The notes under the pieces: model-generated | What the model was told of the DNA's origin: nothing | The model's input: the letters and a program-made list of their open reading frames with translations, nothing else | Database searches by the model: none | Source: Actinomycetospora soli | GTDB lineage: Bacteria; Actinomycetota; Actinomycetes; Mycobacteriales; Pseudonocardiaceae | Assembly: GCF_021026295.1 (NCBI RefSeq) | Contig: NZ_JAJNDA010000010.1 | Span: 62,001 to 126,000 of the forward strand | Direction: 5' to 3' | DNA: 64,000 nucleotides | Part shown: positions 1-64,000 of the stretch, piece after piece | Layout: every line of letters begins with the position of its first letter | Numbering within the stretch: position 1 is the stretch's first letter | Made by a program: the position numbers and the translations under genes

Positions 1-327
1 GATCTGCGGACGGAGGGTAATAGGAACCCCTGGTACCGCCCACCCCTCCGGGGGCAGGTCACGGTCCGGCTACGACCGTATCTCGAAACGCAGTGTCAGC
101 GGGGTCCGTCGACCGGTGACGGCGCCCGACCCGAACGGGCAGTCGTCCTCGTCGTGATCGACCCGTTTCGTGGTCACGCCGGTCGTCGGGTTCGCCGAAG
201 TGGTGAGGTGCGGATCACAGTGCATCCGCCGGACTGTTGTGCACACTGCGCGATCGGCCGTCACACAGGGTGTGTGAACGTCCGAAATGTGCTGGCCCCC
301 GCCGGTCGACCGGCGCACGCTGCGCCC
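1..327. other. Non-coding left end of the window
   Basis: No supportable gene begins or ends here. Frames that remain open on both strands have no recognisable domain, and the plus-strand one is simply the acetyltransferase frame extended upstream. The only structured element is the dyad at 261-277. Any promoter of the following acetyltransferase should lie in the last 100 bases of this stretch. Confidence 0.6.
261..277. promoter_or_regulatory. Perfect dyad upstream of acetyltransferase
   Basis: TCACACA-GGG-TGTGTGA: 7-bp arms and a 3-base centre, about 50 bases before the start codon of the GNAT gene. The layout suits a dimeric repressor site. No regulator gene is adjacent, so the binding protein is unknown. 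Confidence 0.4.
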
Positions 328-849
328 ATGACCGGCCCACCGCGCCCCCGAGTCACCCTGCGGGTGCTCGACCCCGCCGACGCCGCCGACGTCGCCGCGC
401 TCGTCGCCGCCGCGGTGCACGGCGCGCTGCCCCGTGACGTCATGCCGCCCGACGACGCCCCGGAGCCCGACGAGTGGACGGTCGCGCGGGAGCGGGCCTA
501 CGCGCGCTTCCTGCGGTCGCGTCCGCCGGAGGAGACGTCGTACCTGGTCGTCGAGGGTGTGTCGGTCCTCGGGGTGGCCCGGCTGCGCCACGAGGCCGCG
601 GGCGCGGAGACCGGCGTGTGGCTCGCCCGGTCCGCGCGGGGGCGTGGGATCGGGACGGCCGTGCTGGGCCTGCTCGCCGAGCGCGCGGCCGACGCCGGGG
701 CCGAGCGCCTGCTCGCCGACACGACCGCCGACAACGCCGCGGCCCTGGCCTCCCTGCGCCGCCACCGCGCCGCCCTGCACGAGCAGGGCGGCGAGGTGGC
801 CGCCGTCGTCGAGCTCGGGGCGCTCAGAGGCCGAGGGTCTTCCCGATGA
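328..849 (+). CDS. GNAT family N-acetyltransferase
   Basis: A 173-residue protein of single GNAT-domain length. It probably transfers an acetyl group from acetyl-CoA to an amine; the substrate cannot be read from the sequence. The acetyl-CoA loop is visible as RSARGRGIGTAVL near residues 95-107, followed by a typical final helix-strand region (LLADTTADNAAALASLRRH). The ATG at 328 begins the conserved fold (VTLRVLDPADA) and is preferred over upstream in-frame starts that would add 58 residues of low-complexity sequence. Its last 26 bases overlap the 3' end of the convergent acyl-CoA dehydrogenase gene. Confidence 0.8.
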   Translation: MTGPPRPRVTLRVLDPADAADVAALVAAAVHGALPRDVMPPDDAPEPDEWTVARERAYARFLRSRPPEETSYLVVEGVSVLGVARLRHEAAGAETGVWLARSARGRGIGTAVLGLLAERAADAGAERLLADTTADNAAALASLRRHRAALHEQGGEVAAVVELGALRGRGSSR

Positions 850-1960
850 TGTCGCGCTGGATCTCGCTCGTCCCGCCGTACACCGTCGAGACCACCGAGA
901 GGCGGAGCAGCCGCTCCATGCCGTACTCGGTGGCGTAGCCGTACCCGCCGAGCATCTGCATGCCCTCGAGCGAGAGGTGCTTGGCGAGCTCCGTGGCCTT
1001 GAGCTTCGCCATCGACGCCTCCTTCGGGAACAGCGCCGTCGGGTTCGCGTCGATCGTCGCCGCGGTGTCGTGCACCAGCAGCTTCGTCGCGGCCAGCTCG
1101 GTGGCGTTGTCGGCGATCCGGTGGCGCAGGGCCTGGAAGCTGCCGACCGGCCGGCCGAACTGCCGGCGCTCCTTGACGTAGGCGAGCGTGTCGTCGAACG
1201 CGCGCCGCGCGAGCCCGAGCATGAGCCCGGCGAGGATCATCCGCTCCAGGTTCAGGCCGGCCATGAGCTGGCGCCAGCCCTGGCCCTCGGTGCCGACCAC
1301 CGCGTCGGCGGGCAGGTGGCAGTTCGTGAAGTAGAGGTCGTTGACCTCCTTGCCGCCCATCGTCTCGATGCCGTGGATCTCGAGGCCGTCGACGTCGGTC
1401 GGCACCACGAACATCGTCAGGCCGTCGTGCTTGCCGCCCTCGGTGGAGGTGCGCGCGACGAGCAGGATGTGCGAGGCGATGTGCGCGTTCGAGCACCAGG
1501 TCTTCTGGCCCTCGATGAGCCAGCCGTCCTCGGTCTTCGTGGCCTTGCAGGTCAGGCCGCCGACGTCGGAGCCCGCGCCCGGCTCGGACATCGAGATCGC
1601 CAGCACGTCACCGCGCGAGGTGCCGCCGAGCAGCGTCCGCTTCTGCTCGTCGGAGCCGAACTTCTGGATCGCCGCGGCCGTGATGATCGTGGTGCCGAAG
1701 CCGCCGATCGGGAGGCGGTGGTAGCTGGTCTCCTCGAGGAAGACGAGCAGGTCGGTCATGGAGCCGTCCGCGCCGCCGTACTCCTCGGGCAGCGAGATCC
1801 CGAGCCAGCCCAGGTCGGCGATCTTGCGGTAGACCTCGTCCGAGTGCGGGCCCTCGACGGTGAGCCGGTCCAGGGCGGCCTTGTCCGGCACCTCGCGTCG
1901 GGCGAACTCGGCGATCGCGCCGGCGAACGCGGTCTGCTCCTCGGTGAGCGTGACGGGCAT
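824..1960 (-). CDS. Acyl-CoA dehydrogenase
   Basis: A 378-residue, full-length flavoprotein of the acyl-CoA dehydrogenase family (N-terminal helical, middle beta and C-terminal helical domains). It should oxidise an acyl-CoA to the 2-enoyl-CoA and pass electrons to ETF. Visible motifs are the FAD/substrate stretch ISMSEPGAGSDVGGL near residue 110-125 and the C-terminal YGGTSEIQR from residue 361. Many relatives have YEGT there, with Glu as catalytic base, so the base here is probably elsewhere, as in FadE/isovaleryl-type members. The start is an ATG with AAGGAC upstream. It lies 84 bases downstream of the aldehyde dehydrogenase gene on the same strand, so the two may form an oxidative operon. 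Substrate unknown. Confidence 0.9.
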   Translation of the reverse strand: MPVTLTEEQTAFAGAIAEFARREVPDKAALDRLTVEGPHSDEVYRKIADLGWLGISLPEEYGGADGSMTDLLVFLEETSYHRLPIGGFGTTIITAAAIQKFGSDEQKRTLLGGTSRGDVLAISMSEPGAGSDVGGLTCKATKTEDGWLIEGQKTWCSNAHIASHILLVARTSTEGGKHDGLTMFVVPTDVDGLEIHGIETMGGKEVNDLYFTNCHLPADAVVGTEGQGWRQLMAGLNLERMILAGLMLGLARRAFDDTLAYVKERRQFGRPVGSFQALRHRIADNATELAATKLLVHDTAATIDANPTALFPKEASMAKLKATELAKHLSLEGMQMLGGYGYATEYGMERLLRLSVVSTVYGGTSEIQRDIIGKTLGL

Positions 1961-1969
1961 GCGGGGTCC

Positions 1970-2023
1970 TTCCCGACGGCGGGTGCTTGCGGTCCATCCT
2001 GACTGTTTCTGCGCCCGCCGTCG
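1970..2023. terminator. Inverted repeat between two minus-strand genes
   Basis: CGACGGCGGG at 1974-1983 pairs with CCCGCCGTCG at 2014-2023 across a 30-base loop. It lies between the aldehyde dehydrogenase stop and the acyl-CoA dehydrogenase start. The left arm is part of a TTCCCGACGGCGGGT dispersed 15-mer. There is no U-tract, so it may be a processing or attenuation hairpin instead of a terminator. Confidence 0.35.
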
Positions 2024-2044
2024 AGACCCGGTTCGCCGGGCGGC

Positions 2045-3607
2045 CTACACCTCGGGGTAGCGGCTGTAGCCCGGGAAGTTGCCGTAGAGCGACTCGCCCT
2101 CCGGGCCGACCGACACGGCGTGGACCAACAGCTCGCCGCCGACGAAGGCGCCCTTCCACGACGCGCCCCGGCCGCCGAACGGCTCGTCCTTGTCCCCGCG
2201 CGAGCGGAGCTTGTTGATCCCGACCTTGAACGCCTGGACCTGCTCGGCCATGCGCGCGGCGGAGTCGGTGTCGTCGCAGGCGATCGAGGCCACGAGGGCC
2301 CCGTTCGAGGCGTTCATCTGCGCGAGCAGTTCGGCCTCGGTGTCCACGACCGTGATCGAGTCGATCGGCCCGAACGGCTCCTCGTGCATGAGCCGGGACG
2401 CGCCCGGCGGCGCCAGCAGGGTCACCGGGCCGTGGTAGGCCGAGGTGTCCTGCTCGGGCAGGAACTCGCCGCCGGACAGGCCGCCCCGGTAGAGCGGGAT
2501 CGCGCCGTGGCGCAGGGCCTCGTTCACCGAGTCGTCGAGCTCCTTGGCCTTGGCGGCGGAGATGAGCGGCCCGAAGTCGAGGCCGGGCAGCTCGCCGTCG
2601 GAGGAGGCGAGCGGGTGGCCGAAGCGGATGCCCTGCACCACCGGGAGGTAGGTGGCGAGGAACGAGTCGACCAGCTCGCGCTGCACCACGAACCGCGGGT
2701 AGGCGGTGCAGCGCTGCTTGGCGTACTCGAAGCCCTTCTTGAGCAGCCCGGCGAGGGTCTCCCAGTCGGAGAACTCCCAGATGCCGAAGGTGTTGAGGCC
2801 CTCCTGCTCGAGCATGTGCCGCTTGCCGGTGTCGGCGAGCTGCGCGGCGACCTTGCCGCCGTTGGAGCGGCCGCCGACGAAGGCGAGCGCCCCGATCTCG
2901 GGCGAGCGGATGAGGGCGTCGGACAACGACGACCCGTCGCCGGAGAGCAGCGTCACCGGCAGCCCCTCGCGGGCCATGATCGCGTGGGCCACGGTCAGGC
3001 AGACCGCGCCGCCCTGGGTCGGGGTCTTCGCGACGACCGCGTTGCCCGCCAGGAGCTGCACCAGCTCGGCGTGCACGAGCACGCTCATGGGGTAGTTCCA
3101 GCTGGCGATGTTGCTGACCGGCCCCTCGAGCTGGGTCCGGGACGCCGCGCGACCGTCGCTGTCCCGCGCGAGCATCCCCTCGACCTGCTCGACGTACCAG
3201 CGGCCGCCCTCCAGGCAGCGGTCGACGTCGGCGCACGCGGCCTTCCACGGCTTGCCGATCTCCCAGGCGAGCAGCAGGGCGAGGTCGTCACGCACCGCCT
3301 CCATCCCGTCGATCGCCGCGCTCACCCGCCGCCGGCGCTCGTCGAGGTCGACCGCGCCCCACTCCCGGTGGGCCCGCGCCGACCGCCGGACCGCGTCCTG
3401 CGCGGTCCCCGGATCGACCTTGAGCATCGTGCCGAGGGTGGTGCCGTCGACCGGCGTGGTCTGCGCGGCGGCGGTGCCCACCGCGCGCCACTCGCCGTCG
3501 ATGAGGTTCGCCGGGCCGTCGTCGGCGAACGCCTCCGGCGCCGCCGCGCGCGCCCGCTCGCGTACCGCCGCCCAGCGCGCGTGCTCGGGGACCGTCAGTT
3601 CCGTCAT
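2045..3607 (-). CDS. Aldehyde dehydrogenase family protein
   Basis: A 520-residue NAD(P)-dependent aldehyde dehydrogenase that should oxidise an aldehyde to the acid. The catalytic set is present: WNYP with Asn170, cofactor-binding AKTP (193-196), Glu at 267/269 in MLEQEG, and Cys300 in KQRCTAYPRF. The spacing around the cysteine and the FVGGRSNGG loop are unlike the canonical betaine-aldehyde type and fit the broader phenylacetaldehyde/unclassified branch. The ATG is preceded by GAGAGGA. It is divergent from the TetR gene 109 bases away, whose operator could also touch its promoter. The downstream acyl-CoA dehydrogenase may be co-transcribed. Confidence 0.9.
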   Translation of the reverse strand: MTELTVPEHARWAAVRERARAAAPEAFADDGPANLIDGEWRAVGTAAAQTTPVDGTTLGTMLKVDPGTAQDAVRRSARAHREWGAVDLDERRRRVSAAIDGMEAVRDDLALLLAWEIGKPWKAACADVDRCLEGGRWYVEQVEGMLARDSDGRAASRTQLEGPVSNIASWNYPMSVLVHAELVQLLAGNAVVAKTPTQGGAVCLTVAHAIMAREGLPVTLLSGDGSSLSDALIRSPEIGALAFVGGRSNGGKVAAQLADTGKRHMLEQEGLNTFGIWEFSDWETLAGLLKKGFEYAKQRCTAYPRFVVQRELVDSFLATYLPVVQGIRFGHPLASSDGELPGLDFGPLISAAKAKELDDSVNEALRHGAIPLYRGGLSGGEFLPEQDTSAYHGPVTLLAPPGASRLMHEEPFGPIDSITVVDTEAELLAQMNASNGALVASIACDDTDSAARMAEQVQAFKVGINKLRSRGDKDEPFGGRGASWKGAFVGGELLVHAVSVGPEGESLYGNFPGYSRYPEV

Positions 3608-3681
3608 CTCGGATCCTCTCGTCGACCGCGCTCCATGGTGACCATGGTCACCTCGTGATCGGAACCGCCTCGAGGGACGGG

Positions 3682-3710
3682 GTGACTCGGACCGATCGGT
3701 CCGCTACGGT
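3682..3710 (+). promoter_or_regulatory. tetR promoter with operator filling the spacer
   Basis: A -35-like GTGACT (3682-3687) and a -10 box TACGGT (3705-3710) are 17 bases apart, and the spacer is occupied by the perfect 16-bp palindrome CGGACCGATCGGTCCG (3688-3703). The -10 box ends 6 bases before the ATG at 3717, so the transcript is probably leaderless. A repressor on this site would block RNA polymerase directly, which predicts autorepression by the adjacent TetR protein. Confidence 0.75.
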
Positions 3711-3716
3711 CGTGGC

Positions 3717-4292
3717 ATGCCTCGTCCCCCCGCACCGGGCACCCGGGAACGCATCCTGGGCACCGCCTCCCGGCTCTTCTACGCGCACGGGGTCCGCGGC
3801 GTCGGGATGAACCGGATCATCACCGAGGCGGGGACCGGCAAGAACCTGCTCTACGCGCACTTCCCGACCAAGGACGACCTCGTCGCCGCGTACCTCGACC
3901 GGACGCGCGCCTGGCGGGCGGAGTCGGCCCGGCGCGCCCTCGCCGGGGCGGGTGACGACCCGCGGGAGCAGCTCGTCGCGATCGTCGCCGAGGTCGCCCG
4001 GATCGCCGACCGGCCGGACTTCCGCGGGTGCGCCTTCCGCAACTACCTCGCCGAGGTCCCCGACGGCGGGTCGGCGCCGGCCGCCGTCGCGCGCGAGCAG
4101 CTCGCGGAGAGCCGCGCGACGATCGAGCGGCTGGTGGGCGAGCTCGGCGTCGACGACCCGGCCGGGCTCGCCGAGCAGCTCTGGCTGCTGGTCGACGGCC
4201 TCTACGTCCAGGGCGCCTACCGCGACCGGGACGAGCGGCGGCGCGGTGCCGAGGCCGCGGTCGCGCTCGCCCGCCGGCTCGTCTCCGGCTGA
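3717..4292 (+). CDS. TetR/AcrR family transcriptional repressor
   Basis: A 191-residue regulator. The N-terminal helix-turn-helix is clear: residues about 10-55, with RERILGTASRLFYAHGVRGVG and TGKNLLYAHFPTKDDLVAAYL. The C-terminal ligand domain includes RGCAFRNYLAEVPD, seen in the TetR subgroup that controls small-molecule efflux or reductases. An identical 16-bp palindrome sits in its own promoter and again between it and the MFS exporter gene. It therefore most likely represses both genes and releases DNA when the exported compound binds. The ligand is unknown. Confidence 0.9.
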   Translation: MPRPPAPGTRERILGTASRLFYAHGVRGVGMNRIITEAGTGKNLLYAHFPTKDDLVAAYLDRTRAWRAESARRALAGAGDDPREQLVAIVAEVARIADRPDFRGCAFRNYLAEVPDGGSAPAAVAREQLAESRATIERLVGELGVDDPAGLAEQLWLLVDGLYVQGAYRDRDERRRGAEAAVALARRLVSG

Positions 4293-4324
4293 CCGGTGTC
4301 CGTCCGCCCTGCCGCACGACCGTC

Positions 4325-4340
4325 CGGACCGATCGGTCCG
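4325..4340. promoter_or_regulatory. Second copy of the TetR operator
   Basis: CGGACCGATCGGTCCG, identical over all 16 bases to the palindrome at 3688-3703, lies 33 bases after the tetR stop and 25 bases before the transporter ATG. Two exact copies flanking one TetR gene are strong evidence that they are its operators. Confidence 0.8.
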
Positions 4341-4364
4341 CGACCTGCCCCGAGAGGACCCGCG

Positions 4365-5789
4365 ATGCCCCCGAGACCCGGCCTCGTCCTGCTGATCGCC
4401 TCGGCCGCGGCGTTCCTGTCGAGCCTGGACCTGTTCATCGTCAACATCGCGTTCCCCGACATCCGCGCCGACTTCCCGGGCACCGACCTCGGGCAGATGT
4501 CGTGGATCCTCAACGGCTACACGGTCGTCTTCGCGGCGTTCCTGGCGCTCGCCGGGCGCCTCGCCGACCGCTCCGGGCACAAGCGCGTCTTCCTCGTCGG
4601 TCTCGCCGTGTTCACCGCGGCGTCGGCGGCGTGCGCGGTGGCCCCGACCGTGTGGCTGCTCGTCGCCGCACGGGCGGTGCAGGCCGTCGGCGCGGCGCTC
4701 GTGATGCCGACGTCGCTGTCGCTGCTGCTCGCGGCCTACCCGGCGGAGCGCCGCAGCCACGCGGTCGGCGCCTGGGCCTCGATCGGGGCGGTCGCGGCGG
4801 CGCTCGGTCCGCCGCTGGGCGGGCTGCTCGTCGAGGCGTCGTGGCACTGGGTGTTCCTCGTCAACGTGCCGGTGGGCCTCGTCGCCCTCGTGGCGGGGGC
4901 GCGCGTGCTGCGCGAGTCCGACGTCGCCCGCACCGGCACCCCCGACCTGCTCGGGGCGGTCGCCCTCATCGTCGGGGTCGGCGCCCTGGCCTACGCCCTG
5001 GTGCGGGCGCCCGAGGTCGGGTGGTCCTCGACGTCGGTCGTCGCGGGGTTCGTCGTCGCCGTGGCGGGTCTCGTCGCGGTGGTGCTGCGGTCGCGGCGCC
5101 ACGCGGTGCCGGCGCTCGACCTCGCCGTGGTCCGGGTCCCGGCGGTCGGGTTCGCGGCGCTGACCATGGTCGCGTTCACCACGGCCTTCGCGGGGATGCT
5201 CGTGGTCAACGTGCTGTACCTGACCGGGACGTGGGGCTGGTCGGCGCCGCTCGCGGGGATCGCGCTGAGCCCCGGACCCGCCGTCGTCGTGGTGGTGTCG
5301 CGGCTGGCCGGGCACCTGTCGGCGCGGATCGGGATCGGCCTGACGGCGGCGCTCGGCGCGGTGGCGTTCGCCGCCGGGCCGCTGTGGTGGCTCACCCACC
5401 TCGGCCTGACGCCCGACTACGCCGCCGGGATGCTGCCCGGCCAGCTGCTTACCGGCCTCGGCGTGGGGCTGATCCTGCCGACGCTCTCGTCGGTGGTCGG
5501 CTCGGCGCTGCCCGCGGCGCAGTGGGGCTCGGGCTCGTCGTTGATCAACACCGCGCGGCAGGTCGGCTCGGTGCTGGGCGTGGCGCTGCTGGTGTCGGTG
5601 ATCGGCGTGTCGACGACGGGGCTGCCCTCGGAGTTCGGCGCGGTCCGCGCCGGGTGGTGGCTGCTGGTCTCGGCGGCCGGGGTGGCCGTGGTGCCGGCGC
5701 TCGTCCTCGCGGCGGTCACGCGGCGGCCCGTTCCCGACGTCGGGCGTGGTCCCGTCGTGCGCGACCCCGTGCCGGCCGGCGAGGCGTAG
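4365..5789 (+). CDS. MFS drug exporter, DHA2 (EmrB/QacA-like) type
   Basis: A 474-residue integral membrane transporter of the 14-helix drug:H+ antiporter family, expected to export a hydrophobic compound using the proton gradient. Helix 1 contains SSLDLFIVNIAFPDI (the DxxIVNVAxP motif D1), followed by GRLADRSGHKRVFLVGL (motif A in loop 2-3) and IGAVAAALGPPLGGLL (motif C). The ATG at 4365 has GAGAGGA 8 bases upstream and begins directly before helix 1. A GTG at 4296 would add 23 residues and place the operator inside the gene, so it is rejected. It is controlled with tetR by the shared operator. Confidence 0.9.
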   Translation: MPPRPGLVLLIASAAAFLSSLDLFIVNIAFPDIRADFPGTDLGQMSWILNGYTVVFAAFLALAGRLADRSGHKRVFLVGLAVFTAASAACAVAPTVWLLVAARAVQAVGAALVMPTSLSLLLAAYPAERRSHAVGAWASIGAVAAALGPPLGGLLVEASWHWVFLVNVPVGLVALVAGARVLRESDVARTGTPDLLGAVALIVGVGALAYALVRAPEVGWSSTSVVAGFVVAVAGLVAVVLRSRRHAVPALDLAVVRVPAVGFAALTMVAFTTAFAGMLVVNVLYLTGTWGWSAPLAGIALSPGPAVVVVVSRLAGHLSARIGIGLTAALGAVAFAAGPLWWLTHLGLTPDYAAGMLPGQLLTGLGVGLILPTLSSVVGSALPAAQWGSGSSLINTARQVGSVLGVALLVSVIGVSTTGLPSEFGAVRAGWWLLVSAAGVAVVPALVLAAVTRRPVPDVGRGPVVRDPVPAGEA

Positions 5790-5846
5790 CGGTCCGTGCC
5801 CGTCGATCACCGCGGGTGACCCGGGCCCGGGAGACGTCCCGGAGCT

Positions 5847-5865
5847 CCGGTGCCGACGGCACCGG
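5847..5865. terminator. Hairpin between convergent genes
   Basis: CCGGTGCC-GAC-GGCACCGG: perfect 8-bp stem with a 3-base loop, followed by TTCTC on the plus strand. It lies between the stops of the MFS exporter and the convergent acetyltransferase, so it can serve both directions. Confidence 0.6.
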
Positions 5866-5873
5866 TTCTCCGC

Positions 5874-6353
5874 TCAGATCGCGCGACGCAGCCGCGACTC
5901 CAGGACGGCCGGGTCGCTCGGCAGCGGTCCGCGCTCACCGGTCGCCCGGAACCCGAGCCGGGCGTAGAACCGGCGGGCGCGCTCGTTGCCGTCGACCACC
6001 CACAGCGCGACCGCCCGCGCGCCGTCCCCCCGCGCCCAGCCCAGCACCGCCTCGACCAGGCGCGCCGCCGTCCCGTCCCCGCGGTGCGCCGGCTCCACCC
6101 ACATCCCGACGAGATGGCGGGCGTCCGCGTCGTCCGGGTCGTCGATCCCGACGGCCACGCCGACCACACCGGCCGGGGACCACGCGAGGAACCAGGCGGC
6201 CGTCGTGACCCGCTCGACCCACCCGTCGTCGGGAACGGCCTCCTCGCGGGCGAGCGTGGTGGCGAAGGCGCCCGGGGCGTCGGTGAGGGCGCGGAGCCGC
6301 ACGTCGCGGGCCGCCGCCGCGTCCGCGGCGACCGCCCGGCGGATCGTGATCAC
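5874..6353 (-). CDS. GNAT family N-acetyltransferase
   Basis: A 159-residue single-domain acetyltransferase. The acetyl-CoA loop is VEPAHRGDGTAARLVEAVL (motif A, Arg/Gly-x-Gly near residues 95-105), followed by ALWVVDGNERARRFYARLGFRATG, the typical terminal strand and helix with the Tyr of the GNAT core. The substrate is not deducible. The start is a GTG at 6353 with CAGGA upstream; it begins the fold exactly (ITIRRAVAADA). An exact reverse copy of the 15-mer TTCCCGACGACGGGT lies inside the gene at 6221-6235 and is translated as part of it. It is divergent from the VKOR gene. Confidence 0.85.
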   Translation of the reverse strand: MITIRRAVAADAAAARDVRLRALTDAPGAFATTLAREEAVPDDGWVERVTTAAWFLAWSPAGVVGVAVGIDDPDDADARHLVGMWVEPAHRGDGTAARLVEAVLGWARGDGARAVALWVVDGNERARRFYARLGFRATGERGPLPSDPAVLESRLRRAI

Positions 6354-6479
6354 GGCGTCATCCTGCGGGAGCCGGACGCGTTCACCCGCGTCGGACACGT
6401 CAGGATGAGGATGGGAACCGACGCGGGACGCCGGACGACCGGACCGTCGGAGGCATCGCGTCAGGTGGAGGGGACGAGC

Positions 6480-7199
6480 ATGGCCGAGCACAGCAGGCAC
6501 CGCGGGAGCATCGCGACGGCGGATCCGACGACGCCGCTCGGCGCCGCCGCGCCGCCCCCGGCGGACGCCGCCGAGGTCGACGGGTTCGACGGGTTCGACG
6601 GGTTCGACGACGGCGCCGGCCCGGTCCGCGGGACGGGCTGGGTGCTGCTGGTCGGCGGGCTGGTCGGGCTCGTCGTGTCGATCGTGCTGCTCGTCGAGAA
6701 GCTCGACCTGCTCGCGAACCCGGACTACGTCCCGAGCTGCTCGATCGACCCGGTGCTGTCCTGCGGCACGATCATGAAGACCTGGCAGGCATCGCTGCTC
6801 GGCTTCCCCAACCCGGTGATCGGGCTCGTGACGTTCCCGCTCGTCGTCGTGACCGGTGCGCTCGTGCTCTCGAGGGTCGAGCTGCCGCGCTGGTACTGGC
6901 AGGCCTTCCAGGTCGGCGCGCTCGCCGGGGTCGCGTTCGTGCACTGGCTGATCGCGCAGTCCCTGATCGTCATCCACGCCCTGTGCCCCTACTGCATGGT
7001 CGCCTGGGTCGCCGTCCTCGCGATCTTCTGGTTCACCACGATGCACAACCTGCGCGAGGGCAACCTCGGCGGTGACCCGAGCGGGCCCGTGCTCGTCCGC
7101 CGGCACGGGTGGGGCCTCGCGGCCTGGTACCTGGTGATCGTCGTGGCCGTCGTCGCCTCGTTCCCCGCCTACTTCGGAGCGATGGTCGGGCTCGCCTGA
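6480..7199 (+). CDS. Vitamin K epoxide reductase (VKOR) family protein
   Basis: A 239-residue membrane protein with about five transmembrane helices after a disordered acidic N-terminus. Bacterial VKORs re-oxidise periplasmic DsbA-like proteins and pass electrons to quinone. The active pair is CPYC (Cys169, Cys172), and the shuttle loop has Cys87 and Cys95 (CSIDPVLSCG). The N-terminus holds three tandem 9-bp repeats (GACGGGTTC, 6579-6605) coding DGF three times. The ATG has GGAGGGG upstream. A DsbA-like gene, its probable partner, lies 2.6 kb downstream on the other strand, with copA between them. Confidence 0.9.
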   Translation: MAEHSRHRGSIATADPTTPLGAAAPPPADAAEVDGFDGFDGFDDGAGPVRGTGWVLLVGGLVGLVVSIVLLVEKLDLLANPDYVPSCSIDPVLSCGTIMKTWQASLLGFPNPVIGLVTFPLVVVTGALVLSRVELPRWYWQAFQVGALAGVAFVHWLIAQSLIVIHALCPYCMVAWVAVLAIFWFTTMHNLREGNLGGDPSGPVLVRRHGWGLAAWYLVIVVAVVASFPAYFGAMVGLA

Positions 7200-7325
7200 G
7201 AGCTGCTGCTCCGTCCGGAGGAGTCCGCCGACCGCTCGTCGTCGGGCCGCCCCCGGTGATCGCGCTCCCGTCGGGCAGGGCTCAGGCTCGGCGTTCCCGA
7301 CGACGGGTCTGTCTAGCTTTCCCGC

Positions 7326-9758
7326 GTGACCGTCACCGACGCCCCCGTCACCACCGAGCTCGCCGTCACCGGCATGACCTGTGGCGCCTGCGTGGCCCGG
7401 ATCGAGCGCCGCCTGGGCAAGCTCCCCGGCGTCGAGGCGCAGGTCAACCTGGCGACCGGCCGCGCCCGGGTGACGCACCCCGGCGACGTGGACGTGCTGG
7501 TGCGCACGGTCGAGAAGCTGGGCTTCGGCGCGTCGGTGGTGGGCTCGCCCGTCCCGACCGAAGGGCACCTTCGCTCGATAGACCCGCCCGTGGGCGCCCC
7601 TGATCAGTCCGCCTCCGTGGGCGCCGACCCGACCGAAGGGGCCCTCCGCTCGATAGACCCGACCGAAGGTGCCCTTCGGTCGACCGGGCGGGAGTCCGAC
7701 GACGACGACGCCCGCGACCACGACCCCGAGCTCACCGACCTCAAGCAGCGCGCCCTCGTGTGCCTGGCGTTGTCGGTGCCGGTCATCGCGGTCGCCATGA
7801 ACTACGCCTGGCAGTTCCGGTACTGGCAGTGGTTCTCGCTCGTCCTGGCCGCGCCGGTCGTGTTCTGGGGCGGCTGGCGCTTCCACCGGGCGGCCGCGAA
7901 GCACCTGCGGCACGGGTCGCTGACGATGGACACGCTCGTGTCGGTCGGCGTGCTCGCGGCGTTCGGGTGGTCGGTCTACACGCTGTTCCTCGGCGACGCG
8001 GGGCTCGGCGGCGTACGGCACCGCATCTCGATCATCCCCGGCCCCGACCCGTTCGGCGGCACGCGGACGATCTACCTGGAGACGGCGGTCGCGATCGTCA
8101 CCGCCGTGCTCATCGGGCGCTGGATCGAGCTGCGCGGTCGCCGCAAGGCCCTCACCGACGGGGGTGCCGGCGCCGACGAGCACGCCACCCCCGACGCCCG
8201 CCTGCTGGTGGGGGAGCGGGCGCTGCGGGTGCCGGTCGGGAACGTCGCGACCGGCGACCACGTCGCCGTGCTGCCGGGCGAGACCGTGCCGGTCGACGGC
8301 GTCGTCGAGCACGGCACCGCCACCCTCGACGTCGCCGCCATGACCGGCGAGTCCGTCCCCGTCGACGCTGGCCCCGGCACCCGGGTGCTCGCGGGCACCG
8401 TCGTCGTCAGCGGCCGGCTCGCGGTCCGCGCCACGAGCGTCGGCGAGGACACCCAGTGGGCCCGCCTCACCCGCCGCGTGCAGGACGCCCAGCTCGGCAA
8501 GGCCTCGGTGCAGCGCCTCGCCGACTCGATCGCCGGCCGCTTCGTCCCCGTCGTCATGGTCCTGGCGCTGTACACGCTCGGCTTCTGGTGGTTCGCCGAC
8601 GCCGACCCGGCCTTCGCGGTCGCCGCCGCCATGGCCGTCCTCGTCGTCGCCTGCCCGTGCGCGCTCGGGCTCGCCACGCCGACCGCCCTCGCCGTCGCCT
8701 CGGGCCGCGGCCGCCGGCTCGGCATCCTGCTGCGCGGCCCGCAGGTCCTCGAGACGACGCGGCGGATCGACACCGTCGTCCTCGACAAGACCGGCACCGT
8801 CACCACCGGCCGCATGTCGCTCCGCTCGGACGTCCGGACGGCGGGTGTCGCGGCTCCCGAGGTCTGGCGCCGGGTCGCGGCGCTCGAGGCCGAGGTCGAC
8901 CACCCCGTGGCGCGCGCCCTGGTCGAGGCCGCGCACACCCACCTGCGTGGCAGCGACGCGTCGTTGCTGTCATCCAGTGGCAGGAACGCCGCGTCGTCGA
9001 CCGACGTCGAGGTGCTCGACGGCCTCGGCGTGCGCGGCACGGTCGAGGGCACCCCCGCCGTGATCGGGCGGCGCCGCCTCGTCGGGGAGCTCCCGGCCGA
9101 CCTCGACGCCGCCTTCACCGAGGCCGAGGCCACGGGCGCGACCGCGGTGGTGCTGGCCTGGGCGGACACGCCGCAGGGCGCGCCCGTGCCGCGCGCGGTC
9201 CTCGTCGTCGGGGACACCGTCCGGGAGACCTCGGTCGAGGCGGTCGCCCGGATGCGGGCGATGAAGCTGCGTCCGATGCTGCTCACCGGCGACAACGCGG
9301 AGGCCGCGCACGCCGTGGCCCGCGAGGTCGGGATCGCCCCCGAGGACGTGATCGCGGGCGTGCTGCCGACCGACAAGGCCGACGTGATCGACCGGCTCCG
9401 CGCCGAGGGGCGGGTCGTCGCGATGGTCGGCGACGGGGTCAACGACGCCGCCGCCCTGGCCCGCGCCGATCTCGGCCTCGCGATGGGCACCGGGTCCGCG
9501 CTCGCCGTGGACGCCGGGGACCTCACGCTGGTCGGGGACGACCTCCGGTCGGTCACCGACGCCCTGCGCCTGGCCCGCCGGACGCTCGCGACGATCCGCG
9601 GGAACCTCTTCTGGGCCTTCGTCTACAACGTCGCGGCCCTGCCGCTCGCGGTGTTCGGCCTGCTCAACCCGATGATCGCCGGCGCCGCGATGGGGCTGTC
9701 GAGCATCTTCGTCGTCGGGAACAGCCTGCGGCTGAGGCGCTTCGCTCGTGAGCACTGA
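7326..9758 (+). CDS. copA: Copper-translocating P-type ATPase
   Basis: An 810-residue heavy-metal P1B ATPase, probably exporting Cu(I). The order is: N-terminal HMA domain with GMTCGACV (Cys19, Cys22), eight-helix membrane domain, actuator loop (TGES), membrane CPC site at Cys443-Cys445, phosphorylation site DKTGT at Asp487, and hinge GDGVNDA near 702. The CPC motif marks monovalent copper or silver specificity. GTG is used as start; a TAGCTT box 6 bases before it suggests leaderless initiation. Two unrelated dispersed repeats are inserted in frame, at residues about 77-120 (between the HMA domain and the first helix) and 541-557 (nucleotide-binding domain). Both are places that tolerate extra residues. 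Confidence 0.95.
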   Translation: MTVTDAPVTTELAVTGMTCGACVARIERRLGKLPGVEAQVNLATGRARVTHPGDVDVLVRTVEKLGFGASVVGSPVPTEGHLRSIDPPVGAPDQSASVGADPTEGALRSIDPTEGALRSTGRESDDDDARDHDPELTDLKQRALVCLALSVPVIAVAMNYAWQFRYWQWFSLVLAAPVVFWGGWRFHRAAAKHLRHGSLTMDTLVSVGVLAAFGWSVYTLFLGDAGLGGVRHRISIIPGPDPFGGTRTIYLETAVAIVTAVLIGRWIELRGRRKALTDGGAGADEHATPDARLLVGERALRVPVGNVATGDHVAVLPGETVPVDGVVEHGTATLDVAAMTGESVPVDAGPGTRVLAGTVVVSGRLAVRATSVGEDTQWARLTRRVQDAQLGKASVQRLADSIAGRFVPVVMVLALYTLGFWWFADADPAFAVAAAMAVLVVACPCALGLATPTALAVASGRGRRLGILLRGPQVLETTRRIDTVVLDKTGTVTTGRMSLRSDVRTAGVAAPEVWRRVAALEAEVDHPVARALVEAAHTHLRGSDASLLSSSGRNAASSTDVEVLDGLGVRGTVEGTPAVIGRRRLVGELPADLDAAFTEAEATGATAVVLAWADTPQGAPVPRAVLVVGDTVRETSVEAVARMRAMKLRPMLLTGDNAEAAHAVAREVGIAPEDVIAGVLPTDKADVIDRLRAEGRVVAMVGDGVNDAAALARADLGLAMGTGSALAVDAGDLTLVGDDLRSVTDALRLARRTLATIRGNLFWAFVYNVAALPLAVFGLLNPMIAGAAMGLSSIFVVGNSLRLRRFAREH
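7556..7685 (+). repeat. Dispersed repeat array inside copA
   Basis: Three GACCGAAGG units begin at 7556, 7631 and 7661. Two are followed by TCGATAGACCCG, and GTGGGCGCC occurs twice between them. The same words recur in non-coding DNA at 46237-46353. The translated linker reads PTEGHLRSID, PTEGALRSID and PTEGALRST, a repeat not expected from the P-type ATPase family. Confidence 0.75.
8947..8996 (+). repeat. Hairpin-family repeat copy inside copA
   Basis: GTGGCAGCGACGCGTCGTTG and the following CTGTCATCCAGTGGCAGGAACG closely match the intergenic hairpin at 24940-24996 and share the GTGGCAGGAAC word with 46985-46995. In frame it encodes GSDASLLSSSGRN within the nucleotide-binding domain of CopA. 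Confidence 0.65.
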
Positions 9759-9799
9759 AGGTCGCTAGAGCGACCCTCGATGCTCACGAGCGCGAAGCG
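9738..9799. terminator. Nested inverted repeats between convergent copA and dsbA-like genes
   Basis: An inner hairpin GGTCGCT-AG-AGCGACC (9760-9775) is enclosed by arms CGCTTCGCTCGTGAGCA (9738-9754) and TGCTCACGAGCGCGAAGCG (9781-9799), which match except for a two-base bulge. The copA stop codon lies inside the structure and the dsbA-like stop is 3 bases beyond it, so it probably terminates both transcripts. Confidence 0.7.
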
Positions 9800-9802
9800 C
9801 AC

Positions 9803-10540
9803 CTACAGCGGCGGCGCGACCGCGTCGAGGCGGTCGTCGCCCGGCTGCAGCATCGTCCCGTCCATCACGAGGGCGGGCGTGCCGAAGCTGCCGGTCTTCT
9901 GGTGGCGCAGGTCGGGGTCCTTGGCGGCCTTCGCGAAGTTCGCGGCGACCTGTCCGTCGTGCTTCCCGCTGCGCACGCAGTCGGCGTAGCCCGGGCCGGC
10001 GCCGAGCCGGGTGCCGAGGTCGACGAGCTGCTCGGCGGTGTAGCCGGTGCCGCCCTCCTCGGGCTGCGCGGTGTAGAGGCTGACGTGGAGGTCGGGGAAG
10101 ATCCCGTTCTCCGCGCCGCAGAGCAGCGCGTTGCCGCCGAGCGTGGAGTAGCCCGCGGGCTGCGAGCGCTGGTCGAGCATGTTCACGAGGTGGTAGCGGA
10201 CGCGCAGCTTGCCCTCGGCGACGACCTTCGCGATCCGCGCGCCGCCCCGGGACTCGAACGACTGGCACGCCGGGCACAGCGCGTCCTCGTACACGTCGAG
10301 GGTGTGCGGCGCGGAGCGGCCCGCGACGACCACGCCCTCGTCCACGACCGTCGGGAACGGTGCGCCCGCCCGGGAGATCGGGATCGACCCGGCCGGGGTC
10401 GCCGGGTCCACCGTGCCGACGGTGCGCTGCGTGAACACCACGCCGCCGATCACCACGGCCAGCACCGCCACGACGACGATGCCGACGACCATCGGCGTCC
10501 GCGACCGTCGCCGCTCCGACACCCCCGCGCGCTCGCTCAT
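9803..10540 (-). CDS. Membrane-anchored DsbA-like thioredoxin-fold protein
   Basis: A 245-residue protein with a single N-terminal membrane anchor (about residues 16-36) and an extracytoplasmic thioredoxin-like domain of the DsbA/DSBA_2 type. The active site is CPAC at 89-92 (YEDALCPACQSFE), and a cis-Pro loop GTPAL lies near 218. It probably introduces disulfide bonds into exported proteins and is re-oxidised by the VKOR-like protein encoded nearby. It is on the same strand as, and 101 bases downstream of, the CopD/CtaG gene, so it may be read from the same promoter. Confidence 0.85.
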   Translation of the reverse strand: MSERAGVSERRRSRTPMVVGIVVVAVLAVVIGGVVFTQRTVGTVDPATPAGSIPISRAGAPFPTVVDEGVVVAGRSAPHTLDVYEDALCPACQSFESRGGARIAKVVAEGKLRVRYHLVNMLDQRSQPAGYSTLGGNALLCGAENGIFPDLHVSLYTAQPEEGGTGYTAEQLVDLGTRLGAGPGYADCVRSGKHDGQVAANFAKAAKDPDLRHQKTGSFGTPALVMDGTMLQPGDDRLDAVAPPL

Positions 10541-10641
10541 GTGCGCGACAACGACCGGGCGGGGCCGTCGGCCGAGGGGTTCCCGACGGCGGGTCCGACG
10601 CGCGGTCGGGTCGCTGCGGTCAGCGGCGGCTCACCGTCGGC

Positions 10642-12543
10642 TCAGCGACGTCCCCGCGCGAGGTCCGCGAGCATCGCGTTGTACGCGGTGAGCTCGGCGT
10701 CGCCGTCCCGGTCGGCGCGGCGGTCGTGCCGCTCGCCCTCGATCCGGTCGTGCCGCGACCACTGGATCAGCAGCGCGATGATCACGACGACGAGCGGCAC
10801 CTCGCCCGCGGCCCACGCGATGCCGCCGCCGAGGGACTGGTCGCGGAGCAGGTCCGGCACCCAGGGCAGGGCGAGGTCGCCGTAGAACCGCTGCCCGATC
10901 ACGGTGTCGGCGCCCAGCAGGGCGACCCCGAAGAACGCGTGGAACGGCATCGAGGCGAGCAGCAGGGCCAGCCGGGCGACGTGCGGGAGCGGCCGCGGGG
11001 AGCGGTCGACCCCGATGATCGGCCAGAAGAAGAGGTAGCCGGAGGCCATGAAGTGCAGGTACATCAGCTGGTGCGCCCAGTGGTACGGCAGCGCGGCCTC
11101 GTAGATCGGCGAGAAGTACAGCGCGTAGAACGAGCCGACGAACACGACCAGCGAGACCACGGGGTGGGTCAGGACCCGCGACACCGGTGAGGCGATGAGC
11201 GAGAGCAGCCAGTCGCGCGGCCCCGGCGGCTCCTCCCCGGCGGGCAGGGCACGCAGCGCGAGCGTGACCGGACCGCCGAGCACCAGCAGGATCGGCACCA
11301 GCATCGACAGCAGCATGTGGCTGCCCATGTGCACGCTGAACTGGGCCATCGCGTACTCGCCGAAGCCGCTCGTCGTCGTCCACACGAGCAGCGCGCAGCC
11401 GCCGAGCCAGGCGGCGGTGCGACCCGGCGGCCACGTGTCGCCGCGGCGTCGCAACCGCAGCACACCGGCGACGTAGAGCCCGGCGAGCGCCAGCGCCAGC
11501 ACGTCGAGGAGCACGCTGAACCGGCCCGGCGCGAGCAGGGTCAGCACCGTCGGGGGCCCGGGCAGCTCGAACCCGATGAGCGTCTCCTGGGCGCTGGCGG
11601 GTCGCAGCAGCCCGGGTGGCAGCCCGGCCGCGAGCAGGCCGGTGACGGCCGTGCCCGCGGCGACCAGGGCCGCCGTCGGGAAGAACGCGCCGCGGAGGTG
11701 GACCAGGAACGCGGCGGCGACCAGCACGAGCTGGGCGAGCGCGAGCCACCCGTAGAGCGTGGTCCAGCCGTCGCGGACGAGGTACGCCGCGACGATCGCC
11801 AGGCCGGCGAGCGCGACCGGGCCGCACACCAGGCCCGCGCGGCGGGCGCGTCGGCGCACGACGTCGGCGTACGGGTGGCCCTGCGCCAGGTGCCCGGAGG
11901 CCGTCGCCGCCACCCCGAGCCACACCGCGAGGGCGAGGGCGGCGAGGACGGCGGCGTCGGTCGCGATGTCGTGGCCCGCGCCGACGCTCGCGACGACGCC
12001 GGTGGCCACCGGGGCGACCACCGCGAGCGCCGCCGGGGCGAGGGCCCCCACCGCGGAGCGCCAGGAGAACGTCACCCGGCACATCACGGCGACGACGGCC
12101 GCGGCGACCGCGCTGACCAGCAGCCCGGCGGGCTCCTCGAGGGCGCCCAGCGAGGCGAGGAAGGCGTCGGGCAGCGAGAGGACGCGCGGATCGCCGCCGG
12201 TCCCGACGATGACCGTCAGCGGGACGAGGACGGACGCCGCCACCGCCCAGACGGCGGCGACCAGGCCCACCCGCCGCACGGCGACGTAGGCGTGCGCGGA
12301 CAGCTTCGCCCCGCCGTCCCGGCCCGGGAGCACCGCGACGGCCGCGACGAGCCCGCCCAGCGTGAACCCGGCGGCGAGGGCGACGACCATCCGCACGAGC
12401 GGGGTCGCGATCCGCAGGCCCTCGTCCGGCGTCGACACCCCGAGGGCACGGAACGGTGTGTCCCCGACCCCTCCGACGACGAGCACCACCGCGACGACGG
12501 CGAGGACGAGCCCAGCACCCGTCGTCAGGAACCGACGTGCCAC
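10642..12543 (-). CDS. CopD-like / CtaG (Caa3) fusion, copper handling and cytochrome c oxidase assembly
   Basis: A 633-residue polytopic membrane protein. The N-terminal half has about nine helices of the CopD/YcnJ type; the C-terminal half is the CtaG_Caa3 domain, with GEYAMAQFSVHMGSHMLLSM, LPYHWAHQLMYLHF and SMPFHAFFGVALL supplying conserved His and Met residues likely to bind copper. Such fusions are common in actinobacteria and are thought to deliver copper to cytochrome oxidase. The GTG start at 12543 is chosen because GAGGAGG lies 9 bases upstream; an ATG 45 bases earlier would run through the dyad at 12560-12578. Divergent from the DUF5134 gene. Confidence 0.85.
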   Translation of the reverse strand: MARRFLTTGAGLVLAVVAVVLVVGGVGDTPFRALGVSTPDEGLRIATPLVRMVVALAAGFTLGGLVAAVAVLPGRDGGAKLSAHAYVAVRRVGLVAAVWAVAASVLVPLTVIVGTGGDPRVLSLPDAFLASLGALEEPAGLLVSAVAAAVVAVMCRVTFSWRSAVGALAPAALAVVAPVATGVVASVGAGHDIATDAAVLAALALAVWLGVAATASGHLAQGHPYADVVRRRARRAGLVCGPVALAGLAIVAAYLVRDGWTTLYGWLALAQLVLVAAAFLVHLRGAFFPTAALVAAGTAVTGLLAAGLPPGLLRPASAQETLIGFELPGPPTVLTLLAPGRFSVLLDVLALALAGLYVAGVLRLRRRGDTWPPGRTAAWLGGCALLVWTTTSGFGEYAMAQFSVHMGSHMLLSMLVPILLVLGGPVTLALRALPAGEEPPGPRDWLLSLIASPVSRVLTHPVVSLVVFVGSFYALYFSPIYEAALPYHWAHQLMYLHFMASGYLFFWPIIGVDRSPRPLPHVARLALLLASMPFHAFFGVALLGADTVIGQRFYGDLALPWVPDLLRDQSLGGGIAWAAGEVPLVVVIIALLIQWSRHDRIEGERHDRRADRDGDAELTAYNAMLADLARGRR

Positions 12544-12559
12544 GACCGGCGACCTCCTC

Positions 12560-12578
12560 GTACGACACCCTGTCGTAC
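12560..12578. promoter_or_regulatory. Perfect dyad just upstream of the CopD/CtaG start
   Basis: GTACGACA-CCC-TGTCGTAC: 8-bp arms and a 3-base centre, 17 bases before the GTG. The form resembles operators of BlaI/MecI/CopY-type repressors (ACA..TGT dyads), which often control copper or M56-peptidase gene pairs in actinobacteria. No such repressor gene is in this window, so the assignment is inference. Confidence 0.5.
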
Positions 12579-12688
12579 CAGTGTCCACCAGGGCCGCGGG
12601 GGTTCACAGCGCGGAGGGCCTCCGCGAAGCTGAGAGGACCTGAACGCCTCGTACGGTCACAGGGACACGACCCGCTGGGAGGACCGCC

Positions 12689-13372
12689 GTGGTGGAAGGT
12701 TGGACGGGAGTCGCGATCGCGACGCTCTTCGTCCTGACGACGGCGCTGTGCGGGCTCTCGCTCGGCGCCCACGGCGCCCGGCGCAGCCGACGCCTCGCCG
12801 CGGCGGAGGCGAACCACGTCGTCATGGGCGTGGCGATGATCCTCATGGCGGCGCCGCTGACCGCCGACCTCGTGGTGCCGGGCGTCGGCGTCCTCGTCTT
12901 CGGCGTGGCCGCGGCGGGCTGGCTCGGGGTGCTGCTCACCGCGCGCCTGCTCGACGAGCCGCTGGGCTCGGTGATCGGGCGCGACCGCTGCACCGGCCAC
13001 CCGGTGCACCTGCTGCTGGTGAACGCCGCGATGGTCGCGATGTACGTGGCGATGCTGCCCGGCGGTGGCCACGCGCACGGCACGCACGAGATGCCGGGCA
13101 TGGCCGTGCCGGAGACGCCGGCGCCGGGGATCACGCCGGTGCCGGTGGTGGCGGGGCTGCTCGCGCTCTACCTCGTCGGGCACGCGATCGCGACGGCGGT
13201 CGTGGTCGTCCGCCGCGCGCCGTGCCACGAGGCCGCGCCGCTCGAGCCCACCGACGGCCCCGTCGCCGTCGCCGCGCGGCCGGTCCGGGTCCTCGCGCAC
13301 GGCCGGGTGCAGCTCGTCGGGCAGGCCGGGATGGGCGTGGCGATGGCCGCGATGCTGCTACTCGGGGTCTGA
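12689..13372 (+). CDS. DUF5134-type membrane protein
   Basis: A 227-residue protein with about six predicted transmembrane helices and an extracytoplasmic loop rich in His and Met (GGGHAHGTHEMPGMAV, residues about 126-141) that looks suited to binding copper. This matches actinobacterial DUF5134 proteins, whose function is not established but which commonly sit beside copper genes. The GTG start has GGGAGGA 6 bases upstream; a second GTG is the next codon. Divergent from the CopD/CtaG gene. Its last 15 bases overlap the end of the convergent XRE regulator gene. Confidence 0.75.
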   Translation: MVEGWTGVAIATLFVLTTALCGLSLGAHGARRSRRLAAAEANHVVMGVAMILMAAPLTADLVVPGVGVLVFGVAAAGWLGVLLTARLLDEPLGSVIGRDRCTGHPVHLLLVNAAMVAMYVAMLPGGGHAHGTHEMPGMAVPETPAPGITPVPVVAGLLALYLVGHAIATAVVVVRRAPCHEAAPLEPTDGPVAVAARPVRVLAHGRVQLVGQAGMGVAMAAMLLLGV

Positions 13373-14116
13373 CGGGCCGTAGACCACGAGCGTCAGGTCG
13401 GGGCGCTCGGCGGGGTGCAGGGCGGTGTGGGTCAGCGTGACCACCGTCCCGTCGGGACGCCGGACGCGTTTGGTGCCCGAGCGGTCGTCGCGCACGTCCT
13501 GGCGGTCCCACCAGCGGGCGGCCTCGGCCGACGTCTCCCGCAGCCGCGTCACGACCTCGGCGATCCGCCCGTCGTCGGGATGGCGGGCGCTCGCGGCGCG
13601 CAGGCGGGCGAGGACGCCGAGCTCGACCTCCTCCCGGTCGGGCAGCACCTCGCCCGCCGTCGGGTCGGTGAACACCCACAGGGCGACGTTGGGCGTCATG
13701 CCGCGGAAGAGCGTCCGGGCCGTCGCGTTCAGGGCGAGCACGTCGAAGCTCGCGGCCGTGACGTAGGCCGGGCGCGGGTCGAGCGCGTCGACGAGGTCGG
13801 CGAGGGCCGGGTCGACCCGCTCCGGCCCGGCGGGCGGGCCGTCGGGGACGAGCCCGGCGAGGCGGAACAGGTGGTCGCGCTCGTCGTCGGTGAGGCCGAG
13901 CGTCCCGGCGATGGCGCCCAGCACCTGGGCGGACGGCCGGACCGGGCGGCCCTGCTCGAGGAACGTGTACCAGCTGGTGCTCACGCCGGAGACCAACGCG
14001 ACCTCCTCCCGGCGCAGCCCGGGCGTGCGGCGCCGCCCGCCGGCGGGGAGCCCGAGCTCGTCGGGGGAGCGGCGCTCGCGACGGTGGCGCAGGAAGGCGC
14101 CCAGCTGGGCGGTCAC
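13358..14116 (-). CDS. XRE-family regulator with MmyB-like ligand domain
   Basis: A 252-residue protein. Residues about 1-75 form a Cro/C1-type helix-turn-helix (TPGLRREEVALVSGVSTSWY, LEQGRPVRPSAQVL), and the rest is the MmyB-like ligand-binding domain (MLTR_LBD), seen in DLFRLAGL-like and WVFTDPTAGEVL segments. Members of this group usually repress one adjacent, divergently transcribed oxidoreductase gene, which is what follows here. The start is a GTG at 14116. The intergenic region holds a GGTACC-TCC-GGTACC dyad, a candidate operator. The inducer is unknown. Confidence 0.85.
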   Translation of the reverse strand: MTAQLGAFLRHRRERRSPDELGLPAGGRRRTPGLRREEVALVSGVSTSWYTFLEQGRPVRPSAQVLGAIAGTLGLTDDERDHLFRLAGLVPDGPPAGPERVDPALADLVDALDPRPAYVTAASFDVLALNATARTLFRGMTPNVALWVFTDPTAGEVLPDREEVELGVLARLRAASARHPDDGRIAEVVTRLRETSAEAARWWDRQDVRDDRSGTKRVRRPDGTVVTLTHTALHPAERPDLTLVVYGPSDPE

Positions 14117-14117
14117 G

Positions 14118-14132
14118 GGTACCTCCGGTACC
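14118..14132. promoter_or_regulatory. GGTACC dyad between XRE regulator and reductase
   Basis: GGTACC-TCC-GGTACC starts 2 bases upstream of the regulator start codon, in the 67-base divergent intergenic region; a related GGATACCAGG follows at 14148-14157. The position suits autorepression plus control of the reductase. Confidence 0.45.
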
Positions 14133-14183
14133 AGGATGAGCGGCGGATGGATACCAGGCTAGTCGCGGCGCAGGGTCGGGGAC

Positions 14184-15248
14184 ATGCGCGCATGGATGCT
14201 CGACGAACCCGGGGCCGCCCTCCGCCTGGCCGAGGTGCCGGACCCGACGCCGCGACCCGACGGAGTGCTGCTCGAGGTGCTCGCCGTCCACGTCCCGGCC
14301 TACACCGACGTCGTCACCCAGGCCGGGCCGCGGGGCGGGGTGCCGACCCCGCTCGTCCTCGGGGTCGGCGGCGTCGGCCGGGTGGTCGCGGTCGGGGAGG
14401 ACGTGTTCGGCGTGACAATCGGCGACGTCGTGGCGCACAGCGGGCTGCTCGGCTCGGACGACGTCGTGGCGCCGGAGGAGTTCCTCACCGGCTGGACCGG
14501 GATCGGCGGCCGCGGCGAGCGGACCCCGACGATCGCGGCGATGCAGGACCGGTGGCGCGACGGGACCTTCGCGGAGCGGGTCCTCGTCCCGGCGGCGGCC
14601 GTGGTGCGGCTGCCGGGCGCGACGGGAGCACCGCACGAGGCGCTGCTGGGCTGGTTCGCCGTCGCGGCCGAGGCGCTCGACCGGGCCGAGCTGCAGGCCG
14701 GACACGAGGTCGCGGTGCTCGGGGCGACCGGCCAGCTCGGGACGGCGGGCGTGCACCTGGCGCTGGCGCGGGGCGCCTCGCGGGTGGTGGCGGTCGGGCG
14801 CGACGTCGACCTGCTGGCGGGCCTGGCCGGCCTCGACGCCCGGGTGCGGGCGGTGCGGCTCGCGGACCGGGCGGCGACGACGGCGGCGATCGGCGAGGTC
14901 GACGTCGTGCTCGACGCGCTCGGCCCGGTGCCGAGCGCGGAGCCCACGCTGGCGGGCCTCGACGCGGTACGTCCGTGCGGGGCGATGGTGCTGGTCGGCG
15001 GGGTGCGGGAGGACCTGGTGATCCCGTACGGGTTGCTGATGCGGCGGCGGTTGCGGCTGCTCGGCTCGTGGATGTTCCGCCGCGAGACGCTGCTGCGGGT
15101 GTGGCGACAGGCCGCGGCGGGGGTGCTCGACCTGGGATCGCTGCCGGTGCGCGTCGTCGGCCTCGGCGACCCGACGGCGGCGGTGGACCTGGCGGCGCGG
15201 ACCGGGGGATCGGGCTTCGTCGTGCTGGTGCCCGGCCTGACCACGTAG
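14184..15248 (+). CDS. MDR-superfamily (zinc-less) NAD(P)-dependent oxidoreductase
   Basis: A 354-residue medium-chain dehydrogenase/reductase. It has a GroES-like N-terminal half and a Rossmann half with the nucleotide loop VLGATGQLGTAGVHLA near residues 190-205. The catalytic zinc Cys/His of true alcohol dehydrogenases are absent (VPAYTDVVTQAG replaces the Cys-containing segment), and the structural Cys cluster is missing. Reduction of a quinone, enone or aldehyde is therefore more likely than alcohol oxidation. It is divergently paired with the MmyB-type regulator, its likely controller. Confidence 0.8.
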   Translation: MRAWMLDEPGAALRLAEVPDPTPRPDGVLLEVLAVHVPAYTDVVTQAGPRGGVPTPLVLGVGGVGRVVAVGEDVFGVTIGDVVAHSGLLGSDDVVAPEEFLTGWTGIGGRGERTPTIAAMQDRWRDGTFAERVLVPAAAVVRLPGATGAPHEALLGWFAVAAEALDRAELQAGHEVAVLGATGQLGTAGVHLALARGASRVVAVGRDVDLLAGLAGLDARVRAVRLADRAATTAAIGEVDVVLDALGPVPSAEPTLAGLDAVRPCGAMVLVGGVREDLVIPYGLLMRRRLRLLGSWMFRRETLLRVWRQAAAGVLDLGSLPVRVVGLGDPTAAVDLAARTGGSGFVVLVPGLTT

Positions 15249-15309
15249 GTCTGGAACGGCCGTGTGTGGTGCGTGGCAATCCTGTGCACCAGACACGGCA
15301 TTCGTCGAC

Positions 15310-16189
15310 CTAGGGAGTCGGGAGGTGCATCCCGGTCGGCTCCGGGAAGGGCGTGCCGAGCAGGAGGGCGTCGTGTTCCCGCACCCACGCCAGCAGCCGA
15401 TCGCGCGTCCGGCGGGCCTGCGCCGGGTCGACGTCGACGCAGCTGCCGATCTCCGGGTGCCGCAACTGCACCGGGTGGTGCACGGCGTCGCCGCTGATCA
15501 GCGCGGTCTCGTCCCCCGAGCGCAGCTCGACCGACACATGCCCGGGCGTGTGGCCCGGCGTCGGGACGAGGCGGACCTCCGAGGTGAGCGCGAGCCCGTC
15601 ATCGGGAACGTCCGGCGTGTCGAGCAGGCCGGCGTCGCGGACCGGCAGCACCGAGTCGGCGATCATCTGCGCCCGGGCCGGCTCGAGCTCGACCGACGTC
15701 CAGTACCCACTCGGCCGCCGGGGCGAGGTGGCGGACGCCGGGGAAGGTCGGGACCCAGGCGCCGTCGACCAGGGTCGTGTTCCACCCGACGTGGTCGGCG
15801 TGCACATGGGTCATGACGACGAGGTCGACCGCTCCCGGGCCGAAGCCGGCCGCCTCGGCGTGGGCGAACCAGTCCGTGTCGAGGTCGTGCCACGCCGGGT
15901 TCGCGCGCTGCTTGTGGTTCCCCACCGCGGTGTCGACGAGGATGCGACGCCCCTCCGACTCCACGGCGAACGAGTGCGTGGCGAGGCGGAGGGACCCGTC
16001 GTCGTGTCGGAAGGTCGGCGCGAGCTCGGCGGCCTGTTCGGGCGTGACGTCGGGCAGCAGCCACGTGGCGGGCGGCGGCGGGAGGATCGCCTCGTCGATC
16101 CGGTGGACGACGACGTCACCGATCTGCCAGCTGCGCGTGGGTCGACGCCAACGCAGAGTTCTTTGCTTCAGCGGCGGGGCTACGGTCAT
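15310..16189 (-). pseudogene. MBL-fold metallo-hydrolase, frameshifted
   Basis: Two reading frames together give one metallo-beta-lactamase-fold hydrolase of about 292 residues. The first runs from ATG 16189 and holds the metal motif THVHADH (HxHxDH); the second ends at 15310 and holds TPGHTPGHVSVEL and SGDAVHHP, the later metal ligands. The frames join near 15706-15708, where one extra G in a GGG run breaks an expected EW-YW segment. Removing one base restores a continuous family-length protein. It is either a recent pseudogene or a sequencing error. The ATG has AGGGGA upstream. Its start codon is only 3 bases from that of the divergent hydrolase. Confidence 0.8.
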
Positions 16190-16192
16190 GCC

Positions 16193-17788
16193 GTGTCCCC
16201 TGTGATCGACAGCGGCGTCGAGATGACCACCCGCGACGGCGTGGTGCTCGTCGCCGACGTGTACCGCCCCGCGGCCGGGGGAGCCTGGCCGACGCTGCTG
16301 CACCGCACGCCCTACGACCGCACCGACCCCACCCTCGTCAGCGCGATCGTCGCGGACCCGCTGTGGCTGGCCCGGCAGGGCTTCGCGGTGGTGGTGCAGG
16401 ACGTGCGGGGGCGGTTCGCCTCGGGCGGCGACACGGACTTCGCCGTGCAGGAGGTCGACGACGGGTACGACGCCGTCGAGTGGGCCGCCGCGCAGCCGTG
16501 GAGCACGGGCGACGTCGGGATCTACGGCTCGTCGTACCACGCGATCGCGGCGCTGAACGCCGTCGCGGCGCGGCCGCCGCACCTGAGGGCGGCGCTCGCG
16601 ATGATCGGCGGCGCCGACATGGAGGCCACGTCCTGGCCGGGCGGCACGTTCGAGCTGGGCTTCCTCGCGCTCTACTCCCTCGGTCAGACCGTCGACACGC
16701 TGCGGCGCACCGGCCGGCTCGACCGGCTCGCGGACGTCCAGAGCGCGGCGACCGACCCGCTCGGCACGGTGTCGACGCTGCCGCTGACCGCTCTGCCGGT
16801 GCTCGACGACCCGGCGATCGCGCCGGCCTGGCACGACCGGCTCGCCCACGGTCCGGGCGACCCCTGGTGGTACCGGCACCCGAACGTCCACCGCGACCCG
16901 TCCCTGGTCGAGGTGCCGGTGCTGCAGGTCGCGGCCTACCGGGACTTCCTCTCCCCACCGATGTTCCGGCTGGCCGAGGCGTTGGGGGAGCCCCACCGGT
17001 TCGTCGCCGGGCCGTGGGCGCACGGCGGCGTCTACACCGGCCACACCGGGGCGCGGGTGCTCCCGGACACGGCGGGCGGGGTCGGCGCGTGGGGAGCCCT
17101 GATCGCCGCCTGGTTCGACCGCCACCTGCGCGGCGGCGAGGGCCGACACCGGTTCCTCACCGACGACCCCGTGCACTACTACCTCGGGGGCGAGAACCGG
17201 TGGACGAGCGCGGCGAGCTGGCCGCCCCCGTCGTCGTTCGAGGACCTGGGTCTGCTCGACGGGGCCCGCTCCTTCCGCGCCGATCCCCGCCACGCCGTCC
17301 CGACGACGGGTGGCGCGATGTCCGCGCCGCCGCTCGGCCCGGACGGCATCCAGGACCAGCGGGTGCTCGACGGTCGCGACGACGTGCTCGTGCTGGTCAC
17401 CGGGCCGCTGACCGAGCCCCGGACGATCGTCGGCCGTCCGCGGCTGGAGCTGGACTTCTCGACGACGGCCGTGGACGCCGACGTCTGCGCGACGCTCGTC
17501 GACGTGGAGCCGGACGGCTACGCGGTGCCGGTCGCGGAAGGGGCGGTGCGGCTGCGCCACGTCCTCGGGCGTCTCGTGACGCCCGGGGAGCAGGTCGCGG
17601 TGACCGTCGAACTCCACGACACCGCGCACGTCTTCCGGGCCGGCCACCGCCTGCGCGTGCAGATCGCCGGGTCGTCGTTCCCGCGCCGGAGCCGGAACCT
17701 GCACACCGCCACCGCCCCGGAGCACGGGACGCTCGACGAGGCCGTCGTCGCGACCCACACGGTGCACGCGGCGACGCTCGTGGCGTAG
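16193..17788 (+). CDS. CocE/NonD family serine hydrolase
   Basis: A 531-residue alpha/beta hydrolase of the X-Pro dipeptidyl-peptidase (S15)/cocaine esterase type, with a C-terminal jelly-roll domain (FRAGHRLRVQIAGSSFPRR). The nucleophile elbow is YGSSYHA, Ser114, preceded by QDVRGRFASGG, the conserved oxyanion/Tyr region. It probably cleaves an ester or acyl-amide; the natural substrate is not known. The GTG at 16193 follows a TACGGT box by 6 bases, so leaderless initiation is plausible; an ATG at 16223 is the alternative. A TCCCGACGACGGGT copy of the dispersed 15-mer lies inside at 17298-17311. Confidence 0.85.
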   Translation: MSPVIDSGVEMTTRDGVVLVADVYRPAAGGAWPTLLHRTPYDRTDPTLVSAIVADPLWLARQGFAVVVQDVRGRFASGGDTDFAVQEVDDGYDAVEWAAAQPWSTGDVGIYGSSYHAIAALNAVAARPPHLRAALAMIGGADMEATSWPGGTFELGFLALYSLGQTVDTLRRTGRLDRLADVQSAATDPLGTVSTLPLTALPVLDDPAIAPAWHDRLAHGPGDPWWYRHPNVHRDPSLVEVPVLQVAAYRDFLSPPMFRLAEALGEPHRFVAGPWAHGGVYTGHTGARVLPDTAGGVGAWGALIAAWFDRHLRGGEGRHRFLTDDPVHYYLGGENRWTSAASWPPPSSFEDLGLLDGARSFRADPRHAVPTTGGAMSAPPLGPDGIQDQRVLDGRDDVLVLVTGPLTEPRTIVGRPRLELDFSTTAVDADVCATLVDVEPDGYAVPVAEGAVRLRHVLGRLVTPGEQVAVTVELHDTAHVFRAGHRLRVQIAGSSFPRRSRNLHTATAPEHGTLDEAVVATHTVHAATLVA

Positions 17789-17860
17789 GGCCGGTCGTCG
17801 GTCCCGGCCCGGGACGGAGCGCGCCGGCACCGACACGGTCACCGCGCCGTCCTCGGAGCT

Positions 17861-19003
17861 CTACGAGGCCGCGAACCAGCCCGAGGGCGCCAGGCCCGCG
17901 CCGCTCGCCATCTGCGGCGCGTAGTGGTCGGAGAACACCTGGGCGATGAGTTCGCGCCGGCTCCGCACCCCGACCTTCGCGAACACGCGCTTGAGGTGGT
18001 CCTGGACGGTGTAGGCCGACAGGTGCAGGGCCCGTGCGATGTCGGCGGTGTCGACGCCCTGCAGCACGCGGGCGACGACGTCGCGCTCGCGGTCGGTCAG
18101 CCCGTAGGAGGCGACGACCAGCGGGATGATCTCGGGCGGTCGGGCGTCGTCGATGGTGACCACGACGTCCGGGGTGCCGCCGTCCCGGCTGACCAGCGGC
18201 GACGCGTGGGCGACCACCCACCGGCCACCCGCCGCGCGCATGCGCGCCCGCGGCGTCGCCGCCCCGGGCGTCGAGCTCATCCGGCGGGCGGCGGCGACCA
18301 GGGCCTTGACGATCTGGGGGAGCTGCGCGGCGCCGAGGTCGGCGCACCCGAGGTCGGCGAGCCGCTCGGCCGCTCCGAGGTTGGCCGAGGCCACCTCCCC
18401 GCGGCCGTCGACCACGAGCACCGCCGGACCGGACACCGCGGGTCGCGCCTCGTCGGCCCCGGCGGCGGCCGCCGCGACGAGCCCGCTGCGCAGACCCCGG
18501 GCGAGTCCCTCGGAGACCGACGCGACGAACGCCTGCTCGGCGGCCGTGAACGCGCGGCCCTCGTGGAAGAGGGCGAGCCCGCCCCAGGTCACGCCGTCGA
18601 CGCTCAGCGTCACCCGCAGCTCGTCGGAGAAGTCCCACACCGGCGAGAACAACTCGGCCCAGCGCCGGGACCGCGCCGGGTCCCCGCCGGTCGAGGACTG
18701 CAGCGTCACGACACCGCCACCGCCGCAGGAGAGGGAGCGGAAGTCGTAGAGGTCGTCGACCTCGTACTCGTGGAACGACCACTCCACGTCGTGGTCGTTG
18801 TCCAGCCCACCGCTCTTGACGTTCGCGGTGACGATGTGGGTGGCCGGGTCGACCGAGGCGAAGCAGCTCGCGGCGAACGGCATCGCACGGTGCAGCGTCT
18901 CCACCGCGGTCCGCCCGAAGGTCTCCCAGTCCAGCCCGGCGACCGCGAGCGCGTCGATCTGTCCGCGGACCCGCTCGGGGCTCAGGGCGACCATGTGACG
19001 CAC
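17861..19003 (-). CDS. LuxR-family transcriptional regulator
   Basis: A 380-residue regulator. The N-terminal two-thirds look like a GAF/PAS sensor region (VLVVDGRGEVASANLGAAERLADLG fits a PAS core near 205-230). The C-terminus is a LuxR helix-turn-helix: LTDRERDVVARVLQGVDTADI, then LHLSAYTVQDHLKRVFAKVGV, about residues 300-350. The GTG at 19003 or the ATG at 18994 may be the true start. It is divergent from ridA-like and FAD-oxidase genes, with two CCCAG-N4-CTGGG dyads between. The signal is unknown. Confidence 0.85.
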   Translation of the reverse strand: MRHMVALSPERVRGQIDALAVAGLDWETFGRTAVETLHRAMPFAASCFASVDPATHIVTANVKSGGLDNDHDVEWSFHEYEVDDLYDFRSLSCGGGGVVTLQSSTGGDPARSRRWAELFSPVWDFSDELRVTLSVDGVTWGGLALFHEGRAFTAAEQAFVASVSEGLARGLRSGLVAAAAAGADEARPAVSGPAVLVVDGRGEVASANLGAAERLADLGCADLGAAQLPQIVKALVAAARRMSSTPGAATPRARMRAAGGRWVVAHASPLVSRDGGTPDVVVTIDDARPPEIIPLVVASYGLTDRERDVVARVLQGVDTADIARALHLSAYTVQDHLKRVFAKVGVRSRRELIAQVFSDHYAPQMASGAGLAPSGWFAAS

Positions 19004-19032
19004 AGTAGCTCGCGTTGGAGCGTTCGAGGTAT

Positions 19033-19070
19033 CCCAGATTTCTGGGGGCGGGAGTGCCCAGGTCGCTGGG
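19033..19070. promoter_or_regulatory. Two tandem CCCAG-N4-CTGGG dyads
   Basis: CCCAGATTTCTGGG (19033-19046) and CCCAGGTCGCTGGG (19057-19070) share the same 5-bp arms and 4-base spacer, and their starts are 24 bases apart. They lie midway between the divergent LuxR and RidA-like genes. A LuxR dimer on two nearby sites is the obvious candidate ligand. Confidence 0.55.
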
Positions 19071-19107
19071 ATGGGCCTGACGACGGCGGGTCGCCAGAGT
19101 TCTCGCC

Positions 19108-19521
19108 ATGACGAACACCGAGCTCGACAGCACTATTCGGATCAACCCGACCACCTGGAACGTCGGGCTGCACTACGACCAGGCCCAGCTCCGGCCGGCG
19201 CCGAAGTGGTTACTCACCGTCGCCGGGCAGGGGTCGATCGCCGAGGACGGCGCCCTGCTGCACGCCGACGACATGGCGGCGCAGATGGCGCTCGCCATGC
19301 GCGGCGTCGAGTCCCTGCTCGCCGGCGGCGGCATGGACCTCCGCGACGTCACCCGCCTCGTCGTGTACGTGACCGACATGGACGCCGCCCTCGCGTCCTA
19401 CGGCGCCCTCACCGAGCGGCTCGCCGCCCTCGGCGCCACCCCGCCCGCGACGCTCGTCGAGGTCTCCCGCCTCGCCCTGCCCGGCATGAGCGTCGAGATC
19501 GACGCCACCGCGGGCCGCTGA
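19108..19521 (+). CDS. RidA/YjgF/Rid family protein
   Basis: A 137-residue single-domain Rid protein, a family whose archetype hydrolyses reactive enamines and imines. The C-terminal signature is recognisable (ATLVEVSRLALPGMSVEIDATA), but the position where active RidA carries its catalytic Arg before the VEV strand holds Ala, so imine deaminase activity is doubtful. It may be one of the Rid subgroups acting on catabolic intermediates. It lies 81 bases upstream of an FAD oxidase on the same strand and is divergent from the LuxR gene, suggesting a small regulated operon. Confidence 0.8.
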   Translation: MTNTELDSTIRINPTTWNVGLHYDQAQLRPAPKWLLTVAGQGSIAEDGALLHADDMAAQMALAMRGVESLLAGGGMDLRDVTRLVVYVTDMDAALASYGALTERLAALGATPPATLVEVSRLALPGMSVEIDATAGR

Positions 19522-19602
19522 ACGCGCTCGTGCGGGAGCCCCGCCCGGGAGCTCCCGTCGTCCGGACCCGCAGCACCCACACCCCCTCGAAGGAGACCCC
19601 TC

Positions 19603-20946
19603 ATGTCCGCCGCAAGCACCTCGACCGACTTCCGCGCGATCCGTTCGTCTGACCCCGGCTACGACGTCGCGGTCGCCACCTTCAACACCGCGCACCGGCC
19701 ACGACCCGACCTGGTGGTGGAGGCCCGCAGCCCCGACGACGTGGTCGCCGCGGTCCGCCGCGCCCGGACCGAGGGCCTGCCCGTGACGGTCCAGGCCACC
19801 GGCCACGGCATCGCCTCCGACCTGGCCGGCTCCCTGCTGATCTCCACGCGACACCTCGACGACGTCCACGTCGACCCCGACCGCGCGGTCGCCGTGGTCG
19901 GCGGGGGCGCCACGTGGGCGCAGGTCATCGCCGCCGCGACCCCGCACGGCCTCGCGCCGGTCTGCGGCTCGTCCTCCGGCGTCGGCGTCGCCGGCTTCCT
20001 CCTCGGCGGCGGGCACGGACCGCTGTCGCGGGAGTTCGGGGTGGGCTCCGACCACCTGCGCCGGGCCCGCGTCGTCACCGGTACCGGCGAGCTCGTCGAC
20101 ACCGACGACGACCCGGACCTCCTCGCCGCCCTCCGTGGCGGCAAGGCCGGCCTCGGCGTGGTCGTCGAACTCGAGGTGGCCCTCCACCCCGTGGCCCGCC
20201 TCTACGGCGGCGGCGTCTTCCTCCCGGGCGAGGCCGCTCCGGAGGTCCTGCCCGCCTGGCGGGACTGGGTCACGACGCTGCCCGAGCACGCCTCCAGCTC
20301 GATCGCCCTGCTCCGGCTCCCGCCGGACCCCGCGCTGCCGCCGCCGCTGCAGGGCCGTTTCGTCGTGCACCTGCGCTTCACGACGACGGGTCCTGCCGAG
20401 GAGGGCGAGGCGCTGCTCGCCCCGCTGCGCGCGCCGGAGGTCGAGCCGATCGCGGACCTGGTCGGCGAGATGCCGTTCGCCGCGATCGACTCCGTGCACG
20501 CCGACCCGACCGACCCCATGCCGGTGTGGGACGCGTCGACGCTGCTCGGAGGGCTGCCCGACGCCGCCCTCGACGCCCTGCTCGCCGTCGCGGGCCCCGG
20601 CGTCGAGACCCCGCTGATCATGGCCGAGCTGCGGGCGTTCGGCGGGGCGATCACCCGCCGTCCGGACCTGGACTCGGTCGCGGGCCGGGACGCGCCGTTC
20701 GGGCTCTATGCGCTCGGGCCGATGGTGCCCGAGCTGGGCGGCGTCGTGCCCGTCGTCGTGCAGGGCGTCGTCGACGCGCTGAAGCCCTGGTCGGCGGGCG
20801 TGCTGCCGAACTTCCTGGGCGCCGCGCAGGCCGGGGTGATCGGCCGGGCCTGGGACGACGCGACGCTGACCCGGCTGCTCGCCACGGCCGGGAGGGTCGA
20901 CCCGGACGGGCTGTTCCGTCGGGTCGGCACCCGCCTCAGCGCGTGA
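19603..20946 (+). CDS. FAD-binding oxidoreductase (PCMH/VAO-type, BBE family)
   Basis: A 447-residue flavoprotein oxidase. Residues about 35-200 form the FAD-binding PCMH domain, with TGHG (His68, at the position that is covalently linked to FAD in 6-hydroxynicotine oxidase-like enzymes) and GVGVAGFLLGGGHGPLSREFG. The C-terminal berberine-bridge segment is shorter than usual. The substrate is unknown; the RidA-like gene upstream suggests oxidation of an amine or amino-acid-like compound. The ATG has GAAGGAG upstream. It overlaps the convergent NmrA-like gene by 11 bases. Confidence 0.85.
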   Translation: MSAASTSTDFRAIRSSDPGYDVAVATFNTAHRPRPDLVVEARSPDDVVAAVRRARTEGLPVTVQATGHGIASDLAGSLLISTRHLDDVHVDPDRAVAVVGGGATWAQVIAAATPHGLAPVCGSSSGVGVAGFLLGGGHGPLSREFGVGSDHLRRARVVTGTGELVDTDDDPDLLAALRGGKAGLGVVVELEVALHPVARLYGGGVFLPGEAAPEVLPAWRDWVTTLPEHASSSIALLRLPPDPALPPPLQGRFVVHLRFTTTGPAEEGEALLAPLRAPEVEPIADLVGEMPFAAIDSVHADPTDPMPVWDASTLLGGLPDAALDALLAVAGPGVETPLIMAELRAFGGAITRRPDLDSVAGRDAPFGLYALGPMVPELGGVVPVVVQGVVDALKPWSAGVLPNFLGAAQAGVIGRAWDDATLTRLLATAGRVDPDGLFRRVGTRLSA

Positions 20947-21736
20947 GGGCGGTGCGGGCGAGGACGTCGAGCCCGAGCGCGGGACGGCCGAGCAGCGTGG
21001 GCACCGCCGGGTCCACCTGCCCGGCCTCCCCGCGGCGGTAGTGGGCGTAGTCCTCGACGAGTCCGTCGGCCTGCCAGGCGGGGAGCACCCCGTCGAGCAG
21101 GCCGCGGAACGTGTCGGGGTCGAGGTCGGCGAACTCCACCCCGAGCGCCGCGGCGAGCTCGGCGTGGCTCACGGCGGCCGGGCCGGTCAGCGTGTACGTC
21201 GCGCCGGCGTGCCCGTCCCCGGTGAGCACGACGGCGGCGACGGCCGCGATGTCGCGCACGTCGATCACGCTGACCCGGGCGTCGCCGATCGGGGCGCCCA
21301 GCACCCCGCCGTGGGCCGCGTCCGCCACGGCCTGCACGAACAGGTTCGGCCGCAGCACCGTCACCTCGAGCGGCGACGCCGCGAGGTGGGCCTCGACCTC
21401 CGCGTGCCACCGCAGGAACCGCACCGGCGAGTCCGCCCGCGCCCCGAGCTGCGACAGCACGACGAGCCGTCGGACCCCCGCCGCGACGGCCAGATCGGCG
21501 CACCGGATCTGCTGCTCCGCCGCCCGCTCCGACGACGGGGAGTTGAGGAAGACCGCGTCCACGCCGGCGAGGGCCGCGGCGAGCGACGCCGGGTCGTCCA
21601 GGTCGGCCACCACCTCACCGGACCGCCCCGTCGCCCGTCGGACCATCGCGCGCACCGTCACCCCGCGCGCCACCAGGTCCGGCACGAGCTCCGTGCCGAT
21701 CCGGCCGTTGGCCCCGGTCACGAGCACCGTCGTCAT
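20936..21736 (-). CDS. NmrA-like NAD(P)-binding reductase
   Basis: A 266-residue atypical short-chain dehydrogenase with the N-terminal nucleotide loop TGANGRIG (residues 6-13). The usual Tyr-x-x-x-Lys catalytic pair is not evident, as in NmrA/HSCARG and quinone oxidoreductase-2-like proteins, which sense or reduce with NADPH. The ATG at 21736 is chosen because GGAGGTGGGCGGG precedes it directly; the frame is open for another 15 codons upstream, which would run through the dyad at 21755. It is probably regulated by a repressor on that dyad. Confidence 0.8.
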   Translation of the reverse strand: MTTVLVTGANGRIGTELVPDLVARGVTVRAMVRRATGRSGEVVADLDDPASLAAALAGVDAVFLNSPSSERAAEQQIRCADLAVAAGVRRLVVLSQLGARADSPVRFLRWHAEVEAHLAASPLEVTVLRPNLFVQAVADAAHGGVLGAPIGDARVSVIDVRDIAAVAAVVLTGDGHAGATYTLTGPAAVSHAELAAALGVEFADLDPDTFRGLLDGVLPAWQADGLVEDYAHYRRGEAGQVDPAVPTLLGRPALGLDVLARTALTR

Positions 21737-21754
21737 CCCGCCCACCTCCATGTC

Positions 21755-21769
21755 GAGAGCACTGCTCTC
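21755..21769. promoter_or_regulatory. GAGAGCA-C-TGCTCTC dyad upstream of the NmrA-like gene
   Basis: A perfect 7-bp-arm palindrome 19 bases before the ATG; a half site AGTGCTCTC follows at 21805-21813. Its size and placement fit a TetR- or MarR-family operator. No cognate regulator is adjacent; the TetR gene at 23143 has a different site. Confidence 0.5.
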
Positions 21770-21818
21770 ACAACATGGCACGGGCTTCGTCCGGAAGCAA
21801 GATCAGTGCTCTCGGTTG

Positions 21819-22982
21819 TCAGTTCTCGGGCGGTCGCAGTCGGTGCCGACCGACGGTCCGGTCGGCCTCGGCGGAGTAGAAGACGTGGCCGGCGACCGCG
21901 TGGAGGTCACGGAAGCAGCGCTGCAGCGGGTCGTCGAGGCGCATGGACGAGGCGCCCGCGTGGCGGTAGCAGACGTCGACGACGTCCACCGCCGTCCGCA
22001 GCGCGTGGGCGGTCGCCATCGCCAGCCGCCCCTGCGCGCGCGGATCGGGGGCCCCGGCGCGCACGGACTCCCACAGGTCGGCGGCCGCGGTGTCGGCGAA
22101 CACCCGGGCGGCGGCCAGGGCGCACTCGGCGCGGCCGATCGCGGCCTGCACCTCCGCGTCGTCGGCCACCGACCAGCGCGACTGCAGCCCGCGCGTCTTG
22201 TCCCGCGCCCGCTCCACGAACTCGTCGACGGCGCGACGCGCGACCCCGAGCGGGAAGGCGACCACTCCGACGTTGACCAGGTCGCCGATCCCGAAGCGCG
22301 CGTACGGCCCGTCGTGGGCGCTGACGGCCCCGGGGCCGGCGGCGAACGTCCGCTCGGCCGGGACCCACACCTCCTGCACCTGCACGTCGTGGCTGCCGGT
22401 GCCACGCAGGCCCATCGTGTCCCAGTGGTCGATCACGCCGACCTCGTCGTCGGCGAGGAACACCACACGCGTCTCGGGGTCGTCCGTGCCGGGGACGACG
22501 GCGCCGACCTGGTGCCACGGCGTGTGCTTCACCCCGGAGTTCCACTCCCACCGCCCGGTCACCCGGTAGCCGTCGCCCTCGGGCGTCGCCGTGCCGGTCG
22601 GGGCGAACACACAGCTCGCACCCGCCCCCGGGCGCGGGGCCAGCAGGTCGGCCGCGACGGCCGGGTCGAGGCGGCCGAAGAACGACGACGCCGTCATGCC
22701 GATCAGGCCCGCCCACGCCGTGGAGGCGTCGGCGTGCGCCAGGCGCTCGATCACGTCGAGGATGGCGACGGGGTCGGCCTCGAGCCCGCCGAGCGCCCGG
22801 ACGCGCTGCAGCCGGAACACTCCGGCGTCCTCCAGGGCCGCCGCGAGGTCGGCCGGGACAGTGCGCTCCCGTTCGGCCTCCGCGGCCCGGGCGCGGATCT
22901 GCGGCAGGAGGTCGTCGACGCGGGCGCGGACGTCGTCGAGGGTGGGCACGAGGGCGTCGCCGACGATGGTCACGAGATCCAT
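21819..22982 (-). CDS. Acyl-CoA dehydrogenase-like flavoprotein (HpaH/DszC-like monooxygenase group)
   Basis: A 387-residue protein with the acyl-CoA dehydrogenase N-terminal and middle domains and the Acyl-CoA_dh_2 C-terminal domain (YRHAGASSMRLDDPLQRCFRD). This combination is typical of flavin-dependent monooxygenases of the p-hydroxyphenylacetate/dibenzothiophene type, not of beta-oxidation enzymes. The conserved HxxxxDDPLQR-like segment near residue 350 supports this. The ATG at 22982 begins the fold (MDLVTIVGDALVPTLDDVRA); the frame is open further upstream without family similarity. It is divergent from the TetR gene, whose palindromic site could control both. Confidence 0.75.
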   Translation of the reverse strand: MDLVTIVGDALVPTLDDVRARVDDLLPQIRARAAEAERERTVPADLAAALEDAGVFRLQRVRALGGLEADPVAILDVIERLAHADASTAWAGLIGMTASSFFGRLDPAVAADLLAPRPGAGASCVFAPTGTATPEGDGYRVTGRWEWNSGVKHTPWHQVGAVVPGTDDPETRVVFLADDEVGVIDHWDTMGLRGTGSHDVQVQEVWVPAERTFAAGPGAVSAHDGPYARFGIGDLVNVGVVAFPLGVARRAVDEFVERARDKTRGLQSRWSVADDAEVQAAIGRAECALAAARVFADTAAADLWESVRAGAPDPRAQGRLAMATAHALRTAVDVVDVCYRHAGASSMRLDDPLQRCFRDLHAVAGHVFYSAEADRTVGRHRLRPPEN

Positions 22983-23120
22983 GCTGCCGCCCGACGGACG
23001 CTCCCGGGAACCCGTGCGCGCCTCGAAGGGGGCGGCCCCGCGGGGCGCGACACCGTACCGGCCCCGTCGTCCGGCAGCCACGGTCGGGCGATCCGCGTCC
23101 GACCGGGCCGCGACCGCATC

Positions 23121-23142
23121 AATCCGTACTAGCGTACGGATT
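23121..23142. promoter_or_regulatory. TetR operator abutting its start codon
   Basis: AATCCGTAC-TAGC-GTACGGATT: perfect 9-bp arms ending one base before the GTG start at 23143. A TAGCGT box (23130-23135) inside it lies 7 bases from the GTG, so operator, -10 region and transcription start coincide. Tight autorepression of a leaderless transcript is predicted. Confidence 0.75.
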
Positions 23143-23748
23143 GTGGACGGACGCCGGAGCCGCAGCACACGGACCCGCGGGGCACTGCTCGACGCCGCGA
23201 TCGAGATCATCTGCACCCGGGGCGTCGCCGCCGTCACCCAGCGCGCGGTGGCGGCACGGGCCGACACGTCCCTGGCGGCCACGACCTACCACTTCCGGAC
23301 CGCCGAGGATCTGCTCGTCGCCGCCTTCGAGCTGACGGCGTCCCGGACGATCGCCGACATGCGTCGGCTCGGCCGCGAGGCCGACGAGCAGGGCCTCGGC
23401 GTCGTCGACGCCGCCATGGCCGTCGTCGCGCGCACCCCGCACGGCGACCGCCTCCCGGCGGACGGCGTCATCCAGCTGACGCTCACGGCCATCCACAACC
23501 CGCGGCTGCGACCGGTCGCCGAGACGTTCATCGAGGAACTCGCCGACCTGTTCGCGACGCGGATCGGCGATCCCGACCGCGCCCGCACGCTCGCCCGGGC
23601 GCTCTCCGGGCTGATCCTGCACGAGATGGCCCGCGGCTCGGCGACGCCCTCCGCCACCGTGCGCGCCGACATCACCCGGCTCTTCGACGCCTTCGGCGTC
23701 ACCGACCCCACCCCCGCACCGGACCTCGTCGACCAGGAGCACCGATGA
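23143..23748 (+). CDS. TetR family transcriptional regulator
   Basis: A 201-residue repressor with an N-terminal helix-turn-helix (TRGALLDAAIEIICTRGVAA, then TSLAATTYHFRTAEDLLVAA, residues about 10-60) and a helical ligand domain. The GTG at 23143 directly follows the palindrome. Its stop overlaps the ATG of the MpaB-type oxygenase gene (ATGA at 23745-23748), so the two are translationally coupled and probably one regulatory unit. It may also control the divergent monooxygenase-like gene. The ligand is unknown. Confidence 0.85.
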   Translation: MDGRRSRSTRTRGALLDAAIEIICTRGVAAVTQRAVAARADTSLAATTYHFRTAEDLLVAAFELTASRTIADMRRLGREADEQGLGVVDAAMAVVARTPHGDRLPADGVIQLTLTAIHNPRLRPVAETFIEELADLFATRIGDPDRARTLARALSGLILHEMARGSATPSATVRADITRLFDAFGVTDPTPAPDLVDQEHR

Positions 23749-24926
23749 CCGCGACCGCCACGTGGCCGACCGGACGGGCGAGCCGCACCGCCGTCCTCGC
23801 GCAGTTCGGGGAGGGCCGCGCCGACCTCATGCAGTGGGCGCTGACCACCGGGGACCCGCTCGCCGACGCCGTCGTCGCCGAGATGCACGACCTGGGCATG
23901 TCGCGCGCCCGGCCCCTGCTCCGACAGGGAGTCCGCGACGGCCTCGACTCCCTCGCCGACCCGCCGCCCGCGCTCGCCGCCCTCCTGCGCCAGGCCGAGA
24001 GCCCGCCGGACTACGTCGACGACGAGCTGCTCGACGACCTGCCGCGCGCCTGGTTCAGCTCGCCCACCCCGGTCCACATCGTGTCGCTGAGTGCCGGGGC
24101 CCTGGTCCGGGTCTACGAGTCCCCGTCGATCGCGAAGGTGCTCTCCACCACCGGCCGACTCGTCGACGGCGCCGAGCGGCGTCTCACCGAGACCGGGAGC
24201 TGGCTGACGCAGGCGATGCTGCCCGGCAACCTGCGCCGGGGGCGACCGGGCTACGTCGCGACCCTCGAGGTGCGCATGCTGCACGCGCACATGCGCCGGC
24301 TCGCCCTCGACCGCGGCTACGACGCCGACGTGGACGGCGCGCCGGTCAACCAGGTCGACCTCGCCCGGACCTGGATGGACTTCACCCTGACCTCCTACCG
24401 CGCCGAGGAACGGCTGGGGTTCGACCTCACCGGCCGCGAGCTCGCCGGCCTCTACCGCTACTGGTGGTACGTCGGGCACCTGCTCGGGGTCGACGGCCGG
24501 CTGGTCGAGGGCATCACCGGCCACGACGCCGCGCGCCGTGTCGACGACGTCCTGCAGGCCGTCACCGGCCCGATCTCGGACGACTCCGCCCTCCTCGCCG
24601 CCGCCACCCTCGACTCGATCGCGAGCCTGCTCCGGGACCTCCTCCGGATCCCGACCCGGTTGTCCCGGCCCACCCTCGACGCCATCATCCGCCGCGTCCA
24701 CGGAGCGGCGACGAGCGAGGACCTGCGCGTCCGCCCCGCCCCGCTCGCCGACGCCCTGCTCGGGCCGGCCGTCGCGGGCCTCCGTCGGACGCGGGCCGCG
24801 CGGCGACGCTCGCCCGAGCGGTGGCAGCAGGCCATCGACGCCACGATCGCCGCCGAGCGGGAGCGGGCCGCCGCTCCCGGTGAGCCTGCCGCGTACGCGC
24901 GCGGAGCCACCGGATCGACCGACTGA
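23745..24926 (+). CDS. Oxygenase MpaB family protein (DUF2236)
   Basis: A 393-residue all-helical protein of the DUF2236/MpaB/latex-clearing-protein superfamily, whose studied members are haem b-dependent oxygenases. Conserved elements seen are VRMLHAHMRRLA (near residue 180) and YRYWWYVGHLLGVD (near 240), with His residues that bind haem in the family. It lacks an obvious signal peptide, so it is probably cytoplasmic or membrane-associated. It is coupled to the TetR gene by an ATGA overlap. It ends 22 bases before the strong hairpin at 24948. Confidence 0.85.
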   Translation: MTATATWPTGRASRTAVLAQFGEGRADLMQWALTTGDPLADAVVAEMHDLGMSRARPLLRQGVRDGLDSLADPPPALAALLRQAESPPDYVDDELLDDLPRAWFSSPTPVHIVSLSAGALVRVYESPSIAKVLSTTGRLVDGAERRLTETGSWLTQAMLPGNLRRGRPGYVATLEVRMLHAHMRRLALDRGYDADVDGAPVNQVDLARTWMDFTLTSYRAEERLGFDLTGRELAGLYRYWWYVGHLLGVDGRLVEGITGHDAARRVDDVLQAVTGPISDDSALLAAATLDSIASLLRDLLRIPTRLSRPTLDAIIRRVHGAATSEDLRVRPAPLADALLGPAVAGLRRTRAARRRSPERWQQAIDATIAAERERAAAPGEPAAYARGATGSTD

Positions 24927-24947
24927 CTCCGCCTCCCACGGCAGCGA

Positions 24948-24984
24948 AGCGTCGTTGCTGTCAGCCAGTGACAGCAACGACGCT
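24948..24984. terminator. 16-bp perfect hairpin, bidirectional terminator and repeat copy
   Basis: The arm 24948-24963 (AGCGTCGTTGCTGTCA) and its exact complement 24969-24984 enclose the loop GCCAG, followed by TTTCCTG. Outer bases GGCAG/CTGCC extend the pairing. It lies between the convergent MpaB and glxA-like genes. The sequence belongs to a small dispersed family also found inside copA (8947-8996) and, in shortened form, at 46985-47021. Confidence 0.8.
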
Positions 24985-25009
24985 TTCCTGCCACGAAGGG
25001 GGCGACCCC

Positions 25010-26950
25010 CTACGGCACCCGCACCATCGACCCGACCGACGGCACCCCGCGGTCGTCGACCAGGACGAGCATGTAGTTGCCCACCTGCATCGTCTCGATC
25101 TCCCGTGGGAGCGTGAGCTCCAGCGAGTCGGCCCCCGTCGCCCGGGCCTCGACGGCCACCGAGAACTGGTCGACCGCCGTCACGTGCGTGGACGACATCA
25201 GCCGCATCAGCCGCACCTTCTGGATGCGCTCCGCGTCCGGGGTCTGCACCGACACCGTGGTGCCGCGCCGCATGACGTCGGGGGCCGACGTGATCTCCGG
25301 ACGCTTCCCGCCCTGGAACAGGTAGGGCGGCGTGTAGATCTCGAGGCGCTGCTCGAAGGTGCCCGGGATCGTGTTGCGCTCGTCGTCGAAGAGCGGGTCC
25401 GAGCCCGCCGTCAGGACCCGTCCGTCGGGCAGCAGGACCGCCTGGCCGTGGTAGTTGCGCCCGACCACCGGGTCCGCCGCCTCGACCAGCGTGCCGCCCG
25501 GCCCGCCCTCGGGACGCAGCAGGTGGGCGTCGAGGACGTCGGAGTCGCCCTTGCCGCGGTAATCGCGCGACCCGTGACTGATGAGCATCGAGTCGTCGGG
25601 CAGCGTCGTGAGGTTGGGGTAGCGCACCGGGTCGGGCAGCATCGGGCCGGGCCGGAACGCCGGCTCGGGGGAGTCGAGGTCGATCTCGTCGATGCGCGCC
25701 GTGGTCAGCGGGCTCTCCCCGATCCCGCCGCCCCCGACGACCACCATCCGCTGGTCCTGCACCGGGCCGAGCCAGGCCGAGCCCGCCGTCTCGAGGAGGT
25801 TCGGGTCGCGCAGACCCGGGACCGGGGTGAGCACGTTGGTGTCGAGGTCCCAGAAGCCCGGCAGTCGTCCGGCCTCGGCCGGTCCGTAGCCGGAGTTCGT
25901 CCCGCTGTAGAAGAGCCGGTTGGGCTGCTCGGTGGCGAAGACGGCGGGGTAGGTCGGGAAGTACTGGGTGAGCTGCTTGTCCTCGACGAAGCGGTTGGTC
26001 CGCGGGTCGAAGTGCTCGGTCTCGCCGTTGAGGACGTTGCCGATGTTGTCCAGTCCGGACAGCGTCAGCACGTCGCCGTTGGGCAGCGGCGTCAGCGTCG
26101 GGTACCAGCGCGCGAAGTCCATGTCGTCCACGCGGGACCAGGTCTCGGCGACCGGGTCGAACGTGTACGCGGCCTCGGTGCCCTGGTAGTTCTGCTTGTC
26201 CAGGGTCAGCGCCTCGCCGAGCCCGTAGACGTCCTTCGCGGCGGCCGGGTCCAGGCCGGTGATGGCGAACTGCAGGCCGGGCTGGAGCGTGATGCCCTGC
26301 GGGCCGGGCTGCACCGCTTCGACGAACACCCGCTCCTCGGCCGCGGTGACGGTGGCCCCGGTGCGGGTGGCGACCTTCGTCGCGGGCGGGACCACGTTCG
26401 GCCGGATGGTCCGGTAGGCCTTGCCCTCGGGGGAGACGAACTCGGTGCCGACCGGGATGTCGCGCCCGACGTCGGGATTCTCGTTCTTCACCCGCATCGC
26501 GCCGCCGGCGTAGGTCACGGCACCGTCGAGCTTCTCGTAGCGGGCCGTGCCGCCGGCGACGAGCAGGCGGCCGTCGGGCAGCAGCGTCTGGCCGGCGCAG
26601 AACATGTCGTCGGGGACGGGGATGACCTTCGAGGCGCCGGTGGCGGGGTCGTAGAGGAGGCTCTTGAGCGCCCTCGTCGCGAACATGTCCTCCTTGTTGC
26701 CCGACCCGGCGATCAACATGATCTTGCCGGAGGGCAGCAGGGCGGAGTGGATGGCGTTGACGCGCTGGTCGACGGGCAGCTCGAGGACGTCCCACTTCCC
26801 GAACTGGCGCTGGTACTCGATCGAGTTGATCAGCTGCTGGTAGCGCCAGTCCTGCACGTAGGCGAGTGCGGGCGGCAGGTTGACGCCGAGCAGGACGGCG
26901 AGCGCGATGGCGGTCAGGACGAGAGGTCGGAGCCGGCGCGAGGTGCGCAG
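25010..26950 (-). CDS. glxA: GlxA-like galactose-oxidase-fold copper radical oxidase
   Basis: A 646-residue membrane-anchored extracellular oxidase closely resembling Streptomyces GlxA (about the same length; shared FCAG, RWYPTL, YSGxNxGYGP, RNYH and STHVTxVDQ motifs). Expected radical-site residues are present: Cys118 with Tyr283 (cross-link) and Trp282, copper ligands Tyr500-His501 and His589. A basic N-terminus and one hydrophobic helix form the signal anchor; kelch repeats and a DUF1929 domain follow. The only start with a ribosome site is CTG at 26950, 7 bases after GAGGAGG; ATG/GTG alternatives would overlap the upstream gene. In Streptomyces GlxA works with CslA in tip glycan deposition, but no cslA is adjacent here. 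Confidence 0.85.
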   Translation of the reverse strand: MRTSRRLRPLVLTAIALAVLLGVNLPPALAYVQDWRYQQLINSIEYQRQFGKWDVLELPVDQRVNAIHSALLPSGKIMLIAGSGNKEDMFATRALKSLLYDPATGASKVIPVPDDMFCAGQTLLPDGRLLVAGGTARYEKLDGAVTYAGGAMRVKNENPDVGRDIPVGTEFVSPEGKAYRTIRPNVVPPATKVATRTGATVTAAEERVFVEAVQPGPQGITLQPGLQFAITGLDPAAAKDVYGLGEALTLDKQNYQGTEAAYTFDPVAETWSRVDDMDFARWYPTLTPLPNGDVLTLSGLDNIGNVLNGETEHFDPRTNRFVEDKQLTQYFPTYPAVFATEQPNRLFYSGTNSGYGPAEAGRLPGFWDLDTNVLTPVPGLRDPNLLETAGSAWLGPVQDQRMVVVGGGGIGESPLTTARIDEIDLDSPEPAFRPGPMLPDPVRYPNLTTLPDDSMLISHGSRDYRGKGDSDVLDAHLLRPEGGPGGTLVEAADPVVGRNYHGQAVLLPDGRVLTAGSDPLFDDERNTIPGTFEQRLEIYTPPYLFQGGKRPEITSAPDVMRRGTTVSVQTPDAERIQKVRLMRLMSSTHVTAVDQFSVAVEARATGADSLELTLPREIETMQVGNYMLVLVDDRGVPSVGSMVRVP

Positions 26951-26991
26951 GACGACACCTCCTCGGGGAGCGGGGTGTGCGGGGCCCGGGG

Positions 26992-27519
26992 TCAGGCCGG
27001 CAGCGGCGGGCCGCGTGCCCCGCTCGCGTCGACCGCCCGGCCCACGCCCAGCCCTTCCCGACGACGGGTCGCGGCGACCGCCGGGCCCCGGCGGGACCCC
27101 GTCGGGCGCCGCCACCAGCGTCGGGGCAGCACGCGGTCGGCGGTGTCGCGCAGGTCGTCGGCGAGGCGCGCGCCGCCGAGCAGGAGCAGCGCGGCGGCCA
27201 GCGCGGCCGCGCCGTGCACGCCGAGCGCGGCGACCGCGGTGACGACGTGGTGGTCGGCCGCCGCCAGGACGGCCTCGAGGGCCACCTGGCCGAGCAGCAG
27301 CACGGCGAGCGCCGTCCACGGCCCGCGGGACACCCGGCCGGTGCGCAGCGCGAGCAGGCTGACCACGCCGGACACCGCGACGACGACGGTCAGGACGATG
27401 CCCGTCGGGCGGGCGCCACCGCCCACGAGATGGGCGGCGAGCGCGAGGGCGGTGCCGACGGCGGCCGCGACCGGGACGCGATGGACCGGGATGTCCGGTC
27501 CGTGCCCCCCTGTCCGCAT
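26992..27519 (-). CDS. Small multi-pass membrane protein of unknown function
   Basis: A 175-residue protein with about four hydrophobic helices between residues 12 and 120 and a basic, disordered C-terminus. A His pair (AADHHVV) lies between helices 3 and 4. I do not recognise the family. It ends 41 bases upstream of the glxA-like start on the same strand, so the pair is probably one transcript, and a role in membrane placement or metal supply for that oxidase is conceivable but unproven. An exact copy of the 15-mer TTCCCGACGACGGGT lies in its 3' part (27055-27069). Confidence 0.6.
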   Translation of the reverse strand: MRTGGHGPDIPVHRVPVAAAVGTALALAAHLVGGGARPTGIVLTVVVAVSGVVSLLALRTGRVSRGPWTALAVLLLGQVALEAVLAAADHHVVTAVAALGVHGAAALAAALLLLGGARLADDLRDTADRVLPRRWWRRPTGSRRGPAVAATRRREGLGVGRAVDASGARGPPLPA

Positions 27520-27537
27520 GAGGGCGACTCTAGGTGA

Positions 27538-27792
27538 CTACTGTCGGTAGCCCTCGACCGTCCCGGCGTCGCGCTCGTGCGCCTCGCCCGGGTCGTGCCC
27601 GGCGTCGCGCTGCGCCTGGCGCTGGCGCTTGAGGTCGAACAGGCGGTCGCGCTCGATCTGCAGGTCGCGCAGGCGGTCCGCGTCGGCGTCGTCGAGCCCG
27701 CCGTGGGCGGCGCTGCGCAGGGCGTGCTCGGCCTCGGCGTTCTCGTCGATCGCGCGGGCGAGTTCGTCGTCGGTGCGGGGTTCGTCGGCCAT
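27538..27792 (-). CDS. DUF2630 family small protein
   Basis: An 84-residue charged, helical, probably coiled-coil protein: conserved heptad-like LRDLQIERDRLFDLKRQRQA in the second half and an acidic first half (DDELARAIDENAEAEHAL). This matches the small actinobacterial DUF2630 family of unknown function. The ATG at 27792 follows GGGAGGGTGGGG. It lies 26 bases downstream of the PPOX-type gene on the same strand and may be co-transcribed with it. Confidence 0.75.
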   Translation of the reverse strand: MADEPRTDDELARAIDENAEAEHALRSAAHGGLDDADADRLRDLQIERDRLFDLKRQRQAQRDAGHDPGEAHERDAGTVEGYRQ

Positions 27793-27818
27793 CCCCCCAC
27801 CCTCCCGCACTTCCGCGG

Positions 27819-28247
27819 TCAGTTCGAGTACACGCGGGTCGGCGACACGAACACGGCCGCCCGCCGGTCCCGGGCCATGGTCGCGTCGAACGCGTCCCAG
27901 TCGTCGTGGGCGCCCCCGGCGGCGGTGAACACGGCCCGCAGCAGCGCGGGCACGTCGTCGACCCCGGGCAGCGGGTCGTCGGGGCCGGCGATCTCCACCG
28001 ACCCCTCGACCGTGCCCCAGCGCCACCCCGAGCGCGCGGTCACCGCGGTCCACGGCCGCCGGCGGAGGTTGCCGAGCTTCGCCCGGCCGTACGTGACGAA
28101 GGCGAGCACGTCCTGCCCGGTCACCGGGTGCGCCAGCACCCCGGCGTTGACCACCGAGGACTGGATCGACCCGTCCGCGCGGGCCGTGGCCACCACCACC
28201 AGGCCGCGCTCCTCGGCGGCGAGGGCACCGAACTCGGCGAGGTCCAT
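27819..28247 (-). CDS. PPOX-class (pyridoxamine-oxidase-like/F420-dependent) protein
   Basis: A 142-residue split-barrel flavin- or F420-binding protein (VVVATARADGSIQSSVVNAGVL, then VTYGRAKLGNLRRRPWTAVT, the typical strand-Lys-x-x-Asn segment). Proteins of this length in actinobacteria usually bind F420 or FMN and reduce small compounds, but the substrate is not evident. The ATG at 28247 follows GCAGGAT. The upstream region before the divergent permease gene carries a 9-bp-arm inverted repeat. Confidence 0.8.
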   Translation of the reverse strand: MDLAEFGALAAEERGLVVVATARADGSIQSSVVNAGVLAHPVTGQDVLAFVTYGRAKLGNLRRRPWTAVTARSGWRWGTVEGSVEIAGPDDPLPGVDDVPALLRAVFTAAGGAHDDWDAFDATMARDRRAAVFVSPTRVYSN

Positions 28248-28276
28248 CCGGCCATCCTGCCCCGGCCGACCGCCCG

Positions 28277-28342
28277 CGGGAACCGATGCGGCCGGCACCG
28301 GTTCCCGGGCACGGTCCGGGCGTCCGTGTCACGCGTCGTGAC
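28277..28342. promoter_or_regulatory. Two dyads in the divergent PPOX/permease region
   Basis: CGGGAACCG (28277-28285) pairs with CGGTTCCCG (28299-28307) over 13 bases, and GTCACG-CGT-CGTGAC lies at 28328-28342. Both are in the only spacer that can hold the promoters of the two divergent genes. Function inferred from position. Confidence 0.4.
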
Positions 28343-28395
28343 GACCGGTCGTGCGCCATCGCGTCGTGCTGCCGGGCGGCGTCCGGACCAGCACG

Positions 28396-29172
28396 ATGAT
28401 CGACGTGGCGGTCGAGGTCCCCGGGGAGCGTGCCCGCCGCGCGTGGCGCGTCCTGCTCGCCACCCCCGACCTCTGGGCCACGCCCCTCCTCCTCGTCGTA
28501 GGCCTGCTCGTCGCCGTCGGCACCGTCTACGCGGGGCGGCTCGACTCCCTCGAACAGCGCGCCCTCGACCCCGCGAACGTCCTCGGCCAGCTCTCCCAGC
28601 ACCTCGTGCTCACGGCGTACTCCACCGCCCTCGTGCTCGCCGTCGCCGTGCCGCTGGGGCTCGTCCTGAGCCGTCCCCGGTTCGTCCTCGTGGCCCGGGC
28701 GGTCGCCGTGGTCGGCGGGTTCGCGCAGGCGCTGCCGGCCTTCGGGGTCCTGATCCTGCTCGGCTTCTGGCGCTTCGGGCTGCCCAGCGCCGTCCTCGGG
28801 CTGACGCTGGCCGCCTTCCTCCCGGTCCTGCGGAACACGATCGTCGGCCTGCAGGAGGTGGACGAGACGCTCGTCGAGGCGGCCCGCGGCATGGGGATGT
28901 CGGCCCCGCAGTGTCTGCTCCGGATCGAGATCCCGCTCGCGGTGCCGGTGATCGTCGCCGGGGTGCGGGTGGCCCTCGTGCTCAACGTCGGCACCGCGAC
29001 GCTCGCCTCCTACATCGGCGCGGGCGGGCTCGGGGCGTTGATCCAGCAGGCGCTGCTGCTGAACCGCCTCACCGTGCTCGTCGTCGCCGGCTCGCTCGTG
29101 GCGGCGCTCGCGCTGCTGGTCGACTGGCTCGCGGGCCTCGTCGAGCGGGCCGTCGTGGCGCGCACGGCGTGA
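28396..29172 (+). CDS. ABC transporter permease, OpuB/OpuC-like (osmoprotectant type)
   Basis: A 258-residue permease with about six helices and the cytoplasmic EAA loop VDETLVEAARGMGMSAPQCLLRIEIPLAVPVI (the EAA-x3-G motif) near residue 150-180. The sequence type is that of glycine-betaine/choline/carnitine importers (LASYIGAGGLGALI). No ATPase or binding-protein gene lies next to it, so it is an orphan component; partners must be encoded elsewhere. ATG 28396 is preferred because hydrophobic sequence begins soon after; GTG 28351 is an alternative. No clear ribosome site is seen for either. Confidence 0.75.
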   Translation: MIDVAVEVPGERARRAWRVLLATPDLWATPLLLVVGLLVAVGTVYAGRLDSLEQRALDPANVLGQLSQHLVLTAYSTALVLAVAVPLGLVLSRPRFVLVARAVAVVGGFAQALPAFGVLILLGFWRFGLPSAVLGLTLAAFLPVLRNTIVGLQEVDETLVEAARGMGMSAPQCLLRIEIPLAVPVIVAGVRVALVLNVGTATLASYIGAGGLGALIQQALLLNRLTVLVVAGSLVAALALLVDWLAGLVERAVVARTA

Positions 29173-29218
29173 GCACGGCGGACCGGACCTGACCGCCTCT
29201 CCCGCCACGCTCGCCGTC

Positions 29219-29766
29219 ATGAACCCGGTGGAGACGTTCCGGCAGGCCGACCGCGCGATCGAGGGCGTCGTCGAGAGCATTCCCGACGACGGGTGGGAGC
29301 GGGTCCCTGCGCCCGTCTTCGCCTCCGACCCGCTCGGCGGCCGTCCGGTGCGGGACGCCGTCGCGCACCTCGCGCGGGACGAGGCGTGGATCCCCTCGCA
29401 GCTGGCGGGGGAGACGATGGCGGAGGCGGGCGAGCCCGACGTCGGGCCGTTCCCCGACCTGGCCCGCCGGGCGCGCGAGGCCGCGGACGCCGTGACCGAC
29501 CTCGGCGCGACCGTGCACTCGTCCTTCGGCGACCAGACCGTCGAGGAGTACCTCTGGCAGCTCGTCGTCGCGCGTGCCCTCGGGCCGAGGCGCTGGCACG
29601 GGCCGTGGGGCTGGCGTCGCCGGTCGACGACGAGCTCGCGACGGCCGTGCTCGTCGGGCTCGAGCCGCGGGCGGAGCTCTGGCGACAGGTGGGCATCCTG
29701 CTGCCCGCACGGCCCCCGGAGTCGGGCTCGGCCCGCGACCGGCTGCTCGGACTCTGCGGTGTGTGA
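29219..29766 (+). pseudogene. TIGR03086/MDMPI-like mycothiol-dependent protein, frameshifted
   Basis: Two frames combine to one DinB/maleylpyruvate-isomerase-like protein of about 182 residues. The first (from ATG 29219) reads through MNPVETFRQADRAIEGVVES, GGRPVRDAVAHLARDEAWIP and VEEYLWQLV; the second ends at 29766 with ALARAVGLASPVDDELATAV and a family-like C-terminus. The junction is at about 29577-29590, where the usual LVHxWDLA segment is broken, so a small deletion is likely. It is a pseudogene or assembly error. The conserved metal-binding His of the helix bundle (AHLARDE) remains. A TTCCCGACGACGGGT 15-mer lies inside at 29280-29294. Confidence 0.7.
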
Positions 29767-29892
29767 GCGTGATCGCGGCCGTGTCCGGCCCTGATCGTCG
29801 GGGTCACCTGGTAGGACCAGCGCGGGGAGCGGGCCCGGGGGGACCGGCGACCTCCGAGCCCACCCACCCCGGCCGACCCGAGGAGTACAGGC

Positions 29893-30486
29893 ATGGCCAC
29901 CAGGACCACGGTCACGTGGGTCGACGACCTCGACGGCGGCACCGCCGAGGAGACCGTCGACTTCGGACTCGACGGCGCGTCCTACGAGATCGACCTCTCC
30001 GCCGCGAACGCCGGGGAACTGCGCGCGGCACTGGAGCGCTACGTCGCGGCCGCCCGCCGCAGCGGTGGCCGCCGGACGGCCACCGCGGCACCCGCGCCGG
30101 CGCCCGCGACCGCCCCGTCGTCCTCGTCCCGCGAGCGCAACCAGGAGATCCGCGCCTGGGCCACCGAGCACGGTGCCGGGCTGTCGGCCCGTGGACGGCT
30201 CCCGGGCTGGGTGGTCGAGGCGTTCGAGGCCGGCGACCCGTCGTTGCTGACCCGCGCGGACGAGGCGGCCCCCGCCCGGCCCGCTCCCGAGGCGGAGGCT
30301 GCGCCGTCGGAGGCGGCCGCGTCGGGGCCGGGCGAGGAGAAGCGTGGCCGCGACGGGCTGACGGCGACCGAGCGCGAGCGGATCCGCGCCTGGGCGATCG
30401 ACGAGGGCATCGAGGTGAAGGCGCGCGGTCAGCTCACCAAGGACCTGATCGCGAACTACCGGGCCACGACGTCCCGGCAGGGCTGA
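29893..30486 (+). CDS. lsr2: Lsr2-family nucleoid protein with two DNA-binding modules
   Basis: A 197-residue protein. Residues 1-55 match the Lsr2 dimerisation domain (TTVTWVDDLDGGTAEETVDF, YEIDLSAANAGELRAALERY). Ordinary Lsr2 is about 110 residues with one C-terminal AT-hook-like domain; here there are two: residues 84-113 (NQEIRAWATEHGAGLSARGR, LPGWVVEAF) and 161-190 (ERIRAWAIDEGIEVKARGQL, TKDLIANY), joined by an Ala/Pro/Glu-rich linker. The first retains the RGR minor-groove motif; the second has RGQ. It should bridge DNA and silence AT-rich genes, with a possible extra contact. The upstream region shows no clear operator. Confidence 0.85.
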   Translation: MATRTTVTWVDDLDGGTAEETVDFGLDGASYEIDLSAANAGELRAALERYVAAARRSGGRRTATAAPAPAPATAPSSSSRERNQEIRAWATEHGAGLSARGRLPGWVVEAFEAGDPSLLTRADEAAPARPAPEAEAAPSEAAASGPGEEKRGRDGLTATERERIRAWAIDEGIEVKARGQLTKDLIANYRATTSRQG

Positions 30487-30564
30487 GATCGACGCCGCTG
30501 GCGTCAGCCGTGGTCCACGACTGACACTGACGGTCAGGAACCGCACACGCTCGTAGGAGGCGCC

Positions 30565-31707
<1,143 letters not shown>

Positions 31708-31808
31708 ACAGCCCAACCCCCGGGGCCGGCCGCGCCGGATGTTCCGACCACTGAGGGATCGACTTCTCCCTGCTCGCGTGAGCTCTCCGGGGCTCGCACC
31801 ATGGACGG

Positions 31809-32159
31809 GTGAGCCTCGGGCGGGTGGTCGGAATCCTCGTGCTGGCGCTCGTGCTGTACGCGATCGTCTCCCAGCCGCTGACCTCGGCGGCGACGGTGCG
31901 CAACGGCGGCGACGCCCTGCAGGAGGCGGGGACGAGCCTGATCCAGTTCGTGCGGGGCGTGGCGCCGGGCGGCGGGTCGGGGTCGTCGTCGGGGTCCTCG
32001 TCGTCGGCGTCCTCGTCGGGCACCTACACCGTGCGCCCGGGTGACACGCTCTCCTCGATCGCGGCTCGGTACTCGGTCAGCCCGGCCACGCTCGCGGATC
32101 GCAACGACCTCGCCGACGCCGATCTGATCCGGCCCGGCCAGCGCCTGTCGGTGCGCTGA
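31809..32159 (+). CDS. Membrane-anchored LysM protein (copy 1)
   Basis: A 116-residue protein with an N-terminal hydrophobic helix (about residues 5-22), a Gly/Ser-rich linker (55-71) and a C-terminal LysM domain (YTVRPGDTLSSIAARYSVSP, then RNDLADADLIRPGQRLSVR) that should bind peptidoglycan. No catalytic domain is present, so it probably tethers the membrane to the wall or recruits partners. It is paralogous to the 116-residue protein at 32577; the last 18 residues are identical, and a ~95-base 3' element is duplicated with it. The GTG start fixes the helix at the N-terminus. Confidence 0.8.
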   Translation: MSLGRVVGILVLALVLYAIVSQPLTSAATVRNGGDALQEAGTSLIQFVRGVAPGGGSGSSSGSSSSASSSGTYTVRPGDTLSSIAARYSVSPATLADRNDLADADLIRPGQRLSVR

Positions 32160-32250
32160 CCGCTCCCGGGCGCAAGATCCCGACCCGCCGAGCAAGGTGA
32201 TCGCTGAGCGAGCACATCGCTCGGCTCGATGAGATCTTGGCGCTCGCGGG
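32157..32250 (+). repeat. 3' element after LysM copy 1 (direct repeat of 32925-33018)
   Basis: From the stop codon onward this segment matches 32925-33018 base for base except at a few positions; the two are exactly 768 bases apart. It contains the hairpin GCTGAGCGA-GCACA-TCGCTCGGC (32203-32225) enclosed by CAAGATC and GATCTTG arms. It probably acts as the transcription terminator and was duplicated with the gene. Confidence 0.75.
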
Positions 32251-32255
32251 CGGGG

Positions 32256-32420
32256 TCAGCGGCTGGCGATGATCACCGCGAGCACGACGCCGATGACGAC
32301 CCAGACGGCGCCCACGAGAGCCTTCTCCGACCCTCCTCCACGACCGCCCTTGAGGCGCCGGAACGGGACGAGGACGAAGAGCACGACCAGCACGACGAAG
32401 GCCAGCGGCAAGAGATCCAT
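32256..32420 (-). CDS. 54-residue membrane protein
   Basis: A very small protein with two predicted helices: residues about 4-18 (PLAFVVLVVLFVLVPF) and 32-52 (LVGAVWVVIGVVLAVIIA), separated by a basic Gly-rich loop (RRLKGGRGGG). It lies between the two LysM genes on the opposite strand. No family is recognised; the hydrophobic pattern and the ATG argue that it is real, but an artefact is possible at this size. Confidence 0.45.
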   Translation of the reverse strand: MDLLPLAFVVLVVLFVLVPFRRLKGGRGGGSEKALVGAVWVVIGVVLAVIIASR

Positions 32421-32576
32421 CGTCGGTCGATCGTGCGGAGCGCTCGATCGGGTCGCAAGAAGTTGGGGCTCTCCGGGCGATCCGGCACGACCGCCCGGCC
32501 CTGCCACGCTGCGGCGTCCGGCCCATCTCCGAGCGCGGGCTCGGCACGAGGCGTGGCTGCGGGCGAGGATCTCGGT

Positions 32577-32927
32577 ATGAACCTGGCGCGGATCGTCGGT
32601 CTGGTGGTCCTCGTCGTCCTGCTGGTCGCCGTCATCTCCGAGCCGGCGAACTCCGCCGCCACCGTGCGATCGGGCGGACGTGCCCTCGGGGAGGCCGGGA
32701 GCAGCCTCGGCGCGTTCGTGTCGTCGGTGACGAGCGGGTGGGGGTCGTCGAGCCGCGCGTCGCTCGCGACCGACGAGGACGGCGTGGGTTCCTACACCGT
32801 CCGTCCCGGGGACACGCTGTCGTCCATCGCAGCCCGCTACCGCGTCGAGGTGAGCACGCTCGCGGACCGCAACGACCTCGCCGACGCCGATCTGATCCGT
32901 CCCGGCCAGCGCCTGTCGGTGCGCTGA
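32577..32927 (+). CDS. Membrane-anchored LysM protein (copy 2)
   Basis: The second 116-residue paralogue: N-terminal helix (LARIVGLVVLVVLLVAVISE), a linker richer in charged residues than copy 1, and a LysM domain (YTVRPGDTLSSIAARYRVEV). Both N-termini share SAATVR-x-GG and the same spacing to the linker, so the tandem duplication covers the whole gene. The central linker has diverged most. ATG at 32577; the same 3' element follows it. Expected to be an envelope protein binding peptidoglycan. Confidence 0.8.
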   Translation: MNLARIVGLVVLVVLLVAVISEPANSAATVRSGGRALGEAGSSLGAFVSSVTSGWGSSSRASLATDEDGVGSYTVRPGDTLSSIAARYRVEVSTLADRNDLADADLIRPGQRLSVR

Positions 32928-33018
32928 CCGCTCCCGGGAGCAAGATCCCGACCTGCCGCGCGATGTGATCGCTGAGCGAGCACATCGCTCGGCTCGATGA
33001 GATCTCGGCGCCCGCGCG
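32925..33018 (+). repeat. 3' element after LysM copy 2
   Basis: Direct-repeat partner of 32157-32250, with the same central hairpin (GAGCGA-GCACA-TCGCTC). The outer GATCTTG arm has changed to GATCTCG. Likely terminator. Confidence 0.75.
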
Positions 33019-33061
33019 GCGGCCTTGGTACCGAACCAGCGCCGGACCAGGGCCGAGCCGC

Positions 33062-33817
33062 CTACACGACGACCGAGGTCTCCACCGTGTACCGGTCGGC
33101 GCGGTAGAGGTGGCGCCCGACCTCGACGAGCGCGCCGGCGTCGTCGTACACCAGCATCTCGGCGGTGACGCAGGCCAGCGGCGTCTCCTGCTCGAGCAGC
33201 GTCGCCTCCTCGTCGGTGGCGAGCCGCGCGCCGATGGTCTGGCGGGCGATGGCGATCTGCACGCCCCGGGCGCGCAGCAGGTCGTAGAGGCCGGTGCTCG
33301 CGAGCTCGGCGAGGTCGTCGTCGGTCAGGCGCAACCGCTCGGGCAGGTAGTTCGTCATGACGGCGAGCGGCTCGTCGTCGGCGGAGCGCAGCCGTCGGAT
33401 CCGCTGCAGCGTCTCGTCCGGGGACAGCACCTCGCCGAGCCCGAGCGACGCCGCGGGCACGGTGTCGGTCGAGAGCAGCCGCGTGCGGGGCGCGCGACCC
33501 GCCGTCGTGAGGTCCTCGTGGAGGGACGAGAGCCGGACGTCGCGGTGGATCGCGGGCCGGGTGACCTGGGTGCCGAGGCCGCGCCGGCGCACGAGCATGC
33601 CCTTGCGGACCAGCTCCTGGATCGCCTGCCGCGCCGTGGGGCGGGCGAGGCCGAGCCGCTCGGTGAGCGCGAGCTCGTTCTCGATGCGGTCCCCGGGCTG
33701 CAGCTCGCCGGACGCGATCTTGCCCTCGATCGCCTGGGAGAGCTGGTGGTAGAGCGGCACGGGACTGGTCCGGTCGAGCCGCACGTCCAGCGGGACGGCC
33801 TCGGAGCGGGTGGCCAT
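33062..33817 (-). CDS. GntR family regulator (UTRA domain), probable iol repressor
   Basis: A 251-residue HutC-subfamily GntR protein: winged helix at residues about 15-75 (ENELALTERLGLARPTARQA, IQELVRKGMLVRRRG) and a UTRA sugar-sensing domain. It diverges from iolC, and a GntR-type site (TGTCTGTACAAAG) lies between them directly upstream of the iolC -35 box. It therefore probably represses the iol operon until an inositol catabolite binds. It is a paralogue of the GntR protein at 60100 (shared LTSL/LSSLHEDL, DEPLAVMTN and YRADRY-like segments). ATG 33817 is preferred; GTG 33838 would add seven residues. Confidence 0.85.
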   Translation of the reverse strand: MATRSEAVPLDVRLDRTSPVPLYHQLSQAIEGKIASGELQPGDRIENELALTERLGLARPTARQAIQELVRKGMLVRRRGLGTQVTRPAIHRDVRLSSLHEDLTTAGRAPRTRLLSTDTVPAASLGLGEVLSPDETLQRIRRLRSADDEPLAVMTNYLPERLRLTDDDLAELASTGLYDLLRARGVQIAIARQTIGARLATDEEATLLEQETPLACVTAEMLVYDDAGALVEVGRHLYRADRYTVETSVVV

Positions 33818-33853
33818 GGGGGCAGCGTACCGCCTCACGTCCTATTGTCATCA

Positions 33854-33897
33854 TGTCTGTACAAAGTATTGACGTTGTCGGTGGGCGCGCCTACCGT
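33854..33897 (+). promoter_or_regulatory. iolC promoter with GntR-type operator
   Basis: Operator TGTCTGTACAAAG (33854-33866) runs into -35 TTGACG (33869-33874), a 17-base spacer and -10 TACCGT (33892-33897). The word ATGTCNNNACAAAGTATTGAC recurs in nearly the same form at the ABC-transporter promoter (60051-60074). It is the clearest promoter in the window. Confidence 0.8.
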
Positions 33898-33938
33898 TCT
33901 GCACGACGCCGGAACCCACGAGCACCGAGAGGTCATCC

Positions 33939-34919
33939 ATGAACGCCTCCGTCGCGCCCCCCGAGGTCCTGACGTTCGGCCGGGCCGGGGTGGACATCTA
34001 CCCGCTGCAGGTCGGGGTCGGGCTGGAGGACGTCACCACGTTCGGCAAGTTCCTCGGCGGCACCACCGCGAACGTCGCCGTCGCCGCGGCCCGTCTGGGT
34101 CGCCGCGCCGCGATCGTCACCGGCGTGGGCGACGACCCGTTCGGTCGCTACGTGCGCCGGGAGCTGAACCGCCTCGGGGTCGACGACCGCTACGTCGTCA
34201 CGAACACCGAGTACGCCACCCCGGTCACGTTCTGCGAGATCTTCCCGCCGGACGACTTCCCGCTGTACTTCTACCGCCGGCCCACCGCGCCGGACCTGCA
34301 GGTCCGCCCGGCCGACCTCGACCGCGACGCCATCGCGGGCACCGACCTGCTGTGGCTCTCGGTCACCGGCTTGTCCGAGGAGCCGTCACGCTCGGCGCAC
34401 CACGAGGCGCTCGCCGCCCGCGGCTCCGGGCGCACGGTGCTCGACCTGGACTACCGGCCGATGTTCTGGGAGTCCCCGGAGCAGGCGCGCGCGGAGATCC
34501 AGAAGGTCCTCGGGCAGGTGACCGTGACCGTCGGCAACCGCGAGGAGTGCGAGGTCGCCGTCGACGAGACCGACCCCGACCGGGCGGCCGACGCCCTGCT
34601 CGACGCCGGTGTGGAGCTCGCCGTCGTGAAGCAGGGCCCGAAGGGCGTGCTCGCGAAGACCCGCACCGAGCGGGTCGTCTCCCCGCCGCTGCAGATCACC
34701 CCCTACAACGGCCTCGGCGCCGGCGACAGCTTCGGCGGCTCGCTCGCGCACGGCCTGCTCGCCGGCTGGCCGCTGGCCGAGGTCCTGCACCGCGCCAACG
34801 CCGCGGGCGCGATCGTCGCCTCCCGCCTGGAGTGCTCCACCGCCATGCCCACGCCCGCCGAGATCGACGTCCTCCTCTCCGGCGGGGACCCGAACCAGAA
34901 CGGGGAGTCCGATGCCTGA
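33939..34919 (+). CDS. iolC: 5-dehydro-2-deoxygluconokinase
   Basis: A 326-residue PfkB-family sugar kinase, expected to phosphorylate 2-deoxy-5-keto-gluconate in inositol catabolism. Family markers are FLGGTTANVAVAAARLG near residue 38 (first PfkB signature), DLDYRPMFW, VKQGPKG and GLGAGDSFGGSL near 262-273 with the catalytic Asp. It is the first gene of the operon and overlaps the next by 8 bases. It is transcribed from the GntR-controlled promoter at 33854-33897. Confidence 0.92.
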   Translation: MNASVAPPEVLTFGRAGVDIYPLQVGVGLEDVTTFGKFLGGTTANVAVAAARLGRRAAIVTGVGDDPFGRYVRRELNRLGVDDRYVVTNTEYATPVTFCEIFPPDDFPLYFYRRPTAPDLQVRPADLDRDAIAGTDLLWLSVTGLSEEPSRSAHHEALAARGSGRTVLDLDYRPMFWESPEQARAEIQKVLGQVTVTVGNREECEVAVDETDPDRAADALLDAGVELAVVKQGPKGVLAKTRTERVVSPPLQITPYNGLGAGDSFGGSLAHGLLAGWPLAEVLHRANAAGAIVASRLECSTAMPTPAEIDVLLSGGDPNQNGESDA

Positions 34920-35814
34920 CTTCGTGGCCGACCTCGCGGAGCTCCGCGACGTCCGCGCCCACGACCCGGGCCGCGTCGCCGCGCTGCTCGCCGCCCGGTC
35001 GCGTCAGCCGTTCCTGCCCGCCGACGGCCGGCTCATGCTGGTCGCGGCGGACCACCCCGCCCGGGGCGCGCTGTCGGTGCGCGGCAACCCCGACGCCATG
35101 GAGAGCCGCCCGGAGCTGATCGAGCGGCTGGTCACCGCGCTCGCCCGGCCCGGCGTCGACGGGGTCCTGGGCACCGCCGACGTCCTCGAGGACCTGCTGC
35201 TGCTCGGGGCGCTCGAGGACAAGGTCGTGGTCTCCTCGATGAACCGCGGCGGGCTCGCGGGCTCGGTGTTCGAGATGGACGACCGGCTCACCGGCTACGA
35301 CGTCGCCGCCACCGTCGACGCGGGCTTCGAGGCCATCAAGATGCTCACCCGCATCGACCTCGCCGACCCCGCGACCGTGGCCACGCTCGAGAGCTGCGCG
35401 CAGGTCGTCACCGAGGCCAACCGCGCCGGGATCGTCGCGATGGTCGAGCCGTTCATCTCCCGCCGCGTCGACGGTCGCGTGGTCAACGACCTCTCCCCGG
35501 AGGCCGTCATCCGCTCGGTGCACATCGGGCAGGGTCTCGGTGCCTCCAGCGCCCACACGTGGCTCAAGCTGCCCGTGATCGACGACATGGAGCGGGTCAT
35601 GGCGGCGACGACGCTGCCGACGCTGCTGCTCGGCGGCGACCCCGCGGGCCACCCCGACGACACCTACGCGTCCTGGGGCAAGGCGCTCGCCCTGCCCGGC
35701 GTGCGCGGGCTCGTCGTCGGCCGGTCCCTGCTCTACCCGCCCGACCACGACGTCGCGGCCGCCGTCGACACCGCCGTATCGCTGGTCCGCCCGCCGAAGG
35801 AGGCCGCGGCATGA
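34912..35814 (+). CDS. (beta/alpha)8 aldolase-like protein of iol clusters (Cgl0159 type)
   Basis: A 300-residue TIM-barrel protein resembling the deoxyribose-phosphate/class I aldolase superfamily. In actinobacterial iol operons a protein of this kind lies right after iolC and is thought to cleave 2-deoxy-5-keto-gluconate 6-phosphate into dihydroxyacetone phosphate and malonate semialdehyde, the role of IolJ elsewhere. Candidate Schiff-base Lys residues are in FEAIKMLTRI (near 143) and THxWLKLPV (near 222). It overlaps iolC by 8 bases and iolB by the ATGA at 35811, indicating coupled translation. Confidence 0.75.
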   Translation: MPDFVADLAELRDVRAHDPGRVAALLAARSRQPFLPADGRLMLVAADHPARGALSVRGNPDAMESRPELIERLVTALARPGVDGVLGTADVLEDLLLLGALEDKVVVSSMNRGGLAGSVFEMDDRLTGYDVAATVDAGFEAIKMLTRIDLADPATVATLESCAQVVTEANRAGIVAMVEPFISRRVDGRVVNDLSPEAVIRSVHIGQGLGASSAHTWLKLPVIDDMERVMAATTLPTLLLGGDPAGHPDDTYASWGKALALPGVRGLVVGRSLLYPPDHDVAAAVDTAVSLVRPPKEAAA

Positions 35815-36683
35815 CGCGCACCGTGCTCGGCGACGAGCTCCACCTGCCGTCGGGGAGCACCGCCGCCGACGGCTTCGACACCCTGATCACGCCCGAGGTC
35901 GCGGGCTGGAGCCACTCCTCGCTGCGCACCTTCACGCTCGGCCGGGGGGAGGAGCGGACCGTCCCGACGGCGGGTGAGGAGATGTTCGTCGTCCCGCTCG
36001 CCGGCTCCGGCGCGGTCACCCTCGGGAGCACGACGTTCGAGCTGCGCGGCCGCTCCGGCGTGTTCGCCGGCCCCACCGACGTCGTCTACCTGCCCGTGGA
36101 CGCCGAGGTGACCGTGCGGGGCGAGGGCCGCTTCGCGCTGACCGGCGCGCGCACCGACCAGCAGCTCCCGTTCCGGTACGCCCCTGCCACCGACGTCCCT
36201 GTGGAGCTGCGCGGGGCCGGGCAGGCCAGCCGGCAGGTGCGCAACTTCGGCACCGTCGGGGTGTTCGAGACCGCGTCGCTGATCGCCTGCGAGGTGATCA
36301 CGCCGAACGGCAACTGGTCGAGCTACCCGGCCCACAAGCACGACACCGCGGGCCCGCACGAGTCCGAGCTCGAGGAGATCTACTACTTCGAGATCGCGGC
36401 CTCGCCGCACGGCACCCCGGGGATCGGCTACCACCGCACCTCCACGTCGGAGGCCGGGGAGATCGACGTGCTCGTCGAGGTCCGCGACCGCGACACCGTG
36501 CTCGTCCCGTTCGGCTGGCACGGACCGTGCATGGCCGCCCCCGGGCACGACATGTACTACCTCAACGTCATGGCCGGCCCCGGGCCGGAGCGCGCCTGGC
36601 GCATCACCGACCACCCCGAGCAGGCATGGGTGCGGGAGACCTGGGCGGACCAGAGCATCGACGCTCGTCTGGGAGGGCAATGA
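35811..36683 (+). CDS. iolB: 5-deoxy-glucuronate isomerase
   Basis: A 290-residue bicupin enzyme converting 5-deoxy-glucuronate to 2-deoxy-5-keto-gluconate. The metal-binding cupin is visible as YPAHKHDTAGPHESELEEIYYFE (His, His, Glu ligands near residues 162-184), with the later His in VPFGWHGPCMAAPGHDMYYLNVMAG. Length and motifs are canonical. The ATG at 35811 overlaps the preceding stop (ATGA), and its own stop overlaps the ATG of iolD. A GTCCCGACGGCGGGT copy of the dispersed 15-mer lies inside (35961-35975). Confidence 0.93.
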   Translation: MTRTVLGDELHLPSGSTAADGFDTLITPEVAGWSHSSLRTFTLGRGEERTVPTAGEEMFVVPLAGSGAVTLGSTTFELRGRSGVFAGPTDVVYLPVDAEVTVRGEGRFALTGARTDQQLPFRYAPATDVPVELRGAGQASRQVRNFGTVGVFETASLIACEVITPNGNWSSYPAHKHDTAGPHESELEEIYYFEIAASPHGTPGIGYHRTSTSEAGEIDVLVEVRDRDTVLVPFGWHGPCMAAPGHDMYYLNVMAGPGPERAWRITDHPEQAWVRETWADQSIDARLGGQ

Positions 36684-38593
36684 TGGCCGACACGATCCGG
36701 CTCACCGTCGCGCAGGCGACGGTGCGCTTCCTCGCCGCGCAGTACTCGGAGCGCGACGGCGTGCGGCAGAAGCTGTTCGCCGGGTGCTTCGGGATCTTCG
36801 GCCACGGCAACGTGGCGGGGCTGGGCCAGGCGCTGCTGCAGGCCGAGCTCGAGGAGCCCGACGCGCTGCGCTACGTCCTCGGCCGCAACGAGCAGGCGAT
36901 GGTGCACACCGCCGTCGCCTACGCCCGCACGCAGGACCGCCTGCGCACCTGGGCCGTCTCGTCCAGCGTCGGCCCCGGCGCCACCAACATGGTCACCGGC
37001 GCCGCCCTCGCCACCATCAACCGGCTGCCGGTGCTGCTGCTCCCGGCCGACACGTTCGCCGACCGCTCGGCCTCGCCCCTGCTGCAGGAGCTCGAGCTCC
37101 CGAGCGCCGGCGACGTGACCGTCAACGACTGCTTCCGCCCCGTCTCGAAGTACTTCGACCGTGTGTGGCGCCCCGAGCAGCTGCCCGCCGCCCTGCTCTC
37201 GGCGATGCGCGTGCTCACCGACCCGGTCGAGACCGGTGCGGTCACGGTCTGCTTCCCGCAGGACGTGCAGGCGCAGGCGCACGACTGGCCGGTCGAGCTC
37301 TTCGCCGAGCGCACCTGGCACGTCGCCCGCCCGCTCCCGGAGCGCTCCGCGGTCGCCCGGGCGGCCGAGGTCATCCGCTCCGCGCGCCGCCCGCTGGTGG
37401 TCGCCGGCGGCGGCGTGCACTACAGCGGCGCGGTCGAGGCGCTCACGGCGTTCTGCGAGGCCACCGGCATCCCGGTCGGGCAGTCGCAGGCCGGCAAGGG
37501 CACGCTCGCATGGGACCACCCGCAGTGCCTCGGCGCGATCGGCTCCACCGGCACCACCGCCGCCAACGCGGTCGCCGCCGAGGCCGACGTCGTGATCGGC
37601 ATCGGCACCCGGTACTCCGACTTCACGACGGCGAGCCGCACCGCCTTCGCGCACCCCGACGTCCGCTTCGTCAACGTCAACGTGGCCCCGATCGACGCGG
37701 TGAAGCACTCGGGCGTCTCGGTCGTCGCCGACGCCCGCGAGACGCTGGAGGCGCTGGCCGCCGCCCTCGACGGGCACGCGGTGGACGCGTCCTACGTCGA
37801 GCAGTACCGCGCCCTCGACGCCGAGTGGGCCGCCACGGTCGACGCCGCCTACCACCCGACGACCCCGAACGGCGGCGCGGACGGCCTGCTCACCCAGGGC
37901 GAGGTCCTGGGCATGGTCAACGACCTGTCCGACCCACGCGACGTCGTGGTCTGCGCGGCCGGCTCCATGCCCGGTGACCTGCACAAGCTGTGGCAGACGC
38001 GGGACCCGAAGGGCTACCACGTCGAGTACGGCTACTCCTGCATGGGCTACGAGGTCGCCGGCGGTCTCGGCGTCGCCCTCGGCTCGCCCGACCGCGACGT
38101 GTTCGTCATGGTCGGCGACGGCTCCTACCTGATGATGGCCACCGAGCTCGTCACCGCGGTCCAGGAGGGCCTCAAGGTCATCGTGGTGCTCGTGCAGAAC
38201 CACGGCTTCGCCTCGATCGGCTCGCTGTCGGAGTCGCTCGGTTCGCAGCGGTTCGGCACGAGCTACCGCTACCGCTCCTCGTCCGGTCGGCTGGACGGCT
38301 CGCACCTGCCGGTCGACCTGGCCGCCAACGCCGAGTCCCTCGGCGTGCCCGTCCGCCGGGTGCGCAGCGCCGAGGACTTCGCGGCGGCCGTGCACGCCGC
38401 GAAGGCCGACGCCCACGCGTCGGTGATCCACGTCGAGACCGACCCGCTAATCGGGGCACCCGACTCCCGGTCCTGGTGGGACGTGCCGGTCAGCGAGACC
38501 TCCACCCTCGCCTCGACGCAGTCCGCCCGAGCCACCTACGACGCCCACAAGGCGAGGCAGCGCCCGTTCCTCGCGCCCGCTGAGAAGCACTGA
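36680..38593 (+). CDS. iolD: 3D-(3,5/4)-trihydroxycyclohexane-1,2-dione hydrolase
   Basis: A 637-residue thiamine-diphosphate-dependent enzyme opening the cyclohexane-dione ring to 5-deoxy-glucuronate. The catalytic Glu lies in GRNEQAMVHTAVAYAR (near residue 72), and the cofactor motif is VMVGDGSYLMMATELV with the downstream Asn in VVLVQNHGFAS (about 478-510). Domain order PYR, central, PP is intact. Two consecutive ATGs at 36680 and 36683 could start it; the first overlaps the iolB stop. It is the longest gene of the operon. Confidence 0.93.
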   Translation: MMADTIRLTVAQATVRFLAAQYSERDGVRQKLFAGCFGIFGHGNVAGLGQALLQAELEEPDALRYVLGRNEQAMVHTAVAYARTQDRLRTWAVSSSVGPGATNMVTGAALATINRLPVLLLPADTFADRSASPLLQELELPSAGDVTVNDCFRPVSKYFDRVWRPEQLPAALLSAMRVLTDPVETGAVTVCFPQDVQAQAHDWPVELFAERTWHVARPLPERSAVARAAEVIRSARRPLVVAGGGVHYSGAVEALTAFCEATGIPVGQSQAGKGTLAWDHPQCLGAIGSTGTTAANAVAAEADVVIGIGTRYSDFTTASRTAFAHPDVRFVNVNVAPIDAVKHSGVSVVADARETLEALAAALDGHAVDASYVEQYRALDAEWAATVDAAYHPTTPNGGADGLLTQGEVLGMVNDLSDPRDVVVCAAGSMPGDLHKLWQTRDPKGYHVEYGYSCMGYEVAGGLGVALGSPDRDVFVMVGDGSYLMMATELVTAVQEGLKVIVVLVQNHGFASIGSLSESLGSQRFGTSYRYRSSSGRLDGSHLPVDLAANAESLGVPVRRVRSAEDFAAAVHAAKADAHASVIHVETDPLIGAPDSRSWWDVPVSETSTLASTQSARATYDAHKARQRPFLAPAEKH

Positions 38594-38607
38594 TCCGGAG
38601 ATTCGAG

Positions 38608-40146
38608 ATGACCAGCACGCTGGACGACACCGCCACCACCCCCACCGAGGGCGGCGTTCCCGAGCTCACCCACTGGATCGGCGGCAAGGCCGCCCCGGGC
38701 GGGAGCGGCACCTTCGGCGACGTCACCGACCCCGCGACCGGCCAGGTCACCAAGCACGTCCCGTTCGCCTCGGCCGAGGAGGTCCTGGACGCCGTCGCCG
38801 CGGCGAAGGCCGCCTTCCCCGGCTGGCGGGACACCTCGCTGTCGAAGCGGACGACGATCCTGTTCCGGTTCCGCGAGCTGCTCAACGCCCGCGCGCCGGA
38901 GCTGGCCGAGCTGATCACGGCCGAGCACGGCAAGGTCCTCTCCGACGCGGCCGGTGAGGTCGCCCGCGGCCAGGAGGTCGTGGAGTTCGCGTGCGGCATG
39001 CCGCACCTGCTCAAGGGCGGCGCCACCGAGAACGCCTCGACCGGGGTCGACGTGCACTCGGTGCGTCAGCCGCTCGGCGTCGTCGGGATCATCTCGCCGT
39101 TCAACTTCCCGGCCATGGTGCCGATGTGGTTCTTCCCGATCGCGATCGCGGCGGGCAACACCGTGGTGCTCAAGCCGAGCGAGAAGGTGCCCTCCGCGGC
39201 GCTGTGGATCGCCGAGCTGTGGCGCGAGGCCGGCCTGCCCGACGGCGTGTTCAACGTCGTCAACGGCGACAAGGTCGCCGTGGACGGGCTGCTGACCAGC
39301 CCGGACGTCAAGTCGATCTCGTTCGTCGGGTCGACGCCCATCGCGCGCTACATCTACGAGACCGGCACCGCGCACGGCAAGCGCGTGCAGGCCCTCGGCG
39401 GGGCGAAGAACCACGCCGTCGTGCTGCCCGACGCCGACCTCGACCTCGCCGCCGACCAGGCGATCAACGCCGGGTTCGGCTCCGCCGGCGAGCGCTGCAT
39501 GGCGATCTCGGCGCTGGTCGCGGTCGGCGACATCGCCGACACCCTCGTCGACAAGATCGCCGAGCGGGCCCGCGGGCTGCGCACCGGCGACGGGCGCCGG
39601 TCGTGCGACATGGGCCCGCTGGTCACGAAGGCCGCGCAGGAGCGGGTGTCGGGCTACGTCGACGCCGGCGAGCGCGAGGGCGCGACCGTCGTGGTCGACG
39701 GCCGGCAGGGTGACTTCGACGCCGACGGCGAGGGCTTCTTCGTCGGCCCGACGCTGCTCGACCACGTCGGCACCGACATGTCGGTCTACACCGACGAGAT
39801 CTTCGGCCCGGTGCTCTCGGTGGTGCGCGTGGACACCTACGCCGAGGCCGTGGACCTCATCAACGCCAACCCGTACGGCAACGGCACCGCGATCTTCACC
39901 AACGACGGCGGCGCGGCGCGGCGGTTCCAGAACGAGGTCGAGGTCGGGATGATCGGCGTGAACGTGCCGGTCCCCGTGCCGATGGCCTACTACTCCTTCG
40001 GCGGCTGGAAGAACTCGCTGTTCGGCGACACCCACGCCCACGGCACCGAGGGCGTGCACTTCTTCACCCGCGGCAAGGTCGTCACCACCCGCTGGCTCGA
40101 CCCGTCCCACGCCGGACTCAACCTCGGGTTCCCCACCAACGCCTGA
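38608..40146 (+). CDS. mmsA: CoA-acylating methylmalonate-semialdehyde dehydrogenase
   Basis: A 512-residue aldehyde dehydrogenase of the CoA-dependent MMSDH/IolA type. It converts malonate semialdehyde to acetyl-CoA and CO2, the last step of inositol breakdown. Cys297 lies in GSAGERCMAIS, and the general-base Glu of ordinary ALDHs is replaced (ALGGAKNHAVVLPDADL), as expected for this CoA-dependent branch. ISPFNFPAMVPMWFFPIAIA is the family cofactor segment. The N-terminus is extended by about 20 Thr/Asp-rich residues. It is 14 bases after iolD and is followed by an 11-bp inverted repeat. Confidence 0.93.
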   Translation: MTSTLDDTATTPTEGGVPELTHWIGGKAAPGGSGTFGDVTDPATGQVTKHVPFASAEEVLDAVAAAKAAFPGWRDTSLSKRTTILFRFRELLNARAPELAELITAEHGKVLSDAAGEVARGQEVVEFACGMPHLLKGGATENASTGVDVHSVRQPLGVVGIISPFNFPAMVPMWFFPIAIAAGNTVVLKPSEKVPSAALWIAELWREAGLPDGVFNVVNGDKVAVDGLLTSPDVKSISFVGSTPIARYIYETGTAHGKRVQALGGAKNHAVVLPDADLDLAADQAINAGFGSAGERCMAISALVAVGDIADTLVDKIAERARGLRTGDGRRSCDMGPLVTKAAQERVSGYVDAGEREGATVVVDGRQGDFDADGEGFFVGPTLLDHVGTDMSVYTDEIFGPVLSVVRVDTYAEAVDLINANPYGNGTAIFTNDGGAARRFQNEVEVGMIGVNVPVPVPMAYYSFGGWKNSLFGDTHAHGTEGVHFFTRGKVVTTRWLDPSHAGLNLGFPTNA

Positions 40147-40154
40147 CCCCCCTT

Positions 40155-40188
40155 CCCGACGGCGGGTGACACCACGTCCGCCGTCGGG
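40155..40188. terminator. Inverted repeat between mmsA and iolT
   Basis: CCCGACGGCGG (40155-40165) pairs with CCGCCGTCGGG (40178-40188) across 12 bases. The left half is part of a TTCCCGACGGCGGGT 15-mer (40153-40167). It may reduce read-through into the transporter gene or stabilise the upstream mRNA. Confidence 0.5.
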
Positions 40189-40223
40189 CCGCCCCACGAC
40201 GCCCTCATCGGGGAGGAGCGCTC

Positions 40224-41642
40224 ATGAGCACCGACTCCGCGGCACCACCGGATCTGCCGCCCGACACGAAGGGGCCGCACTCCTCGCGGCTCGGCCTCAT
40301 CGCCGTCGTCGCGACGTTCGGCGGCCTGCTCTTCGGCTACGACACCGGCGTCATCAACGGCGCCCTGGAGCCCCTGACCCGCGACCTCGGCCTGACGTCG
40401 GTCACCGAGGGCATCGTCGTCAGCATCCTGATCTTCGGCGCCGCGATCGGCGCGATGGTCGGCGGTCGGCTCTCCGACCGGTACGGCCGCCGGCACAACA
40501 TCCTGCTGCTCGCGGTCGTCTTCATGGTCGGCACGATCGGCTGCGTCGTCTCCCCGAACTGGGAGATCCTGGCGCTCTTCCGGTTCGTGCTCGGGCTCGC
40601 GGTCGGCGGGGCCTCGGCCACCGTGCCGGTCTACCTCGCCGAGATCGCCCCGGCCGAGCGCCGCGGCGGGCTCGTCACCCGCAACGAGGTCATGATCGTC
40701 TCGGGCCAGTTCGCGGCGTTCGTCATCAACGCGGTCATCTTCAACATCTGGGGCGAGATCGACGCGATCTGGCGCGTCATGCTCGTCGTCGCGCTGCTGC
40801 CGGCGATCGCGCTGTTCATCGGGATGCTGCGCATGCCGGAGAGCCCGCGCTGGCTCGTCGGGCAGGGGCGCGACGACGAGGCCCTCGCGGTCCTCGAACA
40901 GGTCCGCACCCCGGAGCGGGCGCGCGCCGAGATGGCCGAGGTGCACCGCCTCGCCGAGGAGGAGGAGCTCTCCCGCACGGGCGGGGCGTCCGACCTGTCG
41001 GTGCGCTGGATCCGCCGGCTCATCCTGATCGGCGCCGGGCTGGGCGTGTTCCAGCAGTTCACCGGCATCAACTCGATCATGTACTACGGCACCCAGCTTC
41101 TCGGCGACGCCGGGTTCTCCGCGAGTGCCGCGATCATCGCGAACACCCTCAACGGCCTGTTCTCGGTCCTCGGCATCACCGTCGGCATCCTGCTGATCAA
41201 CCGCATCGACCGGCGCACGATGCTGCTCGGCGGCTTCGCCCTGACGACGACGTTCCACCTGCTCGTCGGGCTCTCCGCGCTGCTGCTGCCCGACGGGACG
41301 GCGAAGGCCTACTTCATCCTGGTGTTCGTCGTGCTGTTCGTGTTCTGCATGCAGGGCACGATCGGCCCCCTGGTGTGGTTGATCCTCTCCGAGATCTTCC
41401 CGCTGAAGATCCGCAGCCTCGCGATCGGCATCAGCGTGTTCGTGCTGTGGATCGCGAACGCCGTGGTCGCGCTGGTCTTCCCGCCGACGGTCGAGGCGAT
41501 CGGGATCGCGCCGACGTTCTTCATCTTCGTCGTGCTCGGCCTGGTCGCCCTGGTGTTCACCCACCGCTACGTGCCCGAGACCCGCGGGCGGTCGCTCGAG
41601 GAGCTCGAGGCCGACTTCCGATCCGCAGGAGGTGTCCGATGA
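40224..41642 (+). CDS. iolT: MFS sugar porter, probable inositol:H+ symporter
   Basis: A 472-residue, 12-helix transporter of the sugar porter family. Signatures: GYDTGVINGAL in helix 1, GGRLSDRYGRRHNI in loop 2-3, PESPRWLV after helix 6, QQFTGINSIMYYGT in helix 7, and PETRGRSLEELE at the C-terminal end. The family transports hexoses or inositol; placement in the iol operon makes myo-inositol (or another cyclitol) the likely cargo. The ATG has GGGGAGGAG upstream. Its stop overlaps the ATG of the universal stress protein gene. Confidence 0.88.
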   Translation: MSTDSAAPPDLPPDTKGPHSSRLGLIAVVATFGGLLFGYDTGVINGALEPLTRDLGLTSVTEGIVVSILIFGAAIGAMVGGRLSDRYGRRHNILLLAVVFMVGTIGCVVSPNWEILALFRFVLGLAVGGASATVPVYLAEIAPAERRGGLVTRNEVMIVSGQFAAFVINAVIFNIWGEIDAIWRVMLVVALLPAIALFIGMLRMPESPRWLVGQGRDDEALAVLEQVRTPERARAEMAEVHRLAEEEELSRTGGASDLSVRWIRRLILIGAGLGVFQQFTGINSIMYYGTQLLGDAGFSASAAIIANTLNGLFSVLGITVGILLINRIDRRTMLLGGFALTTTFHLLVGLSALLLPDGTAKAYFILVFVVLFVFCMQGTIGPLVWLILSEIFPLKIRSLAIGISVFVLWIANAVVALVFPPTVEAIGIAPTFFIFVVLGLVALVFTHRYVPETRGRSLEELEADFRSAGGVR

Positions 41643-41992
41643 GTGTGCTCGTGGCGGTCGGAGAAGGGACGGAGGGCACGCACGCCCTGGCGGCGGGGGC
41701 CGCGGAGGCGGCCCTGCTGGACGCGAAGCTCGTCGTCGTGAACCTGTCGTTGTCGGCACTCGACCCGGCGCTCGTGCCGACCGGCGCGGAGGTCGTCGAA
41801 CGGCACGGCGCGGGCGACCGCGACCCCTCCGAGGCCGTGCTCGACGAGATCGACGAACGCGGTGACGTGCAACGGCTCGTGATCGGCGTGCGCCGCCGCT
41901 CGCCCGTGAGCAAGGCCCTGCTGGGCAGCATCTCCCAGCGCCTGCTGCTCGAGTCGCCCGTGCCGGTCCTGGCGGTCAAGCCGCCGGCCTGA
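41639..41992 (+). CDS. Universal stress protein (single UspA domain)
   Basis: A 117-residue protein with one UspA alpha/beta domain. The C-terminal nucleotide motif GVRRRSPVSKALLGSISQRLL, ending PVPVLAVKPPA, fits ATP-binding Usp proteins. It is translated by ATGA overlap from the iolT gene, an arrangement often seen in actinobacteria where a small Usp follows a transporter and may modulate it. It is shorter than the usual 140 residues, the central portion being reduced. The operon probably ends here, because a new promoter with LacI- and GntR-type sites follows. Confidence 0.8.
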   Translation: MSVLVAVGEGTEGTHALAAGAAEAALLDAKLVVVNLSLSALDPALVPTGAEVVERHGAGDRDPSEAVLDEIDERGDVQRLVIGVRRRSPVSKALLGSISQRLLLESPVPVLAVKPPA

Positions 41993-42079
41993 AGCACGGC
42001 CCGGTGTCCGTCAGGCAGGCCCCGCAGCGTCGGGGTCTGCCTGACGTGGATCTCGGCCCGGGCGGCTCCGACACCCATC

Positions 42080-42139
42080 TAGAGCGCTCTAAATATCTTG
42101 ACGGTATGTCTGTACAAAGCCGGGGCGACTGCCTAGCGT
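42080..42139 (+). promoter_or_regulatory. Promoter region of the iolE-iolG-iolH operon with LacI- and GntR-type operators
   Basis: A LacI-type palindrome TAGAGCGCTCTA (42080-42091), then a GntR-type site TGTCTGTACAAAG (42107-42119) identical to that at 33854. A -10 box TAGCGT (42134-42139) has TGTACA 17 bases upstream, inside the GntR site; TTGACG at 42098 is an alternative -35 with poorer spacing. Control by both regulator types is inferred. Confidence 0.65.
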
Positions 42140-42177
42140 TGTCCCCGTTCGGCCCCACTCTCATCGAGGAGATCGCA

Positions 42178-43113
42178 GTGAGCAGCATCCGCGTGGGCTC
42201 CGCCCCCGACTCCTGGGGCGTCTGGTTCCCCGAGGACCCGGAGCAGACCACCCCCGAGCGCTTCCTCGCCGAGGTGGCCGGTGCGGGGTACGACGTGATC
42301 GAGCTCGGCCCCTACGGGTTCCTGCCCACCGACCCGACCGCGCTGGCCGACGCGCTGCGTGAGCACGGCCTGTCCGTCTCGGCCGGCACCGTGTTCGAGC
42401 ACCTGCACCAGCCCGACTCGTGGGACCACGTCTGGGACCAGGTCGCCGACGTCGCGGCCCTGACCCGCGCGGTCGGCGGCGAGCACCTCGTCGTGATCCC
42501 GGAGCCGTGGCGCGACCACAAGACCGGCGCGCCGAAGGAGCCCCGCGAGCTCGACGCCGCGTCCTGGGGCCGCCTGACCACGGGCATGGACACCCTCGGC
42601 CGCCGCGTGCTCGAGGAGTACGGCCTGCGCGTGCAGTTCCACTCGCACGCCGACTCGCACGTCGGCTACCAGCGCGAGATCGAGCGCTTCGTCGAGTCGA
42701 CCGACCCGCGCTACGTGAACCTGTGCCTCGACACCGGCCACGTCTCGTACTACGGCGGCGACAACGTCGCGATCATCCGGAAGTACCCGGAGCGCATCGG
42801 CTACCTGCACCTCAAGCAGGTCGACCCGGCGATCGTCGCCCGCGTCGAGGCCGAGGACCTGCCGTTCCCCGACGCCGTCCGCGCCGGCGCGATGATCGAG
42901 CCGCCGCACGGTGTGCCGTCGATGCCCGACGTGCTCCGCGCCGTCGAGGAGGCCGTCCTCCCCGTGAACCCGGACGTCTTCGCGATCGTCGAGCAGGACA
43001 TGTACCCGTGCCCGCCCGACCAGCCGCTGCCGATCGCGAAGCGCACCCGCACCTACCTCGCCGGCTGCGGCGGCGCGGTCGCCGTCGGCCCCGCCGCCCT
43101 CACCACCGCCTAG
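42178..43113 (+). CDS. iolE: Sugar-phosphate isomerase/epimerase family, probable inosose dehydratase
   Basis: A 311-residue TIM-barrel enzyme of the AP-endonuclease-2/xylose-isomerase-like superfamily. The N-terminus (RVGSAPDSWGVWFPED) and YVNLCLDTGHVSYYGGDN match the IolE-like proteins of actinobacterial iol clusters, which dehydrate 2-keto-myo-inositol. Metal ligands are expected among Glu/Asp/His in FHSHADSHVG and LDTGH. A second, shorter relative is encoded at 51154-52014, so which of the two is the true inosose dehydratase is uncertain. GTG start with GAGGAG 6 bases upstream. First gene of the second iol operon. Confidence 0.8.
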   Translation: MSSIRVGSAPDSWGVWFPEDPEQTTPERFLAEVAGAGYDVIELGPYGFLPTDPTALADALREHGLSVSAGTVFEHLHQPDSWDHVWDQVADVAALTRAVGGEHLVVIPEPWRDHKTGAPKEPRELDAASWGRLTTGMDTLGRRVLEEYGLRVQFHSHADSHVGYQREIERFVESTDPRYVNLCLDTGHVSYYGGDNVAIIRKYPERIGYLHLKQVDPAIVARVEAEDLPFPDAVRAGAMIEPPHGVPSMPDVLRAVEEAVLPVNPDVFAIVEQDMYPCPPDQPLPIAKRTRTYLAGCGGAVAVGPAALTTA

Positions 43114-43123
43114 GAGCCACGCC

Positions 43124-44140
43124 ATGACCGACGAACTCCGCGTCGCCGTCCTCGGCGTCGGCAAGATGGGCGCCTTCCACGTCGACAGCCTGACGCACCG
43201 CACGCGCGGGGCCCGGGTCACCGTCGTCAGCGACTTCGTCGACGAGCAGGCCCACCGGGTCGGCGACCCGATCGGCGCCCGGGTGGTGGCCGACCCGCTC
43301 GAGGCGATCCACGCCGACGACGTCGACGCCGTCGTCCTCGCGAGCCCCGGTGCCGCGCACCACGAGCAGGTCCTCGCCTGCCTCGAGGCCGGCAAGCCCG
43401 TGCTCTGCGAGAAGCCGCTCACCGTCGAGGCGTCCACCTCGCTCGAGGTGTACCGCCGCGAGTCGGAGCTGGGCCGCCGCCTCATCCAGGTCGGGTTCAT
43501 GCGCCGGTTCGACCACGAGTACGCGCAGCTGCAGCGGATGACCGCCGCCGGCGAGTTCGGCGCGCCGCTCATGCTGCACTGTACGCACCGCAACCCCGAC
43601 GTGCCGGACTTCTTCGACTCGCAGTTCATGATCCGCGACTCGGTGGTCCACGAGGCCGACACCGCCCGCTTCCTGCTCGGCGAGGAGATCACCGCGGTCA
43701 GCGTGGTCAAGGGCCGTCCGACCTCGACCGCGCCGGCCGGGACGTCGGACCCGATGCTCGTGCTGTTCGAGGCGGAGTCGGGCGCGCTCGTCACGATCGA
43801 GATCTTCGTGCGCACCGGGGTCGCGTACGAGGTGCGCACCGAGCTCGTCGGCGAGCGCGGGTCGGCGACGATCGGACTGGACCAGAACGTCGTCGTGAAG
43901 CGTCCGGGCGGGACCTGGGGCGGGACGATCACCCCGGGCTTCGTCGAGCGCTTCGGGCAGGCCTACGACGACCAGATGCAGCGCTGGGCCGACGCCGCCC
44001 GCGCCGGGATCGCCTCCGGCGGGGACGCGGTCGACGGCCCGGGCAGCTGGGACGGCTACGCGGCCGCGGCGATCTGCGAGGCCGGGGTGGCGGCCGTCGT
44101 CAAGAACGTCCGGGTGGAGACGGGGATGGAGCAGCGGTGA
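43124..44140 (+). CDS. iolG: Inositol 2-dehydrogenase (Gfo/Idh/MocA family)
   Basis: A 338-residue NAD-dependent oxidoreductase: Rossmann loop VLGVGKMGAFHVDSL near residue 8, EKPLTVEAS (catalytic Lys, near 98), and the substrate segment DSVVHEADTARFLLG with the His and Asp expected for inositol dehydrogenases. QVGFMRRFDHEYAQL and GSWDGYAAAAICEAG closely follow Corynebacterium IolG. It oxidises myo-inositol to scyllo-inosose. It sits 10 bases after the iolE-like gene and overlaps iolH by ATG/TGA. Confidence 0.88.
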   Translation: MTDELRVAVLGVGKMGAFHVDSLTHRTRGARVTVVSDFVDEQAHRVGDPIGARVVADPLEAIHADDVDAVVLASPGAAHHEQVLACLEAGKPVLCEKPLTVEASTSLEVYRRESELGRRLIQVGFMRRFDHEYAQLQRMTAAGEFGAPLMLHCTHRNPDVPDFFDSQFMIRDSVVHEADTARFLLGEEITAVSVVKGRPTSTAPAGTSDPMLVLFEAESGALVTIEIFVRTGVAYEVRTELVGERGSATIGLDQNVVVKRPGGTWGGTITPGFVERFGQAYDDQMQRWADAARAGIASGGDAVDGPGSWDGYAAAAICEAGVAAVVKNVRVETGMEQR

Positions 44141-45021
44141 AGCTCGCCCTCGACGCGCAGATGTTCCACCGGACGACGCCGGTGGTCGACCTGCCCGACG
44201 CCGTCGCCCGTGCCGGCTACCAGTGGATGGAGCTCTCCCCGAAGGAGGACTTCATCCCGTTCTTCGCACACCCGCGGGTGGACTCCGCCACGGTCGCGAC
44301 GCTGCGCCGCCGCGCGGCGGACGCGGGCGTGGGCATCTCGTCGGTGCTGCCGGTGCTGCGCTGGTCGGGGCCGTCCGAGGAGGCCCGCCAGGCGGCCGTG
44401 CGGGCCTGGCGGCGGGCCATCCGGATCACCGTCGACCTCGGCGTCGACACGATCAACACCGAGTTCAACGGCCGGCCGGAGGCGGCGGAGCACGCGGAGT
44501 CGATGTTCCTGCGCTCGTTCGACGAGCTGGCCCCGGACTTCGAGCGCGAGGGCATCAGGCTCGTGCTCGAGCCGCACCCCGACGACTTCATCGAGGACGG
44601 CCACGCGGCCGTCGACATGATCGCCGGGCTCGATCGGGACTGGATCACGTTCCTCTACTGCACCCCGCACACGTTCCACCAGGGGAACGACGCGGCCGGG
44701 ATCATCGCCCACGCCGGGTCCCGTGTGACCAACGTGCACCTCGCGGACACCCTCGACCACACCGCGTCCGGCGGCCTGCGCTACATCGTCAACCCGCCGG
44801 GGTCGACGGTCCGGGTGCACCAGCACGCCCCGATGGGCGCGGGCGAGGTCGACTTCGACGAGGTGTTCGCCGCGCTCGCGACGGCGGGCTTCGACGGCAC
44901 CCTCACCCACTGCGTGTTCGGGTGGGAGGAGCGCGCGCTCGACGTGGTGACCCGCGACCGGGACACGATCACGGCCCTCGTCGGGAAGCACTTCGGCGCC
45001 GTGGCGTGGGAGACGCCGTGA
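44137..45021 (+). CDS. iolH: IolH-like sugar-phosphate isomerase/epimerase
   Basis: A 294-residue TIM-barrel protein whose conserved blocks (DFIPFFAHPR, GISSVLPVLRWSGP, TINTEFNGRPE, LVLEPHPDDFIEDG, ADTLDHTASGGLRYI, NPPG) match IolH of actinobacterial inositol clusters. Its reaction is not firmly established; epimerisation or dehydration of an inosose is assumed. It overlaps iolG (ATGA at 44137) and the next oxidoreductase gene (GTGA at 45018), so all three are co-translated. Confidence 0.87.
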   Translation: MKLALDAQMFHRTTPVVDLPDAVARAGYQWMELSPKEDFIPFFAHPRVDSATVATLRRRAADAGVGISSVLPVLRWSGPSEEARQAAVRAWRRAIRITVDLGVDTINTEFNGRPEAAEHAESMFLRSFDELAPDFEREGIRLVLEPHPDDFIEDGHAAVDMIAGLDRDWITFLYCTPHTFHQGNDAAGIIAHAGSRVTNVHLADTLDHTASGGLRYIVNPPGSTVRVHQHAPMGAGEVDFDEVFAALATAGFDGTLTHCVFGWEERALDVVTRDRDTITALVGKHFGAVAWETP

Positions 45022-46160
45022 CCGGGGTCGGGCTCGTCGGTGCGGGGTGGATGGGGCATCTCCACGCCCGGGCGTACTCCCGGCTGCCGCACCACGTGGC
45101 GCTCGCGGACCGACCGCGGCTGGTCGCGGTGGCCGACGCGGTCGCCGCGGCGGCCGACGACTTCGTGGCGCGCTACGGCTTCGGGCGGGCGACCACCGAC
45201 TGGCGGTCGGTGGTCGACGACCCGGCCGTCGAGGCGGTCAGCGTCGCCGCGCCGAACGGGCTGCACCGCGAGATCGGCGTCGCGGTCGCGCAGGCGGGCA
45301 AGCACCTGTGGATCGAGAAGCCGGTCGGGCTGACCTCGGCCGACACGGCCGCCGTCGCGCAGGCCGTGCACGCCGCGGGCGTCACCTCGACGATCGGTTT
45401 CAACTACCGGATGGTGCCCGCGATCGCGCGGGCGCGGCGACTGCTCGCCGAGGGGGCGATCGGCCGGCTCACGCACGCGCGCTTCCGGCTGCTCACCGAC
45501 TTCGCCGCCCATCCCGACGGCGGGTTGAGCTGGCGGTTCACGCGGGCGCAGGGCGGGTCGGGGGTGCTGAACGACCTCGCCGTCCACGGTGTCGACCTGA
45601 TCCGCTTCCTCGTGGGGGAACCCCGCACGGTCGTCGCCGACGGGGAGCGCTTCATCCCGCGCCGCCCGGTCGTGGCGGCGGGTGCGAGCCAGTACTCGCG
45701 CGGGGGAGACGTGTACGGGGACGTCGAGAACCTCGACTACGTCTCGGTGCTCGGGCGGACCGCCGACGACGTGCTCGTGCAGCTCGAGGCGAGCCGCGTC
45801 GCCGTCGGGGACCAGAACGACTACGGGTTCGAGATCCACGGGACGCAGGGCCTCGTGTCGTTCGACTTCCGGCGCCCGGGGGAGCTGCTCGTGTCGTCCG
45901 GTGACGGTTACGTGGACCAGGCGTCGTCCGTGGTCGCGGCCGCTCCCGGCGACGGCGACTTCGCGCTGTTCCAGCCCGGCGCAGGCAACCCGACGTCGCT
46001 GGACGACCTCAAGGTGTCGGAGGCCAACGCGTTCCTGCGCGGTGTCGCCGGTGGGGAGGTCGCTCCTGGCGCGACGATCGACGACGCCCTCGCCGCGGCG
46101 CGCGTGCTCGACGCGGTCGCGCAGTCGATGGACAAGCGCGGCTGGGTGGACCTGGCCTGA
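45018..46160 (+). CDS. Gfo/Idh/MocA family oxidoreductase
   Basis: A 380-residue NAD(P)-dependent dehydrogenase with nucleotide loop LVGAGWMGHLHARAYSRL and WIEKPVGLTSADT (catalytic Lys near 98). It is longer than iolG and carries an inserted loop (VVAAGASQYSRGGDVYGDVENLDY) typical of inositol-cluster oxidoreductases acting on cyclitol isomers or keto-inositols. The exact substrate is unknown. GTG start inside the iolH stop. It ends the operon before a 12-bp-stem terminator at 46171-46223. Confidence 0.82.
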   Translation: MTGVGLVGAGWMGHLHARAYSRLPHHVALADRPRLVAVADAVAAAADDFVARYGFGRATTDWRSVVDDPAVEAVSVAAPNGLHREIGVAVAQAGKHLWIEKPVGLTSADTAAVAQAVHAAGVTSTIGFNYRMVPAIARARRLLAEGAIGRLTHARFRLLTDFAAHPDGGLSWRFTRAQGGSGVLNDLAVHGVDLIRFLVGEPRTVVADGERFIPRRPVVAAGASQYSRGGDVYGDVENLDYVSVLGRTADDVLVQLEASRVAVGDQNDYGFEIHGTQGLVSFDFRRPGELLVSSGDGYVDQASSVVAAAPGDGDFALFQPGAGNPTSLDDLKVSEANAFLRGVAGGEVAPGATIDDALAAARVLDAVAQSMDKRGWVDLA

Positions 46161-46170
46161 CCCACTCTTC

Positions 46171-46223
46171 GGCGTGAGGGGAACCCTGGTGCCACAAGAG
46201 CGCTCGGATCCTCCCCTCACGCC
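46171..46223 (+). terminator. Terminator of the second iol operon
   Basis: GGCGTGAGGGGA (46171-46182) and TCCCCTCACGCC (46212-46223) are perfect 12-bp complements separated by 29 bases, starting 10 bases after the last stop codon. It lies in the gap before the convergent DJ-1-like gene. Confidence 0.6.
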
Positions 46224-46236
46224 GGCGGGCCCTTAC

Positions 46237-46353
46237 TGAACGAAGGGCACCTTCGGTCGAATAGACCGACCGGGGGTGCCCTTCGTTCACGACGGCGGGT
46301 GGTGGCGGTGGGCGCCCACGGCTGGCCTATTCGAGCGAAGGGGCCCTTCGCTC
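46237..46353. repeat. Repeat cluster related to the copA insertion
   Basis: TGAACGAAGGGCACC (46237-46251) pairs perfectly with GGTGCCCTTCGTTCA (46275-46289) around TCGGTCGAATAGACCGA. A GACGGCGGGT word follows, then GTGGGCGCCCAC, then a further hairpin GAGCGAAGG-GGC-CCTTCGCTC (46333-46353) touching the DJ-1 stop. The words GAAGGGCACCTTCG, ATAGACC and GTGGGCGCC are those repeated in frame inside copA at 7556-7685. Confidence 0.75.
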
Positions 46354-46948
46354 AACGGGAGACCGGCAGCTCGACCTGCAGCGGATAGACCATGTGCGCC
46401 GCGACGGCGTGGGCGGTCTCCGGGTCGGCCTCCCGGGCGACCAGGTGGAACGCCAGGTCGATGCCGCTGGTCACCCCGCCGCCCGTCACGAGGTCGCCGT
46501 CGTCGACCACGCGGGCGTCCCGCCGCACGATGGCCCCCGACTCCTCCAGCGCGTCCATCGCGCTCGGGTGCGTGACGGCGGGTCGCCCGGTCGTCAGGCC
46601 CGCCGTCGCCAGGATCATCGCGCCGGTGCAGACGGAGGCGACGAGCGTGCCCGAGTCGGCCAGCTCCTTGACCCGCCGAGGCAGCACGCCTCGATCGGCC
46701 TGGGCCCGCGCGCCGCTGCCGGGCACGAACCACCCGCCGCCCGGCACGACGACGAGGTCGGGCTCGCCGAGCACCTCCGACACGGTCAGCACCATGCCGT
46801 GCGCACTGGTCACCGTGCCCGGCGCATCCACTGCGACCAGCGTCGACGACCAGCCGTCCAGCCGCGTCGAGGCGTGCGAGAACACCTCGTGCGGTCCCAG
46901 CGCGTCCAGGTCGTCGAAGCCGTCGAACACCACGATCTCGATCCGCAT
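46352..46948 (-). CDS. DJ-1/PfpI family protein
   Basis: A 198-residue type-1 glutamine-amidotransferase-like protein. The nucleophile elbow is ASVCTGAMILATAGL, with Cys near residue 106, and a conserved Glu/Asp near the N-terminus (FDGFDDLDALGPHEVF). This subgroup includes isonitrile hydratase-like and glyoxalase-like enzymes; the precise activity cannot be told. It is on the minus strand downstream of the LacI gene but separated by a hairpin at 46985-47021. A GTGACGGCGGGT word of the dispersed 15-mer family lies inside. Confidence 0.82.
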   Translation of the reverse strand: MRIEIVVFDGFDDLDALGPHEVFSHASTRLDGWSSTLVAVDAPGTVTSAHGMVLTVSEVLGEPDLVVVPGGGWFVPGSGARAQADRGVLPRRVKELADSGTLVASVCTGAMILATAGLTTGRPAVTHPSAMDALEESGAIVRRDARVVDDGDLVTGGGVTSGIDLAFHLVAREADPETAHAVAAHMVYPLQVELPVSR

Positions 46949-46984
46949 GCCATCCAGCCTGACGGGACCCGCCGTCGAGAACGA

Positions 46985-47021
46985 GTGGCAGGAACGACGA
47001 GAAGCGTCAGATTCCTGCCAC
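46985..47021 (-). terminator. Hairpin at the end of the LacI gene
   Basis: GTGGCAGGAA (46985-46994) pairs with TTCCTGCCAC (47012-47021), 17-base loop. The LacI stop codon (47007-47009) is in the loop. Sequence words GTGGCAGGAACG and AGCGTC tie it to the hairpin repeat family at 24940 and 8947. Confidence 0.6.
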
Positions 47022-47999
47022 GGCGCCCACCGACGACCGCATCACGACCTCCGGTCGGATCACCACGTCCCGGCGCGCCGTCCGGCCGCCGTCGAGGCGC
47101 TCGCCGATCAGGTCGAGCGTGTGTCGGGTCAGGCCGGGCACGTCCTGGCGGATCGTCGTGAGGCCCACGGGGCCCATGCGTGCCAGCGGGGAGTCGTCGA
47201 AGCCCGCCACCGACACCTGCGCGGGCACGTCGACCCCGGCGCGGGTGAGCTCGGACATGAAGCCGATCGCCGCCTGGTCGTTGAACAGCAGGACGGCCGT
47301 GGGCAGGTCGTCCGCGAGCATCACGCGGGCGCTGGCCACGCCGTCGTCGGCGTCCTTGCCGCCGGCGAGGACGTGCGGCTCCAGCCCGGCCGCCGCCATG
47401 GCCGACCGGTAGCCGGCCTCGCGGTCGGCGGCGATCACCGCGTCATGCCCTCGGACATAGGTGATCCGACGATGGCCGAGCCCGACGAGGTGTCCGACCA
47501 GCTCGGACACCCCCGCGTAGTCGTCGAGGCGCACCACGTCGAGTTCCGCGCCCGGAATCCGGCGCCCGACCGTGACGACCGGGAGCTGCCGGTCGAGGGC
47601 CACGAGCCGCTCGACCGGAGCCTCGGTGCCGATGAGGACCAGCGCCTCGCACCGCGAGTCGAGCAGCGACTCGACGGCCCGCGCCTCGTCGCGGTGCGGG
47701 GTCCGCGGGCCGAGGAGCAGGTCGTAGCCGATCCGGTCGGCCGCGGCGAGCATCTCCTCGGCGAGCTCCGCGTGGAAGGTCGACCGGACCTCCAGCACCA
47801 CGCCGATCATCCGGCTGCGGCGCGACGCCAGCGCGGCCGCGGCGCGGTCGGGTCGATAGCCCAGCCGGTCGGCGGCGGCGAGCACCCGCTCCACCGTGTC
47901 CGCCGAAGGCCCCGGCGCACCACGCATCACCATCGACACCGAGGCCCGCGACAGGCCGACCTCGGCGGCGACGTCCTCCAGACGGATGCGCCGGGCCAC
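47007..47999 (-). CDS. LacI family transcriptional regulator
   Basis: A 330-residue repressor: helix-turn-helix in the first 25 residues (RLEDVAAEVGLSRASVSMVM), hinge, and a periplasmic-binding-protein-like sugar domain (VAGFDDSPLARMGPVGLTTI). It is a close paralogue of the LacI protein at 55031. The GTG at 47999 lies 2 bases after the P450 fusion stop, so it is co-transcribed with that gene. Its likely targets are the TAGAGCGCTCTA palindromes upstream of the P450 and iolE operons; this is inference from proximity and the usual LacI site form. Confidence 0.87.
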   Translation of the reverse strand: MARRIRLEDVAAEVGLSRASVSMVMRGAPGPSADTVERVLAAADRLGYRPDRAAAALASRRSRMIGVVLEVRSTFHAELAEEMLAAADRIGYDLLLGPRTPHRDEARAVESLLDSRCEALVLIGTEAPVERLVALDRQLPVVTVGRRIPGAELDVVRLDDYAGVSELVGHLVGLGHRRITYVRGHDAVIAADREAGYRSAMAAAGLEPHVLAGGKDADDGVASARVMLADDLPTAVLLFNDQAAIGFMSELTRAGVDVPAQVSVAGFDDSPLARMGPVGLTTIRQDVPGLTRHTLDLIGERLDGGRTARRDVVIRPEVVMRSSVGAVAGI

Positions 48000-48001
48000 G
48001 G

Positions 48002-50215
48002 TCAGAGGTCGAGGCGCAGCGACGCGGTGCACGAGCGGGACACGCAGATCATCATGCAATCGTTGCGCGACCGCTCCGCCGCGTCGAGCACCGAGTCGCG
48101 GTGGTCGGGCACCCCGTCGAGCACGCGGGTCTCACAGGTCCCGCAGGTGCCCTCGGCGCACGACGAGACGACGGTCGCGCCCGCCTCCTCGACGACCTCG
48201 AGCACGGACCGCTCCGGCGGCACCTCGAGCGTGACGCCGGTGCGCGCCAGCTCGACGGTGAACGCCTCGGTCCGCAGCGGGTCGCCGACCGGCTTCGGAC
48301 TGAACCGCTCGACGTGCAGCGCGCCCTCCGGCCAGCCGGCGCACCGCTCCTCGACCGCCGCGAGCAGCGGCTCCGGTCCGCAGCAGTAGACCAGCGTGTC
48401 CTCGCGGGGTGTCCCCAGCAGGGTGTCGAGGTCGAGTAGCCCGACCTCGTCCTGCGGGGCCACCGTCACCCGGTTCCCGTAGCGCGACAGCTCGTCGAGG
48501 AACGCCATCGACGCGCGCTGCCGACCCCCGTACACGAGGTGCCAGTCCGCGCCGGACGCGTGCGCGGCGGCGATCATCGGCAGCAGGGCGGTGATCCCGA
48601 TGCCGCCCGCGATGAACAGGAAGCGCCGCGAGCACGCGAGCGGGAAGTTGTTGCGCGGCCCGCGCAGGCGGACCCGGTCGCCGACCTGCAGCGTGTCGTG
48701 CACGTGCCGCGACGTCCCGCGCCCGTCGGCCTCGCGCAGGACGCCCAGCCGCCAGGTCGTCCGGTCCTCCGGCGACCCGCACAGCGAGTACTGCCGCGGT
48801 GCGACGCCGTCGAGGAGCAGGTCGGTGTGCGCGCCCGGCTGCCAGACCGGGAACGACCCGCCGTCGGGACGGCCCAGGGACAGCGTGACGACGCCCTCGG
48901 AGACGGGCTCCTTCCCGACGACGACCGCCTCGAGATCCGAGGCCTCCTCCTGACGACGGGTCGGGGCGGGCGGGGCCGTCGGGCCCGTCGTCCGGATCGG
49001 GAGGTGCTTCCAGACGTACATGTTCGGCGAGCTCGGGTAGAACGTCGGCTCGCCGTCGAGCTCGTAGTCACCGAGCAGCGGCAGCGCCTCCTCGAGCGCG
49101 ATGCGGGCCTCGAGCCGGGCGAGCGGCGCGCCGAGGCAGCCGTGGACACCCTCGCCGAAGCCGACCTGGCGGCCGGGCGGGCGGGTGATGTCGAAGCGGT
49201 CGGGGTCGGGGTAGCGGCGCTCGTCGCGGTTGGCAGCACCCGGGATGAGCACGACGCGCGCGCCCTTCGGCATCGTGACGCCGTGCAGCGTCACCTCGCG
49301 CGACGTGGTGCGGGCGGTGAGCTGCAGCGGGGTCGCCCAGCGCATCGCCTCCTCGATCGCGGCCGGGACGAGCGACGGGTCGGCCTGCAGTAGCGCGCGC
49401 TGGTCGGGGTTCTCGGCGAGCAGCTTGAACAGCGTGCCGGTGAGGCCCGCGGTGGATTCGACGCCGCCGAGGAAGAGGATCGTCATGAGCCCGCTGACCT
49501 CGGAGACCGGCGTGATCTCGTCGGGGACGAACGGGGTGCCGTCGATGTCGGCCGTGACCATCTTCGTGAGCAGGTCGTCGCGGTGCTCGCGGCGCCGCTC
49601 GTTCAGCACGTCGATGAAGTACTGCTGCACGCCGGCGGTCGCGGCCTTGGCCTTCGGCCCGAGGTGCGGCGTCCCGGGGATGCGCTCCTTGAGCTCGTGG
49701 GTCCAGCGCTCGAGCTGGTCGCGGCGGGCGAGCTGCTCGGCCGTCGCGTCGGCGCGGCCGGGGAAGCCCATGAGGTGGAAGAACACGTCGAACGGCATCG
49801 GCCACGCGAGCTCGTCGGCGAGATCGAGCGTGTCGCGGCCCCGCAGGTTCTCGACCAGGCCCCGCACGACCGTGCGGATCCCCGATTCCAGGTTCGCGAT
49901 CCGCCGCGGCACGAAGTAGGGCTGGACGACGTGACGCACCTGGTCGTGCCGCGGGTTGTCCATGCTGCCGATCGATCCCGGCGGTACCTGCTCGAGCCGC
50001 GAGTCGTCGATGTCCATGCCCTCGAAGCTGCGGAACGTGTCGGCGTCGGTGATCGCCGCGCGCACGTCGTCGAACCGCGTGAGCGCGAACCACTGCCGGC
50101 GCTCCGACCAGTAGACCGGCGCCTCGTCCCGCATCCACCGGTACGTCCCGAACGGGTCGGCCGTGTAGAAGGTCGGGTCGAACGGGTCGTACTCGACGGC
50201 GGTGGGTGCGGCCAT
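48002..50215 (-). CDS. Self-sufficient cytochrome P450 (P450-reductase-ferredoxin fusion)
   Basis: A 737-residue three-part enzyme. Residues 1-410 are a P450: I-helix FLGGVESTAG, ExxR in EEAMR, and haem ligand Cys360 in FGEGVHGCLGAPLAR. Residues about 430-650 are a phthalate-dioxygenase-reductase module (RQYSLCGSP flavin motif, GGIGITALLPM, CCGPEPLL). Residues 655-737 are a plant-type 2Fe-2S domain with Cys686, 691 and 694 (CAEGTCGTC) and a later Cys. This is the class VII/CYP116B layout, needing no separate redox partners; NAD(P)H drives monooxygenation. It is the only gene of its kind in the iol island, with GntR- and LacI-type sites upstream. The substrate is unknown; O-demethylation of a methylated cyclitol is conceivable. 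ATG with GGAGGA upstream. Confidence 0.9.
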   Translation of the reverse strand: MAAPTAVEYDPFDPTFYTADPFGTYRWMRDEAPVYWSERRQWFALTRFDDVRAAITDADTFRSFEGMDIDDSRLEQVPPGSIGSMDNPRHDQVRHVVQPYFVPRRIANLESGIRTVVRGLVENLRGRDTLDLADELAWPMPFDVFFHLMGFPGRADATAEQLARRDQLERWTHELKERIPGTPHLGPKAKAATAGVQQYFIDVLNERRREHRDDLLTKMVTADIDGTPFVPDEITPVSEVSGLMTILFLGGVESTAGLTGTLFKLLAENPDQRALLQADPSLVPAAIEEAMRWATPLQLTARTTSREVTLHGVTMPKGARVVLIPGAANRDERRYPDPDRFDITRPPGRQVGFGEGVHGCLGAPLARLEARIALEEALPLLGDYELDGEPTFYPSSPNMYVWKHLPIRTTGPTAPPAPTRRQEEASDLEAVVVGKEPVSEGVVTLSLGRPDGGSFPVWQPGAHTDLLLDGVAPRQYSLCGSPEDRTTWRLGVLREADGRGTSRHVHDTLQVGDRVRLRGPRNNFPLACSRRFLFIAGGIGITALLPMIAAAHASGADWHLVYGGRQRASMAFLDELSRYGNRVTVAPQDEVGLLDLDTLLGTPREDTLVYCCGPEPLLAAVEERCAGWPEGALHVERFSPKPVGDPLRTEAFTVELARTGVTLEVPPERSVLEVVEEAGATVVSSCAEGTCGTCETRVLDGVPDHRDSVLDAAERSRNDCMMICVSRSCTASLRLDL

Positions 50216-50259
50216 CGGGGTCCTCCGGGGATGAAGTGGTGGAGTGGCTCTCCTGGAGC

Positions 50260-50305
50260 TTAGAGCGCTCTAAACGGTGATCACAATACTTTTGTCCGCA
50301 CAAAG
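50260..50305 (-). promoter_or_regulatory. P450 operon promoter with LacI- and GntR-type operators
   Basis: A LacI-type palindrome TTAGAGCGCTCTAA (50260-50273) and a GntR-type site CTTTTGTCCGCACAAAG (50289-50305). Read on the minus strand, the GntR site runs into GTATTGTGA, giving -35 TTGTGA and -10 TAAGCT 18 bases apart, with the LacI palindrome covering spacer and -10. Dual control like that at 42080 is predicted. Confidence 0.7.
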
Positions 50306-50309
50306 CGAA

Positions 50310-50384
50310 GGGCCCGCCGACCGTGTGGTCGGCGGGCCCGTGTGAGCACTGTCCGTGGCGCCCGCCACGGACAGTGCTCACACG
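50310..50384 (-). terminator. Two adjacent perfect hairpins
   Basis: A 22-bp perfect inverted repeat with a 2-base loop (arms 50339-50360 and 50363-50384, ending in GTGGCG/CGCCAC) covers the stop codon of the isomerase gene. Immediately beyond it lies GGGCCCGCCGACC-GTGT-GGTCGGCGGGCCC (50310-50339). Together they separate the isomerase operon from the P450 promoter on the same strand and should terminate strongly. Confidence 0.75.
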
Positions 50385-51157
50385 CCGAACGCACTCTCGA
50401 ACGCGTCCAGCGCGGCGTCGGGGTCGCCGCTGGCCCACCCCTCGAGGCCCACCACTCCCGTGTAGCCCCGCTCGGCCAGGGCCCGCGCGATCGCCGGGTA
50501 GTGGATCTCGCCGGTCCCGGGCTCGCAGCGGCCCGGGACGTCCGCGACCTGGATCTCGCCGACGTACGGCAGCGCCTCGTCGAGCAGCGCGATCAGGTTC
50601 CCCTCGCCGATCTGGGCGTGGTAGAGGTCCAGGTTGAGCCGCACGTGCGGTGAACCCACTGCACGCACCAGCTCGAGCGTGTCCGCGGCCCGCGCGAACG
50701 GGACGCCCGGGTGGTCCACGTCGAGGTTGAGGTTCTCCAGCGTGAACACCCGCCCGGCCTCGGCACCCAGCTCCGCGACCCGGCGCAGGGTGTCGGCGGC
50801 GGTCAGCCACATCCGCGGCGTCACGACCTCCACCGGCACCACCGGCAGTCCCTGCCCGTCGAGCCCGGTGCCGTGCAGGTTGAGGCGCGGGCAGTCGAGC
50901 TTCGCCGCGACCTCGAGCGACCGGCGCGCCGAGGCGAGCAGTTCGGCGATGCCGTCGGGGTCGGTGAGCGACCCGGTGAGGTAGCCGGTCATCGAGGAGA
51001 ACCGGGCGCCGGTGGCCGTGAGGTCGTCGACGTCCTTCGTCGCCCAGTTCCAGATCTCGACGGCGAACCCGCGTTCGTGCAGCCGGCGGACCCGGTCGGC
51101 GAACGGCCGGTCCAGGTACAGCATCTCGGCGCAGGCCGCGAGCTCGAAGGAGCTCAC
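50378..51157 (-). CDS. Hydroxypyruvate isomerase-like TIM-barrel protein
   Basis: A 259-residue sugar isomerase-like enzyme of the Hyi/OtnI type. Signatures: FELAACAEMLYLDRPFADRV at the N-terminus, LENLNLDVDHPGVPF (metal-binding Glu), VRLNLDLYHAQIGEGNL (Asp and His), and GEIQVADVPGRCEPGTGEIHYP (Glu/Asp near 200). It should isomerise an aldose/ketose or a keto-acid sugar derivative. GTG start overlaps the stop of the inosose-dehydratase-like gene (GTGA). Last gene of the minus-strand catabolic operon, followed by the strong hairpins. Confidence 0.85.
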   Translation of the reverse strand: MSSFELAACAEMLYLDRPFADRVRRLHERGFAVEIWNWATKDVDDLTATGARFSSMTGYLTGSLTDPDGIAELLASARRSLEVAAKLDCPRLNLHGTGLDGQGLPVVPVEVVTPRMWLTAADTLRRVAELGAEAGRVFTLENLNLDVDHPGVPFARAADTLELVRAVGSPHVRLNLDLYHAQIGEGNLIALLDEALPYVGEIQVADVPGRCEPGTGEIHYPAIARALAERGYTGVVGLEGWASGDPDAALDAFESAFGV

Positions 51158-52014
51158 GCCAGCACCGAGCGCAGGTGCTCCACCGACGCCGCCACGTCCG
51201 CGACCGGTCCGACGCCGGACGGCTCGTCGTGCAGGATCGTGTCCTGCTCCAGGACGTACCAGCCGTCGTAGCCGCGGGCGGCGAGGTCCGAGAGCACCGC
51301 CGTCAGGTTCACGTCGCCCGACCCGAGCGGCCGGTACATCCCGCGGCCGACCGCCTCGGTGTAGGTCAGCCGGCCGTCCTGCACCTGGCGCGCGAGGGTC
51401 AGGTCGACGTCCTTGAGGTGGGTGTGCGCGACCCGCTCCGGGGCCTGGCGGGTGATGTCGGCCGGGTCGGTGCCGCCGATCAGGAGGTGCCCGGTGTCCA
51501 GGCACAGCCCGATCGACGAGCCCGCGAGCACCCGCTGCACGTCGTCGGTGTTCTCCACCATCGTCCCGACGTGCGGGTGCAGGACCGCCTCGACACCGCG
51601 CGCCGCGGCGACGGCGGCGATCCGGTCGAGGTTGCCGAGCAGCAGCGACCAGCCGGCCGCGTCGAGCTCGGGTCGTGAGTCGTAGCCCGCGCCGCCGGAG
51701 TCGGCGGAGAGCACGAGCGTGCCGGCGTGGGCCGCGTCGTAGCTCGCGAGCAGCGCCTCGACCCCGGGCACCGGGTCGTGGTCCGGCACGTGCAGCAGCG
51801 TCGGGGTGAAGCCGCCGACGGCGTGCAGGTCGTACTCGGCGAGCGTCGCGGCCTTCGCCGCGGCGTCGGCGGGCAGGAACCCGTCGGGGCCGAACTCGGT
51901 GGCCGCGAGCCCGACCTCGCGCATCTCGGAGAGCACGCGCTTCGGCTCGAGCTGGTGGCCCCAGCCGGGGACCTCGCAGACGCCCCAGGAGATGGGCGCA
52001 CCGGCAATCTTCAT
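51154..52014 (-). CDS. Inosose dehydratase-like TIM-barrel protein
   Basis: A 286-residue protein with KIAGAPISWGVCEVPGWGHQ at the start, the typical opening of 2-keto-myo-inositol dehydratases, then EFGPDGFLP, LHPHVGTMVEN, LCLDTGHLLIGGTDP and HTHLKDVD carrying the metal-ligand Glu/Asp/His set. It probably dehydrates scyllo-inosose or a related keto-cyclitol; it complements or replaces the iolE-like gene at 42178. ATG 52014 overlaps the stop of the dehydrogenase (ATGA), indicating coupled translation. Confidence 0.85.
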   Translation of the reverse strand: MKIAGAPISWGVCEVPGWGHQLEPKRVLSEMREVGLAATEFGPDGFLPADAAAKAATLAEYDLHAVGGFTPTLLHVPDHDPVPGVEALLASYDAAHAGTLVLSADSGGAGYDSRPELDAAGWSLLLGNLDRIAAVAAARGVEAVLHPHVGTMVENTDDVQRVLAGSSIGLCLDTGHLLIGGTDPADITRQAPERVAHTHLKDVDLTLARQVQDGRLTYTEAVGRGMYRPLGSGDVNLTAVLSDLAARGYDGWYVLEQDTILHDEPSGVGPVADVAASVEHLRSVLA

Positions 52015-53012
52015 CGCTGTACCTCGTCGATCCGCACCGGACGGTGCTCGTGCAGGGACAGGGTGGCGGCCTCGGCGATCCAGCCGGCGGCCATGGCGTC
52101 GGCGACGGAGCACGGCGTCGGCCGCGTCCCCGCCACGAGCTCGGTGAACGCGGTGAGCTCCGCGCGGAAGGCGGGTGCGAGCCGGTCCATGAAGAACGCG
52201 TGCGGCGTGCCCGCCGGGAAGGTCACGCCGGGCTCGGCCGAGCGCAGCGGCAGCCCGTCGTCGAGCCCGACGGCGATCGAGTCGCGGTCGCCGTGCAGCT
52301 CCATCCGCACGTCGTAGCCGCGCGGGTTGTAGCGGGTGTTGGACACCAGCGCGTGCGAGCCGTCGTCGAGGGTCAGCACCGCGGCCGCCGTCGAGACGTC
52401 GCCGACCTCCGCGAACACCGGGTCGCCCGCGGTGTCGCCGGTGGCGAACACCTCGACGACCTCGCGGCCGGTGACCCAGCGGATCGCGTCGAAGTCGTGC
52501 ACCGAGCAGTCGCGGAAGATGCCGCCGGAGATGCGGACGTAGTCCAGCGGCGGCGGCGCCGGGTCCAGCGTCGTCGCGCGGACGGTGTGCACGCGGCCGA
52601 GCTCACCCGAGGCGACCGCCGCCCGCGCCGTCGTGTACCCCTCGTCGAAGCGCCGCGGATAGCCGATCTGCACCCGCTCGTCGCGGCCCGCGAGCTTCGC
52701 GGCGACGTCGAGTGCGTCGTCGATCCGGCCGGCCAGCGGCTTCTCGCAGAAGGCGGGGAGCCCGGCGTCGACGGCCGCGAGCAGCAGTTCCGGGTGGGCC
52801 GGGGTCGCGGCGGCGATGACGACGCCGTCGACGCCGGCGGCGAACACGTCCTCCGGGGAGTCGACCGCCTGCGCGCCGACCTCGGCCGCGACGGCCGCGG
52901 TCACGTCGGGACGGGCGTCGGTGACGACGAGCTCGTCGACGATGCCGCGCAGCGTCTCCGCGTGGAAGGCCCCGATGCGCCCGAGGCCGATGAGTCCGAT
53001 CTTCACTGCCAT
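52011..53012 (-). CDS. Inositol 2-dehydrogenase-like oxidoreductase (Gfo/Idh/MocA)
   Basis: A 333-residue NAD-dependent dehydrogenase: IGLIGLGRIGAFHAETL, FCEKPLAGRIDDA (catalytic Lys), QIGYPRRFDEGY and GGIFRDCSVHDFDAIRWVTG with the Asp/His of inositol dehydrogenases. It is a second, clearly different inositol dehydrogenase besides the one at 43124, probably acting on another stereoisomer or derivative. ATG with GAAAGG upstream; 7 bases after the SDR gene stop and overlapping the next gene by four bases. Confidence 0.87.
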   Translation of the reverse strand: MAVKIGLIGLGRIGAFHAETLRGIVDELVVTDARPDVTAAVAAEVGAQAVDSPEDVFAAGVDGVVIAAATPAHPELLLAAVDAGLPAFCEKPLAGRIDDALDVAAKLAGRDERVQIGYPRRFDEGYTTARAAVASGELGRVHTVRATTLDPAPPPLDYVRISGGIFRDCSVHDFDAIRWVTGREVVEVFATGDTAGDPVFAEVGDVSTAAAVLTLDDGSHALVSNTRYNPRGYDVRMELHGDRDSIAVGLDDGLPLRSAEPGVTFPAGTPHAFFMDRLAPAFRAELTAFTELVAGTRPTPCSVADAMAAGWIAEAATLSLHEHRPVRIDEVQR

Positions 53013-53019
53013 GTGCCTT

Positions 53020-53781
53020 TCAGTCGTGGGCGCCGGGGACCTGCTGGTCCCAGTCGAGGACCGAGCCGGTGACCACACCGGATCGATCGGAGAGCAGGAG
53101 GACGACCATCTCGGCGGCGTCCTCGGGGGCGGCGAGACGCCCGGCGGGCAGGCCGGCGCCGGCGCGTGCGCGCCAGTCCTCGCCCGCGCCGTGCCGCCGC
53201 TGCACGACGTCCTCGCCCTCGGTGTCGGTCCAGCCGATGTCGAGCTGGTTGACCCGGATCCGGTCGAACCGGTGGGCGTGCGCGGCGTTGCGGGTGAGGG
53301 TCGCGAGGCCGCCCTTCGCCGCGGAGTACGGGCTGAGGTCCGGCGCTCCGCCGCGGGCCGACTCGGACCCGATGTTCACGATCGTGCCGGGCTCGCCGCG
53401 CCGGATCATGTCGGCCACGGCGGCCTGCATCAGGAAGAACGGCCCGCGCAGGTTGATCGCGATGTGCGCGTCGAACAGCTCCGGCGTGGTGTCGAGCAGC
53501 GAGCCGCGGTCGACCAGGCCCGCCGCGTTGACCAGCCCGTCGACCCGTCCGAACTCGGCGACGACCGTGGCGACCGCGGCGCGGCACGCGCCGACGTCGG
53601 CGACGTCGCACGGGACGAACAGCGCTCCGAGGTCGGCCGCGACCTTCTCCCCGTGTTCCCGACGACGGCCCGTGACGGCCACCGACGCCCCCTCCCGCCG
53701 GGCGGTCCGGGCGACGGCCGCGCCGACCCCGGAGGTGCCGCCGCTGACGAGCACCACGCGACCGGCGAGCAGCCCGCTCAC
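53020..53781 (-). CDS. Short-chain dehydrogenase/reductase
   Basis: A 253-residue classical SDR: cofactor motif SGGTSGVGAAVA (residues 13-24), NAAG near 86, catalytic Ser before YSAAK (Tyr/Lys near 152-156). It should oxidise a hydroxyl or reduce a ketone of a sugar- or cyclitol-like compound. GTG start lies inside the stop of the PhyH gene (GTGA overlap). Middle member of the PhyH-SDR-dehydrogenase-dehydratase-isomerase operon. Confidence 0.88.
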   Translation of the reverse strand: MSGLLAGRVVLVSGGTSGVGAAVARTARREGASVAVTGRRREHGEKVAADLGALFVPCDVADVGACRAAVATVVAEFGRVDGLVNAAGLVDRGSLLDTTPELFDAHIAINLRGPFFLMQAAVADMIRRGEPGTIVNIGSESARGGAPDLSPYSAAKGGLATLTRNAAHAHRFDRIRVNQLDIGWTDTEGEDVVQRRHGAGEDWRARAGAGLPAGRLAAPEDAAEMVVLLLSDRSGVVTGSVLDWDQQVPGAHD

Positions 53782-54929
53782 GTGACCACACCGCGTCGTC
53801 GGGACGTCTGGGCCGACAGCGCAGCATCCAGCGCAGAGGGCGACCACCGCTCCCGAACGGCGCGCAGCAGCACGTCGGCGGGCGAGGGCGGGGCGAGGCC
53901 GTCGACGGGCGGGTCCGCGTCGAGGTCGGTCGGGAAGGCGTAACCCTCGGCGGTCGCGGCGACCGCGTTCTCGAGCGAGCCGTCGTCGGGGAGCGAGAAC
54001 AGCGCGGGGAAGACCGCGCGGGCCATGGCGGCCCGGTCGCAGCTCTCCATCGCGCGCCCGAAGGCGGACGAGACCTGGAGCAGGTTGGCGAGCCGGTGGA
54101 CGTCGGTGGTCCGGTTGTGGCCGGCGCCGTGGATGAGCGCGGGGTTGAAGAAGACCGCGTCGCCGGCAGCGAGCGGCAGTTGGACGTGGTGCTCCGCGAA
54201 GTACGTGCGGACGTCCTCGCGGTCGGCGACGAGGTAGCCGTGGGGGTAGGTCTGGGAGTGCGGCAGGTACATCGTCGGGCCGGACTCGACGGGCATGTCC
54301 CCGTGCGCCACCGCGCCCTGCAGCGTGAGCGCGGGCGAGAGGCGGTGGACGTGGGAGGGGTAGCGGGCGGCGCCGGCCGCGTCCATGAAGCCGAGGTGGT
54401 AGTCGCGGTGCGGGCTCTGCGCGGCGCCGCCCGGGTTGACCTGGTTGACCTGCGACGTCACCTGATAGCCCGGGCCGAGCCAGGCCTCGCAGACCAGGGC
54501 GAGCGCGGGGTTCGCGTAGTAGGCGGCGAACACCGCGGGGGCGCGCAGGGCGAGCTTCTCGGCCGCGTTCCAGATGCGGTCGTTCGCGCCGGGCTTCGCG
54601 AAGTGATCGCCCGCGACGGCCCCGGAGGCGCGCTGCTCGGCGATCATCGCGCGGAACTCGGCGGTGGCCGCGTCGAGCACCGGACGCTCGAACGTCCCCG
54701 AGATGACGACGATGCCCGGGCCGTCCAGGAGGGTCGCGACCAGCTCGGTCTGGACCGCGCGCCGGTCGTCGGCGAGCAGGGTGGTCGCGTCGTAGACCGG
54801 CACGCCGGAGCGGATCGCCGCAGCGCGCGGATGGGCGGCCGGGTCGGTGCCGCGCTCGACGTGCGCGCGCAGGTCCCCGACGCGGGCCTCGGCCGGGTCG
54901 AGCCACGTCGGGGCGGCGGTCGACGTCAT
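53778..54929 (-). CDS. Phytanoyl-CoA dioxygenase (PhyH) family protein
   Basis: A 383-residue Fe(II)/2-oxoglutarate oxygenase. The metal-binding HxD is SPHRDYHLGF (near residue 170), the distal His lies in ALIHGAGHNRT, and the Arg following it should bind 2-oxoglutarate. Substrates of the family range from acyl-CoAs to sugars and small natural products; in this operon a hydroxylation or oxidative demethylation of a cyclitol-related compound is possible. The ATG has AAGGAG upstream. First gene of the operon; its promoter carries the 18-bp LacI-type palindrome and a GntR-type site. Confidence 0.83.
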   Translation of the reverse strand: MTSTAAPTWLDPAEARVGDLRAHVERGTDPAAHPRAAAIRSGVPVYDATTLLADDRRAVQTELVATLLDGPGIVVISGTFERPVLDAATAEFRAMIAEQRASGAVAGDHFAKPGANDRIWNAAEKLALRAPAVFAAYYANPALALVCEAWLGPGYQVTSQVNQVNPGGAAQSPHRDYHLGFMDAAGAARYPSHVHRLSPALTLQGAVAHGDMPVESGPTMYLPHSQTYPHGYLVADREDVRTYFAEHHVQLPLAAGDAVFFNPALIHGAGHNRTTDVHRLANLLQVSSAFGRAMESCDRAAMARAVFPALFSLPDDGSLENAVAATAEGYAFPTDLDADPPVDGLAPPSPADVLLRAVRERWSPSALDAALSAQTSRRRGVVT

Positions 54930-54950
54930 CGTCGGGCTCCTTCCGAAGGG

Positions 54951-55014
54951 CCTTAAAGCGCTTTAAGGTGCAGGATGAGTGTCCGCGCTCACCGGATTTC
55001 ATGTCAAGACAAAG
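54951..55014. promoter_or_regulatory. Divergent promoter region with LacI- and GntR-type operators
   Basis: A perfect 18-bp palindrome CCTTAAAGCGCTTTAAGG (54951-54968) lies 22 bases before the PhyH ATG. The GntR-type site TGTCAAGACAAAG (55002-55014) lies 16 bases before the LacI GTG and contains, on the minus strand, a TTGACA -35 for the PhyH operon. The AAAGCGCTTT centre differs from the AGAGCGCTCT of the other two sites, so the LacI protein at 55031 may be specific to this one. Confidence 0.7.
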
Positions 55015-55030
55015 ATGTGGAGGGCCTGCG

Positions 55031-55999
55031 GTGCCTCGCCCGAGACTCGCCGACGTCGCCGCCGCCGCCGGCTGCTCCACCGCGTCGGTGTCGCTCGTCC
55101 TGCGCGGTGAGCCGGGCCCGAGCGAGGCCACGCGCGACCGGGTCCTGGCGGCGGCCGAGCAGCTCGGCTACCGGCCCGACCGGGCCGCCAGCCTGCTCGC
55201 GCGGCGTCGCTCGGGGATGCTCGGCGTCGTCACCGACGTGCGCTCGACGTTCCACGCCGAGCTCGTCGAGGAGCTGCTCGACGCGTCCGCGCGGCGCGGG
55301 TTCGACCTGCTCATCGGCGCACGCAGCCCCGCCCGGGACGAGGAGCGGGCGGTGGAGACCCTGATCGACTCCCGCTGCGAGGCGTTGCTGCTGCTCGGCA
55401 CGTCGGGTCCGGCGGAGCGGCTCGTCGCCCTCGACGGGCAGGTCCCCGTCGTCGCGGTCAGCGGCCGGGCGGGCGGCGTCGACGGCGTCCGGGTCGACGA
55501 CGAGCGCGGCACCCGGGAGGCGACCGAGCACCTCCTCGCGCTCGGGCACCGCGACGTGGTCCACGTCGACGGCGGGGCGGGGGAGATCGCGGCCGACCGG
55601 TGCCGCGGCTACGTCGCCGCGATGACGGCGGCCGGCCTGGCGCCCCGCGTGCTGCGGGGAGGACACGGGGAGGCCGACGGTGCGGCGGCCGCCGCCGACC
55701 TCGGCGGGGCGACGGCGGTGACCGTGTTCAACGACCGCGCCGCCGTCGGCCTGCTCGACGCACTCGTGCGCGCCGGGGTGCGGGTGCCGGCGGACGTCTC
55801 GGTCGCCGGGTTCGACGACAGTCCGCTGGCCCGCCTCGCCCACGTCGACCTGACCACCGTCAGCCAGGACGTGCCGGCCCTCGTCGCGAACGCCCTCGAT
55901 CTCGTCGTCGCGCGACTCGACGGCGTCCGGGCGGAGCGCCGGGAGGTCGTGCTCGCGCCGCGGCTCGTCGTCCGGGGCACCACGTCGGCGCCGCCGTGA
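55031..55999 (+). CDS. LacI family transcriptional regulator
   Basis: A 322-residue repressor with helix-turn-helix RLADVAAAAGCSTASVSLVL at the N-terminus and a sugar-binding core (VFNDRAAVGLLDALVRAGVR, VAGFDDSPLARLAHVDLTTV). It is a close paralogue of the LacI protein at 47007 (shared DVRSTFHAEL, ERAVETLIDSRCEAL). GTG at 55031 with GGAGGG upstream is chosen over an ATG at 54968 that would place the operators inside the gene. It is divergent from the PhyH operon and probably represses it and itself. Confidence 0.87.
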   Translation: MPRPRLADVAAAAGCSTASVSLVLRGEPGPSEATRDRVLAAAEQLGYRPDRAASLLARRRSGMLGVVTDVRSTFHAELVEELLDASARRGFDLLIGARSPARDEERAVETLIDSRCEALLLLGTSGPAERLVALDGQVPVVAVSGRAGGVDGVRVDDERGTREATEHLLALGHRDVVHVDGGAGEIAADRCRGYVAAMTAAGLAPRVLRGGHGEADGAAAAADLGGATAVTVFNDRAAVGLLDALVRAGVRVPADVSVAGFDDSPLARLAHVDLTTVSQDVPALVANALDLVVARLDGVRAERREVVLAPRLVVRGTTSAPP

Positions 56000-56009
56000 C
56001 CCGTCCGGG

Positions 56010-57005
56010 TCAGGAGGCGGCGACCGGCTCCGTCCGCGGCCGCGGCGGGAACCCGGCGGCGGCGTAGACCGCGTCGACCAGCTCGGCCTGGGCCACCGCG
56101 TCGTCGAGGTCGAGCGGGAACGGCGCGCCCTCGCGCAGGTGCGCCCGCAGCGCCTCGAGCTGGTAGGTGTACGTCGAGCGCGTCCCGAGGTGCTCGGTGC
56201 GCTCCTCGCCGTCCACGGTGACGACGATCCGGTCGTCCTGGTGCGGGAGCACCACGTTCAGCGCGGTCGCCTCACCGCGGGAGCCGATCACGCGGGCGGT
56301 GATCGTCCACGAGTCGGCGGCCATGTCGCAGGAGGCCCGTCCGGTGACCCCCGGGGCGAACACGAGGTCCGCCGTCATCGACGCGTCCACCCCCGGCGAC
56401 CGCTCGGTCCCGGAGGCCCTCTCGACGACGGGTTCGGCGCCCGCGAGCCATCGCTGCAGGTGCAGGGCGTAGCACCCGAGGTCCATCAGCGCGCCGCCGG
56501 CGAGATCGAACGACCAGCGCGGGTCGTCGCCGGACGGCGCCGGCATCCGGAACGTCGTCTCGATCCGCCGGAGCTCGCCGAGCTCCGGGAGCAGCGACAC
56601 GAGGCGGCGGGTCACGGGGTGGTGCACGTGGTGGAACGCCTCGACGACCACCACGCCGGCCGCCCGCGCCGCGGCCGCGACCTCCCGGGCCTCGTCTGCG
56701 TTCGACGCGAACGGCTTCTCGACGAGGACGTGCTTGCCCGCCTCGATCGCGGCCCGCGTCCAGCGGCCGTGCAGGCCGTTGGCGAGCGGGACGTAGACGA
56801 CCTCGACCTCCGGGTCGGCGAGCACGGCGTCATAGGTGTCGTGCACCCGCTCGACGCCGTGCTCGGCGGCGAAGGTCTCGGCCCGTCCGCGGTCCCGGGC
56901 GGCGACGGCGACCATCCGGTCGCCCGTCGTCGCGACGGGCTCGGCGAGGGCCACGACCGCGATGCGGGCCGCGCCGAGGACGCCGAGGCGGAGGGGCGAA
57001 CTCAC
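56010..57005 (-). CDS. Gfo/Idh/MocA family oxidoreductase
   Basis: A 331-residue NAD(P)-dependent dehydrogenase: [52 protein letters not shown] (catalytic Lys near 96), [15 protein letters not shown] and [15 protein letters not shown]. This pattern is that of the trans-1,2-dihydrobenzenediol/glucose-fructose-oxidoreductase-like branch, different from the other three members in the window. GTG start inside the stop of the ABC ATPase gene (GTGA), so it is the last gene of the importer operon and probably acts on the imported compound. It is convergent with the LacI gene, only 10 bases away. Confidence 0.83.
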
Positions 57006-57817
57006 CGCTGCAGCTCGTGGGAGAGCTCGGCGAGCTCCTGGCCGCCCGCCATCTCGGCGGTGAGCTCCTCGAGGGAGACCTCGGAGCGCTTCCGGTCGAG
57101 GACCCGCTTGCCCAGCTTCAGGATGATGAAGTGGTCGCCCACCATGTAGGCGTGGTGCGGGTTGTGGGTGATGAACACGACCCCGAGGCCGGCGTCGCGG
57201 GCGGCGGCGGTGTACTTCAGCACCACGCCGGACTGCTTGACGCCGAGGGCGGCGGTGGGCTCGTCGAGGATCAGGACCCGGGCGCCGAAGTAGACGGCGC
57301 GGGCGATCGCGACGCACTGGCGCTGACCGCCGGAGAGCGTGCCGATCGGCTGGTTGATGTCCTTGACGTGGATGCCCATCTTCTTGAGCTCGGTGTCGGC
57401 GATCTCGCGCATCTTCGGGATGTCGAGCGGCGCGAGGGGGAAATTGCCCTTGCGCAGTTCCGAGCCGAGGAAGAAGTTCCGCCAGACCTCCATCAGGGAG
57501 ACCACGGCGAGGTCCTGGTAGACGGTGGCGATGCCGCGGTCGAGCGACTCGCGCGGCGAGCCGAACCGGACCTCGTCGCCGTCGACGGTGACCGTGCCCT
57601 CGGAGTGCGGGTGCAGCCCGGACATGATCTTGATCAGGGTCGACTTGCCGGCGCCGTTGTCGCCGAGGACGCAGGTCACCTCGCCGGCGCGGACGGTGAG
57701 GTCGACGCCCTCGAGGGCGCGGATCGCGCCGTAGGTCTTGCCCACGCCCGCCATCTGCACGAGCGGGGTACCGGCGGTCAGGTCGGCCGAGGCGTGCTCG
57801 GCGATCGTGTCGGTCAT
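57002..57817 (-). CDS. Sugar ABC transporter ATP-binding protein (CUT2, single domain)
   Basis: A 271-residue ATPase: Walker [10 protein letters not shown] near residue 52-60, Q-loop VYQDLAVV, signature LSGGQRQ near 162, Walker [13 protein letters not shown], His switch in [13 protein letters not shown]2 importers often have a double-length ATPase (RbsA); this single-domain form is like FrcA-type systems and would work as a dimer. It is 13 bases downstream of the permease gene. The cargo, by context, is probably inositol or a related cyclitol. Confidence 0.9.
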
Positions 57818-57830
57818 GGTCTCGGTGTCC

Positions 57831-58889
57831 CTACGTGCGCTTCGAGGCGGAGTTCTTGATGTACAGGTTCACGAGCACGGCGAGCAGGAGCATCACGCCG
57901 AGGAAGGCCTTGAACCAGTTCGGGTCCCAGCCGGCGTAGACGATGCCCTGGGTGGTCATGCCGAAGATGAACGCGCCGATGGCGGCGCCGATCGCGGAGC
58001 CGAACCCACCCGTGAGGAGGGCGCCACCGACGACCGCGGCGACGATGTAGATGAGCTCGTTGCCCACGCCGAGGCCGGCCTGGACGGTCGAGAAGTTCAT
58101 CAGCAGGTGCTGCCCGAGGAACCAGGCCATGAACGCGACGCCCATGAACAGGCCGATCTTCACCTTGGCCACCGGCACGCCGACCGCGCGGGCGGAGTCC
58201 TGGTTGCCGCCGACGGCGAAGATCCAGTTACCGGTGCGGGTGCGCAGCAGGAGCCAGGAGGCGATGACGACGAAGAGCAGCCACCAGACGACGGAGGCCT
58301 TCACCGTCATGAACCCCAGCGGGATGTCGCCGGCGAAGATCGCCTTGGCGGAGTCGAACCCGTCGAGCTGGTCGATGTTCGTGGTCGCGACGGTGCCGGT
58401 GATCAGCTTGGTGACACCGAGGTTCACGCCCTGCAGGACGAAGAACGTCGAGAGCGTGATGAGGAAGCTCGGGAGCTTCGTCTTGACCAGCAGCCAGCCG
58501 TTGAGCGCGCCGATCGCGAGCGAGATGACCAGGCTGACGATCACGCCGACCCAGACGTTGAGCGAGAGCTGGTAGGACAGCATCGCCGAGGCGAGCGCGC
58601 TGGTGGTCACCGCGACGCCCGACGACAGGTCGAACTCGCCGCCGATCATCAGCAGGGCCACACCGAGCGCGACGATCCCGATCGTCGAGGCCGAGTAGAG
58701 GATGGTCGAGAGCGCCTCGGGCGTGCGGAACGGCGGGGCGATCGCGAAGAAGAAGACGAAGATGACGACGGCCGCCGCGAACGCGCCGATCTCGGGCCGG
58801 CCGAGGATGCGGGCGCCCAGCGAGCGCTGCACGCGGGCGGGTTCCTCGGTGGTGGTGGGCGGTGGCGGGGTCGCGACGGGAGTGCTCAT
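57831..58889 (-). CDS. Sugar ABC transporter permease (CUT2, RbsC-like)
   Basis: A 352-residue permease with 8-10 predicted helices. The family stretch [23 protein letters not shown] near residues 85-105 and [22 protein letters not shown] near the C-terminus are typical of the ribose/inositol/fructose branch. A cytoplasmic N-terminus of about 35 residues precedes helix 1. It forms the channel for the ATPase encoded next. A 15-bp hairpin separates it from the binding-protein gene, which may lower its expression relative to that gene. Confidence 0.9.
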
Positions 58890-58933
58890 CGCTGGGCTCC
58901 AAGGGGACGGGGGTCAGGCGGGACGACAGGGGA

Positions 58934-58967
58934 CCGGCGCCGGCCCGCGGGTGCGGGCCGGCGCCGG
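58934..58967 (-). terminator. 15-bp perfect hairpin between binding-protein and permease genes
   Basis: CCGGCGCCGGCCCGC (58934-58948), loop GGGT, and the exact complement (58953-58967), 6 bases after the binding-protein stop. An intra-operon hairpin here is the usual device for making more binding protein than membrane components, by partial termination or mRNA protection. Confidence 0.65.
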
Positions 58968-58972
58968 GTGGA

Positions 58973-59944
58973 TCAGCGGGTGTTCTTCTCCGCGTACTGC
59001 ACGATCGGGCCGATGTTGCTGGCGTCGACGAACGACGGGCCGGTCAGCACGGGCTTGCCGCCGCCGAGGTCGTTGCCGTTGGACAGCTGCAGCCACAGCG
59101 CCTGCACCGCCATGTAGCCCTGGACGTAGGGCTGCTGGTCGACCGAGAAGGCGATCTGGTTGGACTGGATCGCCTTGGCGACGTCGGCGTTCAGGTCGAA
59201 CGTGACGATCTGGGCCTGGCTCGACGAGGCCTGCTTGGCCTGCATGGCGGCGAGGGCGACCGGGGCGCCGAGGGTGACGACGTCGGTGATGGCCGGGTCC
59301 TGCTGCAGCTTCGCCTGGATCGTCTGCTGGACCGACGGCAGGTCGGCGCCGTTGACCTGCAGGTTCTCGGTGTTCGCGTAGGCCTGCTTGACGCCCGCGC
59401 AGCGGGTCTCCAGCGCGACCGAGCCCTGCTCCTGGATGACGCAGAGGGCCTTGCCGCCGGGGTTGAGCTGGCCGAGACGCTGCCCCGCGCTCTGCCCGGC
59501 GAGGGTCTCGTCCGAGCCGAAGTACATCTTCATGCCGAACTGCTGGTACTGGTCGATGCCCTGGTTGAAGCCGACGACCGGGATGCCGGCCTGGACGGCC
59601 TTCTGGGCGACCGGGCCGACCTGGTCGGGGTAGGACAGCGTGACCGCGATGCCGTTGACCCGGGAGTCGATCGCATTCTGGACGAGGGTGGCCTGCTGGC
59701 CGCCGTCGTTGTTGTTCGAGTAGCGCAGGTCGACGTTGAGCTCGGAGGCGGCCTGCTGGGCGCCGGCCCGGATCTTGTCCCAGAACGAGTCACCCGGCTG
59801 CTCGTGGGTGATCATCGCGATGGTGAACCGCTGGCTGGTCGCCTGGTTCTGGTTCTGCGCACCGCCCTGGCTCGAGCAGGCGGTGAAGGTGAGCGCGACG
59901 GCGGCGGCGGCCGCGACGGCCAGCACCCTCCGAATACTCCTCAT
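58973..59944 (-). CDS. Sugar ABC transporter substrate-binding lipoprotein
   Basis: A 323-residue periplasmic-binding-protein-like lipoprotein. The signal peptide ends in the lipobox LTFTAC (Cys23), followed by a Gly/Gln/Asn linker. The two-lobe fold is recognised by FTIAMITHEQPGDSFWDKIR, DGGQQATLVQNAIDSRVNGI, GIPVVGFNQGID and IVTFDLNADVAKAI, typical of FrcB/RbsB-like proteins. First gene of the importer operon. Its upstream region carries the GntR-type operator fused to a TTGACC -35. Expected ligand is a cyclitol or hexose. Confidence 0.9.
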   Translation of the reverse strand: MRSIRRVLAVAAAAAVALTFTACSSQGGAQNQNQATSQRFTIAMITHEQPGDSFWDKIRAGAQQAASELNVDLRYSNNNDGGQQATLVQNAIDSRVNGIAVTLSYPDQVGPVAQKAVQAGIPVVGFNQGIDQYQQFGMKMYFGSDETLAGQSAGQRLGQLNPGGKALCVIQEQGSVALETRCAGVKQAYANTENLQVNGADLPSVQQTIQAKLQQDPAITDVVTLGAPVALAAMQAKQASSSQAQIVTFDLNADVAKAIQSNQIAFSVDQQPYVQGYMAVQALWLQLSNGNDLGGGKPVLTGPSFVDASNIGPIVQYAEKNTR

Positions 59945-60027
59945 CGAGCATCAGTTCTCTCTGTGCGTCGCTGCCGGCGGGGTCGGGCAGCGGGACGAAT
60001 TGGGGAGTGACCCCGACCACGGTGATA

Positions 60028-60074
60028 GGAGTACGCTCCATCACTCGTCAGGTCAATACTTTGTTTGGACATAG
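60028..60074 (-). promoter_or_regulatory. ABC-importer promoter with GntR-type operator
   Basis: On the minus strand TGTCCAAACAAAGTATTGACC (split here as TGTCCAAACAAAG, then TATTGACC) matches the iolC promoter word, with -35 TTGACC at 60051-60056 and -10 TACTCC at 60028-60033 (17-base spacer). The site is between the divergent binding-protein and GntR genes. Confidence 0.75.
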
Positions 60075-60099
60075 TGCCTCTGAAGGTGCCGGGAGTGAC

Positions 60100-60855
60100 A
60101 TGGACCCTCGCGCTGCGCCACCCGTCCGGAGCAGTCCCGTGCCGCTCTACTTCCAGGCGGCGCTCCACCTGCAGCAGATGATCGCGGACGGTGATCTTCC
60201 GCCGGGAGGCAGACTCCCGAGCGAGGCGGAGCTCGCGACCCGCCTGCGGGTCACCCGTCCGACCGTCCGCCGCGCCGTCAGCCACCTCGTGGAGCAGGGC
60301 GTGCTGGTCCGTCGGCGCGGCGCCGGCGTCCGGGTGGTCGCCCCCTCGGTGCGGCGCAAGGCGGACCTGACGAGCCTGTTCGACGACCTGGCGCGCCACG
60401 GCGGCACCCCGCGCACCGAGGTGCGCGGGCTCGTCGTCGGGACGGTGGCCGCGGACGTCGCCGCGCGCTCGGGGATCCCGGAGGGGACGGAGGTGACGTC
60501 GATCGAGCGGCTGCGCTTCGCCGGCGACGAGCCGCTCGCGCTCATGACGAACGTCGTGCCGCGCGACGTGCTCGTGCTCGACGCGGCGATGCTGCGGGAG
60601 CACGGCCTCTACCAGCTCCTGCGGGACGCGGGGGGCGTGCCGGTGACCGCGACGCAGGTGGTCGGGGCGCGCGCGGCGACCGCCGCCGAGGCCGCGCTGC
60701 TCGACGAGCCGCGCGGCGCGCCACTGCTGACGATGACCCGCACGGCCTGGGACGATGCCGGGCGACTCGTCGAGTACGGCGCGCACGTCTACCGGGCCTC
60801 GCGGTACTCGTTCGAACTGGATCTGGGTGCCGGGACCGCCCTGCCGGTCGAGTAG
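60100..60855 (+). CDS. GntR family regulator (UTRA domain)
   Basis: A 251-residue HutC-type regulator: winged helix (SEAELATRLRVTRPTVRRAV, then LVEQGVLVRRRGAGVRVV) and UTRA sensing domain (DEPLALMTNVVPRDVLVLDA, HGLYQLLRDAGGVPV). It is a paralogue of the GntR protein at 33062. ATG 60100 with GGGAG 4 bases upstream is preferred over a frame extension that would run through the operator. It is divergent from the ABC-importer operon and probably binds the same motif as its paralogue, giving cross-regulation of import and catabolism. Confidence 0.86.
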   Translation: MDPRAAPPVRSSPVPLYFQAALHLQQMIADGDLPPGGRLPSEAELATRLRVTRPTVRRAVSHLVEQGVLVRRRGAGVRVVAPSVRRKADLTSLFDDLARHGGTPRTEVRGLVVGTVAADVAARSGIPEGTEVTSIERLRFAGDEPLALMTNVVPRDVLVLDAAMLREHGLYQLLRDAGGVPVTATQVVGARAATAAEAALLDEPRGAPLLTMTRTAWDDAGRLVEYGAHVYRASRYSFELDLGAGTALPVE

Positions 60856-60879
60856 GGTTCCGCCCGGGGGCGCACCGGA

Positions 60880-61632
60880 ATGAGTGAACGAACGGTCGAA
60901 CTCGGCGACGTGCCGACGCGCGTGGTCGACGAGGGCTCCGGCCCGGCGGTGGTCCTGATCCACGCCACCCCGTTCGACCTGGACTACTGGTCGGGACTCG
61001 CCCTCGCGCTGCGCTCCGAGCGCCGGGTGGTCCGCTACGACCTGCGCGGCCACGGCGCCGCCGCCCACGCGCCCGTCCCGACCACCCGGCGGCTGGTCGC
61101 CGACCTCGTCGAGCTGCTCGACCGGCTCGACCTGCCGGACGCCCACGTCGTCGGGCACTCCCTCGGCGCGGTCGTCGCGCAGGGCTTCGCGCTCGCGTGC
61201 CCCGGCCGGACCCGCAGGCTGTCCCTGCTCGCCGCCCGCGCCTCGCCCTCGCCCCTGTTCGCGACGCTCTCCGAGGCGTTGCGGCGTGACGCCGCCGCCG
61301 CCGACATCTCGATCACGCGCTGGTTCACGGCCGGGCAGCTCGCCCGCAACGGGTCGGCGGTGCAGTACGCGCGCACCCGGATCGAGCACACGCCGGTCGC
61401 CTCCTGGGCCGACGGGCTCGCCCGGGTCGCCGAGGCCGACTGCCTCGCCGAGCTGCCGCGCCTGACGATGCCCGCCGAGGTCGTCGTCGGGGAGGACGAC
61501 CAGGGGGCGAAGCCGGAGCACAGCCGCGCGATCGCCGACGCCATCCCGACGGCGAGCTTCCACCTCGTCCCGCGGGCCCGCTCGCTCCTGGCCCTCGAGC
61601 ACCCGGAGGTCGTGGCGCCGCTGCTGCGGTGA
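60880..61632 (+). CDS. Alpha/beta hydrolase
   Basis: A 250-residue hydrolase of the 3-oxoadipate enol-lactonase/haloperoxidase-like type. Oxyanion segment IHATPFDLDYWSG (where HGxP is usual, here HATP), nucleophile VGHSLGAVVAQGFAL with Ser near residue 94, acid Asp in VVGEDDQGA, and His in LALEHPEVVAP near the C-terminus. Substrate unknown. ATG start 24 bases after the GntR stop, so it may be co-transcribed with that regulator. Its end is 4 bases from the convergent LuxR gene, with no room for a separate terminator. Confidence 0.82.
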   Translation: MSERTVELGDVPTRVVDEGSGPAVVLIHATPFDLDYWSGLALALRSERRVVRYDLRGHGAAAHAPVPTTRRLVADLVELLDRLDLPDAHVVGHSLGAVVAQGFALACPGRTRRLSLLAARASPSPLFATLSEALRRDAAAADISITRWFTAGQLARNGSAVQYARTRIEHTPVASWADGLARVAEADCLAELPRLTMPAEVVVGEDDQGAKPEHSRAIADAIPTASFHLVPRARSLLALEHPEVVAPLLR

Positions 61633-61636
61633 CGGC

Positions 61637-62590
<954 letters not shown>

Positions 62591-62725
62591 GCACCCTGAC
62601 GCTAGACCGGCCGTGACCTGGGCGGGAGGGGTCCGCATCGGTCGATCGACCGATCCCGTCGTCGTGATTCCTCCCTAGCGTCCGGCCCGCGGGCGCGCCG
62701 GCGCCCCACGAGGACGGGAGGCGTC

Positions 62726-64000
62726 ATGTCCGAGGAGATCCCCTGGCTGTCGGCGACGGAGCTGGCCGCGAAGGTCCGGGACGGGGAGCTCTCGCCGAGC
62801 GAGATCGCCACGGCGGTGCTCGACCGCGTCGACCGGGTCAACCCCGACCTGAACGCGATCGTCAACCTCGACCGGGAGCAGGTCGAGCGGGACGCGGCGG
62901 AGCTGACGGCCGCCGTCTCCCGCGGCGACGAGCTCGGTCCGCTGCACGGCGTGCCCTACACGATCAAGGACCTGACGAACGTCGCCGGACTGCCGACCAC
63001 GTTCGGCATGGTGCCGCTGAAGGACAACGTCGCGGAGCAGGACGCGGTGCTGGTCCGCCGGATGCGCGCGGCCGGTGGACTGTTCCTCGGCAAGACCAAC
63101 ACCCCGGAGAGCGGCTACTACGGCGGCACCGACAACCACCTGTTCGGCCCGACCCACAACCCGTGGCGGCACGGGTACTCCGCCGGCGGCTCGAGCGGCG
63201 GCGCGGCGGCCGCGGTCGCCGCCGGGCTCGGCCCGCTCGCCGAGGGCAGCGACGGCGCCGGGTCGGTCCGCATCCCCGCGTCGCTGTGCGGCGTCGTGGG
63301 GCTGAAGCCGACCACGGGGATCGTCCCGCAGACCATCCTCGCCGGCCGGTACTACACGTGGGCCTACCACGGGCCGATCACGCGGACGGTCGCCGACAAC
63401 GCCCTGATGCTCGACGTCGTCGCCGGCGCCGACCACGCCGACCCCCTGTCCATCCCGCGCGTCGAGTCGTCGTACGTGACCGCCGCACAGGGCGACGTCC
63501 GCGGGCTGCGCGTCGCGTTCTCGGCCGACATGGGGCTGGGCACGCACGTCGACGAGGAGGTCCTCGCGGTGTGCCGGGAGGCCGTCGGTGCGCTCGAGGG
63601 GCTCGGGGCGACGATCACCGAGGCCACCCCGGGGTGGGGCCCGGCCTCCGAGGCGATGTGGCACGGCATCTGGGTGCCGGGCTTCGCCTCGGAGCACGAC
63701 CTGCTCGACTGGGAGTCGCTGCGCGGCCAGGTCGACGACAACCTGATCACGCTGATGCGCGAGGGCGAGACGCTGACCGGTGTCGACGTCGGTCGCGCCG
63801 AGGTCTTCCGCGGCGCGATGTGGGACACCTGGACGACCTTCATGGACGACTTCGACGTCCTCGTCTCGCCGACGTTGACCAGTGCGACGTTCCCGCTGGA
63901 ACGCTTCGCCCCGGAGTGGCTCGACGGTGCCTCGCTGCGCGAGCAGCTGCTCGACTGGCTGCTGACCTATCCCTACAACATGCTCAACAACCCGGCGATC
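62726..64000 (+). CDS. Amidase signature family protein (3' end beyond the window)
   Basis: An open reading frame of 425 codons without a stop at the right edge. The amidase triad is complete: Lys in YTIKDLTN (near residue 79), the Gly/Ser-rich signature GYSAGGSSGGAAAAVAAG with cis-Ser, and nucleophile Ser in GSDGAGSVRIPASLCG (near 177). It hydrolyses a carboxamide; the subtype (acylamidase, aryl or aliphatic) is not clear. ATG with GGGAGG 5 bases upstream. About 50-70 residues are expected to be missing. It is divergent from the LuxR gene. Confidence 0.9.
   Translation, partial: MSEEIPWLSATELAAKVRDGELSPSEIATAVLDRVDRVNPDLNAIVNLDREQVERDAAELTAAVSRGDELGPLHGVPYTIKDLTNVAGLPTTFGMVPLKDNVAEQDAVLVRRMRAAGGLFLGKTNTPESGYYGGTDNHLFGPTHNPWRHGYSAGGSSGGAAAAVAAGLGPLAEGSDGAGSVRIPASLCGVVGLKPTTGIVPQTILAGRYYTWAYHGPITRTVADNALMLDVVAGADHADPLSIPRVESSYVTAAQGDVRGLRVAFSADMGLGTHVDEEVLAVCREAVGALEGLGATITEATPGWGPASEAMWHGIWVPGFASEHDLLDWESLRGQVDDNLITLMREGETLTGVDVGRAEVFRGAMWDTWTTFMDDFDVLVSPTLTSATFPLERFAPEWLDGASLREQLLDWLLTYPYNMLNNPAI

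Follow-up and report, generated by a model that had tools for sequence, protein, structure and literature searches.

The window, the whole stretch of 64,000 nucleotides of Actinomycetospora soli DNA that was analysed, contains a core set of inositol-degradation (iol) genes and two oxygenase genes, together with further inositol-type genes, regulators and putative regulatory sites:

33062..33817 (-) GntR-family regulator beside iolC, with a similar gene by iolC in relatives
33854..33866 (+) second site TGTCTGTACAAAG, in the gap separating iolC from the GntR gene
33939..40146 (+) core iol genes iolC, DeoC/IolJ-like aldolase, iolB, iolD and iolA
40224..41642 (+) MFS sugar/inositol-type transporter, with a similar gene in Pseudonocardia P450 loci
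42079..42092 LacI-type palindrome CTAGAGCGCTCTAA, upstream of the IolE1-IolG1 operon
42107..42119 (+) second site TGTCTGTACAAAG, upstream of the IolE1 operon
42178..46160 (+) operon of IolE1, IolG1, a TIM isomerase and a Gfo/Idh protein
47007..47999 (-) LacI-family regulator A (PF00356/PF13377), starting 2 bp past the P450 stop
48002..50215 (-) self-sufficient P450 fusion, 737 aa, identified from Pfam domains, its match to 6kbh/6laa and orthologues
50260..50273 LacI-type palindrome TTAGAGCGCTCTAA, 44 bp upstream of the P450 start and conserved in relatives
50293..50305 (+) second site TGTCCGCACAAAG, upstream of the P450
50310..50339 (-) hairpin (13 pairs, T-rich tail) separating TIMb from the P450 promoter
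50378..51157 (-) TIMb, isomerase-like TIM barrel, hydroxypyruvate/2-oxotetronate isomerase-like below cut-offs (PDB 3ngf, 1k77)
51154..52014 (-) IolE2, inosose-dehydratase-like TIM barrel (TIGR04379 145 bits, below the cut-off of 290; PDB 9zmu, IolE)
52011..53012 (-) IolG2, inositol 2-dehydrogenase-like Gfo/Idh protein (TIGR04380 295 bits, below the cut-off of 355; PDB 3ezy, 4hkt)
53020..53781 (-) SDR dehydrogenase (NF004847 356 bits, cut-off 240), adjoining PhyH in other genomes
53778..54929 (-) PhyH-type Fe(II)/2-oxoglutarate oxygenase (PF05721, over cut-off, E 1.6e-30)
54953..54966 LacI-type palindrome TTAAAGCGCTTTAA, between PhyH and LacI-B
55031..55999 (+) LacI-family regulator B (PF00356/PF13377), oriented divergently from PhyH, with candidate starts at 54968, 55001 and 55031
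56010..59944 (-) Gfo/Idh protein and ribose/inositol-type ABC transporter (ATPase, permease, binding protein)

The open reading frames of the P450 fusion and PhyH lie where the first-pass annotation had placed them. Of the core iol genes, iolB is identified by TIGR04378 (255.9 bits, cut-off 205) and the others are named from sequence and conserved order; the GntR regulator, the MFS transporter and the Gfo/Idh-ABC set are named from sequence. Genes like this last set occur near PhyH in relatives. Besides the SDR gene, which the first-pass annotation had passed over, the annotated second IolG-like, IolE-like and isomerase-like genes are present, with the IolG- and IolE-like proteins scoring below the NCBIfam cut-offs. 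This includes IolE1 (TIGR04379 137 bits against 290) and IolG1 (TIGR04380 200 bits against 355; NF052679 256 bits against 540), and no protein anywhere in the genome exceeds the TIGR04380 cut-off. A protein 66-75% identical to TIMb lies near the P450 in Geodermatophilaceae loci. The P450 and LacI-A probably form a separately transcribed unit; four hairpins of the type preceding it were found against 1.5 expected, and the stem at 50310..50339 is the longest by far.

The P450 fusion comprises, from N to C terminus, a haem domain (approximately residues 1-405), a flavin/NAD(P)H reductase and a 2Fe-2S ferredoxin, with Pfam domains in the order p450, NAD_binding_1 and Fer2. The chains 6kbh and 6laa, both P450-reductase-ferredoxin proteins, match it over the full length. 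The reductase part is identical to 6laa at 137 of 315 residues, and the haem domain to 6kbh at 115 of 383 aligned residues (30.0%), and likewise to 6laa. In P450 naming, at least 40% identity defines a family and at least 55% a subfamily. The fusion is thus placed outside CYP116B, membership being ruled out by a haem identity of 30% to the two chains compared, under the 40% family rule. The earlier description as CYP116B-like therefore holds for the domain order but not for the haem domain (30% identity to CYP116B46). The order of P450, flavin reductase and 2Fe-2S domain in a single chain is that of CYP116B (P450 RhF type, class VII), whereas the haem domain, the linkage to inositol genes and the unfused relatives are not; the family of the window P450 also includes unfused P450/reductase pairs. 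Two polar stretches, G-x-D-x-D and W-x-H-x-L-K-x-R, are specific to this family and missing in seven outgroup P450s. A Foldseek search with the haem model placed CYP125-, CYP109- and P450T2-type entries on top, the best 50 of 1665 matches being 25-34% identical. The model gave no substrate clue, with a B-C loop pLDDT below 50, and no named sugar-demethylating P450 was present among the best 60 of 482 and best 50 of 1665 P450 matches.

The two types of putative regulatory site tie the oxygenases to the iol genes. Both patterns were drawn up from the sites in the window and then searched for. In the organism's own genome (G000, 6.52 Mb), TTWRAGCGCTYWAA occurs with up to one mismatch solely at 42079, 50260 and 54953, before the IolE operon, the P450 and PhyH. 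The reversed-pattern control matched one place per strand, and none of 100 window shuffles reached at least three matches at up to two mismatches. Likewise, TGTCYGYACAAAG occurs with up to one mismatch solely at 33854, 42107 and 50293, before iolC, the IolE operon and the P450 (reversed-pattern control, 0 and 1). Its weight lies in the genome-wide exact matches, because its four window matches at up to two mismatches were equalled by 2 of 100 shuffles. Of 22 relatives scanned, 17 have a perfect LacI-type palindrome within 160 bp upstream of the P450, against a background of 13 in 2000 random 160-mers from the same loci. The earlier claim that the P450, PhyH and iol genes share regulator sites is supported by the confinement of both patterns to this cluster.

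P450 orthologues were found in 30 genomes, including Geodermatophilus, Pseudonocardia and Actinomycetospora strains; these are not independent, since many are closely related. iolB lies on the same contig in 21 of the 30 and on a separate contig in nine; in G315, the 554-kb P450 contig lacks iolB and bears other iol genes. The first-pass annotation had raised co-occurrence of the fusion with iol genes elsewhere, as well as the possibility that its homologues lie mainly outside cyclitol clusters. The former was found and the latter was not: in 20 of the 21 same-contig genomes the P450 is 1-22 kb from iolB, the remaining distance being 655 kb (G615). The linked genomes span Pseudonocardiaceae, Geodermatophilaceae and Nocardioidaceae, with varying gene orders. 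iolB exceeds its cut-off in 20/21 orthologue genomes versus 145/249 of the window's family; within that family all four P450-positive genomes have it, which alone is not significant (P 0.11). In a control of seven family genomes with next-best P450s, iolB was absent from three, on another contig in three and 3.4 Mb away in one.

A chance neighbourhood of the P450 and iol genes is ruled out by the exclusive sites, the conserved palindrome and the repeated linkage. A role for the P450 in xenobiotic or secondary metabolism, with an accidental position beside the iol genes, is very unlikely. Among CYP116B enzymes, which share this architecture, aromatics are known substrates and alkanes proposed ones (excerpts of PMC11889516), and the genome holds 73 first-look P450 candidates; however, the linkage recurs across genera and gene orders, the sites are shared and the next-best P450s were not seen near iolB in the seven control genomes. 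Somewhat less improbable is a P450 that demethylates or oxidises a non-cyclitol sugar, such as a methylated pyranose, and is merely co-regulated with the inositol genes. The G615 orthologue would suit this role, as it lies far from iol in a LacI-SBP-P450 run, beside a sugar-binding protein, as would the threonate-type genes flanking the P450 in L012. The last Gfo/Idh protein of the IolE1 operon is levoglucosan-dehydrogenase-like (under cut-off) and one TIMb match is a 3-keto-glucoside-epimerase, both hinting at broader sugar chemistry. Against such a sugar stand the two site types, each common to iolC and/or the IolE operon, and the order in Pseudonocardia L002, where just three genes (Gfo/Idh, a small USP-like one and MFS) separate the P450 from iolA-D-B-C. 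A link of both the P450 and PhyH to inositol catabolism, through shared sites and a neighbourhood conserved in several genera, is well supported.

The PhyH oxygenase retains its metal triad (H174-x-D176...H267) and the 2-oxoglutarate arginine R279, all invariant in 16 homologue rows. Its structure model is weak (mean pLDDT 70.5) and has no PDB match at E<=0.001. With the SDR and IolG/IolE genes it forms a second module, which is also present in iol clusters of P450-less genomes. The P450 and PhyH had been annotated together; both are indeed tied to inositol genes, but they are separable, as those P450-less clusters with PhyH show. An apparent absence of PhyH near the P450 in Pseudonocardia L002 and L013 was dropped: L002 stops at the GntR gene, whereas in the related G139 the PhyH module starts past this point, and L013 is a 14-kb contig.

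An arrangement in which PhyH is the demethylase and the P450 oxidises the same cyclitol, or another one, in a different way is quite unlikely. The PhyH-SDR modules of P450-less iol clusters follow the same palindrome as here, and iolB is present in 11 of 11 PhyH-positive genomes among the 249 of the family (P 0.002 if independent; G203 and G221 seem near-identical), both of which would fit it. On the other side, the P450 occurs with iol genes and without PhyH in the stretches examined of L021 (22 kb) and G260 (L012 and L086, about 35 kb), and sugar demethylation by a P450 has direct precedent (excerpts of PMC10033563).

Demethylation feeding the Iol pathway is proposed because of the analogy to rhizopine and methyl-galactose catabolism. 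In the moc system of rhizobia, MocC is IolE-like, MocA is a Gfo/Idh protein, and the MocDEF oxygenase components (oxygenase, ferredoxin and reductase) are separate proteins. The mocRABCDEF genes serve the catabolism of rhizopine, 3-O-methyl-scyllo-inosamine (1998 work, listed among the references of PMC10107442). The moc system is set apart by MocR regulation and an amino group on the substrate, whereas the present locus has LacI/GntR-type sites and belongs to Actinomycetota; its oxygenases are a P450-reductase fusion and a member of the PhyH family. Marine Flavobacteriia demethylate 6-O-methyl-D-galactose by a P450 (Reisky et al. 2018, per excerpts of PMC10033563). As described there, the sugar methyl ether is lost as formaldehyde and a standard catabolic route follows, as would be the case here; the ferredoxin and ferredoxin reductase are separate and the route is that of galactose, whereas the present components are fused. 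The core gene set of the Iol pathway for myo- and D-chiro-inositol is adjacent here, and D-chiro-inositol use needs extra dehydrogenases and isomerases (excerpts of PMC9603128), kinds that are present at this locus.

By this analogy, the leading explanation, at about even odds, makes the P450 fusion a cyclitol-specific Iol-regulon monooxygenase that demethylates a plant methyl-inositol of the pinitol, ononitol or quebrachitol type; a methyl ether as its substrate has roughly equal chances either way. Going by the family architecture, the haem would receive electrons from NAD(P)H by way of the fused flavin/2Fe2S reductase. Hydroxylation of the methyl carbon would give a hemiacetal, which would break up into formaldehyde and free inositol. 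The latter would be converted by IolG-type dehydrogenases and TIM-barrel isomerases to scyllo-inosose, which would then pass through IolE-D-B-C-J-A. The core Iol pathway is not known to include an oxygenase, nor are its enzymes known to cleave a methyl ether. For the formaldehyde, whose fate we infer, no detoxification gene was identified beside the P450 among the part of the neighbours scanned against the family library. The single candidate ADH scanned, at one locus (L002:7281-8465), was a weak match at 133 of 637 bits, and all 50 TIGR03451 matches in the organism's own genome fall under the cut-off, several at contig ends.

It is rather unlikely that the oxygenases instead turn deoxy- or C-methyl cyclitols (quercitols, viburnitol, C-methyl-inositols) into inositols by hydroxylation, without methyl-ether cleavage. 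The regulon and neighbourhood evidence fits this equally, hydroxylation of unactivated carbons is common among PhyH enzymes, and the distant Foldseek neighbours of the PhyH model (none at E<=0.001) include KanJ and EvdO1 of sugar-type natural products. Two oxygenases for rare deoxycyclitols would, however, be less parsimonious, and methyl-inositols, for which there are P450/oxygenase precedents, are major soluble carbohydrates in many plants and abundant among modified plant cyclitols. Beside demethylation by the P450, PhyH, the SDR and IolG2/IolE2 would form a parallel, separately inherited module in which a second modified cyclitol is probably opened.

Taken as a whole, the locus may encode an undescribed actinobacterial pathway, a reading with slightly under an even chance. 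In it, a self-sufficient P450 lineage whose reductase was joined independently of CYP116B and an unrelated PhyH would share a LacI/GntR-type regulon, and each would attack its own modified plant cyclitol and pass it on to the Iol pathway. Among the matches listed for open-licence PMC, no title concerned a genetically defined bacterial route for methyl-inositols, the rhizopine work being nearest, nor a P450/inositol link or pinitol breakdown. The locus supplies genes, regulators and named relatives for testing a methyl-inositol route. It also places a class VII-type P450 outside CYP116B in a native setting and presents one P450 family in both fused and two-gene forms.

The window spans C1:62001-126000 in a genome of 6.52 Mb. 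In it, the core inositol genes and the two oxygenases are arranged on opposite strands.

33939-41642: core iol set (iolC, aldolase, iolB, iolD, iolA, MFS transporter)
Downstream of the core iol set, up to 46160 (+): IolE1-IolG1-TIM-Gfo/Idh operon
50215-48002 (-): P450 fusion (haem, flavin reductase and 2Fe2S)
54929-53778, strand opposite to the core iol set: PhyH, the 2-oxoglutarate oxygenase gene

PhyH is followed by SDR, IolG2, IolE2 and TIMb, all consecutive, nearly touching or overlapping. A hairpin separates TIMb from the P450 fusion, and LacI-A starts 2 bp past the fusion. A second regulator gene, LacI-B, is divergent from PhyH, which retains intact metal and 2OG residues. None of the IolE and IolG copies reaches NCBIfam equivalog cut-offs. 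The ARAGORN tRNA calls at 21404-21491 and 22795-22894 lie inside predicted coding genes (20936-21751 and 21819-22982) and are probably false.

Two candidate regulatory sites connect these units. The genome contains the LacI-type palindrome TTWRAGCGCTYWAA just three times when at most one mismatch is allowed: ahead of the IolE1 operon, ahead of the P450, and in the gap separating PhyH and LacI-B. The reversed pattern occurs at one place per strand, and none of 100 window shuffles yielded three matches (at most two mismatches). The second site, TGTCYGYACAAAG, likewise has three genomic matches and no more at that tolerance, one each ahead of iolC, of the IolE1 operon and of the P450, with 0 and 1 for its reversed pattern; in the window it has four matches at up to two mismatches, equalled by 2 of 100 shuffles. 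Both patterns were taken from window sequence, so what tests them fairly is the lack of matches in the rest of the genome. Both site types are present at the P450 and IolE1 promoters, and any assignment of a binding protein to either site is inferential.

The first palindrome is retained in relatives. Of the 22 loci scanned, all with the P450 start called, 17 have a perfect copy within 160 bp, two have one with a single mismatch and L012 has one with two mismatches, against a background of 13/2000 stretches. It was not found within this distance in L006 or L088, the P450 start of the latter probably being called too far upstream. The second site was found in 8/22 at up to two mismatches (background 11/2000). 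In L021, L090 and L094, which are outside the 22, the P450 has a TIMc gene upstream, and the palindrome precedes that gene. Another palindrome, CTAGAACGTTCTAG, occurs in Geodermatophilaceae as two copies, some mismatched, between a LacI gene and an IolG2-like/TIMb operon (L003:13358 and 13423; also L005, L009, L010, L011, L088, L089 and L091).

A scan of genome contigs for the fusion gave 52 loci, of which 21 (L001-L018, L021, L041, L042) were taken as orthologues; the remaining 31 are mostly reductase-alone matches or P450s of about 26-33% identity. Under profile A1 the orthologues scored E 1e-172 to 1e-249, versus 7.7e-91 to 7.8e-101 for the next P450s listed, and a cut gene in G355 scored 1e-119. 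The orthologue is present in 4/249 genomes of the window's family, 3/16 of its genus (where iolB is in 7/16), 19/112 of the Geodermatophilus (G252) family and 2/394 of the class, the window's own included. The orthologue genomes carry iolB over cut-off in 20 of 21 cases.

Linkage was counted in 30 genomes with a haem-domain match, after removal of G249 and G255 (duplicates of G075 and G098) and of G262 and G269 (haem gene cut). In 21/30 the P450 is on the same contig as iolB, a count in which many genomes are near relatives and not independent events. The distance is 1.1-21.9 kb in 20 of the 21 and 655 kb in G615, the sole same-contig exception to iol linkage. The two genes are on different contigs in nine (G251, G254, G264, G265, G268, G315, G322, G356, G357); iolA is on the P450 contigs of G315 and G356, the 554-kb contig of G315 being without iolB. 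Among seven control genomes with next-best P450s, three were without iolB, three had it on another contig and one had it 3.4 Mb away.

Gene order varies between genera. The P450 adjoins GfoL-MFS-iolA in Pseudonocardia, sits between iolA and iolB in L013 and accompanies TIMb, Gfo/Idh and TIMc in Geodermatophilaceae. The Nocardioides iolB is 19 kb from the P450, with threonate-type genes in between; in Nocardioides bruguierae (L012:12282-17211), threonate kinase/dehydrogenase-like and aldolase-like genes flank the orthologue. The G615 locus (L116:7134-12518) reads LacI, sugar-binding protein, fused P450 orthologue and SMP30-like. TIMc, a 332-aa TIM barrel (L004:6421-7419 and equivalents), is a recurrent neighbour of the P450 in Geodermatophilaceae and Nocardioides, and in some Pseudonocardia; it had no NCBIfam match at E<=1e-10 and matched only 2zds in PDB at E<=0.01.

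Close PhyH homologues (E<=1e-60) occur in 11/249 family genomes. All 11 contain iolB, which 145/249 family genomes have; P is 0.002 on the assumption of independence, although G203 and G221 seem to be nearly identical. In seven of the 11, iolB lies 6-18 kb from PhyH on a shared contig, and in the other four it is on a different contig. Only 4/11 contain the P450, and PhyH is a module separable from it. PhyH, SDR and IolG2 adjoin one another in L110, L111, L112 and L117, and PhyH, SDR and IolE2 do so in L113. L117 comes from G139, a genome that carries the P450 as well. The palindrome precedes PhyH in L110-L113, with one mismatch in L113, and was not found in the PhyH loci L117, L114 and L115; the last two have a different LacI and no adjoining SDR. 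In L018, a single palindrome is followed by P450, reductase, TIMc-like, PhyH, SDR and IolG2, all in the same direction, an order broken in L041 by an opposite-strand gene.

The nearest named relatives of the fusion are from Actinomycetospora (94% and 91%). Its haem domain is 30% identical to CYP116B46-type chains, and its reductase part shares 137/315 residues with a CYP116B-type chain. In five relatives, P450 and reductase are separate genes with a 4-bp overlap (L018:9980-12210, L021:10013-12258, L041:9977-12207, L090, L096). Because the fused L011/L091 pair nests among unfused relatives, away from the large fused clade, the tree suggests that fusion took place two or more times, or that a fused gene later split; the fork of this pair with L096 has 97/93 support, whereas confidence is lower for deeper forks and the tree carries a long-branch warning. 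The overlapping gene pair is the likely precursor, or else the likely product, of the fused form. The stretches G-[MI]-D-[IL]-D-D and W-x-H-x-L-K-x-R are common to the orthologues and absent from seven outgroup P450s; G615 retains the first two acids of the former, and the latter. These are presumably substrate loops, by chain position, in a region where the model is poor. In mycobacteria and Enemella, reductases 54-58% identical to that of the window have neighbouring P450s with no more than about 28-31% identity (L028, L029, L032-L035, L040, L046).

The first-pass annotation had tied both oxygenases to the iol genes, and this association is solid, in shared sites and conserved neighbourhood. 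It had also proposed methyl-inositol O-demethylation ahead of the Iol pathway, which is the best current explanation, of inferred and unproven chemistry. One precedent is rhizopine breakdown, for which Bahar in 1998 (cited in PMC10107442) reportedly described an oxygenase complex acting along with the inositol pathway. The other is P450 demethylation of 6-O-methyl-galactose, as described in PMC10033563. Published or proposed roles of CYP116B are 2-hydroxyphenylacetate and alkane oxidation (PMC11889516). Fragments of a mycothiol-dependent formaldehyde-dehydrogenase-like gene lie in the window's genome, some of them at the ends of contigs and in pairs of equal score (C1:3-125, C31:28067-28189, C29:32780-33025, C25:39063-39308), as if a repeated gene had collapsed in assembly.

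Most likely, a modified cyclitol would be taken up through the MFS or an ABC system and lift LacI/GntR-type repression. The P450 would then strip its O-methyl group off as formaldehyde, and the freed inositol would be oxidised and isomerised into the Iol pathway. According to PMC9603128, D-chiro-inositol, the pinitol core, requires a dehydrogenase and, in B. subtilis, the IolI isomerase to be turned into the IolE substrate. Such a requirement would account for the additional Gfo/Idh and TIM-barrel genes.
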